Shown in pieces: positions 1 to 50,894 of a DNA stretch of 50,894 nt. The stretch's first letter is position 1; each line of letters opens with the position of its first letter. Source of the DNA: Hahellaceae bacterium (GTDB taxonomy: Bacteria; Pseudomonadota; Gammaproteobacteria; Pseudomonadales; Oleiphilaceae). Location: contig JADGDV010000026.1 in assembly GCA_016744695.1 (NCBI GenBank), positions 10,931-61,824 on the forward strand, written 5' to 3'. The notes below the pieces were generated by a model. It searched no databases, had not been told where the DNA came from, and worked only from the letters and a program-made list of their open reading frames with translations. The position numbers were made by a program, and so were the translations under genes.

Positions 1-2526
1 AGATTTTATCCAGCTCACACCATGGGCCATATATTGCTGAATAATAGCCACAGAGGTGATAAGACCTGCTATAAAGCCACCACCCGGTAAATTATGCCCG
101 CGCAAGAAAATATATGCAGATATAAGCAAGGCTAAAGGAAGCAGGCTCTGAGATACCATTTCCAACATCATAGGGTGGGAGTCATTGCTCCAAGGGCGTT
201 TTTTCTCATCGCTAATAGGCATATAAAGGCGCATGCCTGCGATTAACTTAAAGATACCTAGCGCTGCAATGCCTAAAACGGTGATCTCACCCAGGGTATC
301 AAACCCTCTGAAATCAACCAAAATAACGTTTACCACATTGGTGCCCCCGCCTCCAACTTTACTGTTAGCAAGAAAGAAACTTGAGATGCTTTCTTGTGGT
401 GTGGTCATGAGTACATAGCTGATGGTGCCTATTACACCGCCAACCAAAGCCGATATGATTGCATGTCGACTTAATTGGCCAGGGCTTGATTCTCTGGGGG
501 TATTCTGAGGTAAAAAGAAGAGTGCCAGTAACAAGAGAATAATCGTTACAATTTCGACTGTCAGCTGTGTTAATGCTAGATCTGGCGCTGAAAAATAAGC
601 AAAAGCCACAGAAACCATCAAACCAACAACGGAGAGAAAGATGAGGGCAACCATTCTCGATCTATGCCAGATAACCGTGGCTATAGCGCTGAATATTAAT
701 AACAGGGCGCCTACTAGTGCTGTTGCATTAAGGGGAAGTTGGGTTTTGGGGCCTATACTGTTTTTGAGCTCTAGTAGCGGGCCAGCAGATACGACTAAGG
801 TAAAGACTAAGAGCAGAAACATATATCGTTGCAGGGAGTCATTTTCCAGTTTCTCTATGATGCGTTTAGAAAATTTAACGACAGATTGAATGGCGCCCTC
901 AAAAATATGTTTGGCGTCAGGCTCGTCAAAATGTGATTGAAACTGAAATAAGTGGCGACGGTTATAATAAATCGTAATACCTGCCGCCATGGCAAAAAAG
1001 CTCATAAACAAGGGGATATTAAAACCATGCCAAATGGCGAGATCGTAATGAGGTACATTTCCACCCAATACGGCATGTGAAGCTATATTTAATAATCCTC
1101 CTACAACATAGCCCGGGAAGATGCCTACCAACAAGCATAAGGCCACCAATATCTCGACAGGTATTTTCATGTAACGAGGAGGCTCTTTAGGTGTTTTGGG
1201 TAAATCAATGGGCTCGCCATTAAAGAAAACATCATGAATAAAACGTAAAGAATAAGCGACGGCAAAAGCCGCACCTAAGGTCGCTAATACCGGAATCATC
1301 CACGATAGCGAACCCAAAGTACTTTGATTTAACGTTTCAGCAAAAAACATTTCTTTGGAGAGAAAGCCATTAAGTAATGGAACGCCCGCCATAGATGAGG
1401 CTGCAACCATCGCTAAAGTGGCGGTATGGGGCATATATTTCCATAAACCGTTTAGTTTACGCATATCACGTGAACCGGTTTCATGGTCAATAATGCCCGC
1501 TGCCATGAACAACGATGCTTTAAAGATGGCGTGGTTAATAACATGGAAAATAGCAGCCACAGCCGCCATTTCAGAATTGAGGCCAAATAATAAGGTAATA
1601 AGCCCTAGATGACTGATGGTGGAGTAAGCCAGTAGCCCCTTTAAATCATGCTTAAATAGGGCAATATACGCGCCGAACAGCAGCGTAGATAGGCCGGTTA
1701 AACTCACAATAACAAACCAAAGGTCAGTGTCTGCTAATACCGGGTAAAAACGTGCCATCAAAAAGATGCCTGCCTTTACCATGGTCGCGGAGTGTAAGTA
1801 AGCACTTACTGGTGTGGGTGCCGACATAGCATGAGGTAGCCAGAAATGAAACGGGAACTGGGCTGACTTAGTGAAGGCGCCCAAAAGAACGAGAATTAAG
1901 GCCACAGGATACATTGAATGAGAGCGAATTAAATCGCCATTAGCCAATACAGTATCGAGATCATAACTATCTACGATGTTACCGATTAACAGTAAGCCCG
2001 CCAGCAAAGCTAGTCCGCCTGCTCCGGTAACGGCTAAGGCCATTCTGGCACCTTTTCGAGCCTCAGATTTGTGGGACCAAAAACTGATTAGAAGAAAGGA
2101 GCTTACACTGGTGAGTTCCCAGAACATCCATAGCTGAATCATATTGTTGGATAATACAATGCCCACCATCGCTGTCATAAATAGAATCAGGTAAGCATAG
2201 AACCGCCCCATGGCGTCTTTGGATGATAAATAATAGCGAGCATAAAGGATGACCAGTAAGCCGATGCCCAATATTAAGAATAAGAACAACAGAACCAGAC
2301 CATCAAGCCTAAATGATAATTCCAGCCCCATTGCAGGAATCCATTCAAATGATTGACGAAGGGTTTGGCCGTCAAAAACATCCCCCGCAGCGATTAACAC
2401 CAGAATCAATGCCGCAGCCGGTAACACCGCGACAGAAAAGGCACAAAAACTTCGACCAAAGCGCTCGGTAAATAGAGGGACTAAAGTACCCAAGAGGGGC
2501 AGTAGTACGATCCAGAGTAAACTCAT
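1..2526 (-). CDS. mrpA: Na+/H+ antiporter subunit A, MrpA/MnhA type with MnhB-like C-terminus (partial)
   Basis: The ATG is at 2526 on the minus strand and the frame stays open for 842 codons to the window edge, so the C-terminus is missing. The protein begins [18 protein letters not shown] and is a chain of hydrophobic helices. An early stretch reads [20 protein letters not shown], typical of the proton-pumping subunit family shared by MrpA/MrpD and complex I NuoL/NuoM. Near the visible end the sequence [22 protein letters not shown] is the signature of MnhB, so subunits A and B are fused, as in PhaAB-type systems of proteobacteria. The product is an inner-membrane part of a multisubunit cation/proton antiporter used for pH and sodium homeostasis. 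The remaining subunits (C to G) should lie beyond position 1. It is divergent from the lipoprotein cluster. Family is certain; the ion specificity is inferred. Confidence 0.93.
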
Positions 2527-2855
2527 AAGGGAAGGATGTTCCTAAATATAAAGGAGTAAGTCTAATAATAGACTGATTTATACTAGAAAACCTAAAAATG
2601 GTAAAGAATAACCGATGGCTATAAGCCAAGTGATCGATTTCATTCATACATGACATTAGTTTATAGCTGTTTTTTAATGTTTTAACTTTACGTATATTAA
2701 CAGTGATGTAAGTACAATCAAACCGTTAACTGCGCAGCCCGATATTAACGACCCCATTTATACCCGCGCGGAGATTATGTTTTGAAACTGGCTGTCAAAT
2801 TGCTGAAATATATTTCTATAAGTAGTAATCAATTATTGTTAGAAGGGAGAACAAA
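2527..2855. promoter_or_regulatory. Intergenic region between divergent mrpA and lipoprotein cluster
   Basis: This 329-base AT-rich gap separates two divergently read genes and must hold at least the promoter for the plus-strand lipoprotein gene at 2856 and the one for the antiporter at 2526. I see no convincing gene, tRNA or strong -35/-10 pair. A good Shine-Dalgarno (GGGAG near 2845) precedes the plus-strand ATG. Confidence 0.4.
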
Positions 2856-3920
2856 ATGAGAATTTTCAATAAAAGTAATAGCCCTATCATCACAACTGGA
2901 TTGGTCGTGAGTAGTTTTCTAATCTCTGGCTGCTCTGGCACAGAAACACAAAAGGAAGCATCTATTGCTAGCGCGGTTGATACAATTCCTGTGACGATTG
3001 AAAACTATAAAGTAGCTGAGTCAGACGTCGCATTTGGCGGTACCGTTAAACTAGGAGGGGAAAATAAATTCGTCCACCTTCCTGTAAAAGAATTTGATTT
3101 GAGTAAGCAAGTCGTTGTCCGAATGAATCAAGATACGGTGTACAGCGGAGCGGTAGTTGATGCTTCAAAAGGTGTAAACATCACTTTGCCAGAAACCGAT
3201 GGTCGCTATATGTCTGCACAGATCACACAAAATGATCACTACGTTAATGACGTTTACATTGGCGCAGGTACATACCCAATTATAAGCGATACAGACAGCG
3301 ATTTTGTTCATATTAGTGTACGTACAGCCATTGATCTGAGTGACCCCGCAGATGTTGAAAAAGTAGTCGCTTTACAACAAGCCATAAAGCTAGACGTTAA
3401 AGGCGATAAAGTCTTTAAACAACCTAATTATAATATGGAGCAACTAGAAACGCTTAGAGTCAAACTTGCTAATGAAGCGTTAGCCATGGATTCAATGAAT
3501 AATATGCAAGGAGCTCGTGGTACGGTTGACGATCATTTGCACTTACTCGGCACGGCTGCAGGGTGGGGGTTGTTGCCTGATGCCAATGCGAGATACATCG
3601 GATATGTTCAAGAGGGTGGTGATGGCACCGGTTGTTATAGCGCAAACTATAAAATACCTCCATTTAATAACCCAGGGTTCTTCTCGATCACTATGTACGA
3701 TGCTGAAGGCTGGATGTTTGATGAAAGAGCGATTTTGAATAAAAACAACATTACTTTTAATGACGATGGTAGTTTTGATGCTAACTTCGGTGAATGTGGT
3801 GAGAATGCTAAAAACAACTTACCCATCACCCAAGGCTGGAACTTTATCATGCGGGTATACGAGCCAAAATTAGATCAATTGGACGCCTATAAATTACCAA
3901 CAGCAGTCAAGGTTAAATAA
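2856..3920 (+). CDS. DUF1254/DUF1214-type lipoprotein, short form
   Basis: A 354-residue exported protein. The N-terminus is a lipoprotein signal ending in lipobox LISGC, so it should be acylated on Cys26 and anchored in a membrane. The middle (about residues 85-155, with VVRMNQDTVYSGAVVD and a GRYMSAQI segment) matches the DUF1254 pattern. The C-terminal part (about 265-345, FFSITMYDAEGWMF then GWNFIMRVYEPK) matches DUF1214. The two domains usually occur together and no enzymatic activity is firmly established. It is the first gene of the plus-strand cluster, starts after a GGGAG Shine-Dalgarno and is followed by a strong terminator, so it may be expressed separately from the sulfatase downstream. 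The position suggests a role in handling sulfate or phosphate esters at the cell surface, but that is inference from context. Confidence 0.82.
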   Translation: MRIFNKSNSPIITTGLVVSSFLISGCSGTETQKEASIASAVDTIPVTIENYKVAESDVAFGGTVKLGGENKFVHLPVKEFDLSKQVVVRMNQDTVYSGAVVDASKGVNITLPETDGRYMSAQITQNDHYVNDVYIGAGTYPIISDTDSDFVHISVRTAIDLSDPADVEKVVALQQAIKLDVKGDKVFKQPNYNMEQLETLRVKLANEALAMDSMNNMQGARGTVDDHLHLLGTAAGWGLLPDANARYIGYVQEGGDGTGCYSANYKIPPFNNPGFFSITMYDAEGWMFDERAILNKNNITFNDDGSFDANFGECGENAKNNLPITQGWNFIMRVYEPKLDQLDAYKLPTAVKVK

Positions 3921-3930
3921 ATAATATAGG

Positions 3931-3965
3931 AACGAATGTACTACTAAAAAGTGCATTCGTTTTTC
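3931..3965 (+). terminator. Rho-independent terminator
   Basis: The arms AACGAATGTACT and AGTGCATTCGTT form a 12-bp stem with one mismatch and a short A-rich loop, followed directly by a T run. It lies 10 bases after the stop of the first lipoprotein gene and separates it from the sulfatase gene. Confidence 0.8.
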
Positions 3966-4038
3966 ATTGTTTGCGCCTATAAAACAAAAAGGTAATTGAG
4001 CTGAAATTAGCATCAAATTAAAATATGGAGATGAAATT

Positions 4039-6453
4039 ATGTATAAACTAAAAAAGATAAAAGCATTGATTGCTATCCCTTTAATGGGAGTTTTGGTTAC
4101 GGCTTGCGAAAAACCAGCAGAGTCTAAGCAAGTTGTTCAATCAGTAAAATCTGACTTTGTTGGGCATACCTTACCTTTTCCTGAGCCAGCGTCAGCAAGT
4201 ACGGCCGGGAAAACCCTGAAAGATTCAAAACACCAGTGGCGCAAAGCAGAAAATCATTTGCCGGCAGATGCACCCAACATCGTTATCTTTATGACGGATG
4301 ATGCCGGTTTTGCCAATTCAAGCGCCTTTGGTGGCCCTGTTAATATGCCAACGATGGAGCGCCTTGCTAAATCTGGCATTAGCTATAACGCATTTCATAC
4401 AACCGCACAATGTTCGGCTACGCGTGCAAGTTTACTTACTGGGCGAAACCATCATCGTGTAGGTGCAGGGCAAATTGCTGAATTCGCTTCAGACTGGGAT
4501 GGTTATGTAGGTGAAATCCCTAAATCGACAGCAACCTTTCCTCAAGTGCTTTCTGATTACGGCTACAACACGGCGGCATTTGGAAAATGGCATAACACAC
4601 CAATAACTAATATTACAAAGCTAGGTCCATTCGACCGATATCCAACAGGAATGGGGTTTGATTACTTTTACGGTTTTATGGCAGGCGAAACCTCGCAGTT
4701 CGAACCGATGTTGTTTGAAAATACCAACCCCATTAACGTGCCTCACAACCCTAAGTATCACTTGACCGAGGATTTAGCTGAAAAAGCGATCCAATGGATG
4801 AGAACAAGCAGAACGCTAGAGCCTGAAAAGCCATTCTTGCTTTACTTCACGCCTGGTGCTGTACATGGGCCTTTTCATGTATTTAAAGAGTGGGCTGACA
4901 AGTATGATGGAAAATTTGATGAGGGCTGGGAAGCTTTACGTCAGGTAACCTTTGAGCAACAAAAAGAAATGGGATGGATTCCGCAGAACGCTACTTTGAA
5001 CCCACTGATGAAAGGTATGCAGAAATGGAGCGATATTCCAACATCACAAAGAGAGTTTCAAGCTCGCTTGATGGAAATCTTTGCCGGCTTCCTGGAACAT
5101 ACCGATGTTCAATATGGAAAAATTGTAGATGAGATAAAAAACCAGGGATTACTCGATAATACATTGATTATTTATATTAACTCCGACAACGGCCCTTCCG
5201 CCGAAGGTTATAATGGTACTATCTCCGAACTGTTGGCACAGAACACAATGGAGTCCACCGTTGAGCAACAAATTGAGGTTCTCAACACAGAGTATGGCGG
5301 TTTAGATGCACTCGGTGGACCAACACTTGAGGTGATGTATCACCACGGTTGGACCTATGCTGGGGCGACACCATTTCAGGGTGTAAAATTACTCGCAGCA
5401 TATATGGGCGGAACCCGTACCCCGTTGGTAATTTCCTGGCCGAAACAAATTAAGCATGACGGTAAGGTGCGTAATCAGTTTCATCATGTGAATGATATTG
5501 CGGCGACTATTTACGATGTATTGGATATTACTCCGCCTAAAGTGGTTAATGGTGTGGAGCAGCAAGCCTTAGATGGAAAATCGATGCTTTATAGTTTTGA
5601 TAAGCCTGAGGCTAAGGGAACTAAAAAGACGCAATATTTCGAGCTAATGGGCAGTCGCGGTATCTATCATGATGGATGGTTTGCAGGAACCTTTGGTCCC
5701 AAAGCACCTTGGACTTCAGATCCTTCGGGAGTTGTTAATTTTGAGCCAGAGAAAGATACCTGGGAACTGTACAACCTGACTGAAGACTTTTCGCAGTCAA
5801 AGGATCTCGCCAAAGAACACCCAGAAAAACTGGCTGAGATGAAAACTATTTTTGATAAAGAAGCCACGGAAAATCTTGTGTATCCTATCGGAGCTTCTTA
5901 CTACACCGTATTTTTTAGTCCTAGCGAGATGCCTGCTTCATCCCTGACCGAATGGACGTTCTATGAAGGTCAAGACAGGATTCCTGAAGCCTTAGCACCC
6001 AAGTTTTTGAGTGGGCGCTCTTCTATTGCCATTATCGATGCTGAAATAAATAAAGATGCCGAAGGCGTGTTGTTTGCGGTTGGAGGAACATCTTCCGGGT
6101 TCACAGCTTATATGGACAAGGGACTATTAAAGGCTGAGTACAATGCAATGACCCTGAATCGTTATAAAGCTTCATCAACATCTCCGATTCCAACGGGCAA
6201 AGTTAGAATTGAAGTGAAAACTGAGTATGACGGTAATGAGCGAATCGGTCCTGCAACACTGACCTTAACGGTTAACGATAAGCAAGTGGCGCAAATGCGT
6301 ATTGAGCGATCCGTTCCATCACTACACACGGCATCTGAAACCTTTGATGTGGGTATCGATTTAGGCTCACCAGTTGCTATGGATTACCTCGATAGAGCCC
6401 CATTTGAGTTCAACGGAAAAATTAACAGCATTAATATTAAATATATCGATTAA
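4039..6453 (+). CDS. Arylsulfatase-type sulfatase lipoprotein (copy 1)
   Basis: An 804-residue type I (formylglycine) sulfatase that hydrolyses organic sulfate esters. The N-terminus is a lipoprotein signal with lipobox LVTAC (Cys23), so it should sit on the outer face of a membrane. Metal-binding Asp87-Asp88 lie in NIVIFMTDDAG. The signature CSATRASLLTGRN has Cys125 as the residue to be converted to formylglycine. HHR and GKWHN segments and the INSDNG motif follow as in the alkaline-phosphatase superfamily. The last ~120 residues, ending in a DLGSPV and FNGKI pattern, form the C-terminal domain seen in long (about 780-residue) bacterial arylsulfatases. A GGAG Shine-Dalgarno supports the start. 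It is closely similar over its whole length to the gene at 10337. No formylglycine-generating enzyme is encoded in the window. The substrate is unknown. Confidence 0.95.
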   Translation: MYKLKKIKALIAIPLMGVLVTACEKPAESKQVVQSVKSDFVGHTLPFPEPASASTAGKTLKDSKHQWRKAENHLPADAPNIVIFMTDDAGFANSSAFGGPVNMPTMERLAKSGISYNAFHTTAQCSATRASLLTGRNHHRVGAGQIAEFASDWDGYVGEIPKSTATFPQVLSDYGYNTAAFGKWHNTPITNITKLGPFDRYPTGMGFDYFYGFMAGETSQFEPMLFENTNPINVPHNPKYHLTEDLAEKAIQWMRTSRTLEPEKPFLLYFTPGAVHGPFHVFKEWADKYDGKFDEGWEALRQVTFEQQKEMGWIPQNATLNPLMKGMQKWSDIPTSQREFQARLMEIFAGFLEHTDVQYGKIVDEIKNQGLLDNTLIIYINSDNGPSAEGYNGTISELLAQNTMESTVEQQIEVLNTEYGGLDALGGPTLEVMYHHGWTYAGATPFQGVKLLAAYMGGTRTPLVISWPKQIKHDGKVRNQFHHVNDIAATIYDVLDITPPKVVNGVEQQALDGKSMLYSFDKPEAKGTKKTQYFELMGSRGIYHDGWFAGTFGPKAPWTSDPSGVVNFEPEKDTWELYNLTEDFSQSKDLAKEHPEKLAEMKTIFDKEATENLVYPIGASYYTVFFSPSEMPASSLTEWTFYEGQDRIPEALAPKFLSGRSSIAIIDAEINKDAEGVLFAVGGTSSGFTAYMDKGLLKAEYNAMTLNRYKASSTSPIPTGKVRIEVKTEYDGNERIGPATLTLTVNDKQVAQMRIERSVPSLHTASETFDVGIDLGSPVAMDYLDRAPFEFNGKINSINIKYID

Positions 6454-6551
6454 ATGTAGATAAAAATTCCGATGTAATTCCTGTTTACCCATTATGGCTA
6501 AACAGATGGTGAAAAAAATATTATTATCGTTTTAATCAAAAAGGAAAAAAG

Positions 6552-8078
6552 ATGAATAGCACTAGAAATATTTCCTCTATTGCGCTTACATTATCAGCCT
6601 TGATGCTTGCTTCTTGTGCATCTACGACCGATTCACAAAATACAAAAGCGCCCCAATATGCTGCGGATGTACCTGAATATTTACTTACCCCTGATAAGGT
6701 AAAAACCGATTTACTGCGTAATCTCGAGTTTTTCGATGGTATGCCAAGCGATGCTACCGTAAAAAAAACCTATGACTTTCTTGATGTATCACGCGGTGTT
6801 GAGGCTTTTCTTAGCGGCATGCCCGCAGCTTCCATTTATGCGATGCTTGAAGGGCTGAAAGAGGCAGGTTTAGAGCCGGGGGACTTAGCGGTTTGGGCAG
6901 ACTTATTGGATGCACGCGGCCTATTATTAACGGCGCAATCAACCACGCCGTATGCCTTTGCTGAGATTGATTTGAAAGGTGGTCCCATTGTCGTAGAAGT
7001 ACCGCCCGCTGTTCTTGGCACACTTGATGATGCCTATTTTCGTTTCGTGACTGACGTTGGCCTGACGGGACCTGATAAAGGTAAAGGCGGTAAGTATCTG
7101 TTTGTCGGCCCTGACTATGAAGGTGATATTCCAGAAGGTTACTTTGTTGCCAAATCAACGACCTATCGTCACTGGTTATTAATGCGGGTTTTTGTGAAGG
7201 ATGGCGACTTGAAGGCATCGACAAGAGGCCTAAGAGAATCGTTTCGAGCTTATCCTCTAGCGCAGGCCAATAATCCACCCAAGCAAAAAACATTCAACCT
7301 TTCTGGTAAGCAGATTAATACGATTCATGCGAATGATGAACATTTCTATAAGGAGCTTAACGCGGTTGTTCAATATGAGCCTGCCGATGCTTTCAATCCT
7401 GATCTCGTTGGGCTATTTGCGTCTATCGGCATTAAAAAAGGTAAGCCTTTTGCCCCCGATGCACGAATGAAGAAAATCCTGAAAGATGCGGCTGCAATCG
7501 GTAACGCTACCGCTCGATCTATTACGTTTCAACCGCGTAAGAAAGCAGCCTACTTCTACCCAGATCGTCAGTGGTATACCTCTTTCTCTGGTGGTCACGA
7601 CTTTATGGATAACGGCGAACTGGTTTTAGATGATCGCATTATGTTCCATTATGCCGCTACGGGTATTACACCTGCGATGGCAACGCCAAAGGTAGGCACA
7701 GGCTCAGCTTATGCGGCGACGGTAAAAGATTCGAAAGGAAACTACCTAGATGGCGGGAATACTTACAAGGTGACATTACCTTCGCCCATCCCTGTCAATA
7801 ACTTTTGGTCATTTATGGTGTATTCAGGTCAGCATCGTTCGATGTTAGAGACAGACCAAAAATCAGCCGGTCTTGACAGTAATATGCCAGCAGTTAAACC
7901 CAATAAAGATGGATCGTATACCATTTGGTTTGGGCCAAAAGCACCAAAAGGTAAAGAAGGTAACTGGATTCAAACGATGCCAGGAAAAAGCAACCTTACC
8001 ATTTTACGCCTTTATGGACCGCTAGAACCTTGGTTTGATAAAACTTGGAAGCCAAGTGATTTCGAGCTAGTAAAGTAA
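6552..8078 (+). CDS. DUF1254/DUF1214 lipoprotein, long form
   Basis: A 508-residue exported protein with a lipoprotein signal ending LMLASC. The N-terminal half (about residues 60-200, including RGVEAFLSGMPAASIYAML and the GKGGKYLFVGPDY segment) is a DUF1254 domain. The C-terminal quarter, with FWSFMVYSGQHRSML, WIQTMPGKSNLTILRLYGP and a final DKTWKPSDFE, is a full DUF1214 domain. It is the longest and most canonical of the three family members here. It lies about 100 bases after sulfatase copy 1 with no T-tailed terminator between them, so co-transcription is plausible. The biochemical role of the family is not established. Repeated pairing with sulfatases suggests binding or processing of the same class of substrate, which is inference. 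Confidence 0.88.
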   Translation: MNSTRNISSIALTLSALMLASCASTTDSQNTKAPQYAADVPEYLLTPDKVKTDLLRNLEFFDGMPSDATVKKTYDFLDVSRGVEAFLSGMPAASIYAMLEGLKEAGLEPGDLAVWADLLDARGLLLTAQSTTPYAFAEIDLKGGPIVVEVPPAVLGTLDDAYFRFVTDVGLTGPDKGKGGKYLFVGPDYEGDIPEGYFVAKSTTYRHWLLMRVFVKDGDLKASTRGLRESFRAYPLAQANNPPKQKTFNLSGKQINTIHANDEHFYKELNAVVQYEPADAFNPDLVGLFASIGIKKGKPFAPDARMKKILKDAAAIGNATARSITFQPRKKAAYFYPDRQWYTSFSGGHDFMDNGELVLDDRIMFHYAATGITPAMATPKVGTGSAYAATVKDSKGNYLDGGNTYKVTLPSPIPVNNFWSFMVYSGQHRSMLETDQKSAGLDSNMPAVKPNKDGSYTIWFGPKAPKGKEGNWIQTMPGKSNLTILRLYGPLEPWFDKTWKPSDFELVK

Positions 8079-8121
8079 GTTCTAGATTTGAAATAGTAAA
8101 GTGATAGCTATTGCTACAACC

Positions 8122-8148
8122 ACCGCTATTGCACTTTTGCAGAGCGGT
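8122..8148 (+). terminator. Hairpin between lipoprotein genes, possible terminator or attenuator
   Basis: ACCGCT and AGCGGT pair, with an inner TGCA/TGCA stem closing a CTTT loop. A weak T-rich stretch follows about 5 bases later. It lies between the 508-residue lipoprotein and the next gene. It is imperfect and may only reduce read-through. Confidence 0.35.
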
Positions 8149-8191
8149 GAGTAGTTTTCCATTTGACATGCATGAGAAACGAGAATTGAAA

Positions 8192-9247
8192 ATGAATTTT
8201 AATATGCAGCAATTCCTAAGGATAGGATTAGCGTTTTTGACAGTAGGTGTTGTCTCGTTAGAGGCCAAGGAGGCCGTATCTGACTCCCCCAAAACAATCC
8301 CCGTTACTTTAGAACAATTTCCTACTGCTGAGACTCATCACATGATTAATGTTTCAGTTAAAACTCTTGATAGTTTTGGTAAATGGACGCATGTTCGCGG
8401 CTTTACACCGCTTGATGAACAAAATGTTGTTCGCATGAACCGCGATACACTTTACTCCTCATTAGTACTGGATCTTAACGAGCCTGCGACTCTAATTAAG
8501 CCAGACTCTAAGGGGCGGTATCAGTCTATCTTAGTCATTAATGAAGGGCATTTTTCTAAGCTAACGGTCTATGAGGCTGGCGAGTACAAGCTGACGAAAG
8601 AAAATATGGGCAGTCGTTATGTTGCGATTATCGCGCGTACGCTTGTTGATGCAGAGGATCCAAATGACCTAGATGAAGCTTACAAAATCCAAGACGGCTT
8701 AAAAGTCATTCAGAAAAATAAGGGCGAGATAGATCTACCTAATTGGGATCCTGTTGCACTGGGTGAAATACGCGAAGCGCTTAAAGTTTTAGGAAGTTAT
8801 CAACCCAATCGCGACAAAGCGTATGGTGCCAGCAGCGAGAAAGTTAACCCTATCAACCACCTTATTACCACCGCAGATCAGTGGGGTGGCTGGGAGCCTG
8901 AGCACGCGACGTATCAGTCGTATTTTCCGCAAAAAAATGATGGTAAAACAGCATACACATTAACCCTAAAAGATGTTCCCGTACGTGATGGCGCTTTTTG
9001 GTCAATCAGTGTTTATAACGACGAAGGGTATTTCCAGCAGAACGAATTTGAAAAATATGTCGTCAATAGTCGCAAAGCAAAAATAGATAAAGATGGTGCA
9101 GTTACAATCCATTTTGGTGGTGATTCATCACAGACAAATTTTTTACCTATTATGCCTAACTGGAATTACATGCTGCGAATCTACTTACCGGATACGTCAT
9201 ATTTTGATGGGACTTGGAAGGCTCCTGAAGCGAAGGCAGTTAGATAA
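8192..9247 (+). CDS. Secreted DUF1254/DUF1214 protein
   Basis: The frame is open from 8111, but I prefer the ATG at 8192. It gives a normal signal peptide (MNFNMQQFLRIGLAFLTVGV, cleavage probably near LEA-KEA) and follows a GAGAA stretch. The result is a 351-residue protein without a lipobox, so it is probably soluble in the periplasm. The DUF1254 part contains NVVRMNRDTLYSSLVLDLN and a GRYQSILVINEGH segment; the DUF1214 part contains FWSISVYNDEGYF and ends NWNYMLRIYLPDTSYFDGTW. It is most like the short family member at 2856, with the same RMNxDTxYS signature. It probably shares a transcript with the acid phosphatase gene just downstream. Function unknown. Confidence 0.85.
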   Translation: MNFNMQQFLRIGLAFLTVGVVSLEAKEAVSDSPKTIPVTLEQFPTAETHHMINVSVKTLDSFGKWTHVRGFTPLDEQNVVRMNRDTLYSSLVLDLNEPATLIKPDSKGRYQSILVINEGHFSKLTVYEAGEYKLTKENMGSRYVAIIARTLVDAEDPNDLDEAYKIQDGLKVIQKNKGEIDLPNWDPVALGEIREALKVLGSYQPNRDKAYGASSEKVNPINHLITTADQWGGWEPEHATYQSYFPQKNDGKTAYTLTLKDVPVRDGAFWSISVYNDEGYFQQNEFEKYVVNSRKAKIDKDGAVTIHFGGDSSQTNFLPIMPNWNYMLRIYLPDTSYFDGTWKAPEAKAVR

Positions 9248-9350
9248 AAAAAGAAGGAGTAAAAATGAGAAGCAGAGAATCGAGTTTCAGTTCTTTGTTT
9301 CTTATGTTTTAGTTCTATGCACAAAGAATAGTATTGAAAAGGACGTTTCT

Positions 9351-10214
9351 ATGAAAAATAAAAAAATTCCGATGATCCAAAGTATTTTGGGTTGTGTGGT
9401 TATTTCGTTGTTAACAAGTTGTTCAAGTTTTAATACGAAAAATAAACTTGAACCTGTACCCGAAATACATCCAGGTATTTTACAAGGGTATTTACCGGTT
9501 AAGACATTGCCTAATAGTTTGGCATTAATACCACCGCCCCCTGCAGAAGATTCTGTTGCCTTTGCTCTTGATGAGAAAGTGAATTTCGAAAGCCTTGCAT
9601 TACAAGACACTCCTCGTTGGAAATTAGCAGCGCAAGATGCTGATCTGAGCTTTCCTGCAGTAGCTGGTACTTTCTCGTGCGCATTAAATGCCCCTATCTC
9701 TGAAGAAGAAACCCCGCAGCTTTATAGGCTGCTACATCGAACCTTAGCGGATGCTGGACTTTCTAGTTATTCAGCAAAGAACCACTACGATCGAACGCGT
9801 CCGTTCGTTCTGAATAAGCAGGCTACCTGCAGTCCAAGTGACGAAGAGGCGCTAAGAAATGATGGCTCATACCCTTCAGGGCATACGGCGATTGGCTGGG
9901 CTTGGGCGCTGATTCTTACTGAAATTTCTCCAGAGCAGACCGATGCTATTCTCGCACGAGGCTGGGCGTTTGGCCAAAGTCGGACTATCTGTAATGTACA
10001 TTGGCAGAGCGATGTATTAATGGGGCGTATAACAGGCGCTTCTGCCGTTGCACAGCTGCATTCAAATCCAGAATTTCGTGCGGCAGTAGAGGCATCAAAA
10101 ATTGAACTTGAAGACGTTCGGGCAAAGGGATTAAAGCCTGTGCGAGATTGTAAGGCGGAAGCAGATGCGCTGTTGGAATATCCGCAGTCAGCACCTTGGC
10201 CAGCTAATAAATAA
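9351..10214 (+). CDS. Class A nonspecific acid phosphatase, lipoprotein (PAP2 superfamily)
   Basis: A 287-residue exported phosphatase. The frame is open further upstream, but the ATG at 9351 has an AAAAGGA Shine-Dalgarno and begins a lipoprotein signal with lipobox LLTSC (Cys24). The phosphatase signature is complete: KNHYDRTRPF (K-x6-RP), GSYPSGHTA (PSGH), and SRTICNVHWQSD (SR-x5-H-x3-D), whose His is the phosphohistidine nucleophile in this family. PhoN/PhoC-type enzymes act in the periplasm or at the surface on many phosphomonoesters. Being a lipoprotein is less usual for this class and fits its neighbours. It is probably co-transcribed with the gene at 8192 and is followed by a hairpin. 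The natural substrate is unknown. Confidence 0.93.
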   Translation: MKNKKIPMIQSILGCVVISLLTSCSSFNTKNKLEPVPEIHPGILQGYLPVKTLPNSLALIPPPPAEDSVAFALDEKVNFESLALQDTPRWKLAAQDADLSFPAVAGTFSCALNAPISEEETPQLYRLLHRTLADAGLSSYSAKNHYDRTRPFVLNKQATCSPSDEEALRNDGSYPSGHTAIGWAWALILTEISPEQTDAILARGWAFGQSRTICNVHWQSDVLMGRITGASAVAQLHSNPEFRAAVEASKIELEDVRAKGLKPVRDCKAEADALLEYPQSAPWPANK

Positions 10215-10272
10215 TAACTATTAATAAAATTGATATTAAATGCATCGATTAATAATACGATTTAAATTAAGC

Positions 10273-10303
10273 GTGATCTTTGTTATTCAAAGATCGCATT
10301 ATT
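10273..10303 (+). terminator. Hairpin after acid phosphatase gene, terminator-like
   Basis: GTGATCTTTG and CAAAGATCGC form a 10-bp stem with one G-T wobble and a five-base loop, followed by an AT-rich tract with only short T runs. A related hairpin occurs after the second sulfatase at 12767. Confidence 0.5.
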
Positions 10304-10336
10304 AACCTTTCATGATGTTCATAGAGGCACACTATA

Positions 10337-12745
10337 ATGAAACGAAAAAATATCAGAGCGCTTATCGCTATTCCTTTACTAGGAATGCTAGTCAGTGCAT
10401 GCCAAGAGACAGCAGATACTCAGACGGAAGTCAGTCTGAAAGGCGATGATTCTGGCAAAGTATTGCCATTTCCAGAGGCATCTTCGGCCAGTACTGTGGG
10501 TAAAACTCTGGCAGATTCAAAACATCAGTGGCGTGCCGATAAATCACGCCTGCCAAAAGATGCACCAAACATTGTTATTTTTATGACTGACGATGCCGGC
10601 TTTTCGAACCCTGAAGTTTTTGGTGGCCCTGTACATATGCCAACCATGGAGCGCCTGGCTAATACAGGTGTCAGCTACAATGCCTTTCATACTACGGCTA
10701 TGTGTTCTCCTACAAGGGCTTCCTTGTTAACGGGGCGCAACCATCATAGAGTAGGGGCAGGACAGATTGCAGAGCTTGCTTCGGATTGGGATGGTTATGT
10801 AGGAAAAATTCCCAAGTCGACCGCAACGTTTGCTACGGTACTTAATGAGTACGGCTACAACACTGGAGCGTTCGGAAAATGGCACAATACACCGGTAACG
10901 GATCTTACAAGAGTAGGTCCGTTTGACAGGTACCCTACAGGCCTTGGGTTTGATTACTTCTACGGCTTCATTGCCGGTGAAACCTCACAGTATGAACCTG
11001 TACTGTTCGAAAACACCAATCCCATCGAAGCGCCTCATGATTCCAAATATCACCTGACCGAAGATATGGCTGAAAAAGCCATCCAGTGGATGCGTACCAG
11101 CAAAACGCTCACTCCGGATAAGCCATTCTTTGTCTATTTCACACCGGGTGCGGTTCATGGTCCTTTTCATATCTTTAAAGAGTGGGCAGACAAATATGAC
11201 GGCAAATTTGATGAAGGCTGGGAAGTGCTCAGAACCATGACCATTAAAAAACAAAAAGAACTGGGATGGATCCCTCAGGATGCCGTTCTCAATCCGCTAC
11301 AAAAAGGCATGCAGAAATGGGATGATATCCCTAAGTCAGAACGAGAATTTCAAACACGATTGATGGAAATCTATGCCGGGTTCCTAGAACACACTGATGT
11401 GCAGTACGGAAAAATTGTTGATGAGATAGAACGACAAGGATTGCTCGATAATACCTTGGTTATCTATATTAACTCCGATAATGGTCCTTCGGCAGAAGGC
11501 ATGAACGGCACTATCTCTGAATTATTGGCTCAAAATAGTATGCCATCTACCATTGATCAGCAGATTAAAGTACTCAGCAAAGATTATGGTGGAATGGATG
11601 CTCTGGGTGGTCCAAAGCTCGATGTTATGTATCACCATGGATGGGCTTTTTCAGGCTCAGCACCATTTCAGAGCACCAAATTGGTCGCCGCACATCTAGG
11701 TGGAACCCGCACCCCGCTTGTTATTTCCTGGCCTAAAAAGATCAAGCACGATGGAAAAGTCCGCTCGCAGTTTCATCATGTTAATGATATTGCGGCAACG
11801 ATTTATGAGATACTTGATATCACACCTCCTGATGTTGTAGATGGTTTCAAGCAACTGCCACTTGATGGGGTTTCCATGGCTTATACATTTGATAACCCTG
11901 ATGCGAAGGCTGCTGATAAAACCCAATATTTTGAGATCATAGGTAGTCGTGGGATTTACCATGATGGTTGGTTCGCAGGAGCTCAAAGTCCCAGAACGCC
12001 TTGGTCGACCGACATCTCTGCCGTTTGGGACTGGGATCCAGCGAAAGATGAATGGGAGCTGTACAACCTAAACGAGGATTATTCTCAGTCAAAGAACCTC
12101 GCCAAAGAAAACCCAGAAAAACTGGCTGAGATGAAGATTATTTTTGATAAAGAAGCTACGGAAAACCTTGTGTATCCTATCGGTGCTTCCATATACACAT
12201 TACTTATTAGTCCCAGCGAATTACCCTCTTCACCGCTGTTGGAGTGGACCTTTTATGAAGGGCAAAACCGTATTCCAGAAGCAATGGCTCCAAAATTCAC
12301 AAGTGGGCGGTCTAAAGTGGCTGTGATTGATGCAGAAATCGGAAAAAATGCTGAAGGGGTACTTTATGCCCTTGGTGGTATTTCATCAGGGTTTACTGTT
12401 TACATGGATAAGGGGGTTTTAAAAGCTGAGTATAATGCGATGACTCTGAACCGTTACAAGATTGCTTCACAAACAGCCATCCCGACCGGTAAGGTGAAAA
12501 TCGAAGTAGAGACAAAATATGATACTCAAGAGCGTATGGCTTCAGCAACTCTCACCCTAAAAGTTAATGGCAAGCAAGTTGGACAGGGACGTATCGAACG
12601 ATCGGTCCCAGGAGGTCATACTGCGTCAGAAACCTTTGATGTAGGTATGGACTTAGGTTCGCCAGTAGCACTGGATTATTTTGATCGCGCGCCGTTCAAG
12701 TTCAACGGAAAAATTGAGAAAATTGATATTAAATATATCGATTAA
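10337..12745 (+). CDS. Arylsulfatase-type sulfatase lipoprotein (copy 2)
   Basis: An 802-residue paralogue of the sulfatase at 4039, collinear along its whole length and identical at most positions. Lipobox LVSAC (Cys22), metal-binding Asp85-Asp86 in FMTDDAG, and the signature CSPTRASLLTGRN with Cys123 as the formylglycine precursor are all present. The motif is the classical C-x-P-x-R, whereas copy 1 has C-x-A-x-R. The C-terminal domain with DLGSPV and FNGKI is retained. An AGAGG Shine-Dalgarno precedes the ATG and a strong terminator follows. The two copies bracket three genes in the same orientation, so they form a 2.4-kb direct repeat. Differences are spread along the protein rather than clustered, which argues for an old duplication kept under selection, perhaps for different substrates. 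Confidence 0.95.
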   Translation: MKRKNIRALIAIPLLGMLVSACQETADTQTEVSLKGDDSGKVLPFPEASSASTVGKTLADSKHQWRADKSRLPKDAPNIVIFMTDDAGFSNPEVFGGPVHMPTMERLANTGVSYNAFHTTAMCSPTRASLLTGRNHHRVGAGQIAELASDWDGYVGKIPKSTATFATVLNEYGYNTGAFGKWHNTPVTDLTRVGPFDRYPTGLGFDYFYGFIAGETSQYEPVLFENTNPIEAPHDSKYHLTEDMAEKAIQWMRTSKTLTPDKPFFVYFTPGAVHGPFHIFKEWADKYDGKFDEGWEVLRTMTIKKQKELGWIPQDAVLNPLQKGMQKWDDIPKSEREFQTRLMEIYAGFLEHTDVQYGKIVDEIERQGLLDNTLVIYINSDNGPSAEGMNGTISELLAQNSMPSTIDQQIKVLSKDYGGMDALGGPKLDVMYHHGWAFSGSAPFQSTKLVAAHLGGTRTPLVISWPKKIKHDGKVRSQFHHVNDIAATIYEILDITPPDVVDGFKQLPLDGVSMAYTFDNPDAKAADKTQYFEIIGSRGIYHDGWFAGAQSPRTPWSTDISAVWDWDPAKDEWELYNLNEDYSQSKNLAKENPEKLAEMKIIFDKEATENLVYPIGASIYTLLISPSELPSSPLLEWTFYEGQNRIPEAMAPKFTSGRSKVAVIDAEIGKNAEGVLYALGGISSGFTVYMDKGVLKAEYNAMTLNRYKIASQTAIPTGKVKIEVETKYDTQERMASATLTLKVNGKQVGQGRIERSVPGGHTASETFDVGMDLGSPVALDYFDRAPFKFNGKIEKIDIKYID

Positions 12746-12766
12746 CAATAAGGGATGGTAGCTCGG

Positions 12767-12799
12767 CGTGATTTCTTTAATGCAGAGATCACGTTTTTT
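12767..12799 (+). terminator. Rho-independent terminator after second sulfatase
   Basis: CGTGATTTCT and AGAGATCACG form a 10-bp stem (one G-T wobble) with a seven-base loop, followed by six T residues. It ends the sulfatase transcript. Its sequence and its distance to the following ATG resemble the hairpin leader at 10273. Confidence 0.8.
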
Positions 12800-12826
12800 A
12801 TATTCAATTACTTATAAGGATGTATT

Positions 12827-13087
12827 ATGATAAAGAAAAAAATATCAGAGCACTTATCGCTATTCCTTTACTCAAAAGAAGTAAAATCTAGCACTGAGGA
12901 AGCACCGCTTACCGCTAAAGAAATTAAGGATCTGGTTGCCGGCTCCTGATGGTCCTTTTTATGCCGTTATGAGACTTTACGGTCCTAAAAAAGAAGCCCT
13001 TGAAGGTAAATGGGTTAACCCGCGCTTGTTAAAAAATAAGCGGGATTCATTTTCTGTTCTGCCCACCCGACAGCTGTTGACTATTTG
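12827..13087 (+). pseudogene. Collapsed third unit: sulfatase 5' end joined to DUF1254/1214 debris
   Basis: From 12827 the DNA repeats the first ~45 bases of the sulfatase gene at 10337 (shared stretch ATATCAGAGCxCTTATCGCT, continuing ATTCCTTTACT). One extra base after the ATG shifts the frame, and a TGA at 12947 ends it after 40 codons. A second frame beginning near 12942 then reads PDGPFYAVMRLYGPKKEALE and GKWVNP, the typical end of a DUF1214 domain, before a stop at 13085 that overlaps the 3' end of the SDR gene. The piece between 12885 and 12940 (STEEAPLTAKEIKDLVAG) resembles the start of a mature DUF1254 protein. I read this as the scar of a further cassette lost by deletion. No functional product is expected. 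Confidence 0.75.
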
Positions 13088-14007
13088 AATGCGTAGGCAA
13101 CTCCTGTTAACTCCTCTGATACTGACCAAAGCTTCGAGGCAACCGCTTTATCTTTTGAACGCTTACTTGATTGAACTTTCTTTGGATACCCTCTCCAGCC
13201 AAGGACTCTTGGGCCTATAAAATTGCCCCCTTGAATATACGGGTTAGTTGCCGCGTAGAGTGTCGGTAATGCCCCCATTTCAGCGCTTTGGGCAACACAG
13301 GCATTCATCGACTTCCAAAGGTTCTCTTGAAATGATGAGCTTTCCATTTGTGCTGACACTAGTTGAAGGTTAGTGGATGCATATCCGGGGTGGCTAGCAA
13401 CGCTAATTGCTTTGGCTCCCGATGTTTTTAATTTTCGCTCAAGCTCGTAGGTGAATAACAAATTGGCTAACTTGCTTTGGAAGTAAGCGCCCCAACCAGA
13501 ATAGCCATTACTCCAGTGGAGGTCATCAAAGTTAATTTTACCTGGGATATGCATCAGGCTACTGGTAGTGATGATACGTGCACCTTCGGTGTGAGCGATT
13601 AAATCCAGCAAGCGACCGGTTAGTGCAAAGTGACCTAAATGGTTCGTTCCAAACTGCATTTCAAAATTTTCAGTGGTTTTGCGGAATGGGATATCCATTA
13701 CACCGGCGTTATTACAAAGCAGGTCTATTGCTTTGAAGCGTTGATGTATTTCATCAGAAAATGTTTTGATTGAATCCATACTTGATAGATCGAGCGCTAT
13801 TATTTCAATTGATGCGTTTGGGTAAGCGCTTTTTATTTCTTTTGCTGCAGTCTCTGCCTTATCGATACTGCGACAAGCCATTACGACATGGCATCCTTTA
13901 CCGGCTAGCTCCTTTGCAGTAATTAAACCAAGACCACTATTTGCTCCGGTAACAATCGCTGTTTTTCCGCTTAGGCTTTGAATGTCGTTGCTTGTCCACT
14001 TTGGCAT
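13081..14007 (-). CDS. Short-chain dehydrogenase/reductase (retinol-dehydrogenase-like)
   Basis: A 308-residue classical-to-extended SDR that should oxidise or reduce an alcohol/ketone with NAD(P). The nucleotide-binding motif is TGANSGLG (about residues 19-26), followed by CRS after the second strand, which is common in NADP-preferring members. NNAG is at about 100, the catalytic Ser lies in ITTSSLMH and the active site Y-x-x-x-K in YFQSKLAN. The protein has the length and pattern of the retinol dehydrogenase/WW-domain oxidoreductase group; substrates of bacterial members are mostly unknown. A GAGA sequence precedes the ATG. It reads toward the sulfatase cluster and is preceded by a double palindrome (14056-14091) that looks like an operator. 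Confidence 0.92.
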   Translation of the reverse strand: MPKWTSNDIQSLSGKTAIVTGANSGLGLITAKELAGKGCHVVMACRSIDKAETAAKEIKSAYPNASIEIIALDLSSMDSIKTFSDEIHQRFKAIDLLCNNAGVMDIPFRKTTENFEMQFGTNHLGHFALTGRLLDLIAHTEGARIITTSSLMHIPGKINFDDLHWSNGYSGWGAYFQSKLANLLFTYELERKLKTSGAKAISVASHPGYASTNLQLVSAQMESSSFQENLWKSMNACVAQSAEMGALPTLYAATNPYIQGGNFIGPRVLGWRGYPKKVQSSKRSKDKAVASKLWSVSEELTGVAYAFK

Positions 14008-14055
14008 AATCGCTGTCTCTAATTTTATGTTGTATATGGAAGGGGTTGTCTCTAC

Positions 14056-14091
14056 TGACCACGGGTCATATGTTATTATGACCCGTGGTCA
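14056..14091. promoter_or_regulatory. Double-palindrome operator upstream of SDR gene
   Basis: TGACCACGGGTCATA, six bases, then TATGACCCGTGGTCA: a perfect 15-bp inverted repeat. Each arm itself contains TGACC-NNN-GGTCA, so the element is two copies of a 13-base palindrome facing each other. This is the architecture of a paired operator for a dimeric repressor such as a TetR-family protein. It starts 49 bases upstream of the SDR start codon, within the likely promoter. No TetR gene lies in the window. Confidence 0.6.
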
Positions 14092-14129
14092 CTTGTAAAG
14101 CGTAGGAATGTGAAAAGAGATTTTACAAA

Positions 14130-14163
14130 AATATATAGACTATTATAAAGTAGTCTATATATT
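14130..14163. repeat. 13-bp perfect inverted repeat
   Basis: AATATATAGACTA, eight bases (TTATAAAG), then TAGTCTATATATT. It lies about 40 bases from the double palindrome. It could be a second operator or a hairpin. It has no T tail and no gene ends here, so a terminator role is unlikely. Confidence 0.55.
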
Positions 14164-14572
14164 GTGTTTAATAACGATTATTGAGTGTTTTTCGGCGAAG
14201 ATGATCGCTTTTGTCAGAAGTTATCGTTATTGTGTGCAGAATAGTGAATTTGGCTATCTTGATTTTATCACCATTGTGAACCATATTTTAAATAGCGACT
14301 CGGCAGATAAGAATCGCTCAGTATTGAGCTTGGAAGGTAGGTTTCCGCTAGTCTTAAATGCCGAGTCCCAATTGTGTGGGGTGATTGCTTAGTATCGTTC
14401 GGACGTGTGTGTGGCACCTTTATTGTGTAAGTATCACGTAGAGTACTCAGCCTCTCCTGCACAACTCAGTTTTTCGACTTCCTCCACTTCGACCTCCTCC
14501 ATTTAGTTTTGATCAAAAATCATGCATTGATTGGATATCGATAATTAGTCAAATCTAAATTCATTGGTTTCA

Positions 14573-14590
14573 CTGTCATCATTCTGACTC
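14573..14590 (+). promoter_or_regulatory. Pho-box-like site upstream of Na+/Pi symporter
   Basis: CTGTCAT, four bases, then CTGACTC: the first half-site is a perfect PhoB half-box and the second matches four of seven positions, with the standard spacing. It lies 46 bases before the symporter ATG, a normal distance for a PhoB-dependent promoter. The gene's role in phosphate uptake makes the match more credible. It remains a motif match only. Confidence 0.45.
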
Positions 14591-14636
14591 ATCTTATTCG
14601 TAAGCTTCCAATTATCAACTGTATTGTGAGGTAATA

Positions 14637-15794
14637 ATGACTGAATTAATCAGTAACATTAAATCGAATAACTCCGCTCAAGCTTCAAATAATGTTTTAC
14701 AGTGGCTGGCCGTTGCCGCGCTGGTTTATTTGCTTATTTGTGCGGTTAGTATCATTGGTGGTGGCTTTAAAATGGCTGCAGGCGGACATGCAAAGGAGTT
14801 GTTTGCATTCGCCAGCAACCCATTTGCAGGTTTGGTTATTGGCACTATAGCGACGGCATTAATCCAGTCGTCATCAACCGTCACGTCTATCATCGTTGGG
14901 CTAGTTGCTGGAGGGTTGCCCGTTTCAGTCGCAGTGCCTATGGTTATGGGGGCAAATATTGGTACCTCCATTACAAACACCATTGTTTCTTTAGGCCACG
15001 TTAAAGAAAAGAAAGAGTTTGCAAGAGCTTTTTCTGCTGCCACCGTACATGATTTTTTCAACGTGTTATCAGTTGTTATCTTTTTACCATTGGAGATGGC
15101 ATTTGGGTTTCTTGAGAAGTTTGGGGCCATGTTAGCCCACATTTTTTATGGCGGTAATGAGGCATCTATTAGCGGTTTGAATTTTGTTAAAGCAGCCACG
15201 TCGCCTGTGGTTGATAATGTGAAGCATGCATTACAATCATTGGGCGATCAGAGTGGCGGTATTGCTTTGATTATCCTTGGGATAGTACTGATCTTTATTT
15301 CTATCACGCTGGTGGGTAAGCTATTAAAAGAACTCATGGTCGGAAAAGCGCGCACCATTATGCATACTGCAATTGGACGAAGCCCTGTTTCGGGTATATT
15401 TTCTGGAACATTGGTTACCATGCTAGTGCAATCATCATCTACGACCACCTCACTCATGGTGCCACTGGCGGGCTCTGGTTCATTTAGTTTGAAGCAAATA
15501 TACCCGTTCACGTTAGGTGCTAATATTGGTACCTGTGTAACAGCTGTATTGGCTGCCACCGCAGTCACCGGGAATAGTGTTGCGGCCCTGCAAATTGCAT
15601 TTATTCACCTGACATACAATATTTTAGGTGTCATATTAATATACGGGGTGCCATTTCTTCGCTTTATTCCTGTGCGCTGCGCCGAGTGGATGGGGCGAAA
15701 TGCATCAGAAAACAAGATGGTAGCTTTAGTTTATATTCTGGGTGTGTTTTTTTTAATACCCGCGTTATGTATTGGTATTTCAAACGTTTTTTAG
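14637..15794 (+). CDS. nptA: Na+/phosphate symporter, NptA type
   Basis: A 385-residue inner-membrane protein of the Na/Pi cotransporter family. It holds the two inverted-repeat signatures of the family: ALIQSSSTVTSIIVGLVAGG (about residues 77-96) and MLVQSSSTTTSLMVPLAGSG (about 265-284). The paired QSSS motifs form the sodium/phosphate site. About eight to ten hydrophobic segments are visible. There is no C-terminal PhoU-like domain, so it belongs to the short NptA form rather than the YjbB form. A GAGG Shine-Dalgarno fits the ATG. A Pho-box-like site lies upstream, suggesting induction under phosphate limitation, and a small coiled-coil gene follows 16 bases after the stop. Phosphate freed by the nearby acid phosphatase would be a natural source, but that link is inferred. 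Confidence 0.93.
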   Translation: MTELISNIKSNNSAQASNNVLQWLAVAALVYLLICAVSIIGGGFKMAAGGHAKELFAFASNPFAGLVIGTIATALIQSSSTVTSIIVGLVAGGLPVSVAVPMVMGANIGTSITNTIVSLGHVKEKKEFARAFSAATVHDFFNVLSVVIFLPLEMAFGFLEKFGAMLAHIFYGGNEASISGLNFVKAATSPVVDNVKHALQSLGDQSGGIALIILGIVLIFISITLVGKLLKELMVGKARTIMHTAIGRSPVSGIFSGTLVTMLVQSSSTTTSLMVPLAGSGSFSLKQIYPFTLGANIGTCVTAVLAATAVTGNSVAALQIAFIHLTYNILGVILIYGVPFLRFIPVRCAEWMGRNASENKMVALVYILGVFFLIPALCIGISNVF

Positions 15795-15810
15795 TAAAGA
15801 GTTAATTAAT

Positions 15811-16035
15811 ATGACTGATTTTAATGTACTAAGCACTGAACGTTTACGTGCTTTAATTGCAGATACTGAAGGCACGCTCAAAAAACTTACTGAGGAACTT
15901 GAACGACGAGAGTTTTTAGCGCAGGAAAATGAAATTGAACACCTAGAAGAACATATGAAAGGTGCTGAGTTAAGCTTAAGTACTATTAAGAAGTTTCTTG
16001 CATACCTTCTCACTGACTTGCAAGGTAGAAAATAA
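15811..16035 (+). CDS. Small coiled-coil protein downstream of nptA
   Basis: A 74-residue hydrophilic protein starting at the ATG at 15811, preceded by AAAGAG. The frame is open from inside nptA, but the internal ATG is better placed. Residues 5-60 are rich in Glu, Leu and Lys in heptad-like spacing (LRALIADTEGTLKKLTEELE and onward), predicting a long coiled coil. There are no Cys and no membrane segment. The 16-base gap to nptA and shared strand imply one transcript. I do not recognise a family; a partner or regulator of the symporter is a reasonable guess because this NptA lacks a PhoU-like domain. Confidence 0.7.
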   Translation: MTDFNVLSTERLRALIADTEGTLKKLTEELERREFLAQENEIEHLEEHMKGAELSLSTIKKFLAYLLTDLQGRK

Positions 16036-16067
16036 AAGTTTTATATCTTTATCACAGCTTAGGTAGG

Positions 16068-16141
16068 CCCTCAACGTCAGTAATGTGCATATAAATGTTT
16101 ATATGCACATTTAAGATATTGAGATAAATATGAAGTTTTCC
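16068..16141 (-). pseudogene. Relic of a LuxR-type HTH, copy of the one at about 17990-18063
   Basis: On the minus strand this stretch reads KLHIYLNILNVHI and then, with small gaps, IYMHITDVEG. The intact regulator has KLHISLNTLKVHI and LYGKIGVENR in the same place. At DNA level about 70 bases align with two or three small indels, including a shared ATTGAGAxAAATATGAAGTT block. It lacks the rest of the domain and is not expressed as a protein. It sits in the same orientation as the intact gene, on the other side of the ETF-QO gene. Confidence 0.65.
16082..16111. terminator. Perfect 14-bp palindrome between convergent genes
   Basis: AATGTGCATATAAA, two bases, then TTTATATGCACATT. It lies between the ends of the coiled-coil gene (plus) and ETF-QO (minus), inside the HTH relic. 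It can form a hairpin on either strand and may act as a bidirectional terminator, although T tails are short. Confidence 0.45.
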
Positions 16142-17809
16142 TCACATATTAGGATAGTTAGGCCCACCTCCTCCTTCTGGTGAAACCCAATTAATATTTT
16201 GTGTCGGGTCTTTAATATCACAGGTTTTACAGTGCAGGCAGTTTTGCGCGTTAATTTGTAGTTGTTGCTCCCCTTCATTCTCAATAATTTCATAGACCCC
16301 AGCAGGACAGTAATGTTGAGCGGGTTCTCCGTAATGAGGTAGATTGTGATTAATAGGCTTCTGCTTATCGTTGAGTTGTAGATGGCAAGGCTGTTCTTCT
16401 TCATGATTTGTATTTGAGATAAACACAGAACTCAACTTGTCGAAGCTAATTAAACCATCAGGTTTTGGGTATTCAATGGCTGAGCAGTTTGATATTTTTT
16501 TGAGTGACTTAAAGTCTTCTTGCTGATCTTGTAAGGTGAATGGTAGTTTTCCTTTGAATATCCCATAATCTAAAAAGGAGAAAACAGAGCCGAGGACCAT
16601 GCCAAATCGATGCATGGCCGGCGCCACGTTTCGAGATTCATGAAGTTCTTTGTAAACCCAAGAGCGTTCTATAGCAGGCTCGTAATCATGCAGTGTTTCT
16701 TGTCCTTTTGAGCCATTAAATAGTGCGGTTACGATGCTTTCCGCCGCCACCATGCCGGTTTTCATCGCCGTATGAGAGCCCTTAATTTTAGGGTAATTCA
16801 TAAACCCTGCTTCACAGCCCGATAACAACCCGCCAGGAAAGCTCAAGCTTGGTAATGACTGAATACCCCCTTTATTAATAGCCCTCGCACCATAACTAAT
16901 GCGTTTTGCGCCTTTTAGAATGTGTGCGATTCTAGGGTGGTGCTTCCAACGCTGCAATTCATCAAAAGGGCTTAAGTGAGGGTTGCTGTAGTTGAGATCG
17001 GTAATAAGCCCTAAACTGACTTGATTGTTGTCTGCGTGATAAAGAAAGGCACCACCTGTGGCCCCATTTTCAGATAGCGGCCAGCCAAAGCTATGGATGG
17101 TTTTTCCTGGGTGATGGTGCTTAGGGTCAATTTGCCAGAGCTCTTTTATGCCCAATGCATAATGTTGAGTGCCGGAATCTTTATCTAAATTAAACTTTTC
17201 GATGAGTTGCTTCCCTAAATGACCGCGACACCCTTCAGAAAAGAGTGTGTATTTGCCATGTAGTTCAATGCCTGGCTGGTAGCTTGGTTTAGCTGACCCG
17301 TCAGAAGAGCGCCCCATATCACCTGTTGCAACCCCTGTTACTTCACCTTGCTCATTATAGAGAACCTCACTCGCAGCAAAACCGGGGAAAATTTCAACGC
17401 TTAGCGCTTCGGCTTGTTCTGCCAGCCAACGGCAAACATTGCCCAAGCTAATGACATAATTGCCTTTATTGTGAATCACTTTGCTAGCGAGGGAGGAGGG
17501 AAACCGAAACGATGTGTTTTCCCCTGTGAAGTAGTAAATATCATCACTACTAACGGGGGTGTTTAAAGGCGCATTGCGTTCTTTCCAGTCTGGAAATAAC
17601 TCGTTTAGGGCCGTTGGTTGCATCAGTGCTCCAGACAAAATATGAGCACCTACTTCTGAGCCTTTTTCGACCACACAAACGCTGATGTCTGTATTGTGCT
17701 GAATGCTTAATTGCCGGATACGACAAGCGGCAGATAAGCCAGAAGGTCCTGCTCCTACAATAACGACATCGTAATCCATGTGGTCTCGAACGGTGTTTAT
17801 TGTTGTCAT
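16142..17809 (-). CDS. etfD: Electron transfer flavoprotein-ubiquinone oxidoreductase
   Basis: A 555-residue flavo-iron-sulfur protein that passes electrons from ETF, reduced by acyl-CoA and other dehydrogenases, to ubiquinone at the inner membrane. The FAD-binding motif VVIVGAGPSGLSAACRIR is near the N-terminus. The C-terminal 4Fe-4S ligands are visible in HYCPAGVYE and in NCLHCKTCDIKDP, and the chain ends GGGGPNYPNM, a family hallmark. The frame can begin at a TTG at 17824, but the ATG at 17809 sits a normal distance after GAGGGA and is preferred. Length is normal for ETF-QO. No etfA/etfB genes are in the window. The gene is flanked by two copies of a short LuxR HTH sequence, suggesting that the surrounding DNA was rearranged. 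Confidence 0.96.
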   Translation of the reverse strand: MTTINTVRDHMDYDVVIVGAGPSGLSAACRIRQLSIQHNTDISVCVVEKGSEVGAHILSGALMQPTALNELFPDWKERNAPLNTPVSSDDIYYFTGENTSFRFPSSLASKVIHNKGNYVISLGNVCRWLAEQAEALSVEIFPGFAASEVLYNEQGEVTGVATGDMGRSSDGSAKPSYQPGIELHGKYTLFSEGCRGHLGKQLIEKFNLDKDSGTQHYALGIKELWQIDPKHHHPGKTIHSFGWPLSENGATGGAFLYHADNNQVSLGLITDLNYSNPHLSPFDELQRWKHHPRIAHILKGAKRISYGARAINKGGIQSLPSLSFPGGLLSGCEAGFMNYPKIKGSHTAMKTGMVAAESIVTALFNGSKGQETLHDYEPAIERSWVYKELHESRNVAPAMHRFGMVLGSVFSFLDYGIFKGKLPFTLQDQQEDFKSLKKISNCSAIEYPKPDGLISFDKLSSVFISNTNHEEEQPCHLQLNDKQKPINHNLPHYGEPAQHYCPAGVYEIIENEGEQQLQINAQNCLHCKTCDIKDPTQNINWVSPEGGGGPNYPNM

Positions 17810-17941
17810 AATAAAATCCCTCAAATGCTGATCTTTATTGTTTTATAGGGCCTCCATGTGTTGTTTGGAAACGCCAAGATCAGTCTATGGGGCATGTATG
17901 GCATGTACATCACCTCTAGGGGTGAAATGAGAGGGGTGAGC

Positions 17942-19474
17942 TTAAGTGAGGTCAGGTGTGCTATTCATTTTCACTAAAGCCTGAGTACGATTTTCAACAC
18001 CTATTTTCCCATATAAATTCCTAATATGGACTTTTAAGGTATTGAGAGAAATATGAAGTTTCTCTGCAATTATTTTATTGGAGTCCCCCTGAGTAACTAG
18101 AGCGAGCACTTCTTTCTCGCGCTGGGTTAAGGGCTCTGCTCCTTGTATTACTGAGGTGGTTTCCGTTAATAGAGGGCTATGTATTGAATTTTTAGCCTGC
18201 AATGAGACAATTGTTTTTGCGTGTAATGGTGGTAAGCAACTACGCCAGCGTTCAAGTTGTGCCGAGTCTATGGTGTTCTCTGGATCGCTTGCGAGCGTTT
18301 GAATAAGCGTTGTTGCTGGAGTCCATTGCTCACTTACAAGGTGTTGTTCAATAGCCTCTTCAAGGTAGCCAGATTGTTCATACCATTCAGCTGCACAGGC
18401 ATGATAGTAGTGTTGTTGCTTTGTATTTAGCTGTTGAAATCGTTGCAGCAAAAACTGCCGGAAAAGGTCATGGTAACGGTACCATGTACGGTGGTTATCA
18501 AGGGGGACTAAAAACAGATTTGCCAGCTCTAGTTTAATCAATATAGCCTGACTTTTATCGCTATCGGTGATTTTGTTCGTTAAGCCTGCACAAAACCTAG
18601 GTGCGAGTGAGGTTTTTATCAAAAATGATTGTATTTCGTTTGTTTGACGAGAAAAAACCTCTTCAAATAAGTAGTCTTCAATATGGCGATCAAGTCCGGT
18701 ATTTTTAACCAGCTCTTCTGTCTGGGTGTTACCACTTTTTAGAGACAACGCTGCAAGCTGTAAACCCGCAACCCAACCTTCAGTTCCTTTTAACAAGGTA
18801 TTAACGGTACTTTCTTCAAGCTCCAATGCCATCGCGTGGGTAAAAAATTGTTGAGATTCCTCAAGGCTGAACGCAAGCTCTTTTGCTGTAAAAGTGACTA
18901 ATTGGTTGCTGGCTCGGCGTCTTGCTAGTGCTAAAGGAGGTTCTTCTCTAGAGGTGATTATTAGGCGAATCCCGGACGGTTGATGGTCGAGAAATAAATT
19001 GATTAAGCTTAATAATTGTTTGTTTTCAAGTAGATGAAAATCATCAAGCACCAATGTTATTGCACTATTTACTGTGCCATCTTCGTTTAACTCGACATGA
19101 CTACTGAGTTGGTCAAGGTCATTGAGTAATGAAACAACAATGTCCGAAACCTGAAAAACGGCTTTCTCTTCTATTAATCTTTTTGCTTCAATACCCACGG
19201 TAGGTTGTATGCTTTGAAGTGCGTTCAAAATATAGCGCCAGAACTGTAAAGGGGCATTATGGCTACTATCGAGCGTGAGCCACGCAAACGTGTGGGGGAA
19301 GTGATGCAACCACTGGCTTACCAATGTTGATTTTCCATAGCCTGCGGGAGCAGCAATGATCATTAACTCACCGCCGGAAGATGTGTTTAGTCGATCGATA
19401 AGCGATGACCGGTAAACAGATTGTTTCCGTAAAGGGGGTAAATAGAAGCGGGTTTTAAGCAGCATATAGGTCAA
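17942..19474 (-). CDS. Short MalT/AlkS-like LuxR-family regulator (STAND ATPase)
   Basis: A 510-residue transcription regulator. It begins LLKTRFYLPP, the typical opening of MalT-type LuxR regulators. Walker A AAPAGYGKST is at residues 41-50, Walker B LVLDDFHLL near 145, and the sensor segment LIITSREEPPLALARRRA follows. A winged-helix region comes next (YLFEEVFSRQ, WYRYHDLFRQFL). The C-terminal HTH (about 445-505) contains LTQREKEVLALVTQGDSNK and HISLNTLKVHIRNLYGKIGV. MalT and AlkS have about 900 residues; here nearly all of the ~400-residue TPR effector domain is missing and the ATPase part joins the HTH through a short linker. The frame is intact, so this looks like a stable shortened form. 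It stands 132 bases from ETF-QO and may regulate it; the inducer is unknown. Confidence 0.88.
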   Translation of the reverse strand: MTYMLLKTRFYLPPLRKQSVYRSSLIDRLNTSSGGELMIIAAPAGYGKSTLVSQWLHHFPHTFAWLTLDSSHNAPLQFWRYILNALQSIQPTVGIEAKRLIEEKAVFQVSDIVVSLLNDLDQLSSHVELNEDGTVNSAITLVLDDFHLLENKQLLSLINLFLDHQPSGIRLIITSREEPPLALARRRASNQLVTFTAKELAFSLEESQQFFTHAMALELEESTVNTLLKGTEGWVAGLQLAALSLKSGNTQTEELVKNTGLDRHIEDYLFEEVFSRQTNEIQSFLIKTSLAPRFCAGLTNKITDSDKSQAILIKLELANLFLVPLDNHRTWYRYHDLFRQFLLQRFQQLNTKQQHYYHACAAEWYEQSGYLEEAIEQHLVSEQWTPATTLIQTLASDPENTIDSAQLERWRSCLPPLHAKTIVSLQAKNSIHSPLLTETTSVIQGAEPLTQREKEVLALVTQGDSNKIIAEKLHISLNTLKVHIRNLYGKIGVENRTQALVKMNSTPDLT

Positions 19475-19665
19475 TTCAGTCCTTGATGAGATAAATCTAC
19501 CGGAATCTACTGATGAGATAAACTATATTTTTCTAACCCAATGCCCATATACAGTAACTACGTGTGTAATATAATTAGGATGATGTTTTACAATTTTTTT
19601 AACAACGTAATGCTTAATAAGGGTAAAATCTTGTTAATAAAAGACTGATAGAGAAATTTCTTGCT

Positions 19666-20202
19666 GTGGTAAAAAACAATCGTACTAAGCGCATCAATAG
19701 GCATCAAAATTCTAACGGATTTACGTTAATAGAGCTGGTTCTTATTATTGTGATACTAGGCATTCTGGCCGCTTTTGCACTACCCCGCTTCGCAGACCTT
19801 CAGATAGAAGCACAGCGCTCATCGGTTGAAGGGGTTGCCGCCGCTTTTGATGCTGGTGTTAGGAATGTTCATTTACAATGGAATGCCGCTGGAAGCCCTG
19901 GTGCTGTATTGAATTTCATTCCAATAAACGACCCGACTGTTGGAGGCGACCTCAGCGTCAATGCCGCTGGCTGGCCTGCAGATACTCGGGGTGTTAGCTT
20001 AACTCTTAATAGCCAAGCGGATTGCTTGGATGTATGGAGAGCTGTATTAAGCTCAAACTCCGAGCAGGTCAGTGGTTCTGGAGTAAGCGACTATCTCGCA
20101 ACATACAATGGCTCTAATCGTTGCACATATACCTACCAAGAAAATACTGCTTTTACGATTCGTTTTGATTCGAATACCGGTGACGTGGTGCCAAGCACAT
20201 AG
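19666..20202 (+). CDS. Type IV prepilin-like protein (MSHA pilin type)
   Basis: A 178-residue prepilin. The hydrophilic leader ends in G before FTLIELVLIIVILGILAAFA, the prepilin peptidase site with Glu5 of the mature chain followed by the assembly helix. The next part (PRFADLQIEAQRSSVEGVAA) resembles MshA/MshB-type pilins. Two Cys in the C-terminal third (DCLDVW and NRCTYTY) could form the usual disulfide. The start is a GTG at 19666 with only a weak Shine-Dalgarno. It stands alone: no other pilus assembly gene and no prepilin peptidase is nearby, so it must use machinery encoded elsewhere. It could be a minor or surface-sensing pilin. Confidence 0.85.
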   Translation: MVKNNRTKRINRHQNSNGFTLIELVLIIVILGILAAFALPRFADLQIEAQRSSVEGVAAAFDAGVRNVHLQWNAAGSPGAVLNFIPINDPTVGGDLSVNAAGWPADTRGVSLTLNSQADCLDVWRAVLSSNSEQVSGSGVSDYLATYNGSNRCTYTYQENTAFTIRFDSNTGDVVPST

Positions 20203-20286
20203 CGCATGTTGCACGCTATCCACCCTTATACTGTTAGAGCCGCATAAACGCTGTTTCCGTTCCTAGATTATCTGCTTTAAATTCAA

Positions 20287-21165
20287 TTAGCTCAGCTTCC
20301 AAAACGCATTGACCAAGGGGTTTTTCAAGCTCTTCTTAAGCGTAAACAAGCCAACATCATAAGGTTCAAGCGTGGGTTGTACCTCTAATGTTCGTACACG
20401 GTCTGCCATGGGGCTATGGTCGAGTACAATTTTTGGCACAACACCAATGCCTAGCCCTAAACTCACCATGCTAACAATGGCTTCATTACCGGCTACTTGG
20501 GCATAAATACGTGGGTTAATATCCATTTTTCGAAACCAGCTGTCTATTCGTTTACGAGCAATGCCGCCTTCGGAGAGTATCATCGGAACCTGCGCCCATT
20601 GTGCGGTTGACGTAGGTGGGATAATGGGAATATCTGGATCACTCTGTTCAAGGGGAGCAATAAACAGTAAAGGGGATACGGTAATGGGCTTAAATACCAG
20701 ACCTCTAGGTAGTGTCGGAGGATGAGCCGCAATAGTAAGGTCTTCTTCACCTGCGATCACTCGCGCAATAGCGTGTTCCGGGTCGCCGGTGTGTAGTTTT
20801 ATTTCAACCCCCGGGTTATCGTGACGAAAGCGATTAAGTAAGTCGAATAAAATACTGTAACTTGCCGTGACCGAGCAGTACATGCTGACTTTTCCGTGAA
20901 GCTGATTACTGTTGTCTGTCAGTTCGTTACGAATTAAGTCCCATTGAGCTCTGGCCTCTCGCGCATATTTTTGAAATTTTTGTCCTTCAGGTGTGAGTGC
21001 TACTGTACGGTTGTCTCGATTAAATAATAAAACACCTAACTCATCTTCCAGTTGTCTGATGTTGCGTGACAAAGCGGAAATGCTAATGTGGCATGTATCG
21101 CTGGCGCGGCCAAAATGTAAGGTATCGGCTAGTGCGAGAAAATGCTTGAGAGTACGTGTATTCAT
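20287..21165 (-). CDS. ilvY: LysR-family activator IlvY
   Basis: A 292-residue LysR regulator with an N-terminal winged HTH (MNTRTLKHFLALADTLHFGR onward, with LFNRDNRTVALTPEG) and a C-terminal substrate-binding domain. The HTH matches IlvY of enterobacteria closely, and the gene is divergent from ilvC, the classical arrangement. IlvY activates ilvC when acetohydroxy acid substrates accumulate. The frame is open up to 21216, but the start at 21165 reproduces the usual IlvY N-terminus and length. Confidence 0.93.
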   Translation of the reverse strand: MNTRTLKHFLALADTLHFGRASDTCHISISALSRNIRQLEDELGVLLFNRDNRTVALTPEGQKFQKYAREARAQWDLIRNELTDNSNQLHGKVSMYCSVTASYSILFDLLNRFRHDNPGVEIKLHTGDPEHAIARVIAGEEDLTIAAHPPTLPRGLVFKPITVSPLLFIAPLEQSDPDIPIIPPTSTAQWAQVPMILSEGGIARKRIDSWFRKMDINPRIYAQVAGNEAIVSMVSLGLGIGVVPKIVLDHSPMADRVRTLEVQPTLEPYDVGLFTLKKSLKNPLVNAFWKLS

Positions 21166-21261
21166 ATCGTCATGTCTTTGTTCATGCCTTGGCTTATACT
21201 GATGCATGGTACGCATTATAGCTCATATTTTGCAATATATGGGACGTTGTGTTGCATTTAT

Positions 21262-21290
21262 TTCAATTTACGAAAGGGTCTTTCTACTAT
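21262..21290 (+). promoter_or_regulatory. Probable ilvC promoter
   Basis: TTCAAT and TACTAT are spaced 17 bases apart and lie about 90 bases before the ilvC start. Just upstream, TGCAA (about 21229) and TTGCA (about 21252) form a loose inverted repeat that could be part of the IlvY operator. The promoter elements are near consensus; the operator is a guess. Confidence 0.45.
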
Positions 21291-21378
21291 AGAGTAGGCG
21301 CACTAAAAATAAAGGCTCAATTAAAACCAGCCTTTAACATATTCAATTTTAATACATACAACGATGGAAGCTTCCACT

Positions 21379-22854
21379 ATGTCAAATAACTACTTTAATA
21401 CTCTGCCTCTTCGTGAGCAGCTTGAGCAGCTCGCTAAATGTCGCTTCATGGACATTTCTGAATTCCCAGACGGTGTTGAAGCACTGAAAGGTAAGAAAAT
21501 TGTAGTTATTGGTTGTGGCGCACAAGGTCTTGCTCAGGGTATGAACCTGCGTGACAGTGGTTGTGATGTGTCTTATACCTTGCGTCAGGCCGCTATTGAT
21601 GAGAAGCGTCAGTCTTGGAAAAATGCAAGCGAGAACGGCTTTACTGTAGGTACATACGAAGAGTTAATTCCTACGGCTGATGTTGTATTAAACCTTACAC
21701 CTGACAAGCAGCACACACCGGTTGTTACTGCGATTATGCCTCTTATGAAGCAGGGCGCTTGCTTATCATACTCTCACGGTTTCAATATCGTTGAAGAAGG
21801 TATGCAAATTCGTGAAGATTTAACCGTCATCATGGTTGCACCTAAGTGCCCAGGTTCTGAAGTACGTAACGAATATGTGCGTGGCTTTGGCGTACCTACG
21901 CTAATTGCTGTACATGAAGATAACGATCCTAAAGGTGAAGGTCTTGCTCTAGCTAAGGCTTACGCAGTAGGAACAGGCGGCCATAAAGCTGGCGTTCTTA
22001 TGTCTTCTTTCATTGCTGAAGTTAAATCTGACCTTATGGGTGAGCAGACTATCCTTTGTGGTATGTTGCAGACAGGTTCTTTGTTGTGCTTTGACAAGAT
22101 GATTGAAGAAGGCATCGACGCTGGTTACGCGTCTAAGCTGATTCAGTTTGGTTGGGAAACAGTAACAGAAGCGCTTAAGTACGGCGGCGTTACCAACATG
22201 TTAGATCGTTTGTCTAACCCTGCTAAAATTAAAGCGTTTGATTTGGCTGAAGAATTGAAGCTAATCATGCGTCCGCTATACAACAAGCATCAAGATGACA
22301 TCATCGACGGTACTTTCTCTCGCGTTATGATGGAAGATTGGGCTAATGATGACGTTAACTTACTAGGCTGGCGTGCAGAAACAGCAGAAACAGCGTTTGA
22401 GAAAACGCCTGCTGGTGATGTTGAAATCTCTGAGCAAGAGTTCTTTGATAACGGTATCTTAATGGTGGCTATGGTTAAGGCGGGTGTTGAGCTTGCATTT
22501 GAAACGATGACGGCTGCGGGTATTGTTGCTGATTCTGCTTACTATGAGTCTCTACACGAAACTCCGCTAATCGCTAACACGATTGCACGTAAGAAGTTGT
22601 ACGAGATGAACGCGACAATCTCTGACACAGCTGAATACGGTTGTTACCTTTATAACCATGCATGTCTTCCTTTACTTGCTGACTTTATGAAAGACATCAA
22701 AACAGATGTAATTGGTAAAGGTCTTAACCTTGAAGATAACGGCGTAGATAACGCACGTTTGATCGAAGTAAACGCAGCGCTTCGTAGCCATCCGGTTGAA
22801 GCAATTGGTGGCGTTCTTCGTGGTCACATGGCTGACATGAAGAAAATTGTTTAA
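21379..22854 (+). CDS. ilvC: Ketol-acid reductoisomerase, class II (long form)
   Basis: A 491-residue NADP-dependent enzyme that converts 2-acetolactate and 2-aceto-2-hydroxybutyrate to the dihydroxy acids of valine, isoleucine and leucine synthesis, in the cytoplasm. The start [15 protein letters not shown] aligns with E. coli IlvC; the frame is open 15 bases earlier. The Rossmann motif GCGAQG lies at residues 45-50, and the segments [18 protein letters not shown], the knotted C-terminal domain and its duplicate ([31 protein letters not shown]) identify the plant-like class II form. It is divergent from ilvY and ends at a strong terminator, so it is a single-gene transcript. Codon choice is noticeably regular, as expected for a highly expressed gene. 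Confidence 0.98.
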
Positions 22855-22909
22855 TTGTTCTTATTAAGAACAATACCCTGTCGGTGCTAATGCACTGATA
22901 GAGTAGAAT

Positions 22910-22945
22910 AAAAAAGGCTGAGGTTTATATCTCGGCCTTTTTTTT
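22910..22945 (+). terminator. Rho-independent terminator of ilvC
   Basis: AAAAAAGGCTGAG and CTCGGCCTTTTTT form a 13-bp stem with one wobble and end in a run of eight T. A perfect 9-bp inverted repeat (TTGTTCTTA-TAAGAACAA type, 22855-22873) overlaps the region right after the stop codon and may add an RNA-stabilising hairpin. Confidence 0.88.
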
Positions 22946-22979
22946 AGGTGTTTGTAAATCAGTTTATTTTGGATTTCTT

Positions 22980-24422
22980 GTGATGACTAATGGCTTACCT
23001 ATTCGTTTGGTTGATCTAACCGTTAATTTTGATGATCGCTTTCAATTAAACTCAATCAACTGGCAAATTGAGCCTCAACAGCATTGGGTTATTACCGGCG
23101 CGAATGGTGCAGGGAAGTCTGCCTTGGCCGCCGTGCTTGCAGGGGTGCTTGATAAGTCTGCTGAATGTGTATCTGGCAGCATTGACGGTTTACCTGCGCG
23201 GGTAGGGTTGGTGTCTTTTGAAGCTCAGGCTGAGCTGATTGAGGCGGAGAGAAAAAAGGATGACGCCGATATTATGGATGTTATCTCTGAAGGGACACCC
23301 GTTAGTGAAATATTATATGAAGACTGCCAAGATCGTGCATTGGCAGAACAGTTAGTTATTAAGTTTGGTTTAGAACCTTTGTTAGACCGGGCATTTAGAA
23401 AACTGTCTACCGGGGAGTCACGCAAGGTTATGTTAGTTAGGGCGCTGGCTAGCAAGCCTGACTTATTAGTATTAGACGAGCCCTTCGATGGCTTAGATGC
23501 CAACACCTTAGTGATGCTGCAAGAATACTTGCAGACACTGATCAATACCGTACCGATGGTCATGGTATTGAATCGCTTTGATGAGTTTCCTCGTTTCATT
23601 ACTGATATCGCCTATGTAGAAAATGGTGAGTTACAGCACTGTATCAGCCGAGATGACGCTAAAGCATATAGCGAGCTTTATCAGTTGTTACACCTTAAAA
23701 CGACAGACCTTTCTATTCCTGAAGCAGACCCCGAAACAGTAATACCTTGTTTAGACCCAGAGCAGCCTTTGGTTCGTTTAAATGGAATCACGATTAAATA
23801 CGATGAGACCGAAATCATCAGTGATTTAAACTGGACCATTAACCCGAACCAGCACTGGCAACTCAGTGGCCCCAATGGCAGTGGAAAAACCGGTTTATTA
23901 TCATTGATTACCGGTGACCATCCTCAATGTTATGTTAATGATATTTTTGTCTTCGGCTTTCAGCGAGGCAGCGGTGAAAGTATCTGGCAAATTAAGCAGT
24001 TTATCGGTTATGTCTCTACGGCATTGCAGTGGGAGTATCGGGTAGGTACAAATATTCGTAATGTCATTATCTCAGGCTTTTACGACAGCATTGGCTTGTA
24101 CAGTAAATGTACGGACAAACAACGTGCTATTGCCGATGAATGGCTGGCTTTATTAGGCATGCTTGATCGCGCAGACCAGCCCTTCAATAAACTCTCTTAT
24201 GGCGACCAGCGTTTGTTGTTGATTGCGCGAGCCATGGTAAAGCATCCGCCATTATTGATACTTGATGAGCCTTGTCTCGGGTTGGATGATATGAACAGGC
24301 AGCTTGTATTGGCGTTGATTGAGAAAATTTGTGCAGGGAGTATGACGTCAGTGCTGTACGTGAACCATCATCCAGAAGATAAGATTAAAGGTATTGAAAA
24401 TTACTTGGCATTAGGGACGTGA
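22980..24422 (+). CDS. modF: ModF-like duplicated ABC ATPase
   Basis: A 480-residue cytoplasmic protein with two ABC ATPase domains and no membrane segment. Domain 1 has Walker A GANGAGKSA (about residues 40-48), signature LSTGESRK and Walker B LLVLDEPFDG. Domain 2 has GPNGSGKTG, LSYGDQRL and LLILDEPCLG. The stretch ITGDHPQCYVNDIFVFGFQR with RGSGESIW closely follows E. coli ModF. ModF is encoded near molybdate genes in E. coli but its function is poorly defined. Here no molybdate permease or ModE is nearby, so the symbol is by homology only. The start may be either of the two adjacent ATG codons. Confidence 0.87.
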   Translation: MMTNGLPIRLVDLTVNFDDRFQLNSINWQIEPQQHWVITGANGAGKSALAAVLAGVLDKSAECVSGSIDGLPARVGLVSFEAQAELIEAERKKDDADIMDVISEGTPVSEILYEDCQDRALAEQLVIKFGLEPLLDRAFRKLSTGESRKVMLVRALASKPDLLVLDEPFDGLDANTLVMLQEYLQTLINTVPMVMVLNRFDEFPRFITDIAYVENGELQHCISRDDAKAYSELYQLLHLKTTDLSIPEADPETVIPCLDPEQPLVRLNGITIKYDETEIISDLNWTINPNQHWQLSGPNGSGKTGLLSLITGDHPQCYVNDIFVFGFQRGSGESIWQIKQFIGYVSTALQWEYRVGTNIRNVIISGFYDSIGLYSKCTDKQRAIADEWLALLGMLDRADQPFNKLSYGDQRLLLIARAMVKHPPLLILDEPCLGLDDMNRQLVLALIEKICAGSMTSVLYVNHHPEDKIKGIENYLALGT

Positions 24423-24439
24423 TGCATAAAGGCAGTGAG

Positions 24440-24470
24440 CTGCTCCCTCATGTGAAGGAGCAGGCTTTCT
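24440..24470. terminator. Hairpin between convergent genes
   Basis: CTGCTCC and GGAGCAG pair across a ten-base loop and are followed by CTTTCT. It lies between the ends of the ModF-like gene and the hemerythrin gene. The T tract is short, so it is only a candidate. Confidence 0.4.
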
Positions 24471-24487
24471 AGCAGTAAACGATAGGG

Positions 24488-25060
24488 CTATTTAACGCCT
24501 TTTTCTAGCAAAAATGCACTGTATTTTTTGTCTGTACCATTAATGTGATTGATGAGCCAGTTCTTCAAATAATCTAACAAATCTTCAATTGTTTTTTCAT
24601 GATCGTCTTCATATTCTTTAATTTTTTGCACTACTTGATCGGTCATGTTGATGTGTTGCTGCTTGTGAGCATCAAAATCGGGGTAGCCATTCTCTTCCAT
24701 CATTTTTTCTTCACGAGCGAAGTGAAATTTGGTGTATGCAATCAGTTCATCTAATGCTTCTTTGTCGAATGCTTCACCTGTTTGATAAATAGACGATGTT
24801 TGTAGGCGATTGATCAGTTGTAATAGTTTTTTATGGTCGGTATCGATTGATTTAATACCTACACTATATTCTTCTTTCCAAGTAACGAATTGGCTTTCAG
24901 TCATTTTCTTGTTAAGAACAATAACGATGCCCAAGGCCACTATGAAGACCCAAGGCAAGGGGTGAGTCAAACCTAGAGTGAAGCTTAAAATAATAGCGGT
25001 TACTAAGGTTAAAAGCAGGAATGCCAGCGCAAATGCTTTTAGCTTGTTCATGTTGTTCAT
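24488..25060 (-). CDS. Membrane-anchored bacteriohemerythrin
   Basis: A 190-residue protein. Residues 10-50 form two hydrophobic segments (AFALAFLLLTLVTAIILSF and the following PWVFIVALGIVIVL). From about residue 60 there is a complete hemerythrin domain: WKEEYSVGIKSIDTDHKKLL, YTKFHFAREEKMM, FDAHKQQH and WLINHINGTDKKY supply the His, Glu and Asp ligands of a di-iron site that binds O2. Anchored forms may deliver oxygen to membrane enzymes or sense it. It is monocistronic and convergent with the ModF-like gene. Confidence 0.93.
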   Translation of the reverse strand: MNNMNKLKAFALAFLLLTLVTAIILSFTLGLTHPLPWVFIVALGIVIVLNKKMTESQFVTWKEEYSVGIKSIDTDHKKLLQLINRLQTSSIYQTGEAFDKEALDELIAYTKFHFAREEKMMEENGYPDFDAHKQQHINMTDQVVQKIKEYEDDHEKTIEDLLDYLKNWLINHINGTDKKYSAFLLEKGVK

Positions 25061-25303
25061 CGATGTCTCCGTATAGATAAAGCCGATTGGTAAGCAAACT
25101 TATGATTAAAACTGTTAAGGTAAATAGTATATTAATCTGTCATTCAACTATAGCATTGGTTTAGGTCAATTTAAGGTGCTAATTTTAGTATTGTGCCTTT
25201 GATATTAATTATGGGGAGTTAGCAGTGTAGGCATATGTTTTGGGTTGGGTGTTACTAGTTTCAGGTTGGTTGGTTAGTGGTAATTTTTTGACATAACTGT
25301 TTT

Positions 25304-26719
25304 TTAAAGAATAAATTCTTCATGCAAGCGAGGTATGATTACTTCAGTATCTCCCAGCGTTTGTGCGAAGGCTTCCATAACCTCTTCTTCACCGTGAACT
25401 AAGAATGTACGGGCTTGTCTTCCCACCTCATGATGCCATGCTAATAACTCTGCCTGATCCGCGTGGGCTGAAAACCCGCCTATGGTGTGAATGTTTGCGC
25501 ATACTTGTATATCTTCACCAAAAATATGCACATGCTTGGCTCCGTCTACAATATGGCGAGCCAAGGTTCCGCGTGCGGCAAATCCGACGAATACGATGCT
25601 ACTGTCTTTACGCCAAAGGTTGTGCTTAAGGTGATGTCGTACTCGTCCGCCGGTACACATACCTGAACCTGCGATGATCACTGCGCCACCACGAATATTA
25701 TTCAAGGCGATAGAGTCAGCCGTATCACGGATAAAATGCAGGCCCGGGAAATCAAAAGGGTCTTGGCCGTGGTGAAATAAATTGTATGTTTCGTCGTCGT
25801 AACACTCTGGGTGATGACTGAATATTTCGGTAGCGGAGATAGCCATAGGTGAGTCTAGAAACACCTGCATAGACGCTGGCAGCTCTCCACTTTTTATACC
25901 TTCCCGCAGGTAGTAGAGAATCTCTTGAGTTCGCTCTAAAGCAAAGCTAGGAATAATGACATTTCCGCCACGATGAAAGGTGTTAGTAATAGCTTGGAAC
26001 AATTCTTCAATTGAGGGTTGTAGGTTTTTGTGTGCGCGGTCACCGTAAGTGGTTTCCATCACTACAACATCGGCTTGAGGAGGGGGCGTAGGGTCACGTA
26101 ATATAGCTCTATCATTGTTGCCAAGGTCACCCGAAAATACCAATCGTCGTTTTTCTTCCTGCTCTTTAAGTTCAATAAGAATGAAGGCGGACCCCAGTAT
26201 GTGGCCAGCGTCAAAAAAAGTGACTTGAATACCTTCGTCTAGCTTTATTGGCTGGTCATATTCTGCCGTTCGGCCGAAATAATCTAGGCTGTTGAGTGTA
26301 TCTAGAACCGTATAAAGAGCTTGTTTATTATGGCCCTTTTTTAGTTCTCTTTTCTTTGCTTTTTGCCCTAGGCGATCTAACTTTCGGGCATATCGCTTTA
26401 CCTCCGATTCCTGCAAATGTGCGGAATCAAGAAGTACTAATTTGGCTAGTTCACGACTGGCAGATGTGGTGATAATTTCGCCAGTGAAGCCTTGTTTTAC
26501 TAATAAAGGAATACGCCCGCAGTGGTCTAGGTGGGCATGAGTCAGTATCAAATAATCTATCTCGGATGGGTCAAAGCCAAAAGGTTCCTGATTCTCTTTT
26601 GCCAGTTCGCGACCGCCCTGATAAAGACCGCAGTCGATTAGTACCTGCTTATCTCCACAACTGACTAAATGGCAGGACCCTGTTACACCGCAATCTGCAC
26701 CGTGAAAAGAAATTTTCAT
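25304..26719 (-). CDS. MBL-fold/beta-CASP RNA-processing-type hydrolase
   Basis: A 471-residue cytoplasmic metallo-beta-lactamase protein of the CPSF/RNase J-like group. The metal motif THAHLDH is at about residues 59-65, with further ligands in DAGHILGSA and FSGDLG. The beta-CASP insertion is marked by PSFALERTQEILYYL and by GSGMCTGGRVRHHLKHNLW. The C-terminal motif is GGFSAHADQAELLAWH (RMMBL domain). Relatives are nucleases for RNA, but many bacterial copies have no proven substrate. The start ATG at 26719 follows a GGAG-type site. Confidence 0.92.
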   Translation of the reverse strand: MKISFHGADCGVTGSCHLVSCGDKQVLIDCGLYQGGRELAKENQEPFGFDPSEIDYLILTHAHLDHCGRIPLLVKQGFTGEIITTSASRELAKLVLLDSAHLQESEVKRYARKLDRLGQKAKKRELKKGHNKQALYTVLDTLNSLDYFGRTAEYDQPIKLDEGIQVTFFDAGHILGSAFILIELKEQEEKRRLVFSGDLGNNDRAILRDPTPPPQADVVVMETTYGDRAHKNLQPSIEELFQAITNTFHRGGNVIIPSFALERTQEILYYLREGIKSGELPASMQVFLDSPMAISATEIFSHHPECYDDETYNLFHHGQDPFDFPGLHFIRDTADSIALNNIRGGAVIIAGSGMCTGGRVRHHLKHNLWRKDSSIVFVGFAARGTLARHIVDGAKHVHIFGEDIQVCANIHTIGGFSAHADQAELLAWHHEVGRQARTFLVHGEEEVMEAFAQTLGDTEVIIPRLHEEFIL

Positions 26720-26841
26720 TATCTACTCCTTCGTCTTAGACCTAGCTCGGTACCTTTATACTAACTTAGGGTTACATTTAACGCAGCAACTCATTAAAAT
26801 GAGCTGATTAAACCCAATTATAATTATCTCTGAGACTCTTT

Positions 26842-27144
26842 ATGAATAAGAATTTTCTTTTGTTAGCGTTTATTTCTTTAGCTGGTTGTCAAACATCAGG
26901 CCAACTATCAACGATGGCTTCTAGTGGTATGGAGGCTTTTTCCTGCGATCAAATTCAAACTGCGTTTACGGCTTATGATGGAGATCGACAGTCGGTTGAT
27001 ATGCTAACAAACTTGGGGAAAATGATTAATGTTGAGTATGGCGAGCTGGCGGAAACCGCAGTTCAATCTTCAGACTCTTATTATCAGGGTGTTAAAGATG
27101 CGACTAATATTGCGCTTACTATAAAAGGCTGCCCACAGTTGTAA
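26842..27144 (+). CDS. Small hypothetical lipoprotein
   Basis: A 100-residue protein with a lipoprotein signal ending in ISLAGC (Cys16). The mature part is short, polar and mostly helical in composition, with two Cys (SCDQIQTAF and KGCPQL) that could form a disulfide. I do not recognise a family. The gene stands alone between a nuclease-like gene on the other strand and the universal stress gene. Confidence 0.75.
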   Translation: MNKNFLLLAFISLAGCQTSGQLSTMASSGMEAFSCDQIQTAFTAYDGDRQSVDMLTNLGKMINVEYGELAETAVQSSDSYYQGVKDATNIALTIKGCPQL

Positions 27145-27159
27145 GTGTTTATATTTTGG

Positions 27160-27195
27160 CTCACTCTATGCCTATAGGCTGTTGCATAAAGTGAG
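27160..27195 (+). terminator. Hairpin downstream of small lipoprotein gene
   Basis: CTCACTCTATGC and GCATAAAGTGAG form a 12-bp stem with one mismatch and a 12-base loop, 16 bases after the stop. No real T run follows, so termination is uncertain. Confidence 0.4.
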
Positions 27196-27389
27196 TCTGT
27201 TACATTCCTTACCTACCTACGGTTTGATCTAGAATTAAATGTACACTACGCAACCACTCTTCTTGGTTTCTTTAGCGGGATTGGACTTGGGCTAAAGCTA
27301 GCGTTATACAAATAACATCATTGCGTTATTTTACCAGTAACAGGGATTAGTCTATTCTACAAATATGAAAGACTTACTTGAGGCGCACA

Positions 27390-27821
27390 ATGTTTAATAA
27401 AATTCTGATCCCCGTTGATATTGAAAATGTGGAGTTTGTAGAGAAGGCAATGGAGGTCGCGATTAGGCAGGCCAAAGAGTACGATGCGTCTCTTCATGTA
27501 GTGACGGTTATACCAGGCTTCGGAATGTCTATGGTAGGCTCTTTTTTTCCAGAAGATGCTATGGCTAAGGCTTTAACAGCCGTTACCAAACAGCTTAAAA
27601 AGTATGTTGATACTAATATCCCTAAGGAGATTAACGTCAGCTTTAAAGTACTTCAAGGTAAGTCGCACAAAGAGATTTTAAAAGAATCTAAAGCCATCGG
27701 TGCAGATTTAATCGTTATTCCTAGTCATAACTATAAGAAGGTTGACCGTGTTCTATTAGGTTCGTGTACCAGCCGAGTGGTTGAGCGATCTAAGGTATCC
27801 GTTATGGTCATTAAGCCTTAG
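27390..27821 (+). CDS. Universal stress protein (UspA family)
   Basis: A 143-residue cytoplasmic protein starting MFNKILIPVDIENVEFVEKA, the usual first strand and helix of UspA domains. The end GSCTSRVVERSKVSVMVIKP carries the ATP-binding type C-terminal motif G-x(9)-S/T. The GADLIVIPSH segment is also typical. The frame can start at a TTG 12 bases earlier, but GAGG is well placed for the ATG at 27390. It is monocistronic with a hairpin at its stop. Confidence 0.93.
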   Translation: MFNKILIPVDIENVEFVEKAMEVAIRQAKEYDASLHVVTVIPGFGMSMVGSFFPEDAMAKALTAVTKQLKKYVDTNIPKEINVSFKVLQGKSHKEILKESKAIGADLIVIPSHNYKKVDRVLLGSCTSRVVERSKVSVMVIKP

Positions 27822-27856
27822 AGTCGGTTGGTTATTCCCACTCTAAGGGCTATTTT
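27814..27856 (+). terminator. Hairpin overlapping the uspA stop
   Basis: AGCCTTAGAGT and ACTCTAAGGGCT pair with one bulged base across a 15-base loop, followed by ATTTT. The stem includes the stop codon. It is likely a terminator. Confidence 0.5.
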
Positions 27857-27868
27857 AAGTGCGCTTTA

Positions 27869-27991
27869 TTATTGATGACTCATTGGGCTCATTATGTTGT
27901 CACACGCATCAATACATAGTGCACAGCTAATACATTCGTATTGCAGCCCATCACGAACATCAATGCCTGTTGGGCATACTTGCACATATGC
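27869..27991 (-). pseudogene. C-terminal ferredoxin fragment of ccoG (rdxA/fixG)
   Basis: On the minus strand one frame reads RSAYVQVCPTGIDVRDGLQY then ECISCALCIDACDNIM and a TAA stop at 27869. This is the 4Fe-4S ferredoxin core of CcoG, the cbb3-oxidase assembly protein, whose usual sequence is VQVCPTGIDIRDGLQYEC followed by CxxCIDACDxIM. A stop codon interrupts the frame upstream of the fragment and no more of the ~470-residue protein is present, nor its usual C-terminal Ig-like domain. The fragment abuts the end of the SDR gene at 27999. It is a gene relic left by a deletion or insertion. Confidence 0.85.
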
Positions 27992-27998
27992 AGACCTG

Positions 27999-28817
27999 TT
28001 AGCCTAGCATCTTCTTAACACCCATTAGCAAATTAGATACTTTGTAATAATTTGTTGGGAGTAATCTATAGAGCACGTCGACTAATTTTGCGTCTGCTCC
28101 GATTAACACCCTAAAGGTTTTTTTGCGCATACCTTTTTCTATCACTGCGGCCGCTTTTTCTGGGCTTGTGCGCGCCATAGTCTGAAAATGGTTAGCAAAA
28201 TCGTTTGGTTTATCGTTGTCTGTTTCTGCAAAATTAGCAATATTAGTTTTAATGCCTCCAGGCATTACACATATGACGTCAATATTCTTTTTACCAAAAA
28301 TAAGGTCTTGTTTTAATGCTTCACTAAAGCCTCGTACTGCAAACTTTGATGCATGATAAGGTGCCATCATTGGCATGGTAATGAGACCAAAAATAGATGC
28401 GACGTTTACTATTAGACCTCGCTCTGATTTCTCTAATAGTGGAAGCATTTCACGGCAACCAATAACAACACCGTTTAAATTAACATCCATTACTTTATCG
28501 AAGAGTTGTTCTGAAGTTTCATGAAAGAAACCAAATGAGCTCATACCTGCGTTATTGACCAATACATCAAGGTAGCCAGGGCCACTATTGATGTCTGACA
28601 TCAGGCTTTGCCAATCGCCTTTCGAGCTGGCATTAGCCGTTTTTGATATCAGAATTGCATCACCCAGTTCTTTTGATGTTGTTTCTAAATTGTCGGTATT
28701 GATATCGGTTAGAATTAATTTAGCACCTTGCGAGGCAAGTAAGCGTGCGAGCGCTTGCCCTATGCCTGAGCCGGCTCCAGTGATTAGAACTATTTTACTT
28801 TGCCATGTAGTGGTCAT
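27999..28817 (-). CDS. Short-chain dehydrogenase/reductase in monooxygenase operon
   Basis: A 272-residue classical SDR. TGAGSGIG (about residues 14-21) binds the nucleotide, NNAG follows the fourth strand, Ser in VNVASIFG and Y-x-x-x-K in YHASKFAV complete the catalytic set. A GAGAG Shine-Dalgarno precedes the ATG. It is the last gene of a three-gene minus-strand operon, 9 bases after the hydrolase stop. It probably oxidises an alcohol that is the substrate or product of the flavin monooxygenase. Confidence 0.93.
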   Translation of the reverse strand: MTTTWQSKIVLITGAGSGIGQALARLLASQGAKLILTDINTDNLETTSKELGDAILISKTANASSKGDWQSLMSDINSGPGYLDVLVNNAGMSSFGFFHETSEQLFDKVMDVNLNGVVIGCREMLPLLEKSERGLIVNVASIFGLITMPMMAPYHASKFAVRGFSEALKQDLIFGKKNIDVICVMPGGIKTNIANFAETDNDKPNDFANHFQTMARTSPEKAAAVIEKGMRKKTFRVLIGADAKLVDVLYRLLPTNYYKVSNLLMGVKKMLG

Positions 28818-28826
28818 ATTTGCTCT

Positions 28827-29627
28827 CTAATTATTTGCTGAAACAGGTTGTTTGTCTGCGTGTAGCCAGCCAAAAATAGTGCGTTTAATCTCTGGGAAGT
28901 AGCTGCCTCCAATGGTCCAATGACAAGCACCTGGCAATACTTTTAAGGTTGCTCTGCCAGAGTATTTCATCGCAATTTTTCGTTGGATTTTTATAGGGGT
29001 TATTTTATCCGCTGTACCGCCAATAATGAGAACCGGACAATTAATATTTTGGTAGTTTACCGTGGTGGCAGGCTTTCTAAATAAGAGCCACATACTGATC
29101 TGCATAGAAGCCCAGCCAGACTCAAAGGTGCATTTTTGAATAATGTCCTGTCGTACAAAGGCTGTTTGTGAATTGGCTATACCGTAACAAATATTTTTCA
29201 GTAATAAATTGGTCGTGGACCGCCATAAGGGAAACTTGAATAAATTGTGCCCAAAGGTTCGCATGACCGACCAGCTCCAGCCATTAATTCCTGCAGGTGC
29301 TGCTGATGAAATTAAAACAAGCTTGTTACATTTATATTTAGCTGCAATTAGTTGCGCCAATAACCCTCCCATGGAATGCCCCACAATAATGGGCGGCTCA
29401 TCGAGTGTTTCAATTAACTGGCTTAATGATGCAACATAGTTTTGAACGCTAGATCTAGCTAGGGCCTTTCTTTTGACTGCATTTAGTTCGTTGCGTGGGT
29501 AATGAAGTGGCAACCTAGGTGTATGGACCCGGTAGCCTTGATCTTCAAACGCATCTTTCACATCGACTAATGCGTCTGGGGTACTCCACATACCGTGGAT
29601 TAAAACGACGGGAGGGGTAGTGTTCAT
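28827..29627 (-). CDS. Alpha/beta hydrolase in monooxygenase operon
   Basis: A 266-residue alpha/beta-hydrolase. The ATG at 29627 is chosen because GGAG lies seven bases before it and it yields MNTTPPVVLIHGMWS, the first strand and oxyanion HG of the fold; the frame is open 75 bases further. The nucleophile elbow is GHSMGG, and a late His lies in GACHWTIGG. There is no signal peptide. It starts 7 bases after the monooxygenase stop. A Baeyer-Villiger-type oxygenase makes esters, so an esterase as the next enzyme makes biochemical sense. Confidence 0.91.
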   Translation of the reverse strand: MNTTPPVVLIHGMWSTPDALVDVKDAFEDQGYRVHTPRLPLHYPRNELNAVKRKALARSSVQNYVASLSQLIETLDEPPIIVGHSMGGLLAQLIAAKYKCNKLVLISSAAPAGINGWSWSVMRTFGHNLFKFPLWRSTTNLLLKNICYGIANSQTAFVRQDIIQKCTFESGWASMQISMWLLFRKPATTVNYQNINCPVLIIGGTADKITPIKIQRKIAMKYSGRATLKVLPGACHWTIGGSYFPEIKRTIFGWLHADKQPVSANN

Positions 29628-29634
29628 AAATCTC

Positions 29635-31149
29635 CTACGCCGCCGATTTGGGTTTGTGGAACTCGGCCAAGGGTGCGTTATCATCAAAGCGCAATACATC
29701 ATCTACCAATTTACTGTGCTTAATCGCAAAGATATCTTTGAAATACAGGTCTTTATTGCACCATGGGAATTCTGAACCTTGGCTTGGTAGTCTATCGAGT
29801 GCTCTTAAAACATAGCCTGAATTAAGGCCAACGATGGTCTCGCGTTTTGCTTCTGGGTCTCGAAAAGGGTAAACACTCTGATGATTATTTTGTTCCATAT
29901 AATCCAATAATCGACAGACATAGTCGAATGTCAGCTCTGCTTTTAATGTCCAGGAAGAGTTTGTGTAACCGAAGACCCAAGCAAAGTTAGGTAATTGACT
30001 AAACATCATGCCTTTGTAGTTAGTGAGTGTATTTCCCTCCACTTTATGGCCATCTACGCAGAGATTGATTCCGCCCCACAGTTGTAAATCTAAACCTGTG
30101 GCGGGGACAATAATATCGGCCTCAACGTTCTTTCCAGACTTCATTAATAGACCGGTTTCGGTAAAACGTTCGATATGGTCCGTAATAAGGGTTGTTTTAC
30201 CTTCATGCACTGAGTTGAATATATCTGCATCAGGCACCAAAGCCATTCGTTGGTCCCAAGGGTTATAGCTGGGTTTGAAATGTACATCTACATCAGCCGC
30301 GCCGGCTAATGCTTTGGCGTTCATGTTCCTAATATTCTTTCTGACATAGTCAGGAAATTTCTTTGAAAGTACAAATACCATTTGCTGGAGCGTAGTGTAT
30401 TTTGCACGCATGATTTTATTGGTAATGCCTGCCGGGAGTATACGAGATAACACTCTAAATAGAGCATCTGATGCAGGGCGTGAATAAACATAGGTTGGAG
30501 AACGTTGAACCATGGTGACATGAGCGGCTTTTTTCGCCATTGATGGCACAATGGTAACGGCTGTGGCACCACTGCCGATGACAATAACGTTCTTTCCACT
30601 GTAATCTAAGTCTTCAGGCCACTTCTGAGGGTGAGCAATGATACCTTTGTAATCATCATAGCCTTCGAAGTCGGGTAGATAACCGCTTTCGTAGTTGTAG
30701 TAACCCGTACAACAAGTAAAAAATTTAGCCGCAATGTGATACTCAGAACCGTCACTTCTTTCAATAGTCACTAACCAGCGATTTTGTTGCGAATTCCAGT
30801 CTGCTACCTTTACTTTTTGTTGAAAGCGAATGTAGCTATTTAAACTTTCATCTCTGACCAATTCGTGAAGATAATTCTGAATACGTTCCGCTGAACCAAT
30901 ATATTCTTTATCTGTCCAGGGTTTAAAAGAGTAGGAAAATGTGTACATATCCGAATCTGAGCGAATACCTGGGTATTTAAATAAGTCCCAAGTGCCACCA
31001 ATATTTTCACGTCCTTCGATAACGGCAAAAGAATTATGAGGGCGTTTCTTTTTTAGGTTGTAGCACATACCTAGGCCGGAGATTCCTGCACCAACAATTA
31101 ACACGTCTAATTGTTCGTATTTTATGTTCATGTCAATTTGCTCGCCCAT
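29635..31149 (-). CDS. Flavin-containing monooxygenase, Baeyer-Villiger/MymA type
   Basis: A 504-residue FAD/NADPH monooxygenase. The FAD site is IVGAGISGLGMCYNL (about residues 18-32) followed by GGTWDLFKYPGIRSDSDMYT, typical of Baeyer-Villiger enzymes. The fingerprint YKGIIAHPQKWPEDL matches the F/Y-K-G-xxx-H-xxx-W-P pattern, and the NADPH site is VIGSGATAVT. These enzymes insert oxygen into ketones, or oxidise sulfides or amines. The ATG at 31149 follows AAAGAG; an ATG six codons later is possible. It heads the operon with hydrolase and SDR, an order known from the mycobacterial mymA operon. The substrate is unknown, probably a hydrophobic ketone or fatty compound. Confidence 0.93.
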   Translation of the reverse strand: MGEQIDMNIKYEQLDVLIVGAGISGLGMCYNLKKKRPHNSFAVIEGRENIGGTWDLFKYPGIRSDSDMYTFSYSFKPWTDKEYIGSAERIQNYLHELVRDESLNSYIRFQQKVKVADWNSQQNRWLVTIERSDGSEYHIAAKFFTCCTGYYNYESGYLPDFEGYDDYKGIIAHPQKWPEDLDYSGKNVIVIGSGATAVTIVPSMAKKAAHVTMVQRSPTYVYSRPASDALFRVLSRILPAGITNKIMRAKYTTLQQMVFVLSKKFPDYVRKNIRNMNAKALAGAADVDVHFKPSYNPWDQRMALVPDADIFNSVHEGKTTLITDHIERFTETGLLMKSGKNVEADIIVPATGLDLQLWGGINLCVDGHKVEGNTLTNYKGMMFSQLPNFAWVFGYTNSSWTLKAELTFDYVCRLLDYMEQNNHQSVYPFRDPEAKRETIVGLNSGYVLRALDRLPSQGSEFPWCNKDLYFKDIFAIKHSKLVDDVLRFDDNAPLAEFHKPKSAA

Positions 31150-31369
31150 GTTTTTTCTCTTTATTATTTAGTAAATGAGTGCGTATGCATAAGATAGAGA
31201 CTCGTAGTCGTAAAGAATAGGATTAAATCTCTCCATAATTGATATCTTCGGCCATATTGACGGTTAGCACCACCACTAAAGCATCTTCCCTGCGACATCT
31301 TGTCACTTCTTATTTTTTTAATTATAGCTACACTCCACCGCTGCCTAAAATCGTTATAAGGACAGATAC

Positions 31370-33475
31370 GTGGAAAGCTCAAAATTTAGTATTACCAAAA
31401 CCCGTAATGCATTGAGTGTTGCCGTTTTTTTCGCTATTCAATCAACGGCGACTTACGCCGAAAATAGCACGGTAGAAAATGCCAACCAGATTGACCAACT
31501 AGACACTATCAGTGTTACTGCCAACCGAAATGAAGAAGCCTCTTTAGATGTTCCAGCCAGTATTGGTGTGGTAGACAAAAAAACCGTTGAACTGGCACAG
31601 CCTAATTACCAAAAAGAACTGCTCAACAGCGTTGCCGGTGTAAGAGTAACCCAAACGGGTTCTACATTAGGTCATAAGACCAGTATCCGAATGCCACTTA
31701 ATACCGGGCCTTATTATTTGTTTTTGCAGGACGGTATTCCGGTTCAATCATCTGGTTTTTTTAATCATAACGGCTTGGCTTATACTAATTTCAGTTCTGC
31801 AGGTTCGGCAGAGGTGCTTAAAGGGGCAGGTACGGCACTTTACGGTTCGGATGCTGTAGCGGCCACGATTAACATTATCTCAAATGACCCCTCACAAGCT
31901 GACGGTTATAAGATAAAAGCGGATACAGGCAGCGATGGTTTTTATAAGTTGGGCGTTGAAGGTGGTGCACACCTTTCTGAAGACTCTAGTGTAGGGGTTG
32001 CGCTGTCTCATACTAAAAGTGATGGCTGGCGGGATCATACCAGTTCAGAAAGAACCGAAGCCACAGCCACACATTTTATGTCTATTAATGACAAAAACGT
32101 ACTTAAGACGGTGCTGTCAGTCAATGCCACAGAAGCGGATATGGCCGGTAGCCTCATAGGATTGGATGAACTTGAAAATAATCCTGAGTCTGTGGGGGAT
32201 ATTGCCGATGCTTTAGATGCGGGCATGGATGTGCAGCGCAAATTCAATTTTGCTCGATTGAGCTCGGAGTGGACTCACTTTGCGAGTGATTCGGTAGCGT
32301 TAAGTACGATTGGTTATGTTCGTAGCAATCGTAATCAGTACATTGCTACTTGGGAGAGAAATCTTCCGAAGAATGATAGCAAAGAGCACTCCCTAGGCGT
32401 GATGTTTAAGGCAGACATCGACAACGACGACACTCGATGGACATTGGGTACGGACTTTGAGTTAACCAAAGCTAACCGCAGCTATGAGCAGTTATTCGAC
32501 TATGTGCCTAGTAGCTATGGTTCTTCTGTTCCTGCCGGTGATATTTATGATTACGATGTTACCTATGTTGCGCTATCTCCTTACGCTCAAGGCGAAATAG
32601 ACTTGTCAGATAAATGGCAATTGGGTGCTGGCTTACGGTACGACCAAAGCATGTTTGATTACACCAATAACTTGGAAGATGGTCAGTATGCTAATTCGGG
32701 TTATTCTCGGCCGAGTAGTGATAATGATCCTTCGTACCATCATGCGAGTCCTAAGCTGAATTTGGTTTATAACATTGATCATATGCAAAACGTATATGCC
32801 CGATATGCTAATGGTTTTCGTATACCGCAAGCCTCGCGCTTGTACTCATTAAAAACCAATAATATCGATTTTGATCTAGATCCTGAGGTAAGTGATACCT
32901 TTGAACTGGGTTATAAGTTAGCTGCATTCGCCCACCGCCTTGATTTGTCTTTTTACTATATGACAATCGACGACACCATTGTGAGACGCGAAGATAGCAG
33001 TGGTGATAGGTACTATGTGAACGGTGGGAAGACCGAACACCAAGGTGTTGAGTTGGCTTGGTTATATAAAATGAGTGAGCAATTTTCTACGCGCATTGCT
33101 TACAGTTATTCTAAGCATGAATATGTGAGTGATGATGTTTACGGCGATAACGAACAAGCTAACGCACCCAATGATACCAGTAACCTTAAACTGATTTACA
33201 ACCCCACTTATGTGCAAGGTCTGAGCACTGAATTGGAAGTGGTGTATGTGGGAGAATATTGGTTAGATGACAATAACACTCGTACTTATGAGGGTTATAC
33301 TTCGGGCAATTTGAAAGCCATTTATCAGGTTACTGAGCAGCTTACATTGAATGCAAAAGTAAATAATATTACCGATGAAGTGTATGCTGAAGATGCAAGC
33401 TTTAGTTATGGCAAAGAAAAATATACGCCTGCTGCCCCGCGTCAATTGTTCGCCGGGATTGAATACAGTTTTTAG
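31370..33475 (+). CDS. TonB-dependent outer-membrane receptor
   Basis: A 701-residue outer-membrane receptor. It starts with GTG after AAGGA; a signal peptide is cleaved near TYA-ENS. The TonB box is LDTISVTA (about residues 44-51). The plug domain follows, with LLNSVAGVRVTQTG and VLKGAGTALYGSDAVAATIN. The remainder is a beta-barrel with alternating aromatic strands, ending in the outer-membrane C-terminal pattern LFAGIEYSF. It is followed within 8 bases by a BNR-repeat protein, then a thioredoxin and TonB, forming one operon. The ligand is not evident; the metal-binding appearance of the next protein suggests a metal or metal complex. No Fur box was identified upstream. Confidence 0.95.
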   Translation: MESSKFSITKTRNALSVAVFFAIQSTATYAENSTVENANQIDQLDTISVTANRNEEASLDVPASIGVVDKKTVELAQPNYQKELLNSVAGVRVTQTGSTLGHKTSIRMPLNTGPYYLFLQDGIPVQSSGFFNHNGLAYTNFSSAGSAEVLKGAGTALYGSDAVAATINIISNDPSQADGYKIKADTGSDGFYKLGVEGGAHLSEDSSVGVALSHTKSDGWRDHTSSERTEATATHFMSINDKNVLKTVLSVNATEADMAGSLIGLDELENNPESVGDIADALDAGMDVQRKFNFARLSSEWTHFASDSVALSTIGYVRSNRNQYIATWERNLPKNDSKEHSLGVMFKADIDNDDTRWTLGTDFELTKANRSYEQLFDYVPSSYGSSVPAGDIYDYDVTYVALSPYAQGEIDLSDKWQLGAGLRYDQSMFDYTNNLEDGQYANSGYSRPSSDNDPSYHHASPKLNLVYNIDHMQNVYARYANGFRIPQASRLYSLKTNNIDFDLDPEVSDTFELGYKLAAFAHRLDLSFYYMTIDDTIVRREDSSGDRYYVNGGKTEHQGVELAWLYKMSEQFSTRIAYSYSKHEYVSDDVYGDNEQANAPNDTSNLKLIYNPTYVQGLSTELEVVYVGEYWLDDNNTRTYEGYTSGNLKAIYQVTEQLTLNAKVNNITDEVYAEDASFSYGKEKYTPAAPRQLFAGIEYSF

Positions 33476-33483
33476 GATGAGTC

Positions 33484-34710
33484 ATGAAGTATTTCCTTTT
33501 AGTGTTAATGATGTTTTTTGTACAGTCATCCTCAATGGCGGCGATGACTCACGGCAAACATGGTGCATCAAGAGCTAGCCTATTACCTGCATGCCAAGAA
33601 CCGAACGCGTTGCCATCACCCCATTGTGGTCTGGTGCCAACGACGGTGTTTAGCAAAGGCCCCAATGATAATGACGTGCTTTATGCTGTTTTTAGTCAAA
33701 ATGGACATATCTACCTCGCTACCTCTACGGATAAAGGTCAAACCTTTACGTCGCCAACTGCCGTAAATCGCACACCTGAAGCCATTTATGATGATGGTGA
33801 AAATAGGCCCAAAATTATCGTGAGCGAGAAAAACGAAATTTTTGTTTCGTGGACACATAAAACACCAGGGCGCTACTCTGGCGATGTGCGTTTTGCGAGG
33901 TCTCTTGATGGTGGTCAGAGTTTTGATAAGCCCATTACTGTGAACTCAGATAGGGCCTTGATCAGTCACCGTTTTGATGCCATGTCGATAGATAGCCAAG
34001 GACGACTCTATCTAATTTGGATTGATAAAAGAGACCAGAATAATCGTGGGGCGGCGCTTTATTATGTGGTCTCTGAAGACTCTGGCGCGAGCTTTTCATC
34101 AAACCGAAAGCTAGTGGATAACAGCTGTGAGTGCTGTCGTATCGCGGTTGATCAAGATCATCAGGGGAAGATAGTAGCTTTATGGCGTCATGTGTTTCCG
34201 GGAAACATACGTGATCATGCCATCGCCTATGTTTCACCCGAGGCAAAGCCAGCAAACAGCCAGTTACTAAGAGCAACTAATGATGACTGGATGATTGAAG
34301 GCTGCCCCCATCATGGCCCCGATATATCTATAGATTCACAAAACATCGCTCACATGGCTTGGTTTACACAAGGCGAAAAGCATAAGGGTTTGATTTATGG
34401 TCAGTATGATTTTAAAACACAGAGTACAGGCTACGAAAAGGTTATAGAGGCGTCTGCTGGAGCATCGAGACCACAAGTACAAGTCATGGGCGATGCGGTT
34501 TATCTCATGTGGAAACAGTTTGATGGAAAGGCGATGACCCTAAAAGTCCAGCGTTCCGAGAACGGGGGTAAGACATGGAAGGATAGTGAGTCAATCGCAA
34601 GCACGCTTAATGGTTCTGATCACCCTGACTGGATTACTTCCCAATCAAAACTTTATGCCGTGTGGCACACTCAATCTGAAGGGTTACGGCTGTTTGAGGT
34701 TGGTCAATGA
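33484..34710 (+). CDS. Secreted BNR-repeat (sialidase-like) protein with CECC motif
   Basis: A 408-residue exported protein with a signal peptide cleaved near SMAA. It has at least four Asp-box/BNR repeats (STDKGQTF at 81, SLDGGQSF at 140, SEDSGASF at 197, SENGGKTW near 370), predicting a six-bladed beta-propeller as in sialidases. It also has a conserved-looking CECC at residues 215-218 followed by HVFPGNIRDHA, and two more Cys near the N-terminus. I see no clear sialidase Arg triad or RIP motif, so true sialidase activity is doubtful. It follows the receptor by 8 bases and overlaps the next gene by ATGA. I infer a periplasmic or surface partner of the receptor that binds a metal or redox cofactor. 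Confidence 0.82.
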   Translation: MKYFLLVLMMFFVQSSSMAAMTHGKHGASRASLLPACQEPNALPSPHCGLVPTTVFSKGPNDNDVLYAVFSQNGHIYLATSTDKGQTFTSPTAVNRTPEAIYDDGENRPKIIVSEKNEIFVSWTHKTPGRYSGDVRFARSLDGGQSFDKPITVNSDRALISHRFDAMSIDSQGRLYLIWIDKRDQNNRGAALYYVVSEDSGASFSSNRKLVDNSCECCRIAVDQDHQGKIVALWRHVFPGNIRDHAIAYVSPEAKPANSQLLRATNDDWMIEGCPHHGPDISIDSQNIAHMAWFTQGEKHKGLIYGQYDFKTQSTGYEKVIEASAGASRPQVQVMGDAVYLMWKQFDGKAMTLKVQRSENGGKTWKDSESIASTLNGSDHPDWITSQSKLYAVWHTQSEGLRLFEVGQ

Positions 34711-35225
34711 GGTTATTCAGAATTAAGACGTTTGTCGGATTTTTACTGGTCGCTTATTGCGGGATGCTTCATGCGGCCTCCGAAGACGTTTTGCTAAAAT
34801 CATTTGGTTCAGACAGCCTTGTTGATATTACTTCAGAAAAATCAGACCAGCCTTTTATGATGGTGCTATGGTCAATGGATTGTCCGCCCTGTATGAAAGA
34901 GTTATCGCTTTTCAGAGATTTTCAGAAGCAACTCTCTAAAGACAATATTGTGCTTATATCTACTGATGGGTCGGAGTCGGTATCTGTTATAAAACAGACC
35001 CTAGCTGATCACCAGCTTGGAAAATTAGATAACTGGGTGTTCTCTGGCGAAATGGCCGAGCGAATACGCTATGCCATTGACCCAGAGTGGTATGGTGAGC
35101 TGCCTAGAACCTATTTTTACGGTAGTGAAGGGAATAGAGATGCCCATAGCGGGATTCTGACTAAAAAATTGTTGAGTCAGTGGCTGCAGTATTCTGAATC
35201 ACTACCAAAGACAGAAAGTAAGTGA
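34707..35225 (+). CDS. TlpA-like periplasmic thioredoxin
   Basis: A 172-residue protein with a signal peptide (cleavage near LHA-ASE) and a thioredoxin fold. The active site is WSMDCPPCMKEL (Cys59 and Cys62), and a cis-Pro segment lies in GELPRTYFYG. TlpA/ResA-like proteins reduce or handle disulfides and help load metals or heme. The start overlaps the preceding stop (ATGA), so translation is coupled. With CECC-bearing protein as upstream neighbour, it may keep those Cys reduced. The specific partner is inference. Confidence 0.88.
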   Translation: MRLFRIKTFVGFLLVAYCGMLHAASEDVLLKSFGSDSLVDITSEKSDQPFMMVLWSMDCPPCMKELSLFRDFQKQLSKDNIVLISTDGSESVSVIKQTLADHQLGKLDNWVFSGEMAERIRYAIDPEWYGELPRTYFYGSEGNRDAHSGILTKKLLSQWLQYSESLPKTESK

Positions 35226-35975
35226 ATGAATGTTTCGCCTATTTTTCGTAGAGGCCTTCTCATATCCCTTGTAATTCATGGGGGCGTGATAGCGGGAGGG
35301 CTTTTATCGGTAGATGGAAGTGACAGATTGATAGCCAATACAATTGAAATTCATCTAACTATTCCAGAGCAGGTCCCTAGCCTAAAACCAAAAGAAACAC
35401 CCATGCAAAAGGACGCTTTGGTTTCTATTCCAAAGAATGAAACGTTTGTTAAACCCATCCCTCAAGTCTTACCCGTTATTGTAGCCAAACCTAAAATTGA
35501 ATCTAAACCGTTACCTGAGCTAGAGCCTGAACCACATATCGTCGAGAAAGTGCAACCAATACCAGACATTGCTTTAACGCCAGATACCCCTTCGGTAGAT
35601 GCTACAGAAGCAATGGTTCAAGTAGCGGCTATTGAATCGCAAGATGTGATTGATCAGAAAGAGATAGATGCCATTATCGAAGCGGAAAGGCATTACCGAG
35701 ATGAAGTGATTCGCTTAATCGAAAGTAAAAAATATTACCCAAAGCGATTACAAAAAATGCGTAAAGAGGGCGATGTATTAGTGGCGTTTACACTTAACAG
35801 AAATGGTAGTGTGCGGGCGTTAGAAGTAGTGAATGCAAAAGGGGCTGCCTTATTTAAAAAGGCAGCACTAAAGGCTGTTCAATCAGCGGCTTTATTTCCA
35901 TCATTTCCAGGGAAGTCTTCAAGGGAAACGTGGTCTTTTAGAATCCCTCTAAGCTACCGGCTTCTGCGCTCTTGA
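35226..35975 (+). CDS. tonB: TonB-family energy transducer
   Basis: A 249-residue protein. One N-terminal membrane anchor (about residues 10-28, LLISLVIHGGVIAGGLL, with the conserved His) is followed by a Pro/Lys/Glu-rich periplasmic spacer (about 45-125). The C-terminal TonB domain contains YYPKRLQKMRKEGDVLVAF and NRNGSVRALEVVNAKG. It couples the proton motive force to the outer-membrane receptor. Its ATG follows the thioredoxin stop directly, so it belongs to the receptor operon. ExbB/ExbD are not encoded here and must come from elsewhere. Confidence 0.93.
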   Translation: MNVSPIFRRGLLISLVIHGGVIAGGLLSVDGSDRLIANTIEIHLTIPEQVPSLKPKETPMQKDALVSIPKNETFVKPIPQVLPVIVAKPKIESKPLPELEPEPHIVEKVQPIPDIALTPDTPSVDATEAMVQVAAIESQDVIDQKEIDAIIEAERHYRDEVIRLIESKKYYPKRLQKMRKEGDVLVAFTLNRNGSVRALEVVNAKGAALFKKAALKAVQSAALFPSFPGKSSRETWSFRIPLSYRLLRS

Positions 35976-36111
35976 TATAACACCTAAGTTATCTTCCTTT
36001 TAGCGGTTTTAGAGGGCATAATATTTAATTACTGCGAGTTAGAAAGTGAGATGCACAAGTAGCTAAACTGGGAAGTTGTTTTAATTTAGTAATCAAAATG
36101 GAGATAGATAC

Positions 36112-38214
36112 ATGATTAAAAAACTAATAAGTATGACAATTGCACCCGCACTTTTTTTAGGAATGGCGTCCACAGCTTTTGCTGCTGGTGGCGGCGGTGA
36201 AATAATAGCCAGTGACCCGACTAAGCACTTCGATGCAAAAGGTAAAATGCCTTCAAAGTATACAATTGAATCGCAAAACGGACTTCGTAAAAGTCTTCCG
36301 TTTGAAGACAAACGTGATTTTGAAGAAGCGAAAAGAGGTTTTCTTGCTGCCCCAGATTACAAGCAAATAATGGCTGAAGCAGGGCACGTAGCTTGGGACA
36401 TGGGAAGTTATGAGTTTCTACTTGAAGAGGGAAAGAACTTCGACAGTATGCACCCCTCGCTTCAGCGTCAGGCTATTCTTAATATGGCCTATGGTTTATA
36501 TGAAGTACTACCGGGAAAAATCTATCAAGTACGTGGTTATGATCTAGCCAATATTAGTTTTATTAAAGGTGATACAGGCTGGATTATTTTTGATCCGCTA
36601 ACGACAAAAGAAACGGCTGCCGCCGCACTAAAATTTATCAATGAACAGCTTGGCGAACGTCCTGTTGTCGCCGTTGTTTATTCGCATTCACACGGAGATC
36701 ACTTTGGTGGCGCTCGTGGTGTTGTCGATGAAGCCGATGTTAAAAGTGGTAAGGTAAAAGTTATTGCATCAACAGGTTTTATGCATCATGCAGTTTCTGA
36801 GAATGTGATGGCGGGTAATGCCATGACTCGACGATTATTCTTTCAATACGGTGCTCTTCTGCCCCGCGGTCCATTTGGTCATGTTGATCAATCTATTGGT
36901 AAAAACATTGCAAGCGGCAATGCTGGCTTGCTTGCACCGAATGTCATTATTGAAAAAGACTTCGAGACCATGACCGTTGATGGTATCAAAATGGTCTTCC
37001 AAAATACCCCTGGCACCGAAGCACCAGCCGAAATGAATACTTGGTTTCCAGAGATGAAAGCGTTCTGGGCAGCCGAGAACATTACAGGCACCATTCACAA
37101 TATTTATACTTTGCGTGGTGCGTTGGTTCGTGATGCGTTGGAATGGTCTAAGCAAATCAATGTGGCACTCTATAAATTTGGCCAAGATGCTGATGTTATG
37201 TTTGCATCACACAGTTGGCCTCGTTGGGGCAATGAACGTATTCAAGAAGTGATGCGCACCCAGCGTGATACTTACGCCCACTTAAATAACCAAGTTCTGC
37301 ATTTAGCTAACAAAGGCGTGACAGTTAATCAGGTTCACAATATATACAAGCTGCCCGACAGCCTGCGAAACCAGTGGGCTGCACATAGCTACCACGGATC
37401 TGAAGAGCATAATAGTCGCGCAGTTATTAACCGTTATTTAGGCTATTGGGATGCTAACCCTGCTACTTTGATGCCTCTGTCACCTGAAGATTCAGCGCCG
37501 TTGTATGTTGAAATGATGGGCGGTGCCGATAAAATCATCAAAAAGGGTCAAAAACTCTACGATGAAGGCAAGTATTTTTATGCCACCGAAATTCTAAACA
37601 AGTTGAATTATGCCGAGCCGGAAAATCAGGCGGCAAAAGACTTGTTGGCTGATGTGTATGAGCAAATCGGCTATCAGAAAGAAAGTCCGAGTGTTCGTAA
37701 TAGTTTCCTTGCGGCGGCTTACGAATTACGCAATGGTATGCCAAGCGGTGCATCCCCCTCAACGGCTGGACCTGATGTGATTCGTGGTATGTCTACAGCA
37801 TTATGGTTGGACTTTTTAGCGGTGCGCTTAGATGTTAGTAAGGCTGAAGGCAAGCATTTCGTTATTAACTTTGTTACTCCGGATAATGATGAGAAATACT
37901 TGATTGAACTCAGCAATTCTGCATTGACCAATATTGAAGGTGTTCAGTCACCAAAAGCCGATCTTACCATTACCATGAATCGCTCCGATCTTAACGATAT
38001 AATGATGGGCAAAGTAAGCTTTGATGACAAGATCGAGGAAGGTAAGGCTAAGTTAAAAGGAGACCGTAAGCCTTATGATGAACTGGAAAGCATGCTGACA
38101 ACGTTCACTATAGAGTTTGAACTGATACCTGGCACTTTGTCAGGTGCAGTATCGATACCTTCTAATAACAACCCTTTTAAGCAAGCTACTCCCGCTGACT
38201 CGTCAGGAGGTTAA
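36112..38214 (+). CDS. Secreted alkylsulfatase, SdsA1 type (MBL fold)
   Basis: A 700-residue zinc enzyme that hydrolyses alkyl sulfates such as dodecyl sulfate to alcohol and sulfate. A Sec signal is cleaved near AFA-AGG. The metal motif HSHGDH is at residues 192-197. Downstream are the dinuclear-zinc ligands in NTPGTEAPAEMNTWFPE and ASHSWPRWG. The region around 480-560 is the helical dimerisation domain and the last ~130 residues are the SCP2-like domain that binds the alkyl chain. GGAG precedes the ATG. It is monocistronic, ends at a large hairpin, and is mechanistically unrelated to the formylglycine sulfatases at 4039 and 10337. Confidence 0.95.
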   Translation: MIKKLISMTIAPALFLGMASTAFAAGGGGEIIASDPTKHFDAKGKMPSKYTIESQNGLRKSLPFEDKRDFEEAKRGFLAAPDYKQIMAEAGHVAWDMGSYEFLLEEGKNFDSMHPSLQRQAILNMAYGLYEVLPGKIYQVRGYDLANISFIKGDTGWIIFDPLTTKETAAAALKFINEQLGERPVVAVVYSHSHGDHFGGARGVVDEADVKSGKVKVIASTGFMHHAVSENVMAGNAMTRRLFFQYGALLPRGPFGHVDQSIGKNIASGNAGLLAPNVIIEKDFETMTVDGIKMVFQNTPGTEAPAEMNTWFPEMKAFWAAENITGTIHNIYTLRGALVRDALEWSKQINVALYKFGQDADVMFASHSWPRWGNERIQEVMRTQRDTYAHLNNQVLHLANKGVTVNQVHNIYKLPDSLRNQWAAHSYHGSEEHNSRAVINRYLGYWDANPATLMPLSPEDSAPLYVEMMGGADKIIKKGQKLYDEGKYFYATEILNKLNYAEPENQAAKDLLADVYEQIGYQKESPSVRNSFLAAAYELRNGMPSGASPSTAGPDVIRGMSTALWLDFLAVRLDVSKAEGKHFVINFVTPDNDEKYLIELSNSALTNIEGVQSPKADLTITMNRSDLNDIMMGKVSFDDKIEEGKAKLKGDRKPYDELESMLTTFTIEFELIPGTLSGAVSIPSNNNPFKQATPADSSGG

Positions 38215-38255
38215 TGCATTTCTAATTGTAGTGCTGGCATTGCAATTGCAAGCAA

Positions 38256-38307
38256 TTAACATCTGATTAAGTGGACGGCGCAAAGCCGCCGTTGAATCAG
38301 ATGTTAA
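38256..38307. terminator. Large two-part hairpin between convergent genes
   Basis: TTAACATCTGATT and AATCAGATGTTAA form a perfect 13-bp outer stem; inside it ACGGCG and CGCCGT form a second 6-bp stem. It lies between the ends of the alkylsulfatase and pseudouridine synthase genes and can fold on both strands. There is no T tract, so it may be an mRNA 3'-end stabiliser or a relic of a small repeat element rather than a simple terminator. Confidence 0.5.
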
Positions 38308-38371
38308 TATGGCTACTTTGGGTGAGAGCTTGTTATATTGTCTTCATTATTTAAATCTACGGTTAAACCAT

Positions 38372-39277
38372 TCAAATCTTTATCGTTTCTTTCACCGATA
38401 AGTGATTGTCACAACTAAAGCACCTTGGACGCTGTGTCACTGGGTCAATAAATTGAAGCTCCTTTGCCAGTAATTGCAATGGTGCTGAATAGTTATCCGC
38501 TGATAGCGGCTGTAATTGCGGGTAGTATTTGTCATTCAGTATTGGCCAGCCCAGTGTCTGCATGTGTACCCGCAATTGATGTGTTTTTCCTGTCACGGGG
38601 TTTAATTCAAATAAGGCCTTCTGAGTAGATTGCTGTAAGCATCGAATCACTGAGTGGCTATTGGCTTTTCCCTCGGTCACACACATGCGAAAGTGTGGTT
38701 CGGATTTCACTATACGATTTTTTATTTCCCACTTTTGACCTATAAGATTTTCATCGCCACTGATTTTGGCAATAGCCTGATAGGTTTTGTGTATTTGTCG
38801 AGTCTCAAATAGATGATGGTAACGATGGCGGGTGTCAGGGTTAACAGAGAACATGACCAAGCCTGCTGTCACTCTATCTAATCGATGCAATGCTTGTAAG
38901 GTATCAATACCAGTGTTGCGTCGTAAACGATTTTGCAGACATTCATTTACATAAATGCCACCGGGGGTTACTGCTAAAAAGTGGGGTTTATAGGCTACTA
39001 AAATATGTTGATCTTGAAATAGTATCGTTTCTTTAAAGGGGATGCTGGGTTCGCTTTCGACTTCTCTGTAATAGTAGACTCGTAGCTGTGACTGAAAAAG
39101 TGATTGTGCCGTTATTAGCGAGCCATCGTGGCAGTGTACTTTGCCATCGGCGATGCGCTGACGCCAAATCTGAGCATCAATATAGGGGAATTTAATGATC
39201 AAATATTCGAGCACCGTGGCTACGCCGGGGTTAGTCTGCGGTAAACTCAGCTTTGATGGGTACTCCGAAATTGCCAT
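38372..39277 (-). CDS. RluA-family pseudouridine synthase
   Basis: A 301-residue RNA-modifying enzyme that isomerises uridine in rRNA or tRNA. The catalytic motif is LHRLDRVTAGLVMFS (the Asp is the nucleophile). KPHFLAVTPGG lies in the conserved first motif, and the end has NPVTGKTHQLRVHMQTLGWPI. Usual RluA enzymes have HRLDxxTSG; here the Ser is Ala. The N-terminal ~80 residues resemble a short S4-like segment. The exact target base cannot be told. The gene is single and is divergent from the cupin gene. Confidence 0.9.
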   Translation of the reverse strand: MAISEYPSKLSLPQTNPGVATVLEYLIIKFPYIDAQIWRQRIADGKVHCHDGSLITAQSLFQSQLRVYYYREVESEPSIPFKETILFQDQHILVAYKPHFLAVTPGGIYVNECLQNRLRRNTGIDTLQALHRLDRVTAGLVMFSVNPDTRHRYHHLFETRQIHKTYQAIAKISGDENLIGQKWEIKNRIVKSEPHFRMCVTEGKANSHSVIRCLQQSTQKALFELNPVTGKTHQLRVHMQTLGWPILNDKYYPQLQPLSADNYSAPLQLLAKELQFIDPVTQRPRCFSCDNHLSVKETIKI

Positions 39278-39441
39278 TTAGTGGTCCAAATTTTTGACTA
39301 TAGTATGAGCTTAATAGCACTAGGCTGTGAGGTTTGTCAGCGCGCCCATTTTCTGTAAAGATGACTTGATATGGTACATTTTTATTAAGCTTACTGCCTA
39401 TAAAGTCTCGAGCTCTTCTCAATTAACGAGTTAACTACCTT

Positions 39442-40098
39442 ATGCTAAACATGGATTTCAGTAAGAATGTGGTCATTAACACCGCTGAGCAACCTTGGGT
39501 TGCCAGCCCTCTTGCCGGCGTATGGCGTAAACCGCTTGCTCGTGAAGACGCCGAACGCGGCCATGCGACCAGCATTGTCAAATATGATGCCGGAGCTAAG
39601 TTCACTTCTCATGAGCATCCATTAGGTGAAGAAATCTTAGTGTTAGAAGGTACCTTTTCTGATGAAACCGGAGACTTCTCTGCTGGCACCTACTTTAGAA
39701 ATCCGCCGGGCTTTCGCCATGCACCCTTTAGCAAAGATGGCTGCCTGCTATTGGTAAAATTACATCAGTTTCTACCTAATGATACACAACGGGTATGCAT
39801 TAACACCCGCGAGCAGCCTTGGCAACCCGGCATTGGCGGTTTAGAAGTAATGTCGCTGCATTCTTTTGAAGGTGAGCACACAGCGCTAGTAAAATGGCCG
39901 GCTAACGAAGTATTTCAACCACACTCCCACTTTGGAGGTGAAGAAATTCTAGTGCTGTCAGGGACTTTTCAAGATGAACACGGTAGCTACCCAAAGCACA
40001 CATGGCTGCGCAGTGCCCATATGAGCCAGCACCACCCGTTTGTAAAAGAGCCTACCGTTATTTTTGTGAAGGTAGGGCACCTAGCGCCTTGTGATTAA
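39442..40098 (+). CDS. Double-cupin protein, ChrR cupin-like
   Basis: A 218-residue protein made of two similar cupin domains. Repeat 1 has INTAEQPWVASPLAGV, then SHEHPLGEEILVLEGTFSDE; repeat 2 has INTREQPWQPGIGGLEV, then HSHFGGEEILVLSGTFQDE. The H-x-H and Glu residues suggest a metal site in each. The pattern is that of the cupin domain of the anti-sigma factor ChrR, but no sigma factor gene is adjacent and the zinc-binding N-terminal part of ChrR is missing. The start may be 39442 or the ATG at 39451. It may be a small metal-dependent enzyme or a sensor. Confidence 0.88.
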   Translation: MLNMDFSKNVVINTAEQPWVASPLAGVWRKPLAREDAERGHATSIVKYDAGAKFTSHEHPLGEEILVLEGTFSDETGDFSAGTYFRNPPGFRHAPFSKDGCLLLVKLHQFLPNDTQRVCINTREQPWQPGIGGLEVMSLHSFEGEHTALVKWPANEVFQPHSHFGGEEILVLSGTFQDEHGSYPKHTWLRSAHMSQHHPFVKEPTVIFVKVGHLAPCD

Positions 40099-40108
40099 GC
40101 ATTTACAT

Positions 40109-40690
40109 TTATCGTTCAATATTAAGTTTTTTTATTTTAGAACGTAGCGTGCTGGGTGGCAGGTCGAGGATTTCTGCCGCGCCTTGTTTACCTGCGATAA
40201 CCCAATTTACAGAGTTGAGTATGTTAATAATGTGTTGCCGCTCGGCATCCGCTAGTGTAGCTATGGAGGGAGATGCTATAAAAGCGGGGGCGACTTCATT
40301 TGAGGGCTGGCCTACAATAGCTGCTCGTTCAAGGATATTCTGAAGTTCACGGATATTCCCCGGCCAATGGTAATTGCATAGGTACTCAAGAGAAGACTTG
40401 GATACTGACTTAAACTTTTTACCCATTTTTTGGTTTAAGCGTTTAAGAATATGATCGACCAATTATCTCTTCCATTAGGTAGCGGTTTTCAGTTTGTAGC
40501 TTTTCTTTGAGTTGTTCGACCTGAAGTCTAGTTGCTTCTAGTTGCTGCTCTGATTTTTTGCGTTCTGAAATATCTTTGAAAACGATGACGGCACCAATAA
40601 TTTTATCATCACGCAATAATCGCCGTGCTAACGTACTCCACGGGATCGATTTGACCGTTTTCTTTATAGGTCAGTGATATTGAGCAAGAG
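40109..40690 (-). pseudogene. Broken PAS/sigma-54-dependent regulator with AAA+ core deleted
   Basis: The minus strand holds both ends of a sigma-54 activator without its middle. The 5' part reads YKENGQIDPVEYVSTAII, then after a one-base frameshift GAVIVFKDISERKKSEQQLE and a coiled segment to NRYLMEEIIG: the end of a PAS domain and the linker. It then jumps, with another frame change at about 40462, to VDHILKRLNQKMGKKF, YHWPGNIRELQNILERAAIV and a Fis-type HTH ending at 40109. The Walker A/B and GAFTGA regions, some 200 residues, are gone, so it cannot activate sigma-54 polymerase. A small product with only the DNA-binding HTH (117 residues from a TTG) could still be made, but this is doubtful. 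Confidence 0.88.
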
Positions 40691-40843
40691 GGCGTCGCTA
40701 GAGCGTTATTGCAATAGAGTAAAAATAGAAGTGTGATTAGAGGGTATTGCATCACTGTGGCTAGTCCTTTATACACGACATTAGATAAAAAACTAGCATA
40801 GATTAATATGTCTTACCAACTTAAGAGGATGCACTTTTGCTGA

Positions 40844-41542
40844 TTATTTAAATATAAGCTGAATTTGCCCAGAAACCTTTACATTAATGGTGCTATTACC
40901 CTCTTCCACTGAAGGCGATGCTGAATCTGATGCCATGCTCATTTCAGCTCTCATCATTGTGCGTCTAACTGGAGGGCGTTGCATGCCAGTATTTACATTA
41001 ATAGCAACCACTTGATAGCTATCAGCCCCCATGGTCTTCTGCATTAATGTTGCTCGTTCTTTAAATTGATTGAGTGCTTCAACGGAAAGTACATTTTCAG
41101 TTTTTTGGAGAACTTTTTTGCTTACATCAAAACGCATCGATGAAATTTTCAGTTCTTCTTGTAGCTTCCCCACAAGGTTAGACAGCTGGTCTATATCTGA
41201 ACTCTTCAACTCAATTTGCTGAGAGGCTTTCCAGCCTACAATTTGTTGATTTTGATAAACGGGCTGTGTTTGATAATTGCTTGTTTCGTAGTGTATGCCC
41301 TTTGTTGTTTTTACCGTTTTTAATGCTGAGGCCATTTGTTTGTTAACGACTTTATTGGCCTCTGATGATTGTAGTGCTTGATGCAACGCGAGGAGGGTGA
41401 CTTTCATTATGTCATTGTCAATCTCATCTTCTGCATCTGCTGAAAGGTGGTAAAGGTTATAGTTAAGGTCTTCCGCATATGACGGAAGAGAAAAAGCCAC
41501 GGCGAATAGTAGAGTTATTGTTATCTTCAGTGCATATTTCAT
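40844..41542 (-). CDS. Periplasmic SIMPL (DUF541) domain protein
   Basis: A 232-residue exported protein starting at the ATG at 41542, which has GAGAG before it; the frame is open 45 bases further. The signal peptide is cleaved near SYA-EDL. The SIMPL domain shows VTLLALHQALQSSEANKVVN, an SSDIDQLSNLVGKL segment and the late KISSMRFDVSKKVLQ and EALNQFKERATLMQKTMGAD. Relatives (YggE-like) are periplasmic proteins linked to oxidative stress tolerance, without a known reaction. It is monocistronic. Confidence 0.85.
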   Translation of the reverse strand: MKYALKITITLLFAVAFSLPSYAEDLNYNLYHLSADAEDEIDNDIMKVTLLALHQALQSSEANKVVNKQMASALKTVKTTKGIHYETSNYQTQPVYQNQQIVGWKASQQIELKSSDIDQLSNLVGKLQEELKISSMRFDVSKKVLQKTENVLSVEALNQFKERATLMQKTMGADSYQVVAINVNTGMQRPPVRRTMMRAEMSMASDSASPSVEEGNSTINVKVSGQIQLIFK

Positions 41543-41587
41543 AAAAAACTCTCGTATATTTTTCTGTTGATTAATGCTTGAAATCAA

Positions 41588-41854
41588 GTGTTAGTTAAGT
41601 CGTTATAGGTGAATCCTAGCAGCTCTTCATCGCTTCGAATAGTAGGTATTATCTCTGATCGAATGTCGATGTAATGTAGGCTACTATTATTGCTTCATCT
41701 GGCGCAATGATGGCTGTGGTTATGTTGACGGATATTTCAACTCACTTTGGCTGAGTTGGCAGTATAAGCAAAAGATACATGCTGTTCGGCCATACTAATT
41801 TGACCTGCTGTGTACAATTATTGAGCGAATTATTTAACCATAAGGATTTGCTCA
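41588..41854. other. Intergenic region between divergent SIMPL and CHI-like genes
   Basis: These 267 bases contain no convincing gene. A small inverted repeat (CAACTCA/TGAGTTG, 41738-41758) may be an operator or hairpin. AAGGA lies before the ATG at 41855. Confidence 0.4.
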
Positions 41855-42457
41855 ATGAACTTGTTTCTAAAAATACTCATAATCTTTCAGTCTCTGGTTT
41901 TATGGGGCGTATTTTCAGTGTCTGCTCATGCGATGGATATCAATGGAATAAGAATACAAGATACTCTTAGATCGCATGCTGAGCAGCCAGAGTTAACACT
42001 TAATGGAGCCAGTATTCGAAAGGCATATTTGTTTGTGGATGTTTATATTGGCTCGTTATATTTGGAACAAAAATATAACGATGCAGATGCTATCTTTAAT
42101 GATGATGGCTATAAACGCATGAGCTTTTATATGTTAAGAAATGTGAGAGGAAAGCGTATTGCTACAGCCCTTAAAGATGCTATGCAGGTCAATCTCACAA
42201 GGGAAGAAATAGATGGGTTTAAAAAGGAATTTTCGCTATTAATTAAATATATGGATCGAACAATGAAAGAAGGTGAGGAAGGCATTGTTGAGTACACACC
42301 TGGGAAGGGCTCTAAGTTCATAACGGGCAATGAAGTAAAAGGGGTTATTCCAGGAAAAGCATTTTTTAACGCTATACTCTCTTCTTGGATTGGGAAGCAG
42401 CCTGTAAGCAATGTAATGAAGCAAGAGCTGTTGGGTAATTTTAATAACGCTGATTGA
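41855..42457 (+). CDS. Chalcone-isomerase-like exported protein
   Basis: A 200-residue protein with a signal peptide cleaved near AHA-MDI. The mature part follows the bacterial chalcone isomerase-like family: LTLNGASIRKAYLFVDVYIG SLYLEQ (first strands), RMSFYMLRNVRGKRIATALK, and GKGSKFITGNEVKGVIPGKA FFNAILSSWIGKQPVS at the end. In bacteria the family is not thought to isomerise chalcones; members may bind fatty acids or serve in the periplasm, but this is unproven. It may be co-transcribed with the DUF2505 gene about 100 bases downstream. Confidence 0.88.
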   Translation: MNLFLKILIIFQSLVLWGVFSVSAHAMDINGIRIQDTLRSHAEQPELTLNGASIRKAYLFVDVYIGSLYLEQKYNDADAIFNDDGYKRMSFYMLRNVRGKRIATALKDAMQVNLTREEIDGFKKEFSLLIKYMDRTMKEGEEGIVEYTPGKGSKFITGNEVKGVIPGKAFFNAILSSWIGKQPVSNVMKQELLGNFNNAD

Positions 42458-42554
42458 TCAAAATGCCTGATTACCCTGTCAGATTCGACATGGTAATCCA
42501 TATATCTCTTCGGTACTCTTGTTCTACTAATAATTGTGCGGGAGTAAGTAGTTG

Positions 42555-43052
42555 ATGGACGTAAATTTGTATCATCACTTTGAACATGGTGTAGACGAGG
42601 TGTTTAAGCATTTTTTCAATATCGAAAAAATTGAAGAAAAAAACAGGAGTCTGGGCAATAAAAAGCTAAACGTAGAACATTGTGAAATTCAGGGCGATAC
42701 GGGAAAAATTCGTATTTCTCGAGAGATCCCCCCTGCAGGTGAAATTCCATCTGCATTAAAAGCATTCCATAACGAAAAAAACCGCGTTACTCAAACTGAG
42801 CATTGGATAGTGAAAGATGATGGCTCATATTTTTGTGAATACGATGTTGAAATTGAAGGGGTTCCTGCAAAACTTCAAGGCAAGATGCACCTGGTATCAA
42901 AAGGAGAGCATGCAGTTAACAATGTTTCTTTGAATATAAAATGCAAAGTGCCGTTTTTAGGTAAGATCATCACGGGGTTCCTTGCTAAGGATGCGACGCT
43001 TCAGATGGATACCGAATATGAACTTATCAAACAGCAGTTGATTGCAGACTGA
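42555..43052 (+). CDS. DUF2505 family protein
   Basis: A 165-residue cytoplasmic protein from the ATG at 42555, preceded by GGGAG. It shows the layout of DUF2505, a START/SRPBCC-like lipid-binding fold: VNLYHHFEHGVDEVFKHFF at the start, a basic beta-rich centre with RITQTEHWIV-type sequence (VTQTEHWIVKDDGSYFCEYD), and a C-terminal long helix (GKIITGFLAKDATLQMDTEY). The function of the family is unknown. Confidence 0.8.
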   Translation: MDVNLYHHFEHGVDEVFKHFFNIEKIEEKNRSLGNKKLNVEHCEIQGDTGKIRISREIPPAGEIPSALKAFHNEKNRVTQTEHWIVKDDGSYFCEYDVEIEGVPAKLQGKMHLVSKGEHAVNNVSLNIKCKVPFLGKIITGFLAKDATLQMDTEYELIKQQLIAD

Positions 43053-43199
43053 TCTGAATGTTTTTTAAAAGTAAAAAGCGTTGCTCTGTTACTATGAACC
43101 GTTCTCCTATCTTCAAAACTTGTCTATTCAATAATAGGGTTGATTTAACTCTCTGGTGACGGAATACTAGTCTGATCAAACTTAGTTGAGGATAAATTA

Positions 43200-43439
43200 A
43201 TGTCTAGTGCAGGTATTGCTGCGGTATTAAGTCTAGTTGTTCCTGGTGTGGGGCAAATTTATAATGGCTTCTTTCTGCGAGGTATTTTCTGGCTAATTAT
43301 CACGCCTGGTTTTTGGATTGGCTCTGGCGGTATGCTAGGGTGGGTTTGTCATCTGATTGCAGCTTATACGGCCTACATCAAAGCAGAAGAAATCGCTTTG
43401 TTCGAAGTGAATAATAAGTCGAATAATGCTGATAATTAG
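43200..43439 (+). CDS. Small TM2-like membrane protein
   Basis: A 79-residue protein. Two hydrophobic segments (AGIAAVLSLVVPGVGQIYNG and the following FFLRGIFWLIITPGFWIGSG) with the PGxGQxYxG pattern match TM2-type small membrane proteins. GAGGATA precedes the ATG. The last ~15 residues are polar. The role is unknown. Confidence 0.78.
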   Translation: MSSAGIAAVLSLVVPGVGQIYNGFFLRGIFWLIITPGFWIGSGGMLGWVCHLIAAYTAYIKAEEIALFEVNNKSNNADN

Positions 43440-43444
43440 CTACA

Positions 43445-43473
43445 CTAACCTTATTAAACTTTAACAAGGTTAG
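43445..43473 (+). promoter_or_regulatory. Hairpin overlapping the next gene's Shine-Dalgarno
   Basis: CTAACCTTATTAAA, one base, TTTAACAAGGTTAG: a 14-bp stem with one mismatch whose 3' arm runs into TAGGAG, the Shine-Dalgarno of the binding-protein gene at 43483. It follows the previous stop by six bases. It could be a translation-blocking hairpin or a weak terminator. Confidence 0.4.
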
Positions 43474-43482
43474 GAGTCATTA

Positions 43483-44247
43483 ATGAGTCGTGGGGCAAGG
43501 TGTTTTGTTCTGTTTTGCGTTGCACTTATAGGCAGTGTCGCGTCCTTCTCATTGCGTGCTGAAGTGTTTACTTTGTACACCTATCATGACAAACCCCCTT
43601 ATTATCATAATCAAAATGCACAGGCCCATGAGCAGAGCATCTACGAAGATTTTGTTGCTTACCTGAATGAAAAACAAAAAGAGTTAAAGGTTGAACTTTT
43701 CTTTAAACCACGGAAACGATTGGAAAATCAGCTAAAAGAGGGGCAGCTAAACGGCGGTATTATCGGTGTAAACCCGCTTTGGTTTGATGACCAAGAGAAA
43801 AAGAAATTTTTGTGGAGTTCTGCCTTTATGCTTGATAAAGACGTTGTAGTGACTCAAAAAGGAAATTTGTTCGCTTACAGGCACCCCAATGATTTGGTTG
43901 GTCTGCGCTTGGCTTTATCCAGGGGGCTTTATTATTGGGGAATCACTGAACTTGCGGTTAATAAAAAAATAATAGTATACGAAACAGGTTCGGATGTTCA
44001 AAACCTTGAGATGGTTTTGCTGGGAAGGGTCGATGCTACAATTACTAGCATGCTGACCTTTAATTATTTCTCTAAAAATAAATTTTCGCCAGCTGACTTT
44101 TCTGTACTTGAAACACCTCATGATCAATATGAGAGAATGGTGTTGATCCCTCAGCATTATGAGCGCGCCCACCATACTTTAGAATCGATTATTCGAAAAG
44201 CAAGTGATGATCCTGAATGGCAGAATCGATTAAAAAACTACTTTTAA
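43483..44247 (+). CDS. Periplasmic solute-binding protein, family 3 type
   Basis: A 254-residue exported protein with a signal peptide cleaved near LRA-EVF. The two-lobed SBP_bac_3 pattern appears as FTLYTYHDKPPYYH at the start, EDFVAYLNEKQ, a hinge around NGGIIGVNPLWF and a second lobe with DLVGLRLALSRGLYYW and VLLGRVDATITSML. These proteins bind amino acids or small acids, but no permease or ATPase gene is adjacent. It may serve a transporter encoded elsewhere or a signalling receptor. Ligand unknown. Confidence 0.85.
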   Translation: MSRGARCFVLFCVALIGSVASFSLRAEVFTLYTYHDKPPYYHNQNAQAHEQSIYEDFVAYLNEKQKELKVELFFKPRKRLENQLKEGQLNGGIIGVNPLWFDDQEKKKFLWSSAFMLDKDVVVTQKGNLFAYRHPNDLVGLRLALSRGLYYWGITELAVNKKIIVYETGSDVQNLEMVLLGRVDATITSMLTFNYFSKNKFSPADFSVLETPHDQYERMVLIPQHYERAHHTLESIIRKASDDPEWQNRLKNYF

Positions 44248-44333
44248 AATTTTATTATGATGTTGAGTTAAATCACTTATTCTTGTGAGGTTAAGGTGCA
44301 TGTTGCATTGAATAGTGAAAAAAGGATATGCAA

Positions 44334-44693
44334 ATGAGAGTTATATTTACGTTAGTCTGTTTGGTTGTGGTGCTTACAGGGTGTGCAGGAAATAGTCAGC
44401 AAACCAGTGGTGGGCATAGTTCAACAACGGGAGAGATAGGGGAGCCTATTCGGGAAGCTTCAGCGTATGGTTTTGTTACTCAGATAGCTATTGAAAAAAG
44501 AGTGATGACTATAAAGCATGCCCCTATTCCAGAGATGAACTGGGCGCCGATGGTGATGCCTTTTAGTGTTGCCGATGATGTTGATTTATCTCTATTTAAA
44601 AGAGGGGATAAGGTTCAGTTTATTCTAGAGATTGATGAAGCCGATAATTACAGGATTAAGAGTGTAACGTTGATAGAAGATGATCACACATAA
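44334..44693 (+). CDS. CusF-like copper-binding lipoprotein
   Basis: A 119-residue lipoprotein (lipobox VLTGC) with a CusF-fold domain. The copper site pattern is present: GFVTQIAIEKRVMTIKHAPI, then MNWAPMVMPFSV, giving the His, Trp and two Met residues of CusF. The start is the ATG at 44334, which has AGGA at the right distance; the ATG at 44328 is too near to it. CusF shuttles periplasmic Cu(I)/Ag(I) to an RND efflux pump, but none is nearby. Its stop overlaps the end of the converging EAL gene by 10 bases. Confidence 0.88.
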   Translation: MRVIFTLVCLVVVLTGCAGNSQQTSGGHSSTTGEIGEPIREASAYGFVTQIAIEKRVMTIKHAPIPEMNWAPMVMPFSVADDVDLSLFKRGDKVQFILEIDEADNYRIKSVTLIEDDHT

Positions 44694-46252
44694 ATTGTTT
44701 TATGTGTGTTCAAGTAATAATCACAGAACGCCTGAAAGGGTAAGGGTTTGCTGTATACATAGCCTTGTACCATATCGCATTTTAGAGAGTTAAGAAGTGC
44801 TAGAGTTTCTTTATCTTCCACGCCTTCAGCGATGACTTTGAGGTTCAGGCTGTGTGCCATCGCAATGGTGGATTTAACAATTTGTGTTTTTTTGGGTGAA
44901 ATATCCATATTGGTAATGAAGTCTTTATCTATTTTTAATGTATCTACTGGTAACTTGCTTAAATAAGACAGGGAAGAAAACTCTTTCCCATAATCATCCA
45001 GAGATATTCCGAACCCCATGCTGGAAAGTGTTTCTACACATTGAATCGCCCTGCGTGAATCACCCATAAATGCGCTTTCGGTAATTTCAAAGTCAATATC
45101 AGATGAGCGAATATCCATGTTTGTTTGCAATAATGAAATCTCACCAGGAAGGTTTGCATCTTGAATATTCCTGGATGATAAATTGATTGCCATCGTGATA
45201 TTGATTCCCGTCGCTTTAAACTTATTCTGGTCATTAAACGCAGACTCAACAATCATTAAAGAAAACGATTTTATTAGACCTGAATGCTCAGCGATTGGAA
45301 CAAACTCTTCTGGTGAAATAAAGCCAAGGCTTTCATGATTCCATCGGGCGAGCGCTTCAATTGATACGATTTTCCCGGTAGCAATATTTATTTTTGGTTG
45401 ATAGTACAAAACGATTTCGTTCTTTTTTTCGATGGCAATTTTAAGGTGATTAAATAACAAAACGCGTCGCTTGTTATTGGGGTCGAGCTCTGCGTCGTAA
45501 ACGCAAAGGCCGGGTACTGTTTTTTGTGCGGCCCGTGTTGCTAGCTCAGCCTTTTGCAGAAGTTTTATAGGGTCAGTTTCATGTTGTGGGTACGTAGCCA
45601 CCCCAATACTTCCTTCAATTGAAGTGAGTGTGCTTTCTAATTTTATTGTTTTGTTTAAGGTATATTGTATTTTTTCGGCAACTTGATAAATATCATCGGC
45701 GTCTGTTAAAGGCAAAAGAAAGGCAAATGTGCTGTTTGATATACGCGCAAGCGTATCTGATTTTCTTAAATCCAGACGAAGTCTTAATGCAATTTGTCTA
45801 ATAAGAAGGTCTGTGTTCTGATAACCAATAGCTTCATTTATTTCAGCTAGATGTTTTATTTTTAATACAAACAATCCGTAACATGTTTGGCTTCGTTCAG
45901 AAACCAATGTTTGCTGGTGTAATCTATCTTCAAACAAAATGCGGTTGGGTAAACTGGTGACTTGGTCGTAAAGGTAATGTCGTTGTAATACCAGTTCCGC
46001 ATGCTCTTGTACCTTTAGGCTTTTGATCATGGGCTTGTACAGGAAAAAGAAAATACACGGCAGTATAACGAACGATGAAAGTAGCCCATGTAGTAACACT
46101 TCATAAAAATGGGGGAGTGGGTGAAGTGGTAAAAGAGTTATCTGAACTGTAGATTCAGTAATAAATAGAACCACCAAGGTTATAACTATGAAGCGTCTTG
46201 GTTTAAGTGCTGGTATGCTTTTAAAATCGTTAGAGGTCTTATGGTTAAACAT
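44684..46252 (-). CDS. EAL-domain phosphodiesterase with degenerate GGDEF
   Basis: A 522-residue membrane signalling protein. Two hydrophobic segments lie near residues 20-70. The GGDEF-like domain (about 90-240) starts DQVTSLPNRILFEDRL, but its active site reads ISNSTFAF in place of GGDEF, so it should not make c-di-GMP. The EAL domain is complete: SIEALARWNH, NLSSRNIQD, DFEITESAFM, DDYGKEFSSL and KIDKDFI, then AEGVEDKETL and VQGYVYSKPL. The enzyme should degrade c-di-GMP. It has no recognisable sensory domain. It converges with the CusF-like gene, with overlapping stop codons. Confidence 0.94.
   Translation of the reverse strand: MFNHKTSNDFKSIPALKPRRFIVITLVVLFITESTVQITLLPLHPLPHFYEVLLHGLLSSFVILPCIFFFLYKPMIKSLKVQEHAELVLQRHYLYDQVTSLPNRILFEDRLHQQTLVSERSQTCYGLFVLKIKHLAEINEAIGYQNTDLLIRQIALRLRLDLRKSDTLARISNSTFAFLLPLTDADDIYQVAEKIQYTLNKTIKLESTLTSIEGSIGVATYPQHETDPIKLLQKAELATRAAQKTVPGLCVYDAELDPNNKRRVLLFNHLKIAIEKKNEIVLYYQPKINIATGKIVSIEALARWNHESLGFISPEEFVPIAEHSGLIKSFSLMIVESAFNDQNKFKATGINITMAINLSSRNIQDANLPGEISLLQTNMDIRSSDIDFEITESAFMGDSRRAIQCVETLSSMGFGISLDDYGKEFSSLSYLSKLPVDTLKIDKDFITNMDISPKKTQIVKSTIAMAHSLNLKVIAEGVEDKETLALLNSLKCDMVQGYVYSKPLPFQAFCDYYLNTHKTIYV
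44685..44708. terminator. Perfect hairpin over the overlapping stop codons
   Basis: CACACATAAA and TTTATGTGTG form a perfect 10-bp stem with a four-base loop (TTGT). It contains both converging stop codons or their edges, so one element can end both transcripts. T tracts are short. Confidence 0.5.
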
Positions 46253-46464
46253 TTATCTTACAATCCACATTAATATATTTATTCCATTAACTTAATGTTA
46301 GCAGTGATTTCTATTAAGTGTTTGTAAGGATTTGTAAGAGTTGCGTTATAAAGCACTGGTTCGGTGTGTGTTGTTTTGGTTATTAATTGCTTATTGATAT
46401 CTATAGTGTACGACTGTACACTGAGGGTTGGGTTTACAGGTTTTATTAAGAGAGTATTGCAGCA

Positions 46465-47877
46465 ATGGATGAGCCAAATAGCACAGATAAGATTGATGAG
46501 GGTAGCCCAAAGCCACTCAACCTTGACTATAAACGTTGGGGAAATATAAGCCGAGCGGTACTCAATGGCGTGGTGGGAGACTATCTTGTTCAACAGAATA
46601 ACCCTTTGGCCATAGATATGGGGTTTTATCATGAAGGCGCTCCATTAGAATCTTTTGAACCCTTGTCGAAGTCTAATACAGGCTATGGTCTAACAAATAA
46701 GGTTGTGGTTCTTCTGCATGGTTTGACTAACCTTGAAACCATTTGGGATATTGAAACAGAAGAAACGGCGAGCGCTGAAGCTGACACTGCCCCTGTTGTA
46801 AATTATGGTTATCATTTACAGAAAAACTTTGGCTATACTCCTTTATTTTTGCGTTATAACACCGGCCTGAATATTGAAGAAAATGGACGTCAGTTTACGA
46901 AATTAATGGATAAACTAGTGTCTACTTACCCTAAGCCCATTGATGAAATCGTGTTTGTAGGTTTTAGTATGGGTGGCCTATTAATACGTTATACCCAGAA
47001 AGAAGCGAGTGAGGCTGAAGCGCCTTGGCTTTCTAAATTGAGTCACTGTTTCTATGTGGGTACCCCTCATGAAGGTTCGTATTTTGAAAAGTTTGGCCAT
47101 TTAGCAAGCTCTGTTGTTCGCTCCATTCCGAAAGATTATATTAGTCATTGGGCCGACTGGATTGATGTGCGTAGTGAAGGTATTCAGGATCTTAAGCACG
47201 GTTTGGCTCATTTAAGAAATGCTGATGCTGAAGAAGAAGAAAGTTACGGGCCTTGTGGCAGCTTTCATAAAGATGCACTGCATTACTTTATTAGTGGATC
47301 TCTATCAGAAGAGCGTAATAGCCTATTGAATAAAGTGTTTGGTGACTCCTTAGTTACACACGGCAGCGCAAACCCTGACTCAGCACCTGAAAACAGTAAA
47401 TTTGCGCATTTTGAAGGGATTCCTCATATACCTCTTGCGCATACCGAGCGTGTATACCAACAAATGAAACAGTGGATTATAGAAGCAGGGGAGCCAATTG
47501 AATTAGTCACTTATAATGATGAAGATATTGATTTTAGCGCTCAGGTAACGCCGCTGTTGATAAATGGAAGTGATATACCCTTAACCGACCAAGAAGTAAT
47601 TTCTCCGTCAAAACAAGAGATGATTGCCGGTGCTCTCGATCTAATCGCAGTGGGTTTTGAAAAAACAATCGATGCGGTTGAAAAAGTACACCTTTCTGTT
47701 GCCAAAGAGCCTCATGTAATACTTAAAAGAGTGCCTGTGGTTGAGAAAGTATCAAAAGTAGTTGATACGACACATATTGGTCTAACAGAAACAATTTACC
47801 ACTCCATCAGACAGGGTGGAAAGTTAATTCAGGTTGCTGCTGATTTGATGAAAAAAGGCCAATCAAATAACCATTAA
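46465..47877 (+). CDS. Lipase-like alpha/beta hydrolase with C-terminal extension
   Basis: A 470-residue protein without a clear signal peptide. The alpha/beta-hydrolase core spans about residues 85-330: VVLLHGLTNLETIWD (oxyanion region), FVGFSMGGLLIRYTQ (Ser nucleophile elbow GFSMGG), YVGTPHEGS, and late His in HIPLAHTERVYQQM. The sequence resembles triacylglycerol lipases of the alpha/beta family. The last ~120 residues contain repeated amphipathic helices with Ile/Val/Lys (GALDLIAVGFEKTIDAVEKV and onward) of unknown role, perhaps membrane binding. The start has only a weak Shine-Dalgarno. Substrate unknown. Confidence 0.83.
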   Translation: MDEPNSTDKIDEGSPKPLNLDYKRWGNISRAVLNGVVGDYLVQQNNPLAIDMGFYHEGAPLESFEPLSKSNTGYGLTNKVVVLLHGLTNLETIWDIETEETASAEADTAPVVNYGYHLQKNFGYTPLFLRYNTGLNIEENGRQFTKLMDKLVSTYPKPIDEIVFVGFSMGGLLIRYTQKEASEAEAPWLSKLSHCFYVGTPHEGSYFEKFGHLASSVVRSIPKDYISHWADWIDVRSEGIQDLKHGLAHLRNADAEEEESYGPCGSFHKDALHYFISGSLSEERNSLLNKVFGDSLVTHGSANPDSAPENSKFAHFEGIPHIPLAHTERVYQQMKQWIIEAGEPIELVTYNDEDIDFSAQVTPLLINGSDIPLTDQEVISPSKQEMIAGALDLIAVGFEKTIDAVEKVHLSVAKEPHVILKRVPVVEKVSKVVDTTHIGLTETIYHSIRQGGKLIQVAADLMKKGQSNNH

Positions 47878-47988
47878 TTAATTTTGTGTAAGCTTCTTCA
47901 CTTATTGGATTGAAAATAAAGCGGAATCTCAAAAAATATCTATACTTTTTATGGGTATTTTAAGAATAGTTTTTGTATTGAGAGCAAT

Positions 47989-48756
47989 ATGAAATGGTTA
48001 GCCGCTTTAGTTTTTACTTTCAACTTTGTCTCGCTCTCTTGGGCTGGGTTACCGGTTATTACCGTGTCTGGCTTGGATGTTGAGCCCTACATTATAAAAA
48101 CAGAAGATAGCGAGCTCCCTTCAGGTATTATTATTGATATCGTCGACGGGGTTATGTCTCGTATAGGGTATCAACCAAAATATAGTATTTCTGTGTGGGC
48201 TCGCGCCTTCAACGATGTTTCCAAGGGGTTCAATGATGCCTTGATTCCCGCTATGAAAACAGCAGATCGAGAGCAGTCACTTTGGTATCCGGAGGAGCCA
48301 CTCCTTTCATTACGAATGTCTTTATTTAAATCAAAAAATGAAAAGGTCGCGTGGGATGGGGTAATGGGCTCTTTGCAGAATGCTCGCATTGCTGTGGTGA
48401 GGGGGGCTAAAGTGAGTCCAGACTTTGACCACGTTATGGATAGTGACTTGTTTAAGGTAGAAAAAAGAACAAACTTTGACTTGGTTATGATGGCTGTGGC
48501 TGCGAGACGAGTGGATTACGGAGCGGCAGACCAGCTAATGGGGCTTTGGGCTGCGAAGAATTATGGGATTTTAAATCAGGTTGAAGTAGCTAAGCCCTAT
48601 TTGGAGTCGGTGCCTGTTTATATTGCTTTTTCTAAAGAGAAAGTTGATGCTGAGTTTGTTTCTCGCTTTAATGATGAGTTATTGATGTTTAAAGCGGAGG
48701 GCGGAGTTCAGAAAATTATAGATTCTTACTTTAGTAATAGTGTTCTTGACCGATAA
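47989..48756 (+). CDS. Periplasmic solute-binding protein, family 3 type (second copy)
   Basis: A 255-residue exported protein with a signal peptide cleaved near SWA-GLP. It opens ITVSGLDVEPYIIKTEDSEL, then GIIIDIVDGVMSRIGYQPKY and a second lobe with ARIAVVRGAKVSPDFDHVM, the SBP_bac_3 layout. It is only distantly similar to the one at 43483. No ABC permease accompanies it. It stands between a lipase-like gene and a chemoreceptor, so it might feed a signal into chemotaxis, which is inference. Confidence 0.85.
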   Translation: MKWLAALVFTFNFVSLSWAGLPVITVSGLDVEPYIIKTEDSELPSGIIIDIVDGVMSRIGYQPKYSISVWARAFNDVSKGFNDALIPAMKTADREQSLWYPEEPLLSLRMSLFKSKNEKVAWDGVMGSLQNARIAVVRGAKVSPDFDHVMDSDLFKVEKRTNFDLVMMAVAARRVDYGAADQLMGLWAAKNYGILNQVEVAKPYLESVPVYIAFSKEKVDAEFVSRFNDELLMFKAEGGVQKIIDSYFSNSVLDR

Positions 48757-48848
48757 ATAGCTATGAATGTTTAAAATAGAGCTGCAATGGACCTTGCTTT
48801 CAGGCTTAAACACAATATATGTAGTATGTGATAAGGGTGCCGTGTTAA

Positions 48849-50258
48849 ATGAATATCAAACTTTTTGTAATTTCGTTGCTAGTTTCATTGTCTGTCATTG
48901 GAGGGCTGTGGGTAGGTGATTCATATTTAATTGGTTTAATTATTGCTGCGCTTGTATCTTTTTCTGTGGCTTTTATTGATAAAATTTTACTTAATAAACA
49001 ATCAGGCATTGCGAAAGATTTAGTAAGTGAAGCTGAAGAAGCCCTGAAGAAAGAAATGTTAAGGGTGGCAAGCTTCACCAATCAACTCGCTTTCAGTTCG
49101 TCCAGAATTGCCGATTCTACCGATGCAACGAATGAAAATGTAACATTACAGCAGTCTGAAATTGAGCAAATTGCAACCGCGATGGAAGAGATGAGCTCTA
49201 CGGTGAATGAGGTCGCGAGCAATACAGTAAGTGCATCAACAGCCTCACAAGAAGCCAATGACGCGGCACAAACCGGGCTTCAGCAATCAGAAGCTACACA
49301 ACAGAAAATAGCGGCTCTAGTTGAACAAATACGGGTTGCGTCTGAGGTTATTGAGCAACTTGGTAAGCAGAGCGAGTCTATTGGCTCTGTACTGGATGTA
49401 ATAAAAAGTATTGCGGAACAAACTAACTTACTCGCCTTAAATGCGGCCATTGAGGCTGCGAGAGCGGGTGAACAAGGACGAGGTTTTGCGGTTGTTGCGG
49501 ATGAAGTACGCACCCTGGCAGGGCGCACACAGGTTTCAGCGGAAGAAATTGAGGCGATGATACATGGCCTTCAGCAGCAGGCTCAGGGTTCTGTGTCTGC
49601 AATGGTTTCGGCTCATAATGATGGTAAAGAATGTTTAGAGCAGGTTGAGCTGATGCATGTTTCACTGAAAGATATTTCAAGTAATGTTGAAACAATTAAT
49701 GGCATGAATATCCAAATTGCAACGGCTTCAGAAGAGCAAAGTGCGGTGGCTCATGAAATAAGCCAAAATGTTGTTCGTGTTTGTGATCTTTCATCTAACA
49801 CCTCGCTGCAAGCGAGTCAGTCCCGTAAAGATACAGAAGGTTTAGCAGAGGTATCATCACAGCTAACGATGTTAGTAAAAGCGAGTGGTGTTGATACCGG
49901 TGAGCTACTAGATTTATCATCGGCCAAAGCTGCACATCTTAACTGGAAAACAAAGCTGCGTTCTTACCTTGATGGAAAATCTACCCTAAAAGAAGATCAG
50001 GCGGTTTCTCATAAACATTGTGAGTTTGGTAAATGGTATTATTCCGATGGGCTAAGGAAATTTGGTGATATCAAAGCGCTAAAAGAGGTAGAGGCGCCTC
50101 ATGAGCAACTGCATGCTTTAATTCGAGAAATTATCCAGTTAAAACAACAGGGCGATGTGATCGGAGCAGAGAAGAAATACCGTCAGGTGTCCGATTACTC
50201 CAATACGATTGTTGAGCTGTTAGATCAAACTGAGACTGCGGCTAATCTTAATGATTAG
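48849..50258 (+). CDS. Methyl-accepting chemotaxis protein with CZB zinc-binding domain
   Basis: A 469-residue chemoreceptor. Two closely spaced membrane segments cover about residues 3-48, with almost no periplasmic loop. The signalling domain has the hairpin tip [20 protein letters not shown] and [20 protein letters not shown]. The C-terminal CZB domain (about 370-460) supplies the zinc ligands: a first His in [18 protein letters not shown] with Cys, and [13 protein letters not shown] receptors sense zinc or hypochlorous acid from inside the cell. It lacks an external sensory domain, so the CZB is the probable sensor. No che genes are in the window. Confidence 0.94.
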
Positions 50259-50285
50259 CTGTATGTTTTTTAAAAGGTGCCACTT

Positions 50286-50894
50286 TTGTCTCTCGAAATT
50301 ATTTTTCTATACGGCCTATTAGCGCTTACGGTTTTCCTTTTTGCTAGTGATAAAATTCGTTTAGACATTACGGCATTAGGCGTTATTTTGGCCTTAGCCT
50401 TAAGTGGCATTCTTACCCCCTCAGAGGCTTTATCTGGCTTTGGTGACCCTTTAGTTATTCTGATCGCAGGCTTATTTGTAGTAGGCGAAGCCTTGTTTAA
50501 AACCGGACTCGCAGGCCTGGTGGGTGAAAAAATTGTTCAATTAGCTCAAGGCAATAAAGTATTGGCTTTAGTGTTAGTTATGTTGGTTGTAGCTTTCCTT
50601 TCTGCTTTTATGAGTTCGACGGGGGCTGTCGCTATTTTGATTCCTGTTGTGCTAAATATGTGTAAGCGTCTCGGTTTAGCGCCCTCTGTGATCATGATGC
50701 CCCTAGCATTCGGTGCCTTGATGGGTGGCATGTTAACGTTGATTGGCACGCCTCCAAACTTGGTTGTTTCTCAAGCTCTGGAGCGCTCAACAGGGCAGGG
50801 TTTTGGTTTCTTCGATTTTGCGCCTTTTGGTGCTGTTACCTTGCTTCTCGGGGTTGTTTATCTGTTATTGGTTAATAGGGGGAAACTAAAGCAG
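50286..50894 (+). CDS. SLC13-family permease (partial)
   Basis: The frame is open from a TTG at 50286, which has AAGG at a normal distance, to the window end (203 codons). The protein begins MSLEIIFLYGLLALTVFLFA and continues as hydrophobic helices with FLSAFMSSTGAVAILIPVVL and MGGMLTLIGTPPNLVVSQAL. These are the SxxT/SGA and GTPPN sodium- and substrate-binding repeats of SLC13/DASS transporters and of their relatives with TrkA-C domains. Substrates include dicarboxylates and sulfate. The C-terminus and any TrkA-C domain lie outside the window. Confidence 0.87.
   Translation, partial: MSLEIIFLYGLLALTVFLFASDKIRLDITALGVILALALSGILTPSEALSGFGDPLVILIAGLFVVGEALFKTGLAGLVGEKIVQLAQGNKVLALVLVMLVVAFLSAFMSSTGAVAILIPVVLNMCKRLGLAPSVIMMPLAFGALMGGMLTLIGTPPNLVVSQALERSTGQGFGFFDFAPFGAVTLLLGVVYLLLVNRGKLKQ

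Follow-up and report, generated by a model that had tools for sequence, protein, structure and literature searches.

A six-gene block of sulfatases, DUF1254/DUF1214 proteins and an acid phosphatase, and the recurrent linkage of DUF1254 genes to two hydrolase folds

Two unrelated hydrolase folds, that of the formylglycine sulfatases and that of alkylsulfatase-type metallo-hydrolases, share one neighbour of unknown function in bacterial genomes, the DUF1254/DUF1214 proteins. This linkage is recurrent, and in the window analysed here, a stretch of 50,894 nucleotides from a Hahellaceae bacterium, DUF1254/DUF1214 genes form part of a block of six genes that is absent from this place in two genomes of the same genus. 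The pairing is real and widespread, and it is not exclusive to sulfatases. We propose, with a probability of about 0.5 for the explanation as a whole, that the block was acquired horizontally and equips the bacterium to use organosulfate esters, and that its DUF1254/DUF1214 proteins would be dedicated partners of sulfate-ester hydrolysis. The structure of one family member has been solved since 2007 and was deposited as that of a hypothetical protein. Now that two kinds of sulfate-ester hydrolase are linked to it in several phyla, this orphan family becomes testable, and the pairing suggests a missing component in the bacterial uptake and use of sulfate esters.

Gene content of the block and its absence from this place in two genomes of the genus

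The preliminary description of this DNA had reported six consecutive genes for exported proteins on the + strand, at 2856-12745, and our analysis bears out both the run of genes and its family content: three proteins with DUF1254 and DUF1214, both domains in each, two sulfatases and one PAP2 protein, all with Pfam matches above the curated cut-offs (Table 1). The end given for the block, 13087, did not hold, as it overlaps by a few bases an opposite-strand SDR gene (13081-14007); the starts at 8192 and 9351 are the likely ATGs, one codon before 8195 and 9354. Five of the six proteins carry a lipobox cysteine when inspected by eye (ISGC, VTAC, LASC, LTSC and VSAC), in agreement with the five lipoproteins described earlier, and the fourth protein of the block (351 aa) has a plain signal peptide, likewise judged by eye. 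The two sulfatases are indeed near-duplicates, with 76% identity, and the six genes include neither a transporter nor a sulfatase maturase, again as described. A gene for a Na/Pi cotransporter lies 1.9 kb beyond the block (14637-15794).

Table 1. Features of the block, with positions in the window.
Feature	Position	Strand	Evidence
Short DUF1254/DUF1214 lipoprotein, 354 aa	2856..3920	+	Pfam DUF1254 2.9e-10, DUF1214 3.9e-6
Terminator-like hairpin, 15 pairs (4 G-C), T tail, AT-rich	3928..3964	+	Consensus match only
Sulfatase 1, lipoprotein, 804 aa, FGly motif CSATR	4039..6453	+	Pfam Sulfatase 3.6e-60
Long DUF1254/DUF1214 lipoprotein, 508 aa, VPA0735-like	6552..8078	+	Pfam 4e-26, 4e-28
Short DUF1254/DUF1214 protein, plain signal peptide, 351 aa	8192..9247	+	Pfam 4e-11, 7.5e-17
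Class A non-specific acid phosphatase lipoprotein (PAP2), 287 aa	9351..10214	+	Pfam PAP2 9e-19
Sulfatase 2, lipoprotein, 802 aa, FGly motif CSPTR	10337..12745	+	Pfam 1.8e-61
Terminator-like hairpin, 12 pairs, T tail, directly 3' of sulfatase 2	12765..12795	+	Consensus match only
Stretch missing from same-genus genome G002	2586..13114	.	blastn of G002 intergenic stretch and gene map

The host genome (4.07 Mb, 77 contigs, 99.97% complete) has five DUF1254 places, three of them in the block, and five PF00884 places, two of them in the block. From sulfatase 1 to sulfatase 2 the intergenic gaps measure about 100-120 bp and are free of terminator-like sites in a consensus scan, which is weak evidence for an operon, given how the scan compares with shuffled sequence (17 terminator-like sites versus 11.4 in shuffles, and only 16 promoter-like sites versus 26.7). 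The hairpin that follows the first DUF gene suggests that this gene may be a separate transcription unit.

In G002, a genome of the same genus, the two neighbours of the block, the SDR gene and the Mrp antiporter gene, are separated by about 175-200 bp, and blastn aligns the sequence on either side with window positions up to 2585 and from 13115 onwards (about 70% identity). Since the flanks are nearly joined, about 10.5 kb, comprising just the six genes, is extra relative to G002. The block is also missing from the same place in G003, where the next genes after Mrp are one for a metallo-hydrolase and one for ETF-QO, and where an AraC regulator and a related sulfatase lie no more than 3.3 kb from the ETF-QO gene; the comparison at this site covers G002 and G003 of the genomes G001-G004. 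We infer that the six genes were inserted as one block, a horizontally acquired cassette that would owe its origin to transfer, although loss in both G002 and G003 may be the alternative. Related long sulfatases are uncommon nearby, any match at 1e-30 being found in 11 of 58 relatives' genomes, the own genome included. G003 also contains (L217:454-8620) a DUF508-like gene and a broken sulfatase that are 5.4 kb apart and enclose a Phenol_MetA_deg barrel gene, together with lipoprotein-like genes.

Linkage of DUF1254 genes to sulfatases and metallo-hydrolases

Searching with both block sulfatases, we obtained at least 549 relatives, kept the best 80 loci and called DUF genes among ORFs of at least 120 aa with an HMM built here. 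DUF1254/1214 genes were present in 21 of these 80 best loci (of at least 549), and the figure was 17 among the 50 loci that extend 5 kb or more to either side; a first count with phmmer had given DUF-like matches in about 27 loci, including those of the own genome and those under G handles, and we used the stricter HMM count. In a different set of 50 loci, those in counted genomes, 12 were DUF-positive versus 0.51 genes expected, a figure derived by applying 164 DUF1254 places in 267.6 Mb to the 0.84 Mb of those loci. Record titles place the DUF-positive sources in Bacteroidota, Armatimonadota, Acidobacteria, Desulfopila, Mycobacterium, Gordonia, Microbacterium and the alpha-, beta- and gammaproteobacteria. 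By our own gene calls the layouts (S, sulfatase; D, DUF) include S-D-S-D in Algoriphagus (L090), S-D-D-S (L042, L085), S-S-D-D-S (L025), S-D-S (L067) and S-D-D-D (L047). The pairing put forward in the preliminary description thus keeps its gene order and reaches well past the close relatives; because it recurs in other lineages, we found, on that count, the opposite of the lack of association elsewhere that had been named as speaking against it. A 1596-residue ORF in Variovorax (L060) that resembled a sulfatase-DUF fusion was rejected as a shadow frame; the DUF gene of this locus is a distinct one that follows the sulfatase.

It is quite unlikely, in our view, that DUF1254 genes and sulfatases have no functional link and are accessory genes that gather in the same catabolic islands. 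Such gathering would agree with the fact that most members of each family are unpaired, 59 of the 80 sulfatase loci having no DUF partner in the stretch covered, and with the closeness of formylglycine and metallo-type sulfatases, among the matches listed, in two genomes (G293, G305). Against it stand the tight arrangement of the pairs, as DUF gene and sulfatase share a strand in 19 of the 21 DUF-positive loci by our own count, with at most one gene between them in 18 and within about 180 bp in 11, the alternating order of the two families, and the observation that DUF-positive loci are not the sulfatase-rich ones, two or more sulfatases occurring in 6 of 21 DUF-positive versus 25 of 59 DUF-negative loci.

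The many independent associations on the sulfatase tree argue in the same direction. On a FastTree phylogeny of 85 sulfatases (without L058, and with four plasmid loci and the two window copies), the label of having a DUF neighbour, carried by 25 rows, requires 23 changes, at least 18 of them forced by starred branches, compared with a mean of 21.8 changes in shuffles, 428 of 500 of which were as low; the tree has long branches (L123, which joined with L048, and L031), and short contigs may hide partners. The label is not clustered by clade, and the association therefore arose or was lost many times. Among the matches listed, the closest relative of both block sulfatases (77% identity) belongs to Tamlana fucoidanivorans of the Bacteroidota, in a locus ordered barrel - D - D - S - PAP2 with a weak barrel match (L019:2278-10907), which suggests that the sulfatase may have been transferred between phyla.

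On plasmids, DUF1254 was found in two of four sulfatase loci, and an annotated sulfatase in none of five DUF1254 loci, where annotation is incomplete. The plasmid pRLO149_94 of Roseobacter litoralis carries the order sulfatase - DUF1254 - transporter - sulfatase - SUMF1 and, like the block, has sulfatases flanking DUF1254; unlike the block, it has its own transporter/barrel gene and an FGE fragment, and no phosphatase is annotated.

Seen from the DUF side, the linkage extends to a second hydrolase fold. DUF1254 occurs in 41 of 199 genomes of the window's phylum, the own genome included; the 96 listed places outside the own genome fall into 76 regions, from which two G117 regions already in the class sample were left out, giving 74 loci, in 70 of which our own HMM finds the DUF gene. 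A sulfatase (own HMM, E 1e-8) is present in 9 of the 74, on the same strand as the DUF gene in 6 of the 9, against an expectation of 1.28 (Poisson P 8e-6), which is based on 215 PF00884 places across 39 genomes that total 189.9 Mb. Metallo-beta-lactamase fold proteins with an Alkyl_sulf_dimr domain, which are of alkylsulfatase type, form a recurrent neighbour cluster and occur in 5 of the 74 loci (L148, L158, L165, L175, L180) against an expectation of 0.23 (P 4e-6), based on 38 places. Both P values presuppose that genes are evenly spread and loci independent, and catabolic islands could raise the expectation; observed and expected sulfatases were called with different HMMs, against a baseline of genome-wide density and not of unrelated catabolic families. 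The two sets are disjoint, so 14 of the 74 loci hold one or the other enzyme, and 60 hold neither within about 7.4 kb. In the class sample, a sulfatase was found in 1 of 16 loci (L129, S-D-S), and the two G117 loci were without one.

SdsA-type alkylsulfatases, proteins with whose dimerisation domain recur beside DUF1254 genes, are unrelated in fold and mechanism (type III) to the block sulfatases. The metallo-hydrolase directly adjoins the DUF gene on the same strand in L148, L165 and L175; in these loci it is short (457-510 aa, stop to stop), and that of L165, the one scanned, lacks the Alkyl_sulf_C domain, so that sulfatase activity is not assured. About 14 of the 74 DUF loci appear, by eye, to hold a split version with short DUF1214-only proteins (L143, L146, L150, L155, L161, L209 and others), in which separate short DUF1254 and DUF1214 genes share a conserved gene context that yielded no sulfatase.

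The block proteins and sulfatase maturation

Both block sulfatases match PF00884 over its cut-off and carry the C/S-x-P/A-x-R motif, as type I formylglycine sulfatases do, and they have D85, D86, C123, R127, K181, H183, H274, D381, N382 and K448 in common. Sulfatase 2 matches the PDB arylsulfatase 4cxk (1.5e-53), which we take, together with 1hdh, to be an AtsA-like sulfatase of P. aeruginosa; the AtsA catalytic residue set aligns in both block sulfatases, as judged by eye against the 4cxk alignment, and the catalytic Asp, Lys, His and Asn residues presumably have the same roles as in AtsA. Alike in PF00884, in the FGly motif and in the aligned catalytic residues, the block sulfatases differ from the AtsA-like enzymes in an extra C-terminal part of about 200 residues, a lipoprotein anchor, their partner DUF1254 genes and a genome in which no canonical maturase was found. 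The chemistry of sulfatases and phosphatases and the anchoring of lipoproteins are known from their families.

The whole genome encodes at least four Cys-type FGly motifs (CSATR, CSPTR, CTAGR, CTPTR), and we found no canonical FGE or anSME in its 77 contigs. Nine of its ten FGE-family places lack the Cys pair present in the FGEs adjacent to sulfatases in L046, L049, L078 and L079, of which L078 alone also has a DUF gene, and the tenth is a 78-aa fragment; the FGE-like genes of the genome were therefore rejected as maturases. The anSME model reached at best 49 bits in the genome against a cut-off of 349, and two SPASM matches, one of which adjoins a siroheme-type methyltransferase and looks NirJ-like by eye, were dropped as maturases. 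Some bacteria mature sulfatases without FGE or anSME, and Cys-type sulfatases without an apparent canonical maturase pose a separate testable puzzle. Same-strand runs of an FGE-like gene, a sulfatase and a DUF gene occur in L078, L171, L191 and L203, the FGE-like calls in the last three being judged from the first residues, and a SUMF1 fragment is annotated in L115.

Three FGE-like proteins of the genome are lipoproteins (L225, L226, L227; G000:C33, C31, C74), and that of L226 lies near a VgrG-like gene, perhaps, by eye, a link to type VI secretion. Six long proteins in L235-L237 (G000:C53) appear mostly to combine a kinase with an FGE-like C-terminus whose residues vary, and near them lies a 343-aa reverse-transcriptase-like ORF with a YxDD motif (L236:5559-6587), an arrangement that we take to resemble a diversity-generating retroelement.

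The acid phosphatase scores 210 bits with the NCBIfam PhoC model, under its cut-off of 430, and its translation shows by eye the motif KX6RP..PSGH..SRX5HX3D, presumably the class A non-specific acid phosphatase signature. It resembles the class A phosphatases (PhoC) in its PAP2 domain and signature motif, and differs from PhoC in being a lipoprotein and in falling below the equivalog cut-off. The phosphatase named in the preliminary description is thus present in the block, whereas its place in a wider system did not stand: a PAP2 gene occurs in only 2 of the 21 DUF-positive sulfatase loci (L019, L060), so we rejected it as a core part and regard it as an occasional companion.

Among the DUF proteins, the 508-aa lipoprotein matches PDB entries 3vb9/2p3y (2e-72), and its AlphaFold model (pLDDT 83.8, pTM 0.82) superimposes on VPA0735 (2p3y) with a Foldseek TM of 0.83 by query and 0.91 by target length, with further matches to VPA0106 and 6ans. 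It shares fold and domain order with VPA0735 and VPA0106 of Vibrio parahaemolyticus (2p3y, 3vb9, 3u07), which were deposited as uncharacterised and for which we found no sulfatase link in the available portions of the literature on them. The model of the short form, covering the 351-aa protein, is weak (pTM 0.60), and Foldseek returned no confident relative of known function for either model. An N-x-D-T-x-Y motif is present in both short DUF proteins and absent from the 508-aa protein, N-x-D-T being altered to Q-S-T-T in the latter and to N-F-T-T in VPA0735. We rejected a cupin dioxygenase reading of the short fold (TM 0.18, no conserved metal ligands).

DUF1254/1214 might itself be an enzyme, a hydrolase or lyase acting in series with the sulfatases on the same compound, which we regard as unlikely, though less so than the absence of any functional link. 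Across 217 different aligned stretches the family conserves Asn, Asp, Tyr, Arg, Trp, Phe, Ser and Gly/Pro, of which the first five could line a pocket, several DUF copies occur per locus, and a glycosyl-hydrolase-like jelly roll has been predicted for a fungal DUF1214 protein, according to the part consulted of that source (PMC4634964). No catalytic triad or metal motif is evident, however, the N-x-D-T residues are lost in the 508-aa protein, and the weak bicupin resemblance of the short form (probability up to 0.80) comes without conserved metal ligands. A role for the DUF proteins in binding or presentation rather than in catalysis is our preferred reading, at somewhat less than even odds. 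An open-library literature search returned no paper pairing DUF1254 with a sulfatase and none naming DUF1254 and DUF1214 together; the parts consulted of five papers that name the DUF1254/DUF1214 families or VPA0735 (PMC10734457, PMC4634964, PMC3751524, PMC6710368, PMC2744874), and of one on the strain behind L024 (PMC6107682), mention no link between DUF1254 and sulfatases.

Neighbouring genes, substrate and proposed role

From the genes that we called ourselves in the 21 DUF-positive loci (minimum 120 aa, up to about 6.5 kb away), we assembled 117 neighbour proteins, excluding sulfatases and DUF genes, and counted families with two or more members. AraC-type regulators (7 proteins with HTH_18, 5 with Arabinose_bd), PhyH (4) and SDR (3) were the commonest, followed by Phenol_MetA_deg, OMP_b-brl_2, Omp85, PAP2, AMP-binding, GH2 sugar-binding domains and others with two each. 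The GH2-like domains are the only sugar-active type in the top 25 families, and no SusC, SusD or TonB-receptor family has two members among the 117. By Pfam, the six block proteins likewise include no SusC/SusD protein or CAZyme, so that the block does not qualify as a sulfated-polysaccharide utilisation locus.

The extracellular polymer suggested earlier as the substrate therefore gains no backing from these neighbours, as no polysaccharide-uptake family recurs (two or more members) among them. The larger reading of the preliminary description, a surface system that acts on an extracellular polymer or lipid by stripping off its sulfate and phosphate, strikes us as improbable: it would suit the lipoprotein nature of the sulfatases and their closest relative among the matches listed, at home in T. 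fucoidanivorans beside two DUF genes and a PAP2-barrel protein, and it is opposed by the lack of a recurring polysaccharide-uptake or CAZyme set near the pairs (families with two or more members) and by two Phenol_MetA_deg barrels (L067, L072), which hint at small compounds. A lipid may be the substrate. Taken together, the neighbours would fit small-molecule catabolism better than polymer breakdown, and a small ester is a rather likely substrate in preference to a polymer.

In the cassette that we propose, small esters would reach the lipoprotein enzymes through an outer-membrane barrel, and the two formylglycine sulfatases and the class A acid phosphatase, tethered as lipoproteins, would release sulfate and phosphate from them. 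The DUF1254/1214 proteins would most likely bind the ester or its product, presenting or holding it at the membrane, and would thus be organosulfate-binding proteins; as a second choice, they might carry out an enzymatic step just before or after desulfation. Our confidence in this explanation and in the alternatives is not mutually exclusive between them. That DUF1254 is functionally coupled to the sulfatases we consider probable. The AraC/Arabinose_bd regulators (5 of 117) and the outer-membrane barrels near the pairs count in favour of the cassette; against it count the absence of an outer-membrane barrel from the block itself, the 60 of 74 DUF loci and 59 of 80 sulfatase loci without a partner, DUF-positive loci that are not richer in sulfatases, the failure to find a canonical maturase and the shortness of the metallo-hydrolases. 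A broader possibility, to which we give somewhat less than even credence, is that DUF1254/DUF1214 is a periplasmic organosulfate-handling family, recruited as an operon partner on many independent occasions by two unrelated sulfatase classes (formylglycine and metallo-beta-lactamase fold), and a general, so far unrecognised component of sulfate-ester metabolism in bacteria.

Elsewhere in the window, a gene at 36112-38214 encodes a full-length, 700-aa SdsA-like alkylsulfatase (Alkyl_sulf_dimr, Alkyl_sulf_C, SCP2), the whole genome having four PF14863 places, and ahead of it, at 31370-35975, lie genes that by eye are TonB-dependent receptor-, BNR-, thioredoxin- and TonB-like. On the - strand at 27999-31149, genes for a flavin monooxygenase, an alpha/beta hydrolase and an SDR protein form a likely small-molecule catabolic set.
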